From the IMG/VR virus record IMGVR_UViG_3300006162_000037, positions 1-31,423 of that record: a DNA stretch of 31,423 nucleotides, one strand, 5' to 3'. The DNA comes from a virus. The notes under the pieces were generated by a model, which worked only from the letters and a program-made list of their open reading frames with translations, did no database searches and had not been told where the DNA came from. Both the position numbers and the translations under genes were made by a program. The stretch's first letter is position 1, and each line of letters opens with the position of its first letter. Shown here one piece after another: positions 1 through 31,423 of this stretch.

Positions 1-1
1 T

Positions 2-1456
2 ATGGGAAAAACTGGATCAATAATGACAAAAGCGGACATCATACAATTTCCAAAGCAAGAGAGCGCATCGCAGCGCGTGCATGACAGCTATATCAACTTT
101 GCCGCGCAGGTAGGCATCGGTACTGATAACATGAGCTCCTATGGGACGTACGGCTTTACGTTCCTAACGCGCAATCGTATTTTGCTAGAGGCGCTATACC
201 GGGGGTCGTGGATAATCGGCGCAGCAGTCGATCATTGCGCAGACGATATGACGCAAGCGGGTATCGAGATCCAATCCGATATGAGCCCCGACGATATTGC
301 GATACTTGAAGAGGCGATGGATGATCTCGAGATATGGGAAAACATCAACCGCGTGATTAAGTGGGGCCGCCTGTACGGATCCTGTGTAGGTGTATACATG
401 ATCGATGGGCAGGATATGGCTACTCCATTGAACATCGAGACAGTAAAAAAAGGTCAATTCCGTGGCATATTACCGATGGATCGCTGGCAGCTCGTGCCAA
501 GCTTGGGCCATCTTGTGCAAGACTTCGGACCTGATATAGGATTGCCAGAGTTTTACCAGACTGTGCCCGATGCGATATTGCCCGACCTCGGTGTAATACA
601 TCATTCGCGTTTATTCCGCTTTGACTCGATCGAGCTCCCGCACTGGCAGAAATTGACAGAGCAGTTATGGGCAGAAAGTATCGTCGAGCGCATATACGAC
701 CGTATCGAAGCATTCGATAGCACAACGCAGGGTGCAGCGCAGCTCGTATTCAAGGCATATCTTCGCACATTATCTGTTGAAGGCTTGAGAGAAATCATCG
801 GGGCCGGCGGCCCGGCGATGTCAAGCCTCACCAAGAATATCGCGTTGATTCGTCGCTTTCAGAGCATTGAGGGTATAACGCTAATCGACACCACAGATAA
901 ACTCGAGACACAGGCTTATAACTTTGCCGGGCTCGATGACATTCTATTGAAATTTGCCGAACAAATCAGTGGCGCGATCGAAGAGCCAATGGTTAGATTA
1001 TTCGGGCAGACACCGGGCGGACTAAATGCAACAGGCGAAACGGATCTGCGCAACTATTATGACAGCATTAAGCGCAAGCAATCGACAAAGCTCCGTCGGC
1101 CGTTAAAGATCATCCTCGGCTTGACGATGCGCTCCACCTTCGGGAAAGAATTGCCTCCGGGCTTTAACTTCCAGTTTAACCCACTCTGGCAGAGTACCGA
1201 CGAACAGAAATCAGAAATGGCCAGCAAGGATACATCAGCGGTGCAGGGCGCATTTGAGTCTGGTCTTGTATCTCACGCCACTGCATTAAAAGAGCTCAAG
1301 CAGAGCAGCAAAACTAACGGAATGTGGTCGAACATTACCGATGAAGATATTAAGGACGCCGAGAGCGAGCCGCCTTTATCCGAATTTGTACAAACTCCCG
1401 AGGAAATCGCCGCACAGCAGCAGGTGAACAATGGCGAAGAAAACAAAGAAGATTAG
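2..1456 (+). CDS. Phage portal protein, DUF1073 (PF06381) family
   Basis: This is the dodecameric vertex channel through which DNA is packaged and to which the neck attaches. The 484-aa length and the central segments around residues 40-110 (GTYGFTFLTRNRILLEALYR, then AVDHCADDMTQAGIEI) are typical of DUF1073 portals. The C-terminal ~60 residues are acidic and Gln-rich. Two starts are possible, ATG at 2 and in-frame ATG at 23. The window begins one base before the first, so its ribosome site cannot be judged, and the second has only a weak GGA upstream. The gene would normally follow a large terminase subunit, which lies outside the window. The downstream gene starts 26 nt before its end. The family call is secure; the exact start is not. 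Confidence 0.9.
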   Translation: MGKTGSIMTKADIIQFPKQESASQRVHDSYINFAAQVGIGTDNMSSYGTYGFTFLTRNRILLEALYRGSWIIGAAVDHCADDMTQAGIEIQSDMSPDDIAILEEAMDDLEIWENINRVIKWGRLYGSCVGVYMIDGQDMATPLNIETVKKGQFRGILPMDRWQLVPSLGHLVQDFGPDIGLPEFYQTVPDAILPDLGVIHHSRLFRFDSIELPHWQKLTEQLWAESIVERIYDRIEAFDSTTQGAAQLVFKAYLRTLSVEGLREIIGAGGPAMSSLTKNIALIRRFQSIEGITLIDTTDKLETQAYNFAGLDDILLKFAEQISGAIEEPMVRLFGQTPGGLNATGETDLRNYYDSIKRKQSTKLRRPLKIILGLTMRSTFGKELPPGFNFQFNPLWQSTDEQKSEMASKDTSAVQGAFESGLVSHATALKELKQSSKTNGMWSNITDEDIKDAESEPPLSEFVQTPEEIAAQQQVNNGEENKED

Positions 1457-2186
1457 CCCATTCGCAAAGCCGGAAGGCATCATGCGAGGATATGAACGGA
1501 GCTTGCGCAAGGTTGCCCGTGAGATAGGGCGCATCATCGAGGGTTATCAGGCAGAGACGTTAGATAAATTCAATCTGCCGGCCTTGGATAAAACCCTTGA
1601 AGATTACGCAAAGATGCTTGAGCCTTGGGCAAAGCTTAAAGGTTTCCAGTTGGCCGAGGCGAGCGATAAGCAGGATCGCAAAGCATGGGCGCGCGCAACC
1701 GCAGAAATGGGCGAAGGCATACGCCGGGAATTGCGCAGCGCGAATGTAGGCGCAGTTTTCAACAACATAATGCAGCGACAGGTCAAATACATAACCTCAT
1801 TGCCGATTGATGCAGCGGAGCGTGTGCATCACTTAGTCAAAGAAGGCCTGATTGATGGCACCAGAGCAAAGGAAATAGCCGAAGAGATAGCGCGCAGCGG
1901 TGAGGTGTCGGAAAGCAGGGCAATGTTGATCGCCCGCACCGAGACAACACGCGCAGCAACCGCATTAACACAAGCCCGCGCGCAGACGATCCAAAGCACG
2001 CATTACATATGGCGCACGGTACACGACGGCCGAGTGCGACAGAAACACCGCGAGCTCGACGGGAAAGTCTTTGCATGGGATAACCCTCCTATCGCAAGCG
2101 AAGACGATCAGCCTGTCGTCCACGCGCACCCGGGCGAGATATACAACTGCCGGTGCCGTCCAGAGCCAATCATCCCCGAAAGGTAA
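1431..2186 (+). CDS. Phage head morphogenesis protein (SPP1 gp7 / Mu gpF-like)
   Basis: This minor capsid protein bound to the portal region is needed for productive head assembly (PF04233 family). The 251-aa product shows the family landmarks in order: ARTETTRA at 168-175, the RQKHRELDGKVF segment at 202-213 with His206 and Asp210, and the C-terminal NCRCRP motif with Cys240 and Cys242. The N-terminal half is charged and helical. The start at 1431 overlaps the portal gene by 26 nt, with an AGGTG ribosome site about 8 nt upstream, so the two are probably translationally coupled. The position directly after the portal is the standard one. No anomaly is seen. Confidence 0.9.
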   Translation: MAKKTKKISPFAKPEGIMRGYERSLRKVAREIGRIIEGYQAETLDKFNLPALDKTLEDYAKMLEPWAKLKGFQLAEASDKQDRKAWARATAEMGEGIRRELRSANVGAVFNNIMQRQVKYITSLPIDAAERVHHLVKEGLIDGTRAKEIAEEIARSGEVSESRAMLIARTETTRAATALTQARAQTIQSTHYIWRTVHDGRVRQKHRELDGKVFAWDNPPIASEDDQPVVHAHPGEIYNCRCRPEPIIPER

Positions 2187-2189
2187 TTT

Positions 2190-2372
2190 ATGTATACGCT
2201 TTGTTTGGTGGCTTTAGGAGTAATGGTTATATTCGGGCTTTTGTTGGCTCTGTTGGGTATAAGCATATCGCTTGATAGCTCACCCGAGGATGACGAAGGC
2301 CAAAGCATATTTATGCTCGGGATGATCATGCTCGCATTAGCAGCGGCATGTTTTATCGTCGCAACTAAGTAA
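2190..2372 (+). CDS. Small two-helix membrane protein
   Basis: The 60-aa protein has two hydrophobic stretches, at about residues 4-27 and 40-57, separated by an acidic Ser/Asp/Glu loop. That is a helical hairpin. It starts 3 nt after the stop of the head morphogenesis gene and has no strong ribosome site of its own, so it is probably coupled. A membrane protein within a head module is uncommon. A small holin-like or superinfection-exclusion role is possible, but nothing in the sequence shows it. The acidic loop between two transmembrane segments is also seen in pinholin-type proteins. I do not recognise the family. Confidence 0.6.
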   Translation: MYTLCLVALGVMVIFGLLLALLGISISLDSSPEDDEGQSIFMLGMIMLALAAACFIVATK

Positions 2373-2447
2373 TTCAACCGCAAGTAGGCCTAAACCCCGT
2401 GTTTGAGGTATCGCTTGCACATTTAACACAACCACTGGTTAGTAAAT

Positions 2448-3935
2448 ATGCCATTGAAACAAGGTAGCAGCGAGAAGACAATCTCGTTTAATATCGCAGA
2501 GCTGATTAACGCCGGTCACTCGCGCGCACAGGCGGCCGCCATCGCTTACAAAGAAGCGGGCAAAGATTGCGCCGGTGGAAAAGATTGCGATTGCCACGAT
2601 TGCAGCACCCAAGACGAAACACCAATGCGTTATTTCACCCCATCAGAGTTGAGCGAAAAACAATCCTTAACTCCCGAGGGGTTTTTGCTTTGCCGTGATG
2701 TGCCTATCGCGCGCACCGGATCGCAGCTCTATGCAGACTATGAGGTGCCCAATTTACAATCACAGGGCGGTGTCATCCGGATGGATCGTGATGAAGATGA
2801 AGTTTTCCGCAAGGAGACGATCGCGTCATTCGAGGGTAAGCCCGTAACAAATGATCATCCGGATGAGGATGTCTCTCCGGATAACTGGAAAAGTCTCGCC
2901 GTGGGCGTGGTGCAAAATGTGCGTCGCGGCATCGGTTTTGAAGACAACCTACTACTCGCCGACCTGCTTATTACTGACAGGGAAGCGATAGACGCCATCC
3001 GCGATGGCAAACGTGAGGTGTCATGTGGGTATGACGCACGTTTCGAACAGATCGAGCCGGGTCGTGGGCGGCAGACTAATATAGTTGGGAATCATGTCGC
3101 GCTTGTCGCTAATGGCCGGTGTGGTGCCCGTTGTGCAATTCAAGATAAAGGAGTCAATATGTCAAAAGTAAAAGCATTTGCCCGTATCAAGGCAGCTTTT
3201 TCGTCTCGAGATGAAAAGGCCTTAGATGCGGCGCTCCGTGACGCGGAAATGGAAGAAGGCGAAGGCAATCACATCCACATCCACACGGGCGAAGCGAAAG
3301 ATGAAGGCGAAACAACCTTCGAACAACGCCTTAAAAAAGCGGAAGACTGGATCGCTGATCGTATGGCAAAAGATGCCGAATACGAAAAGGAAGAAAAGAA
3401 AAAGGCCGAAGACAAGGCTCGCCGTGACGCCGAGGAAAAAGAGGAAGAGGAAGAAGAGAAGAAAGAACGCGACAAAGCAAAAGACGCTCTCATCGATTTC
3501 TCTGATTCAGATTCCCCGATCGTTACTGAGGAAGAGCGCGTGCGTGATGCGGCAAATCAGTATGCCGATATCGTTTCGCGTGCAGAGATCCTCGCCCCCG
3601 GTGTGACACTGCCAAAGCTTAAAGATACAGCGGTGCGCGACGGTAAAGCCGCCGATGCTCTGTGCCTCATTAAGCGGCGCGTCTTAAATGCGGCTCTGGC
3701 CAATGAAGCCGGCAAAAAAGCATTGACAGGTTTCCTTGATGGCAAATCAGTCGATAAGCTCTCTTGCGGCGCTGTTGAAGGTGCTTTCTTGGGTGCTTCT
3801 GAAATCATTAAGTCGGCAAATAATAATCGCGCCGGCGCTCGGGTAAACACTCGAACAAATGATAACTCCGCCGATCCTTTCAAAAAGGGCGGTATCGACC
3901 AGATCAACAAGAAATTTTGGGGCGCTAAAAAGTAG
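2448..3935 (+). CDS. DUF2213 prohead protease fused to scaffold
   Basis: Residues 60-235 match the DUF2213 family, a capsid maturation protease. Conserved segments include FEGKPVTNDHP with His137, REVSCGYD with Ser192, and NHVALV with His216; His137 and Ser192 are the likely catalytic residues. Residues 1-45 form a separate small module (MPLKQGSS...ISFNIAELINAGHSRAQAAAIAY) found at the start of several phage proteins, followed by a Cys-rich linker at 41-52. Residues 238-495 form a highly charged, Lys/Glu-rich coiled region, as expected of a scaffold, with a HIHIHTG patch. No clear ribosome site precedes 2448. A strong internal start lies at 3159. The 75-nt gap before the gene shows nothing recognisable. 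Confidence 0.88.
   Translation: MPLKQGSSEKTISFNIAELINAGHSRAQAAAIAYKEAGKDCAGGKDCDCHDCSTQDETPMRYFTPSELSEKQSLTPEGFLLCRDVPIARTGSQLYADYEVPNLQSQGGVIRMDRDEDEVFRKETIASFEGKPVTNDHPDEDVSPDNWKSLAVGVVQNVRRGIGFEDNLLLADLLITDREAIDAIRDGKREVSCGYDARFEQIEPGRGRQTNIVGNHVALVANGRCGARCAIQDKGVNMSKVKAFARIKAAFSSRDEKALDAALRDAEMEEGEGNHIHIHTGEAKDEGETTFEQRLKKAEDWIADRMAKDAEYEKEEKKKAEDKARRDAEEKEEEEEEKKERDKAKDALIDFSDSDSPIVTEEERVRDAANQYADIVSRAEILAPGVTLPKLKDTAVRDGKAADALCLIKRRVLNAALANEAGKKALTGFLDGKSVDKLSCGAVEGAFLGASEIIKSANNNRAGARVNTRTNDNSADPFKKGGIDQINKKFWGAKK
3147..3153 (+). promoter_or_regulatory. Internal Shine-Dalgarno site for the scaffold
   Basis: AAAGGAG lies 5 nt upstream of the in-frame ATG at 3159, inside the DUF2213 gene. 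The full-length start at 2448 lacks a comparable site. The short product is therefore expected to be made in excess. Confidence 0.75.
3159..3935 (+). CDS. Internal in-frame scaffold protein (lambda Nu3-like arrangement)
   Basis: An ATG at codon 238 of the protease gene sits exactly where the protease domain ends. It is preceded by AAAGGAG (3147-3153) with a 5-nt spacer, one of the best ribosome sites in the window. The product would be 258 aa: an acidic and Lys-rich helical domain (codons 25-115 of the short form) followed by a more globular C-terminus that could bind the coat protein. In lambda, the C protease gene contains an in-frame internal start making the Nu3 scaffold in excess, and the layout here is the same. 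Expression is inferred from the ribosome site and the domain boundary. Confidence 0.75.
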   Translation: MSKVKAFARIKAAFSSRDEKALDAALRDAEMEEGEGNHIHIHTGEAKDEGETTFEQRLKKAEDWIADRMAKDAEYEKEEKKKAEDKARRDAEEKEEEEEEKKERDKAKDALIDFSDSDSPIVTEEERVRDAANQYADIVSRAEILAPGVTLPKLKDTAVRDGKAADALCLIKRRVLNAALANEAGKKALTGFLDGKSVDKLSCGAVEGAFLGASEIIKSANNNRAGARVNTRTNDNSADPFKKGGIDQINKKFWGAKK

Positions 3936-3974
3936 CACTCTGAAAATCATTAATTTTTAAGAAAGGACTAAAAC

Positions 3975-4757
3975 ATGGTAGCTTATCCTTATCAGATGCC
4001 CTCTGGTATTGCCGGGTCGATAACTCGCCCAGAATACGCAATTATCGAAGCGCAGATGTTAAACCAGTCTACACCGCCCACCGCATTCGGTGTTGCAGTG
4101 AAAATGGTATCCGGCGTGTTGTTGCCAATCGGCAGCGGCGACGTATCCAATAGCATTTATGGTGTGCTCGTACGTCCATATCCTACCTCTGGTAATGGTA
4201 CAGACGGCCTCGGTGTTGCGGTGCCTAACAAGGCATTCCCCGCCGATGTGTTGAAGCGCGGCTATATCAATGTGATCGTAAACAACTTTGCCTCCGTACC
4301 TCCTACTAAGGATAGCCCTGTTTATGTGCGCGTCGGTAACGGCTCAACTAATAAAGTTGTCGGTAACTTTGAAGCGGCACCAGAGCTCGTAGTAACCGGC
4401 GTTGCCGGGACTAATACGGGTAACGGTACGATCGGCAGTTTGGGAGGATCGCAGACTTGGGCGCTTAATACCGCCGCAGGTACCTATAAGGCAACCTTCA
4501 CAACCGCGACCGCTTACAATGTGACGGATTCAACCGGCTCTATCATTGCGACCGGTGTTGCTAGCGGCACACCAACGGCATTCGTAGCAGAAAACGGTCT
4601 CACCGGTAAAATTACGACCGGTGGCGTTGCTTTCGTGGCTGGCGATTCTTTCACGATTACCGTAACAGCAAACACAATTTTGTACGGATCCATTAACACA
4701 TACTATACCGGTGCAACCGATGCCTATGGCAACGGTGAAATCGGCATTGCTATATAA
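3975..4757 (+). CDS. Capsid structural cement/decoration protein with inserted module
   Basis: The N-terminus (YPYQMPSGIAGSITRPE, then AFGVAVKMVSG) and the core ending near residue 135 resemble the phage structural cement protein family (Gp24-like), which sits between DUF2213 and the major capsid gene and stabilises capsomers. Residues ~140-235 look like an insertion: GTNTGNGTIGS, an Ala/Thr-rich strand segment, then GVAFVAGDSFTITV. This pattern recurs in head-decoration proteins. The cement fold appears to resume at YGSINTYYTGATDAYGNGEIGIAI. The 260-aa length exceeds the usual ~130-150 aa by about the size of the insert. The ribosome site GAAAGGA precedes the start. Confidence 0.75.
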   Translation: MVAYPYQMPSGIAGSITRPEYAIIEAQMLNQSTPPTAFGVAVKMVSGVLLPIGSGDVSNSIYGVLVRPYPTSGNGTDGLGVAVPNKAFPADVLKRGYINVIVNNFASVPPTKDSPVYVRVGNGSTNKVVGNFEAAPELVVTGVAGTNTGNGTIGSLGGSQTWALNTAAGTYKATFTTATAYNVTDSTGSIIATGVASGTPTAFVAENGLTGKITTGGVAFVAGDSFTITVTANTILYGSINTYYTGATDAYGNGEIGIAI

Positions 4758-4772
4758 GAAAGGAAACACATA

Positions 4773-5762
4773 ATGCGTACAGTAGATCAAAGAATCATCG
4801 ATAGTACCGGTGCATTTTTAATCGGTCAGCTCGAGCAGCTCGATCGTACTATCCACGAGCCTTTGCAGGATTTTACGTGGAGCCGTGATATCAACGTCCG
4901 TTCCGATGCTACAATGGGCCATGATTTCACCAGCTACACAGTGTCCGCTTTGGCATCAGTCGGTGGCATTGATCCTACGAAGAAAGCGTTTATCTCGAAA
5001 GATTCGAGCACGCTCCCTAACGTAGCGGTCGACATCGGCAAAACTGCAAGCCCATTGATCCCTTGGGGTCTTGAAATGCAGTTTACTATCTTCGAATTGG
5101 AATCGGCCATGCTTACGACCGGCGGATCCATCGACGAAGAAAAGTTCTACGCTTTGAAGGAAAAACACCAGCAGGATACGGACATCCAAGTATACCTTGG
5201 CGACACCACAATCCCCGGGTGCTATGGTCTTTTGAATAGCCCGCAGATTCCGTACAACACCGCTGTTGCCGCTAACGGCACCGGAAGTTCTACGCTGTGG
5301 ATTAACAAAACTCCTTCACAGATCTTGCAGGATGTAAACAACCTGATCACTACGGTATGGACAAACAGCGCGTTCAAATATTGCCCGCGTAAAATCCTTA
5401 TCTCACCTGTGGTTTATGGTTATCTGGCAACAACCGTCGTATCTACGGCCGGTAGCATTTCGATCTTGGCATACCTTGAACAAAACAGCATCGCGCTGCG
5501 CGTTAATGGTACGCCTCTCGAGATCCTTCCTTCCAAGTGGTGCACCGGTACCAATAACGGAAACACTCTCGGCGTAAATGCAACCGATATGATGATTGCA
5601 TACACCCAAGAATATAAGCTTGTCCGTTTCCCAATGGTGCCAATGGTCGGCCTTCCTGTGCAGTTCAAAGGCGCAGCGCAGATCCGTCCATATGTTTGCA
5701 AGCTTGGCGTTGTCGAGTTTGTGTACCCTGAAACCTTGGGTATTAACTACGGTATCAACTAA
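4773..5762 (+). CDS. Major capsid protein, DUF2184 family
   Basis: This is the main HK97-fold shell protein. The 329 aa fit the DUF2184 (PF09950) capsid family, with an N-terminal FTWSRDINVRSDATMGHDFTSY region (about 30-50), the ASPLIPWGLEMQFTIFEL spine-helix segment (about 95-115), and the C-terminal YTQEYKLVRFPMVPMVG/QFKGAAQIRPYVCK region. Its place after protease and cement genes agrees. AAAGGAA lies 9 nt before the ATG. No N-terminal delta domain is obvious, which fits the scaffold being a separate protein. The next gene begins 1 nt after its stop. Confidence 0.92.
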   Translation: MRTVDQRIIDSTGAFLIGQLEQLDRTIHEPLQDFTWSRDINVRSDATMGHDFTSYTVSALASVGGIDPTKKAFISKDSSTLPNVAVDIGKTASPLIPWGLEMQFTIFELESAMLTTGGSIDEEKFYALKEKHQQDTDIQVYLGDTTIPGCYGLLNSPQIPYNTAVAANGTGSSTLWINKTPSQILQDVNNLITTVWTNSAFKYCPRKILISPVVYGYLATTVVSTAGSISILAYLEQNSIALRVNGTPLEILPSKWCTGTNNGNTLGVNATDMMIAYTQEYKLVRFPMVPMVGLPVQFKGAAQIRPYVCKLGVVEFVYPETLGINYGIN

Positions 5763-5763
5763 A

Positions 5764-6198
5764 ATGGATGCCGCAACCTTCATTCAGGATTTCCCCGAAT
5801 TTTCGGACTCAACGACATATCCGCTTCGCCTGATCAACACTTGGCTAGGCGTTGCTAATTTGCGTCTGAATCCTACTGTTTGGGGCGAATTACTGAATAT
5901 CGGTTTAGAGCTGTTCACCGCGCACTATATCTCGATCGCTGCAAAGCGTAGCCGGGAAGCAAGTGTCGGTGGACAGCCCGGCGCTAGCAATGGCGCTGTA
6001 ACGTCAAAGAGTGTAGATAAAGTATCCATCGGATACGATGCGGCACTTGTCGCATACGAAAAAGGTGGCCAGTGGAATCTTACCACATATGGCACGCAAT
6101 TTTACGATCTCCTAAAGGTCGTAGGCGCCGGCGGCATACAGGTCGGCGGTGAGGGTTTCGTCATTCCCCCCGGTTATGGATTCTGGTCGCCGCAATGA
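5764..6198 (+). CDS. Head-tail connector, DUF4054 family
   Basis: The true start is taken as ATG 5764, one base after the capsid stop, giving 144 aa. A longer reading back to 5596 would lie inside the capsid gene. The opening DAATFIQDFPEFSDSTTYP followed by a Trp-containing helix and the LELFTAHYISIA helix is the usual pattern of DUF4054 (gp6-like) adaptors that bind below the portal. The C-terminal GYDAALVAYEKGGQWNLTTYGTQFYDLLK segment is also typical. It overlaps the next gene by an ATGA, showing translational coupling. Confidence 0.85.
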   Translation: MDAATFIQDFPEFSDSTTYPLRLINTWLGVANLRLNPTVWGELLNIGLELFTAHYISIAAKRSREASVGGQPGASNGAVTSKSVDKVSIGYDAALVAYEKGGQWNLTTYGTQFYDLLKVVGAGGIQVGGEGFVIPPGYGFWSPQ

Positions 6199-6758
6199 AA
6201 TCGGGCATGTTCATCGTAAAGGACAAGGTTAAGCGGTTACAGGATTCCATCGGCGCTATGGTGCAAAACAAGGTTTTAGTCGGTGTGCCAGCAGAAAAAG
6301 CAGAGCGCGACGATGAAGACGGAAAGCAACAGGTCAATAACGCGACGATCGGCTACTGGATGGAAAACGGCGTGCCGGAGCACAATATCCCCGCACGGCC
6401 TCACTTAATCCCCGGCGTGCGCGAGGCAGAAGAGCCGATAAGCGAAGAGATGCGCAGCGCGACGATAAGCGCATTGACGGGCGATAAAGCCGGATTCATG
6501 CAAAACTTGAGACGGGCCGGGCAGATCGCAACGACATCCGTACAGAATAAAATAGACACCGGGCCATTTAAGGCCTTGGCAGATTCAACCCTGCGCGCAC
6601 GGGCGCGTAAGCAAGCAGTCAGCGGCGGTACAAAAGCCGATCGCGAAGCAGCAAGGAAAGCCCTTGAAACTGGCGATTATAGTGGCGTTAATGCAAAGCC
6701 ATTGATCGACACAGCTCAATATTTAAGGGCGCAGACATACGTCATAAGGAAATCGTAA
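6195..6758 (+). CDS. Neck/tail completion protein (HK97 gp10 / virion morphogenesis type)
   Basis: The 187-aa protein contains the motif VLVGVPAE ... NNATIGYWMENGVPEHNIPARPHLIPG (residues about 28-75). This is the core of the phage morphogenesis/neck family that joins head and tail or terminates the tail. The C-terminal half is basic and helical. It starts inside the stop of the DUF4054 gene (ATGA), and the next start follows one base after its stop. Confidence is high for a neck protein and lower for the exact subfamily. Confidence 0.8.
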   Translation: MKSGMFIVKDKVKRLQDSIGAMVQNKVLVGVPAEKAERDDEDGKQQVNNATIGYWMENGVPEHNIPARPHLIPGVREAEEPISEEMRSATISALTGDKAGFMQNLRRAGQIATTSVQNKIDTGPFKALADSTLRARARKQAVSGGTKADREAARKALETGDYSGVNAKPLIDTAQYLRAQTYVIRKS

Positions 6759-6759
6759 A

Positions 6760-7170
6760 ATGCCAATGCTCGACGTATCGGATGCCATATTGGATCCAAT
6801 GTTTTGCTCGCGCGTCTGTATTACGCGGCGGCCATACATTAACGATGCGACTCAGGGCGGCAAAGTAGTTATAACGCCGACAGAATGCTTCTTTAACGGA
6901 GTTATCACACAAGGATCGCCATCGGCCTTTCAGCAAACAGCTGATGCACAAAACGCGAAAGCTGTTATCACGGTGCACGCATACAGATTCCAGTTATTCG
7001 ATCCGATTACCTTGGCATCGACCGGGGCAATGTATCAACCGGATCTGGTTAATTATAACGGAAATATCTACATCGTCGATCGGGTGCTTAACTGGTCACA
7101 GTATGGCGCGGGCTTCACACAGGCCGAAGCGTCGCTTTATCAAATGACGGAAACGGGTAATTATCAATGA
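6760..7170 (+). CDS. Neck-region protein of unknown fold
   Basis: This 136-aa protein is rich in beta-strand-forming residues and shows no motif I can name with certainty. It lies between the gp10-like neck protein and the neck terminator. In DUF3383-sheath phages that slot usually holds a small head-tail joining protein, so this role is inferred from position. AAGGA lies about 9 nt upstream of the ATG. The gene ends in an ATGA overlap with the next. The central segment (TVHAYRFQLFDPITLA ... YNGNIYIVDRVLNWS) suggests a small beta-barrel joiner. Confidence 0.6.
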   Translation: MPMLDVSDAILDPMFCSRVCITRRPYINDATQGGKVVITPTECFFNGVITQGSPSAFQQTADAQNAKAVITVHAYRFQLFDPITLASTGAMYQPDLVNYNGNIYIVDRVLNWSQYGAGFTQAEASLYQMTETGNYQ

Positions 7171-7811
7171 CGAATGACTCTTCAACAGGTGGGTATTTAC
7201 TCCCGAGTACCCCGACGGTGCAAAACCCGCCGATCCTTGAAGATGCCGTCTTTGACACATTCATCCAGAATTTAGTCGTTGGCATAACAGGATTGCCCGG
7301 AAATCTGATATTCCCGCGCTGGCAGGTAACGCCGCCGAATCTCCCCTCAATAACGACAAATTGGGCAGCGATTGGCGTGCAGGAAGAGCAAGCCGATACC
7401 TTCGTATATGAAGCGCATAACCCGGTCACTCCGGGCGCGCCATTTCCACCAGCTCCGAACCCACCTGTGACGCCACCTGCAAACGGTTACGACGTGCAGA
7501 TCTATCACGAAGTGGTTACAATCCTGTGCAGCTTTTACGGCCCCAATGCGAGATCCTATGCAAAGTTATTGCGGGACGGATTGGCGGTAGCGCAGAATCG
7601 TGAAGTACTACAGCTCGCAGGTATGGGGCTCGTGAGCGTCGGAAAAGTCTTGGCCGTGCCTTCTATAGTAAACACACAATGGTATTACCGGGTGGATCTG
7701 CCTGTCGTAATACGTAGAGAAATAGTCAGAAATTACCCGATCCTTAATATCGTATCATCACAAATTACGATCACAAGCGATCGAGGTGCAACCGTTACAA
7801 TTAACCCATAA
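7167..7811 (+). CDS. Phage neck terminator protein (LIC_12616 family)
   Basis: The 214-aa product carries the family's core: GYDVQIYHEVVTILCSFYGPNARSYA, then LLRDGLAVAQNRE, the GLVSVG segment, and YYRVDLPVVIRREIVRNYPILNI near the C-terminus. These proteins cap the tail tube at the neck. A Pro-rich linker (about residues 88-110) separates an N-terminal segment from the core. It overlaps the upstream gene by 4 nt and is followed 12 nt later by the sheath gene. Identification rests on motif memory and position, which agree. Confidence 0.8.
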   Translation: MTNDSSTGGYLLPSTPTVQNPPILEDAVFDTFIQNLVVGITGLPGNLIFPRWQVTPPNLPSITTNWAAIGVQEEQADTFVYEAHNPVTPGAPFPPAPNPPVTPPANGYDVQIYHEVVTILCSFYGPNARSYAKLLRDGLAVAQNREVLQLAGMGLVSVGKVLAVPSIVNTQWYYRVDLPVVIRREIVRNYPILNIVSSQITITSDRGATVTINP

Positions 7812-7823
7812 GGAGTATTAAAA

Positions 7824-9320
7824 ATGTCTGTAGGCCTTCCCGTTTCGCTCTTGATTAACGTACAAGTCAATCAAGCGCCCGCCGCCGCGCAGTATGCGAA
7901 TCTCAATTCCTGCTTAATCATCGGTGACAGCAATGTAATCGACACAAAGCAGCGCATACGCTCTTATTCATCACTTGCCCAAGTTGCGACTGACTTCGGC
8001 ACGACAGCGCCCGAGTATCTCGCTGCAACATTGTTTTTCAGTCAATCGCCACAGCCTACGCAGCTTTATATCGGACGTTGGGCAAAGACAGCAACCTCCG
8101 GGATCAATCTCGGTGGCACTCTCACAGCGGCGCAACAGCTTCCTTCAGCATGGACTGGTATCACAAACGGCGGTGTCGACTTCACGATCGACGGCGCGGC
8201 TGTAAACCTAACCGGCCTCAATTTCTCCGGCATCACAACCATGAACGGTGTGGCGGCTATTATCAATACCGCACTTTCAACCCACGGGACTTGTGTATGG
8301 GAAGCGGCCTCGAGCCAGTTCCTTGTCACCAGCTCCACTACAGGTGCAAGCTCTACCGTGGCAGCGGCAACAGCCGGCACCGGTACCGATATATCCGCGC
8401 AACTGAAACTAACCGCAGCGACACAAACTTATAGCGTAGGTGGTATTGTGGCAGAATCGGCTGTCGCTTGTGTCACGATTATGGATAATCTATCGACTAA
8501 CTGGTATTTCCTTACTTTCGCCGCAGGAACAAATGACGGTGACATTACGGACAACGATCATCTCGCGATCGCAGCTTATATCGAGGGCGATACAAATAAC
8601 CCGCATATCTACGCTCTCACGACATCGGAGACATCGGCTTTAGTGTCCACCGATACGACATCGATCGGGTACCAGTTAAAGCAGCTCGCCTATAAACGCA
8701 CATTCTACCAGTGGTCGAGCCAGAGCCCATATGCAGCAGCATCAATGATCGGCCGTTTCATTACAGTGAATTTCAATGGCAACAATACGACGATCACGGG
8801 TATGTGGAAGCAAGAGCCCGGCGTTGCCCCTGAAAACCTCACACAATCGCAGTATTCAGCTCTTTCCGCCAATAATTACAACTTTTTCGAGCTGTTTAAC
8901 AACAACACGAATATCATTGTGAACGCCATCACGGCTTCGGGGATATTCATCGATAGCATTTATAACGCGGATTGGCTGGCAAATCAGATCCAGACAAACG
9001 TGTATAACCTGCTTTATCAGTCACCGACAAAGATCCCGCAGACGGATGCCGGCAGCAACTTGATCGCCAACCAGATCGAGGCGGCTTGCCAGCAGGGCGT
9101 CAATAACGGGTATCTCGCTCCCGGACAATGGAATAGCGCAGGATTCGGCCAGCTGACACAGGGCGGTTATCTGTCGAAAGGGTATTATGTTTATTATCCT
9201 CCGATCGCTACACAGTCACAGGCTAACCGCAGCGCGCGTATTTCTGTGCCCTTCCAAGTGGCCGTTAAAGAAGCCGGAGCCGTGCATACTGTGCAGATCT
9301 CCGTCAATGTAAACCGTTAA
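7824..9320 (+). CDS. Contractile tail sheath protein, DUF3383 family
   Basis: The 498-aa protein opens with SLLINVQVNQAPAAAQYANL and continues with a FGTTAPEYLAATLFFSQSPQPTQLYIGRW segment (residues 54-82), both diagnostic of DUF3383 (PF11863) sheath proteins. Residues ~90-215 form a Thr/Ser/Ala-rich variable domain that would project outward. The C-terminal half (from about 260) holds the conserved sheath core. The AAGGAG site is strong, as expected for a highly expressed structural gene. Its presence marks the virion as contractile. Confidence 0.92.
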   Translation: MSVGLPVSLLINVQVNQAPAAAQYANLNSCLIIGDSNVIDTKQRIRSYSSLAQVATDFGTTAPEYLAATLFFSQSPQPTQLYIGRWAKTATSGINLGGTLTAAQQLPSAWTGITNGGVDFTIDGAAVNLTGLNFSGITTMNGVAAIINTALSTHGTCVWEAASSQFLVTSSTTGASSTVAAATAGTGTDISAQLKLTAATQTYSVGGIVAESAVACVTIMDNLSTNWYFLTFAAGTNDGDITDNDHLAIAAYIEGDTNNPHIYALTTSETSALVSTDTTSIGYQLKQLAYKRTFYQWSSQSPYAAASMIGRFITVNFNGNNTTITGMWKQEPGVAPENLTQSQYSALSANNYNFFELFNNNTNIIVNAITASGIFIDSIYNADWLANQIQTNVYNLLYQSPTKIPQTDAGSNLIANQIEAACQQGVNNGYLAPGQWNSAGFGQLTQGGYLSKGYYVYYPPIATQSQANRSARISVPFQVAVKEAGAVHTVQISVNVNR

Positions 9321-9337
9321 TCGAAAGGTAAACCAAA

Positions 9338-9823
9338 ATGAGCACATATTCTTTCCTTGACACCTCGGCCTCTATCACCGGCCCCGGTGGATCATTCACT
9401 ATAGGCGGCCAGAATACGGGCAGCGCAGAAGAAGGCCTTACGATCGAACGCAATGCAGACAAAAATACACTGGTCGTAGGTGCAGACGGTAGCCCAATGA
9501 ATAGCCTTGCGGCTCGTGAAGACGGCAAACTGACAGTGCGCCTAAATAAAACTTCACCGCTTAATTCGGCGCTTTCATCCATGTATAACACTCAAAAAGG
9601 CTCGAGTGCTGCATGGGGCCAGAATACGATCTCGATCAGCAATACCACTTTGGGCGATTCGTGGACGCTTACAAATGTTGCGTTTAAGAAATATCCAAAG
9701 GTCGATTATGCCAAAGAGGCTGGTATTATTGAATGGGAGTTCGATGTAGGTTATATCGCATCTACTCTCGGTGGTGGTGGTACCGTAGCGAGCGCCGCAG
9801 CACTGGTACAGCAATCGGTATAA
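9338..9823 (+). CDS. Tail tube protein, DUF3277 family
   Basis: This 161-aa protein directly follows the sheath gene, as in other contractile tails. It shows the DUF3277 (PF11681) pattern: STYSFLDTSASITGPGG at the N-terminus, the AEEGLTIERNADKNTLVVGADG segment, and GKLTVRLNKTSPLNSALSSMY. It forms the inner tube through which DNA passes. GAAAGGT lies upstream of the start. No anomalies are seen. Confidence 0.88.
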   Translation: MSTYSFLDTSASITGPGGSFTIGGQNTGSAEEGLTIERNADKNTLVVGADGSPMNSLAAREDGKLTVRLNKTSPLNSALSSMYNTQKGSSAAWGQNTISISNTTLGDSWTLTNVAFKKYPKVDYAKEAGIIEWEFDVGYIASTLGGGGTVASAAALVQQSV

Positions 9824-9826
9824 TGT

Positions 9827-10213
9827 ATGACAGAGGTTAATATAAGCGGCAACACGTACAGCATACGCAAGTTACCGCTGATTCAGCAATTTCATATTTC
9901 CCGCAAGCTTATCCCCTATATTCTCACTGGATCGAAAGAAGATTTTAAGCTTTCGGTGCTTGGTGCGTTATCGCGCATGGGCGAGTCGGAATCGGAATTT
10001 ATCGTAAATGCAGCTCTGGCCGTGACTCAGCGAAAGCAGGATGTTTTGTGGTCGCCGATCGGGACACTGAAAGCGCCGCAATTCGATGATGCAAGCGTGA
10101 TGGATTATTTCGATATCGCTGCGGAGGTCGTGGTCGATTCCCTATCAAGTTTTTTTTCCGCACTCATTTCGAGAATGGAAGAGAAAGCTCCTTCTCCGGA
10201 GTCCGCTTCGTAA
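9827..10213 (+). CDS. Tail assembly chaperone, short form
   Basis: The 128-aa protein lies between the tube and tape-measure genes, the slot of the tail assembly chaperone (lambda gpG equivalent) that coats the tape measure during tube polymerisation. Helical segments (IRKLPLIQQFHISRKLIPYI and VMDYFDIAAEVVVDSLSSFFSALIS) agree. An eight-T run near codons 108-111 allows a -1 shift to a longer product, described separately. Without the shift, translation adds only 17 residues after the slippery site. The start codon lies 3 nt after the tube stop. Confidence 0.8.
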   Translation: MTEVNISGNTYSIRKLPLIQQFHISRKLIPYILTGSKEDFKLSVLGALSRMGESESEFIVNAALAVTQRKQDVLWSPIGTLKAPQFDDASVMDYFDIAAEVVVDSLSSFFSALISRMEEKAPSPESAS

Positions 10214-10386
10214 CCTTACCCGGTGGCGAGGATTGGTTGATGCGCCCCGTATTGCGCGGTTTATGCAAATATGAAAGCCTAAAGGATGGCACACTTGATC
10301 TTGCGGACTTCGCGCTTATGAATGATTCTCTCGATGTACAAGCGGAAAATAACGCCCGGATAGAGGATTGGAAGGCTAAACAATGA
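9827..10386 (+). CDS. Tail assembly chaperone, -1 frameshifted long form (G-T type)
   Basis: If the ribosome slips -1 at T_TTT_TTT (10150-10156), the reading frame stays open from 10156 to the TGA at 10384-10386. This adds 76 codons for a total of about 186 aa. The extension contains GGEDWLMRPVLRGLCKYESLKDG and then LDLADFALMNDSLDVQAENN, a sequence type that is clearly protein-coding and otherwise has no start codon of its own. The stop overlaps the tape-measure ATG at 10383 (ATGA). Lambda gpGT and most long-tailed phages use the same device to make two chaperones from one start. Confidence 0.82.
10150..10157 (+). promoter_or_regulatory. Programmed -1 frameshift slippery site
   Basis: Eight T residues include the canonical heptamer T_TTT_TTT in the chaperone reading frame (zero-frame codons AGT TTT TTT TCC). 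Both tandem tRNA-Phe can re-pair after a one-base backward slip. A downstream stimulatory structure was not identified by eye. Confidence 0.8.
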
Positions 10387-11876
10387 GTCAAACGGAAGTA
10401 ATACGCGAATTTCTCGTGCAGCTAGGATATAAAGTTGACGAACATGGCGCAAAAAAATTCCGTGATATGTTAAGCACGGGAACAAAAGACGCGTTAAAAA
10501 TGGGAGGGGCAGTTATAGGCGTTGCCTCTGCGATTGAGATATTTACGAACGAAATGGCCAAAGCGGGAGAAAGTCTTTATTTCATCTCACAACGCTCCCG
10601 TGCATCAGTAGCTAATTTACAGGCCGTCGGATATGCAGCGGCAGGCATTGGATCTAGCGCCGAGGAGGCCACAAGCGCCATAGAGGGGTTAAGCGCATTT
10701 ATGCGCAATACCCCCGGAGCAGAGTCTTATCTTAATTCTCTTCGTATACAGACTCGCGGAGTTAATGGCGAATTACTCGATACTAACGACATTTTGAAGA
10801 GCACTACTTCGCAGCTCAATAAATTGCCTTGGTGGCTCGAGCGTCAATATGGCCAGCAGTTAAATATCCCGGAAAATTATTTATTACAGCGCCGATTGAA
10901 TGGGAAAGAAGACGCAAGACTGGAAGAGGATCATTTGCGCCGCTTAAAAGATGCGGGAATACAAGTAGATTCGCTTAACCAGAAAGAGCATGAATATCGC
11001 AACGGATGGCGATTACTAATAGACGATATCGATATTTTTGGAAGCAAGTTAGAGTCTATAGCAATAGGTCCGGCAACTAAACTTCTAGGAATAATGGATC
11101 AGATAGTAACGGGTTTAACAAATCATCCGCTGGATAATATGTATGCGAATCGCCCAATACTCAAAGAACAAACGGCAGAAGAATATAAGAAAACAGGCGA
11201 TGATGTTAAAAAAAGCTGGTCGCAAGGAATAAAATCGTGGTGGAATGATATAACCGATATAAGAGTATCTCGCACTTATGATGAGCCTTTCGGCCCAAAT
11301 TTGCCTAATACTACAAAAAATTCTATATATGGCATGTGGAAAGCATTGGGCTATAGCGATATAGAGGCCGCCGGCATGACGGCTCAGGCTATGGCGGAAA
11401 GCGGTGGAAGGTCAATTCCTAGCCTTACAGATCCTAACTCTTTCGGTGTTTATCAGCTCGATGCACACAGACAAGCTATGTTTAAAGCCATTATGGGCAA
11501 GGATATCCATGATGCTACGATCGCCGAACAAGTGAAATATGCCGATATAGAATTACATGGCACCGAACGAGGTACGCTAGATATGTTGCGCGGGGCAAGT
11601 AGTGCGCGTGAGGCGGGGATAATAGCAACCGGTTTCGAGCGCCCCTCTGATTTCATTCATAACGGTGGTTATAATAGCCCAACCGCTATACTTCGCGGGG
11701 ATATGGCAGATCGGATATATCGCGATAATCAAGCATCAGCACCCGTAATAAATCAGACTAATAATATAACTGTTAATGGTAACAGCGATCCAGAGAAAGC
11801 GGCCGCCGAAGTTGGCAAACAAATCACAAGAGCAAATCAGGCAGTCACGCGCAACGTCGCCGGCGCCTTAATGTAA
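10383..11876 (+). CDS. Tape measure protein with C-terminal tail-tip lysozyme-like domain
   Basis: The position after the chaperone and the helical N-terminal ~250 residues (for example MGGAVIGVASAIEIFTNEMAKAGE, with a hydrophobic stretch at 40-55) mark a tape measure, which sets tail length and is ejected ahead of the DNA. Residues ~313-450 resemble phage tail-tip lysozymes: GYSDIEAAGMTAQAMAESGG with candidate catalytic Glu339, then NSFGVYQLDAHR (352-363). That domain would cut peptidoglycan during entry. At 497 aa it is short for a myophage, implying a tail of roughly 70 nm at 0.15 nm per residue (an inference). It starts within the stop of the frameshifted chaperone. Confidence 0.82.
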   Translation: MSQTEVIREFLVQLGYKVDEHGAKKFRDMLSTGTKDALKMGGAVIGVASAIEIFTNEMAKAGESLYFISQRSRASVANLQAVGYAAAGIGSSAEEATSAIEGLSAFMRNTPGAESYLNSLRIQTRGVNGELLDTNDILKSTTSQLNKLPWWLERQYGQQLNIPENYLLQRRLNGKEDARLEEDHLRRLKDAGIQVDSLNQKEHEYRNGWRLLIDDIDIFGSKLESIAIGPATKLLGIMDQIVTGLTNHPLDNMYANRPILKEQTAEEYKKTGDDVKKSWSQGIKSWWNDITDIRVSRTYDEPFGPNLPNTTKNSIYGMWKALGYSDIEAAGMTAQAMAESGGRSIPSLTDPNSFGVYQLDAHRQAMFKAIMGKDIHDATIAEQVKYADIELHGTERGTLDMLRGASSAREAGIIATGFERPSDFIHNGGYNSPTAILRGDMADRIYRDNQASAPVINQTNNITVNGNSDPEKAAAEVGKQITRANQAVTRNVAGALM

Positions 11877-11886
11877 AAGGGGTTAT

Positions 11887-12549
11887 ATGGGTTTAATTAG
11901 CCTCATACCGCCGTCAATCACTCAAGGCGCGGTCGGCAACTTGATTACTGCGATATTCAAACCAGCTCGCGCGATCGGGCCCTTTGCGACGCAGATAACG
12001 ATCGAGGAAATTGCACACGACGAATTAGAAATAACGAATCATCCTGTCGAATATGGTGCGATGATTACCGATCATTCGTTTAAGCGCCCGGCCGAAGTGC
12101 TTATCCGCTGTGGGTTTACTAATAGTTCACTCGCCTCATTGGTGACAGAGGTTGCGGGGATACTTAACCTATTCGTAAACGGATCCGTCGGCCCGCTGAA
12201 TTATGCAAATCAGATCTATGCGCAAATGCTCGCCTTGCAGCAAAGCCGTATCCCCTTCTCGGTGACTACGGGGAAGCGCAGTTATAAAAACATGCTGATA
12301 AAGTCATTACAGCAGACTACGGACGAAAAGACGGAAAACGTGCTGATGCTCACGGTGCATTGCCAAGAGATAATCATCGTATCGACCACGGTTTCCAATT
12401 CCACGAATACTAACGGAGTCGCGCCTACGCCGACAAATCCTGCGCAGACAAACCCATTAACCACGAATGGAAGCTTATCTCTCGTGCCCGGCAATCCGAC
12501 GCTTAGTAGCGGATCTTTCCCAATAACTCCGGCTATGGTGAGTGGGTAG
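11887..12549 (+). CDS. Baseplate Dit-like tail protein
   Basis: The 220-aa protein contains ITNHPVEYGAMITDHSFKRPAEVLIRCGFTNSS (residues about 50-85), the signature of the Dit-like family (PF21821) that forms a ring at the tube end of DUF3383-type phages. The C-terminal ~60 residues are Asn/Thr/Pro-rich and probably flexible. AAGGGG precedes the ATG. It follows the tape measure and precedes the plug gene, as in Pam3-like baseplates. Confidence 0.8.
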   Translation: MGLISLIPPSITQGAVGNLITAIFKPARAIGPFATQITIEEIAHDELEITNHPVEYGAMITDHSFKRPAEVLIRCGFTNSSLASLVTEVAGILNLFVNGSVGPLNYANQIYAQMLALQQSRIPFSVTTGKRSYKNMLIKSLQQTTDEKTENVLMLTVHCQEIIIVSTTVSNSTNTNGVAPTPTNPAQTNPLTTNGSLSLVPGNPTLSSGSFPITPAMVSG

Positions 12550-12551
12550 TT

Positions 12552-12857
12552 ATGGCAGTTAATGAAATTCCCTTATCGCCAAAGCCGCAGACATTTGCGA
12601 TTGCTTTGGCCGGCGTCACATACAACATAACCCTGTATTGGAATCCGCAAAACGGATCTTGGATGATCGATATTGCCGACATCAACGATAGCCCTTTGAT
12701 AGATGGCATACCCTTAATCACTGGTGCGGATCTGTTAGAGCAATATGCCTATATCGGAATCGGTGGGCAATTGATCGTGCAGACGGACAATAATCCCGAC
12801 GCAATACCTACATTGGAAAACCTTGGCATTAACTCGCATGTGTATTTCGTATCATGA
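12552..12857 (+). CDS. Baseplate plug protein (Pam3 gp18-like)
   Basis: This 101-aa beta-rich protein has the pattern IPLSPKPQTFAIALAGVTYNITLYWNPQNGSWMIDI, then SPLIDGIPLITGADLLEQY, matching the baseplate plug family described from cyanophage Pam3. It would sit in the tube or hub lumen. The start is 2 nt after the upstream stop, and the end overlaps the hub gene by ATGA. Short length and position support the call. Confidence 0.78.
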   Translation: MAVNEIPLSPKPQTFAIALAGVTYNITLYWNPQNGSWMIDIADINDSPLIDGIPLITGADLLEQYAYIGIGGQLIVQTDNNPDAIPTLENLGINSHVYFVS

Positions 12858-13879
12858 CACAAGAATATTTAAGAAAATACTCGCTGGTCGTGGGCACTGG
12901 ATCAGGCAATACTATAGATCTGTCATCACTGCATTTTAAGTTTAAGGTGCTGCGCGGAGACATCCAGACGCCAAACACCGCAGACATACGAGTCTATAAT
13001 ATATCAGAAACGACGGCCAACTTGATCGGGCAAGCCTTAAAAAAGGAATATTCCCCGATTACATTACAGGCGGGATATGAGGGTATTTATGGGGTTATAT
13101 TTCAAGGCACCATAAAACAGCTTCGACTCGGCCGTGAAAACGCAACGGACACATATTTAGACATTACGGCGGCAGATGGCGACGGTGCTTATAATTTCGG
13201 GGTTGTGAATGCCTCTCTCAAGGCCGGCGCTACAGCGAGCCAGAAAGTACAGGCGATCGCTGGCAGTCTTGCGCCTTTCGGGGTTACACAAGGCAATGTG
13301 ACGGGACTTAATGCCAATCCCTCACCTCGTGGAACGGTGTTATTCGGCATGGCGCGCGATCTTCTCCGCAAGATAGCGGATACATCGCAAACATCGTGGA
13401 GTATCCAGAATGGCCAGTTAAACATGGTGCCATTAAATAATTTTCTCCCGGGCTCGCCGATCGTGATCACTTCTGCAACTGGAATGATAGGACTGCCAGA
13501 GCAAACACAAGATGGCATAAAAGTAAGGACGTTGCTTAATCCTAATATAAAGATCGGTGGATCCATCCAGATCAACAATAAATCGATACAACAGTATCGC
13601 TTCCCGATCGGCTTAACGACAGCTGCAAATAATGCGCTATTACAGCAAACGATCCATCTAAATGCAGACGGCCTATATAAAGTGCTTTGGGTTGATTACG
13701 ACGGAGATACGCGCGGGCAAAATTGGTACAATGAGATTACGTGCATTGCGATCGATGCGGTGCTTGGCCAGAATCAAATCAAGAATCCGAAATATGTACC
13801 CGGCGGTCTTGCTCCGGCGGGCCCACCAGCTCCCGTGCAACCTTACGGCCCAAGCAGTAAATTTCCCGGGGTAAATTAA
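12854..13879 (+). CDS. Baseplate hub protein (gp27/gpD-like)
   Basis: The 341-aa protein lies directly before the spike, where the hub that carries the spike is encoded. The N-terminal strand pattern LRGDIQTPNTADIRVYNIS and ITLQAGYEG...IFQGTIKQLRLGREN is usual for hub domain I. The middle region (VQAIAGSLAPFG) and the late segment YKVLWVDYDGDTRGQNWYNEITCIA match the second hub domain. The C-terminus is Pro/Gly-rich. The stop overlaps the spike start by one base (TAATG). Confidence 0.82.
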   Translation: MTQEYLRKYSLVVGTGSGNTIDLSSLHFKFKVLRGDIQTPNTADIRVYNISETTANLIGQALKKEYSPITLQAGYEGIYGVIFQGTIKQLRLGRENATDTYLDITAADGDGAYNFGVVNASLKAGATASQKVQAIAGSLAPFGVTQGNVTGLNANPSPRGTVLFGMARDLLRKIADTSQTSWSIQNGQLNMVPLNNFLPGSPIVITSATGMIGLPEQTQDGIKVRTLLNPNIKIGGSIQINNKSIQQYRFPIGLTTAANNALLQQTIHLNADGLYKVLWVDYDGDTRGQNWYNEITCIAIDAVLGQNQIKNPKYVPGGLAPAGPPAPVQPYGPSSKFPGVN

Positions 13880-14604
13880 TGGATAGACGCGAAAGATTCA
13901 GCGACGACGAAGAAATGCTGCGCATGGTGTCCGATAGCGAGCAAGCGACAATGTGGACAGCATTGCCGGTCTATGTGGTGGAGTATAATCCTGCGCAAAT
14001 GACTTGCGACCTTCAACCGACCACACAATGCCGGCAACAGAATCCCGATGGATCCTTCGTATATGTCTCGGTGCCGGTGCTGCGCGACTGCCCGGTAATA
14101 TTCCCGACCGGTGGAGGATTCACGCTTACTTTCCCTATCGCGCCCGGTGACGAAGGGCTGGCGATATTCTCAAGCCGGTGCATCGATGCTTGGTGGATGA
14201 ACGGTGGCGTTCAAGCGCCCACAGAAATAAGGATGCACGATCTATCGGATGGGTTTTATCTCCCCGGATGCAGGTCGACGCCGCGCGTGCTGGCAAATTT
14301 AAGCACCGGTACCACTCAATTACGCAGCGATGATGGAAAGACATTCATCGAGGTTGCGGGCGGCGGAATAGTGAACATCACAGCGCCAACAGAAATCAAT
14401 CTTAATAGCCCGGTGGTGAACGTGGCGGGCATTATAGCGGTGCAAAACGAAAACAACATCGCAGAGCCCTGCACAATAAATGGGCAGATCAATGCTACGG
14501 GTGACGTGATTGCGGGGACTAATGCAGCAAACATCAGTCTGCTAAACCACGTACATACAGGCGTGCAAAGAGGCACCGGTAGCACAGACAGCCCTACAGG
14601 ATAA
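13879..14604 (+). CDS. Membrane-puncturing spike protein, Gp138 family
   Basis: The N-terminal ~110 residues (TALPVYVVEYNPAQMTCDLQPT, then PVLRDCPVIFPTGGGFTLTFPIAPGDEGLAIFSSRC) form the OB-fold of Gp138-type spikes. The rest is a repeating beta-helix needle with an INLNSPVVNVAG segment. The C-terminal tip has NHVHTGV with His224-X-His226, the pair that binds iron at the apex of spike trimers in related proteins. It pierces the outer membrane on sheath contraction. Confidence 0.87.
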   Translation: MDRRERFSDDEEMLRMVSDSEQATMWTALPVYVVEYNPAQMTCDLQPTTQCRQQNPDGSFVYVSVPVLRDCPVIFPTGGGFTLTFPIAPGDEGLAIFSSRCIDAWWMNGGVQAPTEIRMHDLSDGFYLPGCRSTPRVLANLSTGTTQLRSDDGKTFIEVAGGGIVNITAPTEINLNSPVVNVAGIIAVQNENNIAEPCTINGQINATGDVIAGTNAANISLLNHVHTGVQRGTGSTDSPTG

Positions 14605-14606
14605 CA

Positions 14607-14636
14607 ATGCGATAATTATGGTATAATTATGCGATA
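14607..14636 (+). repeat. 8-bp direct repeat with tandem AT-palindrome around the gp25 start
   Basis: ATGCGATA occurs at 14607-14614 and 14629-14636, and the palindrome ATAATTAT at 14612-14619 and 14623-14630. The first copy reads ATG-CGA-TAA, a two-codon ORF with AGGA 5 nt upstream. The second copy is the start of the gp25-like gene, which lacks a clear ribosome site. TGGTATAAT at 14619-14627 matches an extended -10 promoter element, but it overlaps the start codon. Confidence 0.55.
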
Positions 14637-15000
14637 TCGAGCTTTAGACTCTAACGGAGATAGCACCTTCGGAAGTGGTAATACGAAATTTCTGGTAGAT
14701 TCACCGGCAGCTGTTGCCCAAGCCATACAGACGCGCTTGCTATTGATGACAGGCGAATGGTTTTTAGACACCAGCGAGGGCACACCATACGCGACACAGA
14801 TATTAGAGAATAACACAGAAAACGTATACGATCTCGCAATCCAAGACAGAATATTGAACACGCAGGGCGTGGCCGCAATTATCAGCTATCAAAGCACAAA
14901 AAACAGCCAAAGAGCCTTAACAGTTCAATCGAGCGTCGATACCATTTATTCGTCGGATTATAATTCAACAATAAACATTTCCACCAATATCGGGGGCTAA
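14629..15000 (+). CDS. Baseplate wedge protein, gpW/gp25-like
   Basis: The 123-aa protein has FLVDSPAAVAQAIQTRLLLMTGEWFLDTSEGTPY (residues 21-54), typical of the gp25-like wedge protein that nucleates sheath assembly at the baseplate. It follows the spike and precedes the gpJ protein, the standard order. No Shine-Dalgarno is obvious before ATG 14629; the nearest AGGA belongs to a two-codon ORF at 14607, so initiation may depend on re-initiation after the spike gene. Confidence 0.85.
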   Translation: MRYRALDSNGDSTFGSGNTKFLVDSPAAVAQAIQTRLLLMTGEWFLDTSEGTPYATQILENNTENVYDLAIQDRILNTQGVAAIISYQSTKNSQRALTVQSSVDTIYSSDYNSTINISTNIGG

Positions 15001-15001
15001 A

Positions 15002-16192
15002 TTGACAACGTACCCACTTTCAACTTTGGCCGCGCAGATAACCTCGGCCGGCATCAGCGCGCCCTCTTATTCTGATATTTATCAGTCATTGCAAGCCAGC
15101 TTTCAGAGTATTTACGGATCGGACTCCTATCTCGATCCTGATTCCCAAGATGGACAAATGCTCGCTATTTTCGCTCAAGCGATATCGGATTGTAATAATA
15201 CGGCGATCGCGACATACAATTCATTCAGCCCGGCAACAGCCCAAGGCGCAGGGTTATCCAGTAATGTTAAGATCAACGGCCTCCGTCGTCTCGTGCCTAC
15301 GAATAGCACCGTAAATCTATTAATCGGTGGCACTGCCGGCACGATAATAAGCAGCGGTATCGCAGCGGATGGGAACGGCAATCAATGGTTATTGCCTTCA
15401 ACTGTGACTATTGGATCTACTGGATCTGTGTTAGTAACAGCAACAGCGGCCAATCCGGGAGCGATTTCAGCTTCCCCTAATACTGTGACATCGATATTTA
15501 CTGCCGTTTTAGGGTGGCAGACAGTTACCAATCCATCGGCCGCCGTGCCGGGCGCCCTTGTGGAGACTGATGCGGCGCTGCGCGTGCGCCAATCCGCTTC
15601 GACCTCATTACCTGCACAATCCATCCTAGCGGCTATTTATGGCGCTCTGGCAAATATAACAGGGGTCGAGCAGTTACAGGTTTATCAAAACGATTTAAAT
15701 ACGGTAAATTCGCTAGGTATGCCACCTCATTCAATCGCAGCGGTAGTACAGGGTGGAGACGCAACAGCAATCGCGCAGACGATAAACGAAAAGAAAAATC
15801 CGGGTACCACTACATTCGGCACAACATCCGTGCTCGTACAAGATTCCGTGGGGATACCGAATAAGATAAATTTCTTTGTGCCGACACCTGTGGAAATCGC
15901 AGTCAATATCACTCTTAAAGCATTATCTGGGTACACTTCGACAATCGGATCACAGATCCTTAATAATGTGCTGGATTACATTAACTCGCTTGGTATATAC
16001 GCCAATGATGGATTGCTCTCGCTTTCGTCACTATATGAGCCAATATACGCAACGACCGCACCAAAGACGTACAACGTAACGGGGTTGCAAATAGCGATTA
16101 AGCCTAATTCGCCACTTGCCCAAGATCTCGCGATCGCTTTTAATCAGTTGCCATTTATAAGCGCGGCAGACATTAATCTTACGGTGACATAA
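15002..16192 (+). CDS. Baseplate J-like protein (gp47 family), TTG start
   Basis: The 396-aa product fits the baseplate J/gp47 family (PF04865), the wedge protein that links hub and fibres. Early segments SYLDPDSQDGQMLAIFAQAISDCNNTAIATYNSFSPATAQGAGLSSNVKINGLRR and the later VETDAALRVRQS are characteristic. The start is TTG at 15002, one base after the gp25 stop, preceded by GGGGG; the next in-frame ATG is about 50 codons later and would remove conserved sequence. The C-terminal part is beta-rich. Confidence 0.87.
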   Translation: MTTYPLSTLAAQITSAGISAPSYSDIYQSLQASFQSIYGSDSYLDPDSQDGQMLAIFAQAISDCNNTAIATYNSFSPATAQGAGLSSNVKINGLRRLVPTNSTVNLLIGGTAGTIISSGIAADGNGNQWLLPSTVTIGSTGSVLVTATAANPGAISASPNTVTSIFTAVLGWQTVTNPSAAVPGALVETDAALRVRQSASTSLPAQSILAAIYGALANITGVEQLQVYQNDLNTVNSLGMPPHSIAAVVQGGDATAIAQTINEKKNPGTTTFGTTSVLVQDSVGIPNKINFFVPTPVEIAVNITLKALSGYTSTIGSQILNNVLDYINSLGIYANDGLLSLSSLYEPIYATTAPKTYNVTGLQIAIKPNSPLAQDLAIAFNQLPFISAADINLTVT

Positions 16193-16202
16193 AGGGATTG
16201 TC

Positions 16203-16916
16203 ATGACGGAATCTTGGGATGATGGCAGTGATTATGACTCGGGCCAAGTATACGATAATTCATATATTGCGCTGATCACGAGCGAGCATAATAATAAACC
16301 GAATTTCGTTGCGGTAATGGCCGCATTGACTCAGCCTTTTATCGACCTGCAAAATGTGCAGATCTCAATGCCGCAGCTCTTTGATGTAGATGAAGCGATA
16401 GGAAATCAGCTCGACATCGTTGGCGAATGGATAGGTGAAACGCGGGATCTACAGGTGCCACTAACGGGGGTTTATTTCTCATTCGATACCGCAGGGCTAG
16501 GATTTGATCAAGGCACCATATTCGGGCCGTTCGATCCTACAACGCAGCTCGATGTTTTGCCTGATGATTCGTATAGACAGCTGCTTTATGCCGCGATCGC
16601 TAACAATCAATGGGATGGAACGATCCCGGGCGCATATGAGTTTATGGATAAGGTTTTCCCCGGAAATACTTTCTTCATCCAAGACAATCAAGACATGTCG
16701 ATGCTTATCGGTGTTATCGGAAACGTGCCATTAAACGCAGTAACGTATGCACTATTAACGGGCGGGTATTTGAACATAAAGCCCGCTGGTGTGCGTATAG
16801 ATGGATATGTGACGGCAAGCGTATCAGGCGCGCCATTATTCGGATTTGACGTAGAAAATACACTAATATCGGGCTTCGATGTCGGTGGCATAGCAACAAT
16901 TCAAGGAGGCAACTAA
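16203..16916 (+). CDS. Baseplate/tail protein, DUF2612 family
   Basis: The 237-aa protein has DVDEAIGNQLDIVGEWIGETR (about residues 62-82) and LPDDSYRQLLYAAIANNQWDGTIPGAYEFMDKVFPG, both marks of DUF2612 (PF11041), functionally like tail protein I (gpI). It connects the wedge to the tail fibre. Two near-duplicate segments, LFGFDVENTLISGFDVGG, close the C-terminus. A strong AAGGAGG for the next gene lies inside its last codons. Confidence 0.83.
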   Translation: MTESWDDGSDYDSGQVYDNSYIALITSEHNNKPNFVAVMAALTQPFIDLQNVQISMPQLFDVDEAIGNQLDIVGEWIGETRDLQVPLTGVYFSFDTAGLGFDQGTIFGPFDPTTQLDVLPDDSYRQLLYAAIANNQWDGTIPGAYEFMDKVFPGNTFFIQDNQDMSMLIGVIGNVPLNAVTYALLTGGYLNIKPAGVRIDGYVTASVSGAPLFGFDVENTLISGFDVGGIATIQGGN

Positions 16917-16917
16917 G

Positions 16918-18630
16918 ATGACAGGCAGCACACAAATACAAACATTTGCGATCGGCGCTGGTGCAAATGTATTATCACCCGCAGCATATGCGGCACTTGC
17001 GGCCGTATCTACGGGCTATCAGTCGGGAATAGCGGAATCGGTGCAGTTTAATACCACTTTGCGCCAAACTTCTTTCATGTCTGCCGCTTTGGCAAATTTC
17101 GTCGCCGCCCAAGGCTTGACGCAGAATGATGATGGCAATCTGACAAACGCAGTATCGAATATTGCGGCCGCCATAAAAACCCTTGTCGGATCACCGACCG
17201 TCTTCACGGGTGGTACCACAACCGGAACGGCCTCCGCGCAGGTATTGGCAACCCTTAATCAAACTGGATTCAGCCTACAAAATGGTTATACAGTAATCGC
17301 TACTTCGGGATTTACGAATACTGGCGCCTTTACTTACGACGTATTAGGAACGGGAAACGTACCCGTAAAGGAATTATCGGGCTCGAGTCTTATCGATCCT
17401 CCCGCAAGCTCAGTAGTCGCGTCGCAGAATTTTACAGTAGTATACAATTCCACTGCCGCCGTATGGGTACTGCAAACCACTGCCCCACTTGGTGCGGTGG
17501 CTTATCTTGCTTTAGGTAACAACGTCGGAAACGATGGGTCAAACAATCTTGTCGGGACAATTCCCCCCATTACCTCTACAGCTGCAAGCCTCAATTTTGC
17601 GACTGCGCAGTGGGGTGCAGATATAAGCCGTTCCAATGGTGGATCTGCCATGACGGATACATTGCCGGGTACCTCCGGGGCTCTTGGCGCCGGCTGGTAT
17701 ACTTACGTCACCAATAACGACACCTCGTCTTCCGATACGATCGGCGTCGGGGCTGGTGGATCTATCAAACAAGGCAATACATCAGTAACTACATTTTCGG
17801 TATTACCCGGCGAAAAATGGCTCATTGAGTCAAAGGGATCTGGTGTTTATACGGTAGGACGTATTCAAGGCTCTGCTATTCATGGCAACGTAGTACAAGG
17901 CGAAGCTAAAAACCTAAAGATAGTCAGCGGATCGGGTACGGCCGGAACAATTACAGCTGATGCAATTTCCGTGATGGATGCGAACGGTAATTCCTATCGT
18001 TTGCGCAACGTCAATCAATCCTATGCCACAGGAACTTCGGGTGCTGGTGGTCTTGATACAGGATCATTCGGTGCATCAGCTTGGTATTACGAATATATCA
18101 TTTTTAACCCATCAGCCAACACCGTTTCATCGTTATTATCACTCAGCTCAACGGCTCCTACACTTCCGACGGGATACACCGCTTTCGCTCGTGTCGGCGC
18201 GCGCTGGTCTAATGGTAGCTCGCAATTGTATTACAAGGTGCAATATGGTCGTAGAGCACAGGTTGTCTCGGGATCTAATCCATCCGCGCCGCTTTCGATG
18301 GCAAGTGGCGCTACAAGCTCTGCATGGACAGCGGTCGACATACGAAACTTCGTTCCGCCGACCTCTTCCATGATTATTGGTTATGCGTCTTTCCAAGGCG
18401 ATAATTATGCTATGGCGGTTGCTCCCAATGGATCTGGATACGGCGCAGGATCGAACGGATTATTAGCGCCGGCCGGTTTCGGATGCGGGGACAATACTTT
18501 CATCAATAATGCAAATATCCCATTCGAATTTTCCATAGAATCCACAAATATCTACTACACAACAATTAACAATGGTGGCTCTTTAAATTCAGCCAATGTG
18601 TATTTGCTTGGATGGGAAGATAACCTTTAA
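16918..18630 (+). CDS. Tail fibre protein with baseplate-attachment N-terminus
   Basis: The 570-aa protein directly follows the DUF2612 gene and has AAGGAGG at 16903-16909. Residues 1-90 (IQTFAIGAGANVLSPAAYAAL ... LTNAVSNIAAAIKTLV) match the N-terminal region of many phage fibres and should bind the baseplate. The middle is Thr/Gly-rich beta structure. Residues ~328-470 (GTITADAISVMDANGNSYRLRNV, then GSFGASAWYYEYIIFNP) form a fibre domain common in phages. The C-terminal ~100 residues are the likely receptor-binding part. It has no signal peptide, unlike the next fibre-like gene. Confidence 0.8.
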   Translation: MTGSTQIQTFAIGAGANVLSPAAYAALAAVSTGYQSGIAESVQFNTTLRQTSFMSAALANFVAAQGLTQNDDGNLTNAVSNIAAAIKTLVGSPTVFTGGTTTGTASAQVLATLNQTGFSLQNGYTVIATSGFTNTGAFTYDVLGTGNVPVKELSGSSLIDPPASSVVASQNFTVVYNSTAAVWVLQTTAPLGAVAYLALGNNVGNDGSNNLVGTIPPITSTAASLNFATAQWGADISRSNGGSAMTDTLPGTSGALGAGWYTYVTNNDTSSSDTIGVGAGGSIKQGNTSVTTFSVLPGEKWLIESKGSGVYTVGRIQGSAIHGNVVQGEAKNLKIVSGSGTAGTITADAISVMDANGNSYRLRNVNQSYATGTSGAGGLDTGSFGASAWYYEYIIFNPSANTVSSLLSLSSTAPTLPTGYTAFARVGARWSNGSSQLYYKVQYGRRAQVVSGSNPSAPLSMASGATSSAWTAVDIRNFVPPTSSMIIGYASFQGDNYAMAVAPNGSGYGAGSNGLLAPAGFGCGDNTFINNANIPFEFSIESTNIYYTTINNGGSLNSANVYLLGWEDNL

Positions 18631-18642
18631 GGAATAAAAATC

Positions 18643-20652
18643 ATGAAAAAGCTTTTATCGGTAATCCTCGGTTTTTTGTTGCTTGCATCGAATGCAGCGG
18701 GGCAGACTTCTACAATTAATCCGGGTATACCAGCGCAAGGAGCTCCGATATCATCGGCGCCCCTACGGCAAAATTTCCAATCCGCGTATAATGACATCAA
18801 TCGGATTTATAACCTATTACCCAATCCGATCGGCACGGTAACAAGCATCGCGGTTACGGGTGCTTCGGGGATATTGGTTACGGGAAGTCCGATAATAAAC
18901 ACGGGCACGATCGCTTTATCTCTCGGCGCCATTACTCCGACGCTAATCGATATCAACACCCCGGGATTCACGGATACAGGCGTCGCTATTCAGGCAACAG
19001 GCAACACTAACGGCTATTATCAACAGATCATTCAAAATACCAGCGCAGGTACATCATCGAGTGCAGACTATATTGTCTCTAATAACTTGGGTACGTCGTC
19101 CGCATATTTCGGGGATTTCGGCATCAATGGCAGCAATTTCACAGGTAGCGGATCTTTAAATCTTCCGAATGCTACATATCTTTATTCTGAAACCGGTGAT
19201 CTTGTGCTCGCGACACAAACGGCAAACTCTATCCATTTGCTGACAAGTGGCGCTACCACGGATGCCTTAACAATAGGCACAACCGGGTCGCTCACGATAC
19301 CCGCTTTCGGCGCAGGTGTATTACAGAGCTCGAGTGGCGGTCTTTTATCTTCGGCCACGGTACCCAATTCTTTGCTGGTAAATTCAGCAACGACAGTAAA
19401 CGGGCAGACATGCACTTTAGGTTCGAGCTGCACTGTATCGGCAACAACAGGGGCAACAGTATCAACATCATCGAATGCCTCATTTTATCCATTATTCGTG
19501 GCGTCTACCACAAACAGCAATCAAGCGTTTAATCTTAATTCTGCTTTCTCTGTCAATCCTTCAACTGGTGTATTTACAGCAACGGGGTTTTCAGGTTCAG
19601 GAGCTTCGCTTACAAGCTTAAATGCCAGCAACCTTTCAACGGGTACCGTATCAGTTAATCTTTTTAATGGTGGTAGTGGTGCATCATCCACTACATTTTT
19701 GCGCGGCGATGGAACATGGCAGACACCCGCATCAGGAAGCGGAACGGTTACGACCACAGGGACACCGGCAAACGGAAATCTTGCTTTCTTCTCTGGCAGC
19801 ACGTCGATAACAAATGGCACGGCCTTACCGAATGGAATAACTGCAACTACGCAAACGGCCGGGGATACGAGCACAAAGGTCGCCACAGACGCTTTTGTCA
19901 ATAATACGGCATTAACCCTTGCTACGGGAACAACGGGCACGACGCAGACATCGGGCGATAATACGACAAAAATTGCCACAGACGCTTTTGTGCAAACGGC
20001 TCTCGGTACAGGTGCAACCGGTAGTCTCGTGGCAGTCACCCCGATAACATCAAGCAGCACATGGACTCCTAACGCAGCGACCACACATGCCGTAATATGG
20101 TGTTGGGGATCTGGTGGTGGTGGCGGTGGTGTAGGTTCATCCGGCCCCGGTACAGGTAGCCCCGGCGGCACAACATCCGTCGGCTCTCTTTGTGTGGCAA
20201 CGGGCGGCTCTGGTGGTGTTGGATCAAGCACCTCTGGTGGTGCAGGTGGCGCCGGTGGCACGACATCGGGAGGCACGGGAAACTTTAAATTACCCGGCAG
20301 CGCGGGTAGCTCGGCAACCGTAACCTCTGCAAGTGTAACTGGTGGCGGTGTGGCAGGTGCACCGGGCATATGGGGAACTGGTGCGGGCGCTCCTACCAGT
20401 GGCGCAACGGGCGGTGCAGGTGCGGCTAACACAGGCGCGGGCGGCGGAACATGCGGTGCTATTACGACAGTCGTAGGGGGAGCCGGTGGTTCTGGTGGAG
20501 CTGGTGCGCAATCAATTGCTTATGCAACCAGCATATCAGGCACATATAGCGTTACGATTCCGTCTGGCGGCAACGGTGGAACGGCAGGTGCATCAGGTTA
20601 CGCCGGCGGTGCTGGTGGCTCGGGTGGTGTTTTAATTTGGGAATATAAATAG
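18643..20652 (+). CDS. Fibre-like protein with signal peptide and Gly-rich C-terminal domain
   Basis: The 669-aa protein starts with MKKLLSVILGFLLLASNAAG, a clear Sec signal pattern (Lys-Lys, hydrophobic core, small residues before Gln21). The body has fibre motifs: TVNGQTCTLGSSCTV, FLRGDGTWQTP, and two copies of a 31-residue unit with (T/S)KVATDAFV at about 403-450. Residues ~483-668 start with HAVIWCWGSGGGG and are a Gly-rich polyglycine-type domain, like the distal receptor-binding domains of some phage adhesins. AAGGA precedes the ATG. It is either an exported adhesin or a fibre with an unusual hydrophobic N-terminus. Confidence 0.75.
   Translation: MKKLLSVILGFLLLASNAAGQTSTINPGIPAQGAPISSAPLRQNFQSAYNDINRIYNLLPNPIGTVTSIAVTGASGILVTGSPIINTGTIALSLGAITPTLIDINTPGFTDTGVAIQATGNTNGYYQQIIQNTSAGTSSSADYIVSNNLGTSSAYFGDFGINGSNFTGSGSLNLPNATYLYSETGDLVLATQTANSIHLLTSGATTDALTIGTTGSLTIPAFGAGVLQSSSGGLLSSATVPNSLLVNSATTVNGQTCTLGSSCTVSATTGATVSTSSNASFYPLFVASTTNSNQAFNLNSAFSVNPSTGVFTATGFSGSGASLTSLNASNLSTGTVSVNLFNGGSGASSTTFLRGDGTWQTPASGSGTVTTTGTPANGNLAFFSGSTSITNGTALPNGITATTQTAGDTSTKVATDAFVNNTALTLATGTTGTTQTSGDNTTKIATDAFVQTALGTGATGSLVAVTPITSSSTWTPNAATTHAVIWCWGSGGGGGGVGSSGPGTGSPGGTTSVGSLCVATGGSGGVGSSTSGGAGGAGGTTSGGTGNFKLPGSAGSSATVTSASVTGGGVAGAPGIWGTGAGAPTSGATGGAGAANTGAGGGTCGAITTVVGGAGGSGGAGAQSIAYATSISGTYSVTIPSGGNGGTAGASGYAGGAGGSGGVLIWEYK
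19882..19991 (+). repeat. 31-codon tandem unit marked by a 17-bp exact repeat
   Basis: GCCACAGACGCTTTTGT occurs at 19882-19898 and 19975-19991, 93 nt (31 codons) apart, in the fibre-like gene. The encoded units share TTQT.GD..TK.ATDAFV, a repeat type common in phage fibre shafts. Exact identity at the DNA level in this core suggests recent duplication or recombination. Confidence 0.75.
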
Positions 20653-20660
20653 GAGTGGTT

Positions 20661-20888
20661 ATGCGATTTATAAAAATATTCTTATTCTCTGCATTATTTA
20701 GTTTTTCCGCATTTGCACAAAGCGATCAGGAATGGGCGCTCGTGGATGCAAATGGAATAGTGCAAAACATCATAGTCTACGATGGATCCTCTCCCTATAC
20801 GCCACCACAGGGATTAACGCTCGAGCAGGTCAATAATTGGGTGCAAATCGGACAGAATGTAAACACACCACAACCGACGCAGCAATAG
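20661..20888 (+). CDS. Small exported fibre-associated protein
   Basis: ATG 20661 is preferred over GTG 20655 because AGGAG at 20651-20655 lies 5 nt upstream of it, giving 75 aa. Residues 1-19 are a classic signal peptide with an Ala-Phe-Ala cleavage site before Gln20. The mature part (QEWALVDANGIVQNIIVYDG, then PQGLTLEQVNNWVQIG) resembles the small domain often found at the ends of phage tail-fibre proteins. It starts 8 nt after the stop of the Gly-rich fibre-like gene. The partner and function are unknown. Confidence 0.7.
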   Translation: MRFIKIFLFSALFSFSAFAQSDQEWALVDANGIVQNIIVYDGSSPYTPPQGLTLEQVNNWVQIGQNVNTPQPTQQ

Positions 20889-20897
20889 GGGCACATA

Positions 20898-21281
20898 ATG
20901 CGCTTAGTATTAAGAGATAACTGTGGGGGCGCTATATCGAGATTTCTCGATTTTATCCTCTTAAACGGCGAAACGGTAGCGCAACAGGCATCGCTCGCGG
21001 CTATCAATCTTTCGGGATATTCCTTAAAGATGCTCATCAACACTATGGTCGATGGGTTGGCGGAGCCCATTTTATTAACCACAGGTAACGGCGGCCTTGT
21101 AATTACCAGCTCTTCATCTTCGGGGAGCAATTTCACAATCAATATTCCATCATCAATAACCGCAAGTGTGGATCCCGGCACATACGCATACGATTGTTTT
21201 ATGGTGAGCCCCTCCGGCGTCGAAACTGCAATCCTATTGGGAACTTTTACTTTCCAGACAACCGAATCTCCGGTGCCGTAG
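20898..21281 (+). CDS. Small beta-rich tail-fibre-region protein
   Basis: The 127-aa protein has an N-terminal segment (ETVAQQASLAAINLSGYSLKMLIN) and a C-terminal segment (PGTYAYDCFMVSPSGVETAILLGTFTF). Together they resemble the small BppU-type N-terminal beta-sandwich domains that attach fibres or baseplate-associated proteins in many phages. AGGGG lies upstream. It has no signal peptide, although both flanking secreted proteins do. It probably works with the next gene, 1 nt downstream. Confidence 0.6.
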   Translation: MRLVLRDNCGGAISRFLDFILLNGETVAQQASLAAINLSGYSLKMLINTMVDGLAEPILLTTGNGGLVITSSSSSGSNFTINIPSSITASVDPGTYAYDCFMVSPSGVETAILLGTFTFQTTESPVP

Positions 21282-21282
21282 A

Positions 21283-21729
21283 ATGGGCATAGTCCTAAAC
21301 ATCACAGAGTCGCCTATACAAATCACGCTGCAAAATGACGTGATCGGTATAACGCTCAATCCACAGGTAATTAATATATCGCTTGCAGGGGTAGGCCCAC
21401 AGGGGCCAGCGGGGCCAAGTGGAAGCGAAAGTGGTGTGATTGTCACTTCGGGATCGACCTATACCGTTGAATCATCTCCCGGCTCTCCCTTTAATGTCAT
21501 AGTGCGCAAGGGAACAGGATCTCCCACAGATATAATATTACCTGCGCCAAACGCTAGCACACCGTGGAGCCGCGTATATGTGAAAGACGGCAAAGGGGAT
21601 GCGGAAACGCATAATATCACTGTAACCACCGAATCCGGGCTTGTGGATGGGGCGAGCGCATATGTAATGAGTACGAATTACGAAGGATTATCCTTTGTTG
21701 ATGATGGAACAGCTTGGAATATAGAATAA
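21283..21729 (+). CDS. Fibre-region protein with short collagen-like linker
   Basis: The 148-aa protein begins with a beta strand-rich module (IQITLQNDVIGITLNPQVINISL), then GPQGPAGPSG (residues about 38-47), a short Gly-X-Y collagen-like stretch of the kind that trimerises phage fibres, then a beta-rich C-terminus (DIILPAPNASTPWSRVYVKDGKGDAETHNITV). It is one base after the previous stop and overlaps the next start by one base (TAATG). The C-terminal pattern is common in phage tail proteins and suggests a trimeric adhesin module. Confidence 0.65.
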   Translation: MGIVLNITESPIQITLQNDVIGITLNPQVINISLAGVGPQGPAGPSGSESGVIVTSGSTYTVESSPGSPFNVIVRKGTGSPTDIILPAPNASTPWSRVYVKDGKGDAETHNITVTTESGLVDGASAYVMSTNYEGLSFVDDGTAWNIE

Positions 21730-24700
21730 TGAAAAATTATCTTTTTACACTATTGGGCCTATTGCTGATCTTGGTTTTTGGTGATGCACATGCTTATCAA
21801 CCGCCATGTGGTGCGGCCGGCGGTGTGCAATACAATAATTCTGGTCAATGTGGTGCCTTCGGTAATTATAACGGAACAACGCTTGCGATCGGCGCGCCCG
21901 TAACCGGCACCTCTTTTAATGGCTATCTATCCACCGGCAATATTTCGCAATTCACCAATAACAGCAATTATCTATCAAACATTACTGGCCTCGTAACTGC
22001 CGGGAGTAATATTACATTAAGCGGATCGGGCACCTCTGGAAGCCCTTATCATATTTCCGCCTCGGGTGGATCCCCGGCCGGCGGCAATGGATACATTCAA
22101 TATAATGAAAGCGGTGCCTTTGCGAGCGATGGGAATATACTCTATCAACCCACATTCCAACGGATGCAGATACCAAACATCTATGCCACTAGCGAGGTAG
22201 ATGTTGGCGCTGCTTTACGGCTTCTATGGCAGAGCAATCCCGGACAAATATTATTCCCCGAAACCACTACGGCAACTGGATTTGTAACAAGCGACTCAAA
22301 TCTTTTTTGGGATAACACGGGAAAAGTGCTTGGTCTCGGTACTTCCTCTCCCTCTTCTTCATCAAGGCTCGATTCTGTCGCTGCAAACGTTTCTATCGCA
22401 GCTCCTACAGTCTTAACAGCCTCGCTTTTGCCTGAGACGTTAATCGGCTCACCTAGTGATTCAGTTAGTCTGATTTATGGACCGCAAGACCCCGGCTCAT
22501 TCTATGGCAATGAAAATGCCTATCAGGGCTCGGGATATCAAAGCGACTGCCAAACACTGAATTACACAATTTATGCCTACGATATTATTAACGGTACCGA
22601 ATACACTTCTGCGGGTAGAATAAGCGTTCCTGTCACGGATTCTGTATGTGATTATTCATCGCTATTTACCGTGTCGTTGAATTGGCCAACTGCGACTAAT
22701 GGCGACGGCTCGGCAGTAAGCGGCTACATACTATCCGGCCCCTTTGGCTCTGTAGACTTAGGAGGCGGCACTTCATACACAGACGACGGCACAGGTCAAA
22801 GCGCGAGCTATACAAGCTTCGGTGGTTTCACAGCTTCCGGGCAATCCTTTGATTTTCAGCCTTTCAATTTGGCCACTGCGCCCGGCGGCGGTGTTTATAC
22901 ATCAGAACAAGGCAGTGATGCTTTTGTAACGGATTATTATAATAACGGCTCATCTTTTTGGGTGGTACATAACATATCTGGTGGCGGCACTGGCTGGAAC
23001 TCATATTTAATTTATGATGTAAATGAAAATGGATATTTCACAACTTCAAGTAATACTTACTACCAGACAAGTGGTATTGGTGGCGGTACTAATCCTTATC
23101 CAACACATTATGGTATCCAAGCAAATGGATCTAACTGGAATGAAGATTATCAGGCGTACGCAAAAGAAACATCGCCAAGCACGTTATATTCATCAACCTA
23201 CGCATCTTCGTCAACCAGCGACCCGAATGATGGGAATTATTACTATACGTCTCTGACTCTTTCAGATTTTGGAGGCGGCACGTCTGCGCGTATATTGGAA
23301 AGCCCTGATAGCTCTGGGTTTAATTATTATGCCGATACATCAAGTAGCACAATATATTACACAGCATTGAGTGACCCCTTTAGTTCTGGCAATACTGTAA
23401 CTCCAAACACCACAACTAATGTATCCATATTAGCAGAAAACTCTGCCGCATCAGTGTCCCAACCTGTTCAGATTATGGCGAACACCACGAACGCGGGAGG
23501 GTCGCCGGGGATGGGCCTTTCATTGAATGGGACGCAGATAGCAGACTGGCGCTGGAATCCTGCAAATGGCGCAGTAAAGTTTGATAATTCGGATAACGGA
23601 CAGTTCGATTTTGGGCAAAATAGTACGGTGTATAATTCTATTGGGTCTAGTTTTTTGACGCTGAACAAGGGTGCGCAAAATTATTACGACCTCAAAATTC
23701 TTAATGCCAATGGTTCTACATTTTTTGAGGCACAAGCTACAAACAATGTATTCAGATTTGGAGGCAATTCCTCCTATGGAAGCAGCAACCCACTTATGTC
23801 AGCTTTATTGCCTTCGGGCTTTGGCGGCCTCCACATGGAAAAAACTGACACGTCAACAAACCCATTTCTTGATTTTTACAATTCAACAGGCACACAGGTT
23901 TACTCAGTAAATAGTAGTGGGTATGTCACCTCCGCTTTAATTGGCAATGGAACATCAGGCATAAAGGTTGCTTCCGCCACTACAGATAAAATAGGATTTT
24001 ACGGTACCAATCCCATCACTCAACCCACCGGCGACGTTGCGACAGCTCTTTCAAATCTCGGTCTTGTTTCTTCGCCCACTGTTAGTGTGCCGATAGACTC
24101 TACGTTGCATTTTACATCTGGCAATTTAGGGTTAAACTTAGCTCATAATAATACATGGACGAATCAAACGGTATTCGATACCGGCGCTTCTAATTTCTTT
24201 GAAATCGGTGATTATACGGGATTACATGGCGCTTTCACGCTTATAACCAATAGCGCCCAGCTTACTGCATACACCTCGTCATACCCAGATGGCTTTTTTA
24301 ATATACAAGACGGATTAATGTATCTTGGCGATTATGTGGGTGATGTAAACGGGGAATATATTAGCATTAATGACCTGTCCAATGGTGGTATAGGAATTTA
24401 CAGCGGCCAATATTCTATTGATGATACGCTGGCAAATTTCAAACAAACCGTTGATATTGCTTCTACAATAAATTTTCAAACTACTTCTTCCAATAATGTA
24501 ATCACAACACCAAATTCTGCCGTTAATACAAATACAGGCGGCAATCTTAATATTACCTTGGGGAATGGATTATCTGCTACATCAGGCGCAACTACGAAAG
24601 GCGGAAGCACTACTTATTACACGGGTACAGGTGGTGCGGCAACCAGTACAGCGCACACGGGCGGTGCCGGCGGTGATTACATTTATAACACGGGTAATGG

Positions 24701-25610
24701 CGGCGCTGCTACGGGAACGGGTAGTCTTACAAATACTGGCGGCACTGGCGGTAGATTACAATTTAACGGCGGCACAGGCGGAACTGCGGGGAATTCATCC
24801 ACCAGAAACAATCCGGGCCAAGGTGGTGGCACAATATTCTTTGGTGGTCCGGGCGGAGCATTAGGTTCAGGCGCTTCAGGTGATGCGGCGGGCCAAGGTG
24901 GTAGTTTTGTTGGCATTGCAGGGGATGGCGGAACAAGCTCCACTAGCGGCACTACATCAGGCGCAGGTGGTATCGTATATCTTGCAGGTGGTGCGCCCGG
25001 CCCGGCTAATGGCGGCTCCACCGCTGGTGCGCGGGGCTGGGTAGCTTTAGCGACCACTAACTCTGGCTCTGCATCAGGACTGGTAGGAGTTCGCCTTGGC
25101 TCAACAGCGCCGACAGCGGCCTTGGATATTGTGGGCTCGACCACATCAAATGCTTCATTGCGCCTGAGAAGCGGCACTGCGCCCACTTCCCCGAATGACG
25201 GAGATTTGTGGTACGATGGCTCGCATTTTCAGGGAAGGATTGGAAGTACTACCTATCAGTTAGACCAGCAGCTCCCTCTTGTAGTAAGCAAGGTTGCATT
25301 GACAGCGCAAGCCGCCGATATAGGCTCAACTACAATTACGTCAACTGCGGGCGTTTATGATATCGATTATGTCTTGGAGGACACCACGGCCGATGCGACG
25401 GCTGGCTCTGTAACGCTTACTATATCATGGACAGACGGGGCGGGAAGCACCACTTCCACGGCAACGCAGGTCTTGACGACAAAAGGCAGAGCATCCGGGC
25501 GTATAGCATTACAGCTTGCATCGGGCAATTTAACCTATGCGATCTCACACACAGGAAGCTATGCTACGGCAAAATACGCACTTTACGCCACCACTACACG
25601 AATCCAATAA
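21729..25610 (+). CDS. Large fibre/adhesin-like protein with signal peptide
   Basis: Start ATG 21729 overlaps the previous stop; the product is 1293 aa. Residues 1-22 form a signal peptide (hydrophobic run, then Ala-His-Ala before Tyr23). Residues ~23-210 have repeated QYN.SG...F units and a WDNTGKVLGLGTSSP motif usual in fibre shafts. Residues ~226-360 contain fibronectin-III-like sequence (NYTIYAYDIINGTEYTS, SLNWPTATNGDGSAVSGYIL). Residues ~954-1094 are Gly-rich repeats. GTAPTSPNDGDLWYDG near 1150-1165 is a widespread fibre motif close to the C-terminus. Only two GATC sites lie between 22080 and 25520, unlike neighbours, suggesting separate acquisition. Confidence 0.75.
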   Translation: MKNYLFTLLGLLLILVFGDAHAYQPPCGAAGGVQYNNSGQCGAFGNYNGTTLAIGAPVTGTSFNGYLSTGNISQFTNNSNYLSNITGLVTAGSNITLSGSGTSGSPYHISASGGSPAGGNGYIQYNESGAFASDGNILYQPTFQRMQIPNIYATSEVDVGAALRLLWQSNPGQILFPETTTATGFVTSDSNLFWDNTGKVLGLGTSSPSSSSRLDSVAANVSIAAPTVLTASLLPETLIGSPSDSVSLIYGPQDPGSFYGNENAYQGSGYQSDCQTLNYTIYAYDIINGTEYTSAGRISVPVTDSVCDYSSLFTVSLNWPTATNGDGSAVSGYILSGPFGSVDLGGGTSYTDDGTGQSASYTSFGGFTASGQSFDFQPFNLATAPGGGVYTSEQGSDAFVTDYYNNGSSFWVVHNISGGGTGWNSYLIYDVNENGYFTTSSNTYYQTSGIGGGTNPYPTHYGIQANGSNWNEDYQAYAKETSPSTLYSSTYASSSTSDPNDGNYYYTSLTLSDFGGGTSARILESPDSSGFNYYADTSSSTIYYTALSDPFSSGNTVTPNTTTNVSILAENSAASVSQPVQIMANTTNAGGSPGMGLSLNGTQIADWRWNPANGAVKFDNSDNGQFDFGQNSTVYNSIGSSFLTLNKGAQNYYDLKILNANGSTFFEAQATNNVFRFGGNSSYGSSNPLMSALLPSGFGGLHMEKTDTSTNPFLDFYNSTGTQVYSVNSSGYVTSALIGNGTSGIKVASATTDKIGFYGTNPITQPTGDVATALSNLGLVSSPTVSVPIDSTLHFTSGNLGLNLAHNNTWTNQTVFDTGASNFFEIGDYTGLHGAFTLITNSAQLTAYTSSYPDGFFNIQDGLMYLGDYVGDVNGEYISINDLSNGGIGIYSGQYSIDDTLANFKQTVDIASTINFQTTSSNNVITTPNSAVNTNTGGNLNITLGNGLSATSGATTKGGSTTYYTGTGGAATSTAHTGGAGGDYIYNTGNGGAATGTGSLTNTGGTGGRLQFNGGTGGTAGNSSTRNNPGQGGGTIFFGGPGGALGSGASGDAAGQGGSFVGIAGDGGTSSTSGTTSGAGGIVYLAGGAPGPANGGSTAGARGWVALATTNSGSASGLVGVRLGSTAPTAALDIVGSTTSNASLRLRSGTAPTSPNDGDLWYDGSHFQGRIGSTTYQLDQQLPLVVSKVALTAQAADIGSTTITSTAGVYDIDYVLEDTTADATAGSVTLTISWTDGAGSTTSTATQVLTTKGRASGRIALQLASGNLTYAISHTGSYATAKYALYATTTRIQ

Positions 25611-25627
25611 TTTTAAAGGAAACTATT

Positions 25628-25867
25628 ATGGCTCTCTCAACCACACAAAAAGCACAGATAGCATTATTGCGCAGTAGGATTACTGATGAAGAATGGCAGC
25701 AAATGCCAAGTAGTGACGATTTCGCTATCAGCATAATTGCAAAATACACACCTCAATTAATTTCCATTATACAAAATAGAATACAGAGAAACACCGCATC
25801 GGTTGCGCAGCTTAATCAAGCGATCGCCACCGACACGGCCGACCTTGCTACGTTGCAAACGTCGTAG
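25628..25867 (+). CDS. Small helical protein of unknown function
   Basis: ATG 25628 is chosen because AAAGGAA lies 6 nt upstream; longer readings run back into the adhesin gene. The 79-aa product is helical: a short basic-acidic N-terminal part, then a segment (QLISIIQNRIQRNTASVAQLNQAIATDTADLATLQ) with coiled-coil spacing. It is followed 50 nt later by another coiled-coil gene, and the two look alike in style, perhaps an accessory pair of the adhesin or lysis genes. No family is recognised. Confidence 0.55.
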   Translation: MALSTTQKAQIALLRSRITDEEWQQMPSSDDFAISIIAKYTPQLISIIQNRIQRNTASVAQLNQAIATDTADLATLQTS

Positions 25868-25917
25868 TATTATTCGCTCACACATTTTTATTAACCAGCT
25901 CTTCGAAAGGATATTTT

Positions 25918-26172
25918 ATGACTGCAAATTTATCACAACTTCAACAGCAATTAGCTGTCGCGCAAGCGCAGGTGACACAATTCACAACGCAGCAAACGGC
26001 TTATAACTCACAGATAGATTCCATAAACAAAAATGCCGCCGCGCAGGTCGCCTCTATCCAGACACAGCTTGTAACCTTGAATAATAACCTAACCAATGAG
26101 AACGCCTTAATAGCATCGTTACAGTCACAGATTGCGGCCATAAACACACCTAGCGCGCCATCCGGTCAATAG
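25918..26172 (+). CDS. Coiled-coil protein of unknown function
   Basis: The 84-aa product is nearly all coiled coil (Gln/Ala/Leu-rich, residues 4-74), ending in a Pro/Ser tail. GAAAGGA lies upstream. It has no charged surface motif or membrane segment. It could be a fibre-trimerising or lysis-cassette accessory protein; the sequence itself says only that it oligomerises. Confidence 0.55.
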   Translation: MTANLSQLQQQLAVAQAQVTQFTTQQTAYNSQIDSINKNAAAQVASIQTQLVTLNNNLTNENALIASLQSQIAAINTPSAPSGQ

Positions 26173-26195
26173 TAGTTAAAAATGGGGAATCGTTT

Positions 26196-26522
26196 ATGCA
26201 AGACGAAAAAGTGGATTATCAAGGCAAGAGCCACAAAAAACGTAATACAATACATCAGAATTTTATTGCTAAATTTTGGGATAAAAACACTCCGTTACCG
26301 CAGCTCGTGGGTTATGTGTTTATGTTGATGACGATCGTGGGTACAGCCTCAGCGGTATGGACGGCGCTCAATAACACAGTATCCGCACACGAGACACGCC
26401 TTGCAGCTCATGAATCGCGCTTAACTTCGATCGAGACTTGGAAACAAGATAAAGATACGAGAGACGCGCGCATAGAGCAAAAATTAGACGATATTCACGA
26501 CGCCTTGCTACAGAAACACTAA
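26196..26522 (+). CDS. Membrane-anchored coiled-coil protein in the lysis cassette
   Basis: The 108-aa protein has a basic N-terminus (KSHKKRN), one transmembrane segment at about 38-60 (VGYVFMLMTIVGTASAVW), then a heptad-like coiled coil with HETRLAAHESRLTSIETW. A basic N-terminus inside and a coiled coil outside would place the coil in the periplasm. It lies directly before the endolysin, the usual place for a holin or regulator. A one-helix holin or antiholin, or a membrane-tethered coil, are all possible. It is not the i-spanin, since a better candidate pair follows. GGGGAA is the ribosome site. Confidence 0.55.
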   Translation: MQDEKVDYQGKSHKKRNTIHQNFIAKFWDKNTPLPQLVGYVFMLMTIVGTASAVWTALNNTVSAHETRLAAHESRLTSIETWKQDKDTRDARIEQKLDDIHDALLQKH

Positions 26523-26554
26523 TCCCCATCATCAACTTAAAAGAGAGGACTATC

Positions 26555-27160
26555 ATGGTAGACGAAACAAACGATGATTCTACTGAAACGACTGCCACTT
26601 CCGGCGGCCTTATCAGTAAAATAACGGGGCTTTTTGGTGGACATCAAGAGCCTACTTCTGATGCCACTGATAGCACCGACACGTCGGATTCTGATGATTT
26701 TCAGATTCCGTATGTAGATCCACACCTCGAGATTAAAGTTGTGGCTCAAACAGTATGGGCAGAAGATCGCAGCGGCGGCATACCGGGTATGTCAGCGGTC
26801 GCTAATGTTATCGGCAACCGTGTCGCGATCGCGCGTAAATATATCGAGGACAACAACGAGCCGCATCCGCTTTATGGAAATGGCACATTTACGGATTGTT
26901 GCAAGCGCCCGGAGCAATTTTCTTGCTGGAACAATGGGGATCCTAATCTCCCGTTATTGCAAACAGTAACGATCAGCAATCCGCTATTCTTACAAGCCAT
27001 GCAGATCGCCTCGCAAGAGGTTACAGGCGTATTGCTCGATGAAACAAAAGCGGCAACGCATTACATAGCTAAGACGATCGCGCATTTTCCGGCTTGGGCA
27101 AAAGGATTAGAGCCATGTGCAGATATCGGTGGGCAATGGTTTTATAACAACGTGCCGTAA
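26555..27160 (+). CDS. Endolysin: SleB-like cell-wall hydrolase
   Basis: Residues ~58-201 match the SleB/Hydrolase_2 (PF07486) fold: VVAQTVWAEDRSGG with catalytic Glu70, a GMSAVANVIGNRV helix, RPEQFSCW, the ATHYIAK strand (167-173) and a C-terminal IGGQWFY. The enzyme cuts peptidoglycan glycan strands. Residues 1-50 are an Asp/Ser/Thr-rich linker with a small amphipathic patch (GLISKITGLFGG, 18-29). There is no signal peptide, so a holin is needed. GAGAGGA is a strong ribosome site. Confidence 0.85.
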   Translation: MVDETNDDSTETTATSGGLISKITGLFGGHQEPTSDATDSTDTSDSDDFQIPYVDPHLEIKVVAQTVWAEDRSGGIPGMSAVANVIGNRVAIARKYIEDNNEPHPLYGNGTFTDCCKRPEQFSCWNNGDPNLPLLQTVTISNPLFLQAMQIASQEVTGVLLDETKAATHYIAKTIAHFPAWAKGLEPCADIGGQWFYNNVP

Positions 27161-27163
27161 TCG

Positions 27164-27192
27164 TTGACACTTTAGTTTTCAAGTCGCATAAT
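27164..27192 (+). promoter_or_regulatory. Near-consensus sigma70 promoter
   Basis: TTGACA (27164-27169) and CATAAT (27187-27192) are separated by exactly 17 bp, in the 69-nt gap between the endolysin and the Ala-rich gene. It should start transcripts near 27199, upstream of the AAGGAG at 27216-27221, and would drive the 27230 gene and both spanins. It lies at the end of a long run of closely packed genes. Confidence 0.7.
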
Positions 27193-27229
27193 TCACAGGC
27201 TAGCATTTTAACATTAAGGAGTATTTTTT

Positions 27230-27670
27230 ATGAGTATCTCAACTTTATGGGCTGAATTTGTTACATGGTGGACTGGCTCTGCTATTGGCAAAGCAATCGA
27301 TTCTGATGCACAGGCCGCTATTGCTGAATTAGAAAGCATTGGCGCACAACAGGCAGAGGCCGCCGGCCTTACTATTGCCGAAGCCGCTCTCGCAGGTTTG
27401 GCAACTGGTGGCGCTGCTGGTGCTTTTGCTGCTGGTGTCGCTGCTGCACCTGCTGCACTCAAAACAGCTGAAAATAATATCAGCAACGCGACAGTTAATA
27501 CGCTGGTTTCAAGTGTAGTAAATCAGATCCAGAATCAACAGGCTGGCGCTACTTCTCAGTCGGGGAATGTTGTTCCTACTGGCTCTCTCGCCTCTACTAC
27601 TGAATCAGCTTCTACCGAAGCATCGACAAGTGCTTCCTCTACGACAGAAACAACCGGCGCAGCTGGTTAA
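27230..27670 (+). CDS. Ala/Gly-rich protein of unknown function behind its own promoter
   Basis: The 146-aa protein has an N-terminal Trp-containing helix (LWAEFVTWWTGS), an Ala-rich weakly hydrophobic segment (48-77, with GGAAGAF), and a Ser/Thr-rich tail (107-146) likely to be unstructured. The middle resembles the helices of pore-forming or membrane-associated small proteins, which fits the slot between endolysin and spanins, but it is too weak for a firm transmembrane call. AAGGAG and a sigma70-type promoter lie directly upstream. A holin-like role is possible but not shown. Confidence 0.55.
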   Translation: MSISTLWAEFVTWWTGSAIGKAIDSDAQAAIAELESIGAQQAEAAGLTIAEAALAGLATGGAAGAFAAGVAAAPAALKTAENNISNATVNTLVSSVVNQIQNQQAGATSQSGNVVPTGSLASTTESASTEASTSASSTTETTGAAG

Positions 27671-27671
27671 T

Positions 27672-27899
27672 ATGTGGACTGCTATAACAGCAATCTTCTC
27701 GATAATTTCTGGGCTATTGGGTATCCCCCAATGGCTCAGAGATCGAGCGAATGTTAAACAGGGCAAGATTGACCAGCAATTATCCGATGCGAATGCCCTG
27801 CAAGCACAGGAGGATAAAGCTCATGAAGTCACTCAATCAACTGGTGCTCTTAGCGATGATGCTATCGCTGACAAGCTGCGCGACTACACAATCAAATAG
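27672..27899 (+). CDS. Inner-membrane spanin (Rz-like)
   Basis: ATG 27672 lies one base after the previous stop; longer readings begin inside the Ala-rich gene. The 75-aa product has an N-terminal membrane segment (TAITAIFSIISGLLGI, residues 3-18) and then a charged helix, the i-spanin topology, with the coil in the periplasm. The o-spanin gene begins within it in the +1 frame. Spanins fuse inner and outer membranes in the last lysis step and are found only with Gram-negative hosts. The helix is short compared with lambda Rz, so the call leans on the partner. Confidence 0.72.
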   Translation: MWTAITAIFSIISGLLGIPQWLRDRANVKQGKIDQQLSDANALQAQEDKAHEVTQSTGALSDDAIADKLRDYTIK

Positions 27900-28026
27900 C
27901 TTTTGCAGTATCGCCAATCCTATCTATATTTCTAAAAACGACAAACTCACACCGAACACCGCCCAGCAGATCTATAACCATGATGTCACTGGCACCGTGT
28001 TGTGTGGGTGGGTTAAGACGAAATAA
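27823..28026 (+). CDS. Outer-membrane lipoprotein spanin (Rz1-like)
   Basis: The 67-aa ORF starts at ATG 27823 with AGGAGG at 27808-27813, overlapping the i-spanin by 77 nt in the +1 frame. Residues 1-18 are a lipoprotein signal with a lipobox Leu-Thr-Ser-Cys (lipidated Cys19). The mature part, with SFCSIANPIYISKNDKLTPNTAQQIYNHD, matches the short o-spanin-like lipoproteins seen at this position in other phages. It would link the outer membrane to the i-spanin. Its last 14 nt overlap a gene on the other strand. Confidence 0.8.
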   Translation: MKSLNQLVLLAMMLSLTSCATTQSNSFCSIANPIYISKNDKLTPNTAQQIYNHDVTGTVLCGWVKTK

Positions 28027-28387
28027 CGGCTTTTATTTTCTCGTCAAATGGGCCGGGCATGTCGTGCTTTAGCCAGAGCCGCATAAACTCCTCGAGGTTA
28101 TACTCAACGCAATAGGACACTTGCAGATCCTTGCGATATTTCTTGGCCGGGGATCCAAGCATGAAAATACAATCCAGAGCGACTCGGCCGTGTTTAGAAT
28201 GATCGTATTCTATCCATGCGTGGGCTATTGTCTTTCCAAGATCATCCGGGTGATTTGCAATCCCGATCCCGTGGCAGATAACCATATTATCCCCGTGGTG
28301 CGTTAAAAACGTCTTGGCCGTGCTATCGAAGCAGGATCCAAAGGGATTGACGTTCTTACGGCCGTTTATGATCATATCCCGGCTCAT
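28013..28387 (-). CDS. Possible Cys-His-Asp (papain/transglutaminase-like) protein
   Basis: The 124-aa protein contains NPFGSCFDSTAKTFL with Cys19 at the start of a helix, then KTIAHAWIEYD with His56, then RVALDCIF with Asp72. That order and spacing (Cys, HAW.E, ..D) recall transglutaminase- or papain-like folds. The C-terminal YRKDLQVSYCVEYNLEEFMRLW is a likely helix-strand end. Similar small proteins occur in other phages without an assigned role. GGAG lies upstream of ATG 28387. It is convergent to the spanins and overlaps the o-spanin end by 14 nt. The triad is an inference from pattern. Confidence 0.5.
   Translation of the reverse strand: MSRDMIINGRKNVNPFGSCFDSTAKTFLTHHGDNMVICHGIGIANHPDDLGKTIAHAWIEYDHSKHGRVALDCIFMLGSPAKKYRKDLQVSYCVEYNLEEFMRLWLKHDMPGPFDEKIKAVISS
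28017..28045. terminator. Possible weak inverted repeat at the convergent gene ends
   Basis: GACGA-AATAA (28017-28026) can pair with TTATT and TCGTC (28033-28045), with a 6-nt loop and a 3-nt bulge. It sits across the overlapping stops of the o-spanin gene and the minus-strand gene. It is AT-rich and has no clear T-tract, so termination is doubtful. Confidence 0.25.
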
Positions 28388-28388
28388 C

Positions 28389-28661
28389 TCAGCTCCGCAG
28401 TAAATGCTTTATTGCTTGGCCATCGCAAGCACTGCAAAGGTTATCTCCTACCCAATGGCAAGTGTAGCCGGTGCGTTCAATGCACCCATTGCAATTTGTG
28501 TCATTGCATCCGCATTTATAACACACGCGGAGATTTTTAGGCGCATCCATGCCGCATTGATTGCAGGTATATTTCCCCCCAATCTTTATATAAAAGTGCC
28601 GGCATTTTTCCTGTCGGGCTGTTTTTTTATTTTGCGGTGAGCACATAATCGACCAGATCAT
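28389..28661 (-). CDS. Cys-rich, probably zinc-binding protein
   Basis: The 90-aa reading has CxxC pairs at 33/36, 47/50 and 76/79 plus Cys52, 57, 60 and 68, suggesting two or three zinc ribbons or knuckles. An alternative start at Met6 (28646) is as likely, since neither ATG has a clear ribosome site and both lie within the small ORF upstream (28627-28740), from which translation may be coupled. Such proteins bind nucleic acids or act as small adaptors; the function is not shown. Its stop lies just before the start of the possible Cys-His-Asp gene. Confidence 0.6.
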   Translation of the reverse strand: MIWSIMCSPQNKKTARQEKCRHFYIKIGGKYTCNQCGMDAPKNLRVCYKCGCNDTNCNGCIERTGYTCHWVGDNLCSACDGQAIKHLLRS

Positions 28662-28740
28662 AAACGGCAGCGGCCGGTAGCCACCACATTGAAAAATTCC
28701 CCAAGCTGGCTATTTTTAGCGCGACAAGCAATGTAAACAT
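28627..28740 (-). CDS. Small hydrophobic protein, 37 aa
   Basis: This short ORF starts at ATG 28740, one base after the stop of the upstream gene. A run of GGGGGG in that gene's last codons lies about 6 nt before it, a very strong ribosome site. The product has hydrophobic stretches at 1-14 and 18-35, so it is probably a membrane peptide. Its end overlaps the start of the Cys-rich gene in another frame. The tight coupling and strong site support a real gene. Confidence 0.55.
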   Translation of the reverse strand: MFTLLVALKIASLGNFSMWWLPAAAVYDLVDYVLTAK

Positions 28741-28741
28741 A

Positions 28742-29032
28742 TTATTCCCCCCTTTTGATTAAGCCGAGATGCCCCCGGCGTAGTTTTTCCGTTTCCTGCC
28801 ATTTTCGCTCTAGTGTTATTTCCTGCTTGCTCAATGGCTCTTTTCCCCAATGTATACGCTCGGCCCAATGCAGGATGGATCTCTGGATATTAAACTCTTG
28901 TATGGCTTCCCGGGCTTGTTCCGTTTCGCTATGAGCGAAGTCGCTCCCCACCAGCTGAATCATACGCGCTCGAGATTGCTCGGTTAAATACATGAGCTGC
29001 GCGAGTATGTTCGCTGTTACGGGGTTCGTCAT
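28742..29032 (-). CDS. Helical phage protein of unknown function
   Basis: The 96-aa protein is largely alpha-helical with Glu/Arg-rich segments (MTNPVTANILAQLMYLTEQSRARMIQL, then SETEQAREAIQEFNIQRSIL) and a basic C-terminus. No motif identifies it. AGGAAAGG precedes the ATG, and it is coupled to the small hydrophobic ORF that follows. The gene is typical of phage accessory clusters. Confidence 0.55.
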   Translation of the reverse strand: MTNPVTANILAQLMYLTEQSRARMIQLVGSDFAHSETEQAREAIQEFNIQRSILHWAERIHWGKEPLSKQEITLERKWQETEKLRRGHLGLIKRGE

Positions 29033-29033
29033 A

Positions 29034-29270
29034 TCAATTTGCCTTTCCTGTTACGGCAGGATCAAAGTTTAATATCATATTTAGTACCTCGAGCAAAGCT
29101 TGTGCATTTTTGTCTGTCATGATAACGGCGCTCCGATAATGCCCTTCTCCGGGATTATACTCTTCGCGGAAGGAAATGCGGATACCGCCTTCCATTTTCC
29201 CGACGAAGAAATTATTAATGTAAATCGCCGGCGTGGCGTGGATCTCCTTTAGATCGGGTTCATTTTTCAT
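29034..29270 (-). CDS. Small DUF3467-like protein
   Basis: The 78-aa protein has PAIYINNFFVGKMEGGIRISFRE followed by HYRSAVIMTDKNAQALLEVLNMIL. This arrangement of a short strand-turn part and a C-terminal helix resembles the small DUF3467 family, whose function is unknown. AAAGGA lies upstream of ATG 29270. It sits 1 nt before the next gene's start and 6 nt after the DUF6378 gene. Confidence 0.5.
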   Translation of the reverse strand: MKNEPDLKEIHATPAIYINNFFVGKMEGGIRISFREEYNPGEGHYRSAVIMTDKNAQALLEVLNMILNFDPAVTGKAN

Positions 29271-29276
29271 TGATCT

Positions 29277-29552
29277 CTATCCTTTGTTAGAATGGAGTGT
29301 ATCAGCCACAAGTTTTGTATAACCCACAATGTCATGCCAGCTATCGTGATATTCGGGGTCGCCATTAAGTATGCGCCCTATCTTATGAGCGATCATATCG
29401 AGAGCCTCGCGCTTATCAGGGGAAAGGCGTTGCCATCCGGCAGTTCCGTGCATGGTGTCCTTCAACCGCTGTGTTATCCAAGCGTGTCCAGAAAAATCAC
29501 CATAACGCTTCCCGCGCTCTGCGAGCGTTGTTTCTATGGTTTCTGACTCCAT
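29277..29552 (-). CDS. DUF6378 family phage protein
   Basis: The 91-aa protein contains ERGKRYGDF (12-20), a KREALDMIAHKIGRILNGDP segment (47-66) and YHDSWHDIVGYTKLV (68-82), the conserved landmarks of DUF6378, common in phages of Proteobacteria. The conserved His/Asp/Lys positions suggest an enzymatic or nucleotide-related role, but none is established to my knowledge. GGGGGG lies upstream of ATG 29552. It continues the minus-strand accessory operon. Confidence 0.75.
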   Translation of the reverse strand: MESETIETTLAERGKRYGDFSGHAWITQRLKDTMHGTAGWQRLSPDKREALDMIAHKIGRILNGDPEYHDSWHDIVGYTKLVADTLHSNKG

Positions 29553-29553
29553 A

Positions 29554-29928
29554 CTACTTCCCCCCCTCTGTTTTGGTTAATAAATGCTCCACATATTGTT
29601 GTTTTAACCTGTTCCATATTGCATCGTCGCCCATTGGCAAAATGATTGGTATCCAATACTCAGAAGCCCAGAGTGAGGTTCCGTCATGCCAGCATTGACC
29701 GTTGTTTTGATCGCATTTTTTGTTATGCGAACCCTTACCTAAATATTTAGGCTTTGATTCTTTAGTGTAATGATATTCCACACCACCATAATATCTTTCG
29801 CCACCCCCTCCTTGCCATTCCTTACCAGTTTCATTTACCCAAAATGACACGCTCCCTAATTTTCCTGAGACACACCATTCCTGCCTGCCGTCTGGGTATT
29901 CAAAATATTTTTTGATTATATCATTCAT
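29554..29928 (-). CDS. Hypothetical phage protein
   Basis: ATG 29928 is chosen because AGGAGAAG lies about 7 nt upstream, while the longer reading starts inside the neighbouring gene. The 124-aa product opens NDIIKKYFEYPDGRQEW and has several Trp and Gly-rich turns (YYGGVEYHYTKES, SEYWIPIILP). No family is recognised. It starts 1 nt after the stop of the 346-aa gene and ends with TKTEGGK, the C-terminal copy of a repeated 13-bp element. Confidence 0.55.
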   Translation of the reverse strand: MNDIIKKYFEYPDGRQEWCVSGKLGSVSFWVNETGKEWQGGGGERYYGGVEYHYTKESKPKYLGKGSHNKKCDQNNGQCWHDGTSLWASEYWIPIILPMGDDAIWNRLKQQYVEHLLTKTEGGK

Positions 29929-30064
29929 CTCACTTCTCCTCTGTTTTGGTGCATGTAGGGCATTCTGCATCTGATGGACTCCACATAGCAGTAGAACCAC
30001 ATTTCTCGCATTTCCAGTCTACGGGCATAGTGCGTTTTAACTGAATCTCATCCTCTGTTTTGGT
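29565..30064. repeat. Three copies of a 13-bp direct repeat
   Basis: CCTCTGTTTTGGT lies at 29565-29577, 29938-29950 and 30052-30064, reading ACCAAAACAGAGG on the coding strand. Two copies encode the last residues (TKTE..) of genes and extend into the ribosome site of the next gene; the third is internal to the 346-aa gene, just before its zinc-ribbon module. The last two copies bracket that module. Confidence 0.8.
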
Positions 30065-30970
30065 GGTTATTTCACGATATATTTTTAATCCATTATTATC
30101 TGTACAGAGGTAATCCAATTTCTGCCACTGAGGGGTGGGGTGCTTTGGTTCCCATCCCTGTTGTTTCAAGCAAGCAAAAACATTTTCAAAAGGTAACAAT
30201 CCGCTGTGTGAGTACCCGTAAGTCCCATCTTGATATTTGCGGATAGTTATTTCACAAAAGCGTTCCGCTTCTTCTTTGGACAATGGCGTAACCACCGCAA
30301 CCTGAGAGGTGGGGTGCGATGTAAGTTTAGCAATTATCTGTTTGCCATGCTTATCCCATATAGCCTCAAACTCTTTGCCAATATCTTCTATGGATGCCCA
30401 CGAGTGTGCAAGGTCAAGGTCTGCCGCAATTTGTTTCCAAAAATCAGCATCCGACGCAACCTCACTTTGTTGCCGCTCGGTTGTTTGAGCGCGTGCAATT
30501 ATCTTTTGCACCATTTCGTATTGCTTAAAATGCTTTCGCTTGAACTCTTCTACAGCTTCGCCTTTCATGAGTTGCAATAATGCCGCTAATTGAACAAGTT
30601 CCGCATCGTTGAGTGGCCCAACCACCGCAACCTTGTTAGGCCAATGTTGACTAACTTTAGCGATACATTTGTCTATAGCACTATTCCACCACGAAGGGCC
30701 GTAGCCTTGTAGAGAGTTTGCGGGGTCTTCAGGCTCCGTTTGTTTCATAAGATTAAGGCTATCAAGCAAAGTTTGTATACATTCCCCCTCCGCTTGTTTA
30801 CAAACAGGCGAGTTTGTATCTTTTGACATATATTCCGCACAGGCTTGCCAGCACGAAAAAAGATTTTTATCGTTATCATAAAAATATTCGCCATCACGAT
30901 AATAAGGTTTGGCACCTTTAGTCCATTCCCTATACCACTCCTCAAATGCTTCTCGCAGTTTATCAGTCAT
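29930..30970 (-). CDS. Modular phage protein with C-terminal zinc ribbon
   Basis: The 346-aa protein is a mosaic. Residues 1-50 (LREAFEEWYREWT...SCWQACAEYM) are a domain common at the start of phage proteins of unknown role. Two similar segments, VAVVGPLNDAELVQL (about 113-127) and VAVVTPLSKEEAERF (about 224-238), look like repeated modules. The C-terminus has Cys-X2-Cys and Cys-X2-Cys (CEKCG...CPTC), a zinc ribbon bracketed by 13-bp repeats. GGGGG lies upstream of ATG 30970. GATC is almost absent, unlike elsewhere. A role in takeover is possible but not shown. Confidence 0.6.
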   Translation of the reverse strand: MTDKLREAFEEWYREWTKGAKPYYRDGEYFYDNDKNLFSCWQACAEYMSKDTNSPVCKQAEGECIQTLLDSLNLMKQTEPEDPANSLQGYGPSWWNSAIDKCIAKVSQHWPNKVAVVGPLNDAELVQLAALLQLMKGEAVEEFKRKHFKQYEMVQKIIARAQTTERQQSEVASDADFWKQIAADLDLAHSWASIEDIGKEFEAIWDKHGKQIIAKLTSHPTSQVAVVTPLSKEEAERFCEITIRKYQDGTYGYSHSGLLPFENVFACLKQQGWEPKHPTPQWQKLDYLCTDNNGLKIYREITTKTEDEIQLKRTMPVDWKCEKCGSTAMWSPSDAECPTCTKTEEK

Positions 30971-31191
30971 AACACCCCCGAATAAAAATCATTCCATTGT
31001 TCTGCCCAATATTTTTCATTTTCCACAAAGCAAGATTTGCACGAACAAATCCAATTGCTTTTATCATCCACATACTGAGTGTTTTGTCTGCGCCATTTTG
31101 TAGATAAAGAAAAATGCACACCCCTTTCTCCATTTTTACAAATGAGACGAGTTAGCTTAGGAAATCGTGGCTTCCATACAGTTTTACTCAT
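30967..31191 (-). CDS. Small basic Trp/Cys-containing protein
   Basis: The 74-aa product has a basic N-terminus (KTVWKPRFPKLTRLICKNGERG), then WICSCKSCF with Cys-X-Cys-X2-Cys and an aromatic C-terminus. One metal-binding knuckle is possible. GAGGGGG is the ribosome site, and its start overlaps the stop of the upstream gene (ATGA). The next gene also begins within its stop. It belongs to the same operon; the family is not recognised. Confidence 0.5.
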   Translation of the reverse strand: MSKTVWKPRFPKLTRLICKNGERGVHFSLSTKWRRQNTQYVDDKSNWICSCKSCFVENEKYWAEQWNDFYSGVL

Positions 31192-31346
31192 AACCCCCTC
31201 AATTCTTCTGGCAGGGAGGCGAGGGCTTTTTGTTTTCCTTCATTTACAAATTGCGCTTCTAGTCCGAAATGCGGAGCTACATAATATATAGCGGCCACAT
31301 CAAATGCCCCTTCGCGGAAGCCCTTATCCAGTTCTATGTCAAACAT
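31188..31346 (-). CDS. Small 52-aa protein
   Basis: This short ORF reads from ATG 31346 to TGA 31188-31190. GGGAG lies 5 nt before the start, a good ribosome site. The product (MFDIELDKGFREGAFDVAAI, then YYVAPHFGLEAQFV) ends with a Leu-rich tail whose last codons contain the next gene's GAGGGGG site. Regular codon use and tight packing support it as real. No family is recognised. Confidence 0.5.
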   Translation of the reverse strand: MFDIELDKGFREGAFDVAAIYYVAPHFGLEAQFVNEGKQKALASLPEELRGL

Positions 31347-31360
31347 ATATTCTCCCAATG

Positions 31361-31423
31361 TTACTTGCCGTCGCCGGAGCCGCCGCCGCCGCCGTAGCCG
31401 GAGCCGGAGCCGCCGCCGCCGCC
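31361..31423 (-). CDS. Truncated gene: Gly-rich C-terminal tail
   Basis: The reverse strand encodes 20 residues and a TAA stop (31361-31363), a Gly/Ser-rich tail with two runs of five Gly and ending Gly-Asp-Gly-Lys. The rest of the gene is beyond the window. Gly-rich tails occur on ssDNA-binding proteins, among others. The DNA is a GGC-rich low-complexity repeat, where assemblies commonly break. Confidence 0.45.
   Translation of the reverse strand, partial: GGGGGSGSGYGGGGGSGDGK

Follow-up and report, generated by a model that had tools for sequence, protein, structure and literature searches.

The DNA analysed here (the window) is a stretch of 31,423 nucleotides, and the family matches of its open reading frames mark it as a fragment of the genome of a contractile-tailed phage. 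Its genes follow the order portal, protease, capsid, sheath, tape measure, baseplate, fibres, endolysin and an overlapping spanin-like pair, and the presence of the endolysin together with this pair makes a diderm host very likely. The features of the tail and lysis regions are as follows:

15002-16192, plus strand: baseplate wedge (J-like) protein, phrog_6 (E 2.6e-61), which marks the tail module
16203-16916, plus strand: 237-aa tail or structural protein, phrog_587, the anchor gene for finding relatives
16918-18630, plus strand: 570-aa conventional tail fibre with an N-terminal attachment region (phrog_11303), signal peptide absent
18643-20652, plus strand: 669-aa fibre-like protein, predicted to be exported from its signal anatomy
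18643-18702, plus strand: Sec signal peptide called by rule in the 669-aa protein, same slot and type in the relative L002
18709-18813, plus strand: mature N-terminal module of the 669-aa protein, STINPGIPAQGAPISSAPLRQNFQSAYNDINRIY, common to eight other viral contigs
19399-19434, plus strand: cysteine-pair motif of the 669-aa protein, NGQTCTLGSSCT, found by pattern scan in 79 viral loci
20095-20652, plus strand: glycine-rich C-terminal tip region of the 669-aa protein, from its sequence; the L113 fibre ends similarly
20661-20888, plus strand: 75-aa Tfa-like helper, predicted to be exported (signal peptide 20661-20717, mature domain from 20718)
20898-21281, plus strand: 127-aa protein, phrog_1084, without signal peptide
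21283-21729, plus strand: 148-aa protein with a weak baseplate-family match, without signal peptide
21729-25610, plus strand: 1293-aa fibre- or adhesin-like protein with 4 cysteines, predicted to be exported (signal peptide 21729-21794)
26555-27160, plus strand: endolysin (Hydrolase_2), without signal peptide
27672-27899, plus strand: i-spanin-like protein with an N-terminal membrane segment
27823-28026, plus strand: o-spanin-like lipoprotein (MMLSLTSC), overlapping the i-spanin

The genes of the late tail operon are separated by 1-12 bases or overlap, as do the stop codon of the 148-aa gene and the start of the 1293-aa gene. A consensus scan of positions 14500-31423, including the cassette, returned 33 promoter-like sites against 31.1 expected, which is the chance level. 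A near-consensus sigma-70 promoter (TTGACA-17-CATAAT) lies at 27164-27192, directly 3' of the endolysin gene, and a short stretch of the 148-aa protein (GPQGPAGPSG) is collagen-like.

Signal peptides were called with a set of our own rules rather than with SignalP, the rules being a charged n-region, a hydrophobic h-region and the -3/-1 rule. The main counts given below rest on a strict version of this caller, which misses some obvious signals, while a loose version yields false calls (L053, L089 and the 405-aa protein of L002). The first-pass annotation had placed Sec-type signals on the 669-, 75- and 1293-aa proteins and none on the 570-aa fibre or the 127- and 148-aa proteins, and both statements were borne out, as were its coordinates. 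The three positive proteins have n-, h- and c-regions and a -3/-1 site, with predicted cleavage at MKKLLSVILGFLLLASNAAG|QTST in the 669-aa protein, MRFIKIFLFSALFSFSAFA|QSDQ in the 75-aa protein and MKNYLFTLLGLLLILVFGDAHA|YQPP in the 1293-aa protein; no lipobox cysteine (SPII) stands at any of these sites. The lengths of 75 and 1293 aa refer to ATG starts, and a 77-aa version of the former is possible from a GTG start. The caller found no signal in the 570-, 127- and 148-aa proteins, it flagged the spanin-like lipoprotein at 27823 in addition, and the other late structural proteins of the window were negative. The background of the caller is low. Among 476 open reading frames upstream of the tail genes, taken from 78 relatives, 7 were positive. 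Of the fibre-like proteins, none of 48 from ordinary phages was called, and 1 of 83 was called among relatives of the tail genes of the window. Therefore, three signals in six adjacent genes are not a product of chance.

The 669- and 1293-aa proteins matched no family in Pfam, PHROG or PDB, they lack the known N-terminal attachment domains (phrog_11303, PF03906), and tblastn searches of cultured phages with both proteins and with a 52-aa module as queries gave no match. Related phages were examined for signal peptides in the same gene slot, as had been proposed, and the closest relative (L002) has a signal there as well; its mature protein opens with the 35-residue module of the 669-aa protein and continues into another, tailspike-looking body, so that signal and module form a conserved unit with swapped bodies. 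Eight further viral contigs contain the module, about seven of them with a signal in front of it, one of these judged by eye, with L113 and L021 listed as exceptions. Eight matches to the module pattern in genome contigs were inspected and none was judged a real relative. A related N-terminal motif (SSEINxNFxxxYNxxNKI) was seen in signal-bearing proteins of bacterial genomes (L124, L125 and L126) with no obvious phage genes adjoining. On a phage contig of 120 kb, four signal-bearing genes stand in a row within the tail region (L112:6629-10558), and one of them encodes a 209-aa protein that is rich in His at its start. At L087:11979-13322 a tailspike-like protein (GAKVDGVSDDS) starts with a twin-arginine-like leader, MSDRRRSFIAGAASSASALFAALISGRVAG, which possibly reflects Tat export of a phage tailspike.

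The 75-aa protein had been counted among three exported fibre-like products; its predicted export is retained, but it is, by its sequence, a Tfa-like fibre-assembly helper and not a fibre. It contains the YAxVxNGxVxNVIVWDG region (Tfa N-terminal), which defines a family common in phages, and longer members of this family have the Caudo_TAP domain of tail-fibre assembly proteins C-terminal to the shared region. The two helper-family profiles match each other (hhalign E 1.6e-25), and the long form matches the Mu chaperone gpU in 5YVQ. The predicted structure of the 75-aa protein has 5yvq_B as its top Foldseek match, a weak one from an AlphaFold model of only moderate quality (pLDDT 70); a C-terminal PF02413 domain was not matched in it, and a scan of viral contigs with the protein itself as query returned no relative. 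Its mature part is 67% identical over 49 aa to a signal-less 53-aa protein of L113, which starts exactly where the mature domain starts. The L113 helper gene lies downstream of that of a fibre which shares the mature N-terminal module; both of these proteins are signal-less, whereas their counterparts in the window each bear a signal. No convincing signal was found among about 50 distinct homologues of the helper, and three signal-positive open reading frames in that set (L223, L245, L248) were poor or unrelated. Fibre and helper thus appear to have changed compartment together, and this joint retargeting would be the strongest single hint that the two fold together outside the cytoplasm.

Viral contigs were scanned, irrespective of signals, with the motif NGQTCTLGSSCT, which gave 79 viral loci with 84 open reading frames. 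With the strict caller 56 of the 84 were signal-positive, 18 were 5'-truncated, and nine of the remaining ten had a signal by eye. Another signal-bearing open reading frame lay within two genes in 20 of 40 motif loci. The phrog_6 baseplate wedge was located upstream in five loci (L128, L129, L151, L186 and L194), at least two of which also carry phrog_587, like the window. A scan of 398 genomes of the Bosea phylum did not find the motif, and the cysteine-motif fibre is therefore not a common host protein. In L161 and L201 a unit NGxxCTLGxSCT occurs eight times per locus in signal-bearing fibres, often at about 260-base spacing, and these are shaft repeats with one cysteine pair each. Dozens of uncultured phages have fibre-like proteins with predicted signals in their tail cassettes, in many cases several in one cassette. 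The system proposed in the first-pass annotation as undescribed is thus not a one-off, and no description of it was found in the open-access literature.

Because disulfides pair cysteines in the oxidising periplasm, an even number of cysteines is expected in exported fibres. Even counts were found in 57 of 71 signal-bearing fibres (strict caller), most of which come from the cysteine-motif scan, vs 69 of 137 signal-less fibres; other residues in the same proteins were even in 44-56%. After clustering by similarity a sign test gave p 6e-7 for the signal-bearing and 0.45 for the signal-less fibres. The excess was present among signal-bearing fibres with at least four cysteines (54/64) and among those without the motif (26/32, p 3e-4), while the loci not picked by motif (5/7 even) are uninformative, several of the seven being false signal calls. 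In the window itself the 669-aa protein has 5 cysteines, an odd number, and the 1293-aa protein has 4. The parity supports disulfides formed in the periplasm, and together with the signal anatomy and its conservation in relatives it makes Sec export and oxidative folding of the fibres a prediction held with high confidence.

Where the signal stands with respect to virion attachment was apparent in two unrelated fibre families, in both of which it replaces the virion-attachment domain. The 451-aa protein of L112 shares 34% identity with a non-exported fibre of L110 along about 350 residues, but at the position of the L110 attachment region it carries a signal together with another segment; the attachment region itself (phrog_11303) is encoded in L112 by a separate 194-aa gene. 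Among cultured phages, signal-bearing fibres were found in Burkholderia phage BcepC6B (gp19) and Xanthomonas phage PBR31 (gp35), both consisting of a signal and the C-terminal half of phrog_11393 fibres, and their signal-less relatives in Pectobacterium phage CB5 and Klebsiella phage SAA231 carry the PF03906 T7 attachment domain. In L163 the signal precedes a module that is the N-terminus of the tailspikes of PBR31 and Shewanella phage X14; the N-terminal tailspike part of PBR31 is regarded as apparently virion-binding (PMC10975493). In Pseudomonas phage PAE2 (L331:5025-7031) a tailspike-like open reading frame of about 669 aa is unannotated, and two short opposite-strand open reading frames are annotated instead.

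Several known systems share parts of this arrangement. In the Tfa/gpU systems (Caudo_TAP, PF02413; Mu complex PDB 5YVQ) the fibre gene is likewise followed by that of a small partner, the N-terminal part of which resembles the mature 75-aa domain; however, in the window both members of the pair carry Sec signals and the partner is without the C-terminal Caudo_TAP domain. BcepC6B gp19 and PBR31 gp35 are like the window fibres in joining a signal to a tail-fibre body, in lying within the tail module directly ahead of the lysis genes and in the paired cysteines of their mature parts, but they belong to another fibre family, no Tfa-like partner was seen, and their annotation records do not mention the signal. 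T5 Llp, Cor and lambda Lom and Bor bear signals and are encoded beside receptor-binding genes, but are small lipoproteins or outer-membrane barrels and not fibres. SAR and signal endolysins, the T4 RI antiholin and spanins are phage proteins that use Sec (PMC6116005, PMC8385771), as predicted in the window, but function in lysis. The esterase gp40 of PBR31, which resembles tail-associated hydrolases, was reported with a signal peptide (PMC10975493) and is likewise signal-bearing, but an enzyme rather than a fibre. The signals found in the open-access literature were those of endolysins, antiholins, spanins and this one esterase, and the searches turned up none on a tail fibre. As far as these searches go, the components are already known and the compartment is new.

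The explanation that we favour, tentatively, is that exported accessory fibres fold in the periplasm and join virions at lysis. The 669- and 1293-aa proteins would be accessory adhesin fibres made late together with the tail genes and exported by Sec, the 669-aa fibre along with its own small helper. After presumed cleavage of the signals they would acquire disulfides and probably trimerise in the periplasm, and would be held there until lysis by holin, endolysin and spanin mixes them with finished virions, on the tails of which they would then most likely dock as extra receptor-binding fibres. Docking is supported by N-terminal similarity, the mature window fibre matching the N-terminus of a signal-less fibre in L113 and mature L163 those of signal-less tailspikes in PBR31 and Shewanella X14, by the shafts of the signal-bearing fibres, which reach about 1700 aa, and by the location directly after the baseplate genes.

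The same export and disulfide folding could instead yield adhesins that never join the virion, but are released at lysis and coat receptors on debris, vesicles or neighbouring cells, sparing the progeny from trapping. T5 Llp gives comparable protection of progeny by another route. The replacement of the attachment domain by a signal in gp19, gp35 and L112, and thus in two unrelated families, fits such free proteins better than docking, and the genes stand beside that of a conventional fibre or tailspike. However, a soluble decoy needs neither long shafts nor N-terminal modules common to virion fibres, and binding to neighbouring cells could hurt the phage. Docking on the tail is favoured over free release because of the long shafts, the shared N-terminal modules and the dedicated helper, and free adhesins are regarded as a rather unlikely, if serious, alternative.

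Lysogenic conversion is improbable; here the proteins would act for the lysogen as adhesins, either on its surface or secreted, comparable to lambda Lom and Bor or to Cor-type exclusion proteins. Similar N-terminal motifs in signal-bearing proteins of bacterial chromosomes (L124-L126) speak for it, as do an integrase gene in BcepC6B and the description of PBR31 as temperate (PMC10975493). On the other hand, the genes lie in the late tail operon with gaps of 1-12 bases and overlaps, promoter-like sites are at chance level in the consensus scan, and no outer-membrane anchor or autotransporter domain was recognised with Pfam; for its operon position and the lack of promoter excess, the lysogen surface role is the least likely of the three that had been proposed, beside superinfection decoys and fibres joining at lysis. 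That the signals are false, being hydrophobic N-termini left uncleaved in fibres assembled in the cytoplasm, for instance as a trimer core, is very improbable, for although the calls come from a rule-based caller and cleavage is predicted, the full n/h/c anatomy with -3/-1 sites, the Gln that many relatives have at +1, the even-cysteine excess and a helper family that bears a signal only where its fibre does all argue against it.

The cytoplasm is regarded as the place where the virion parts of tailed phages fold and are assembled. Some phages probably make fibres outside it. Still more tentatively, it is possible that many tailed phages possess a second, periplasmic assembly line: fibres and a Tfa-like helper of their own would leave the cytoplasm by export, become disulfide-bonded and be kept outside until lysis, and only then join virions. 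The proposal is directly testable in sequenced, cultured phages such as BcepC6B. If true, widespread exported and disulfide-bonded fibres would shift where receptor-binding proteins mature, and the class would matter for the prediction of receptor-binding proteins in uncultured phages and for the choice between periplasmic and cytoplasmic expression.
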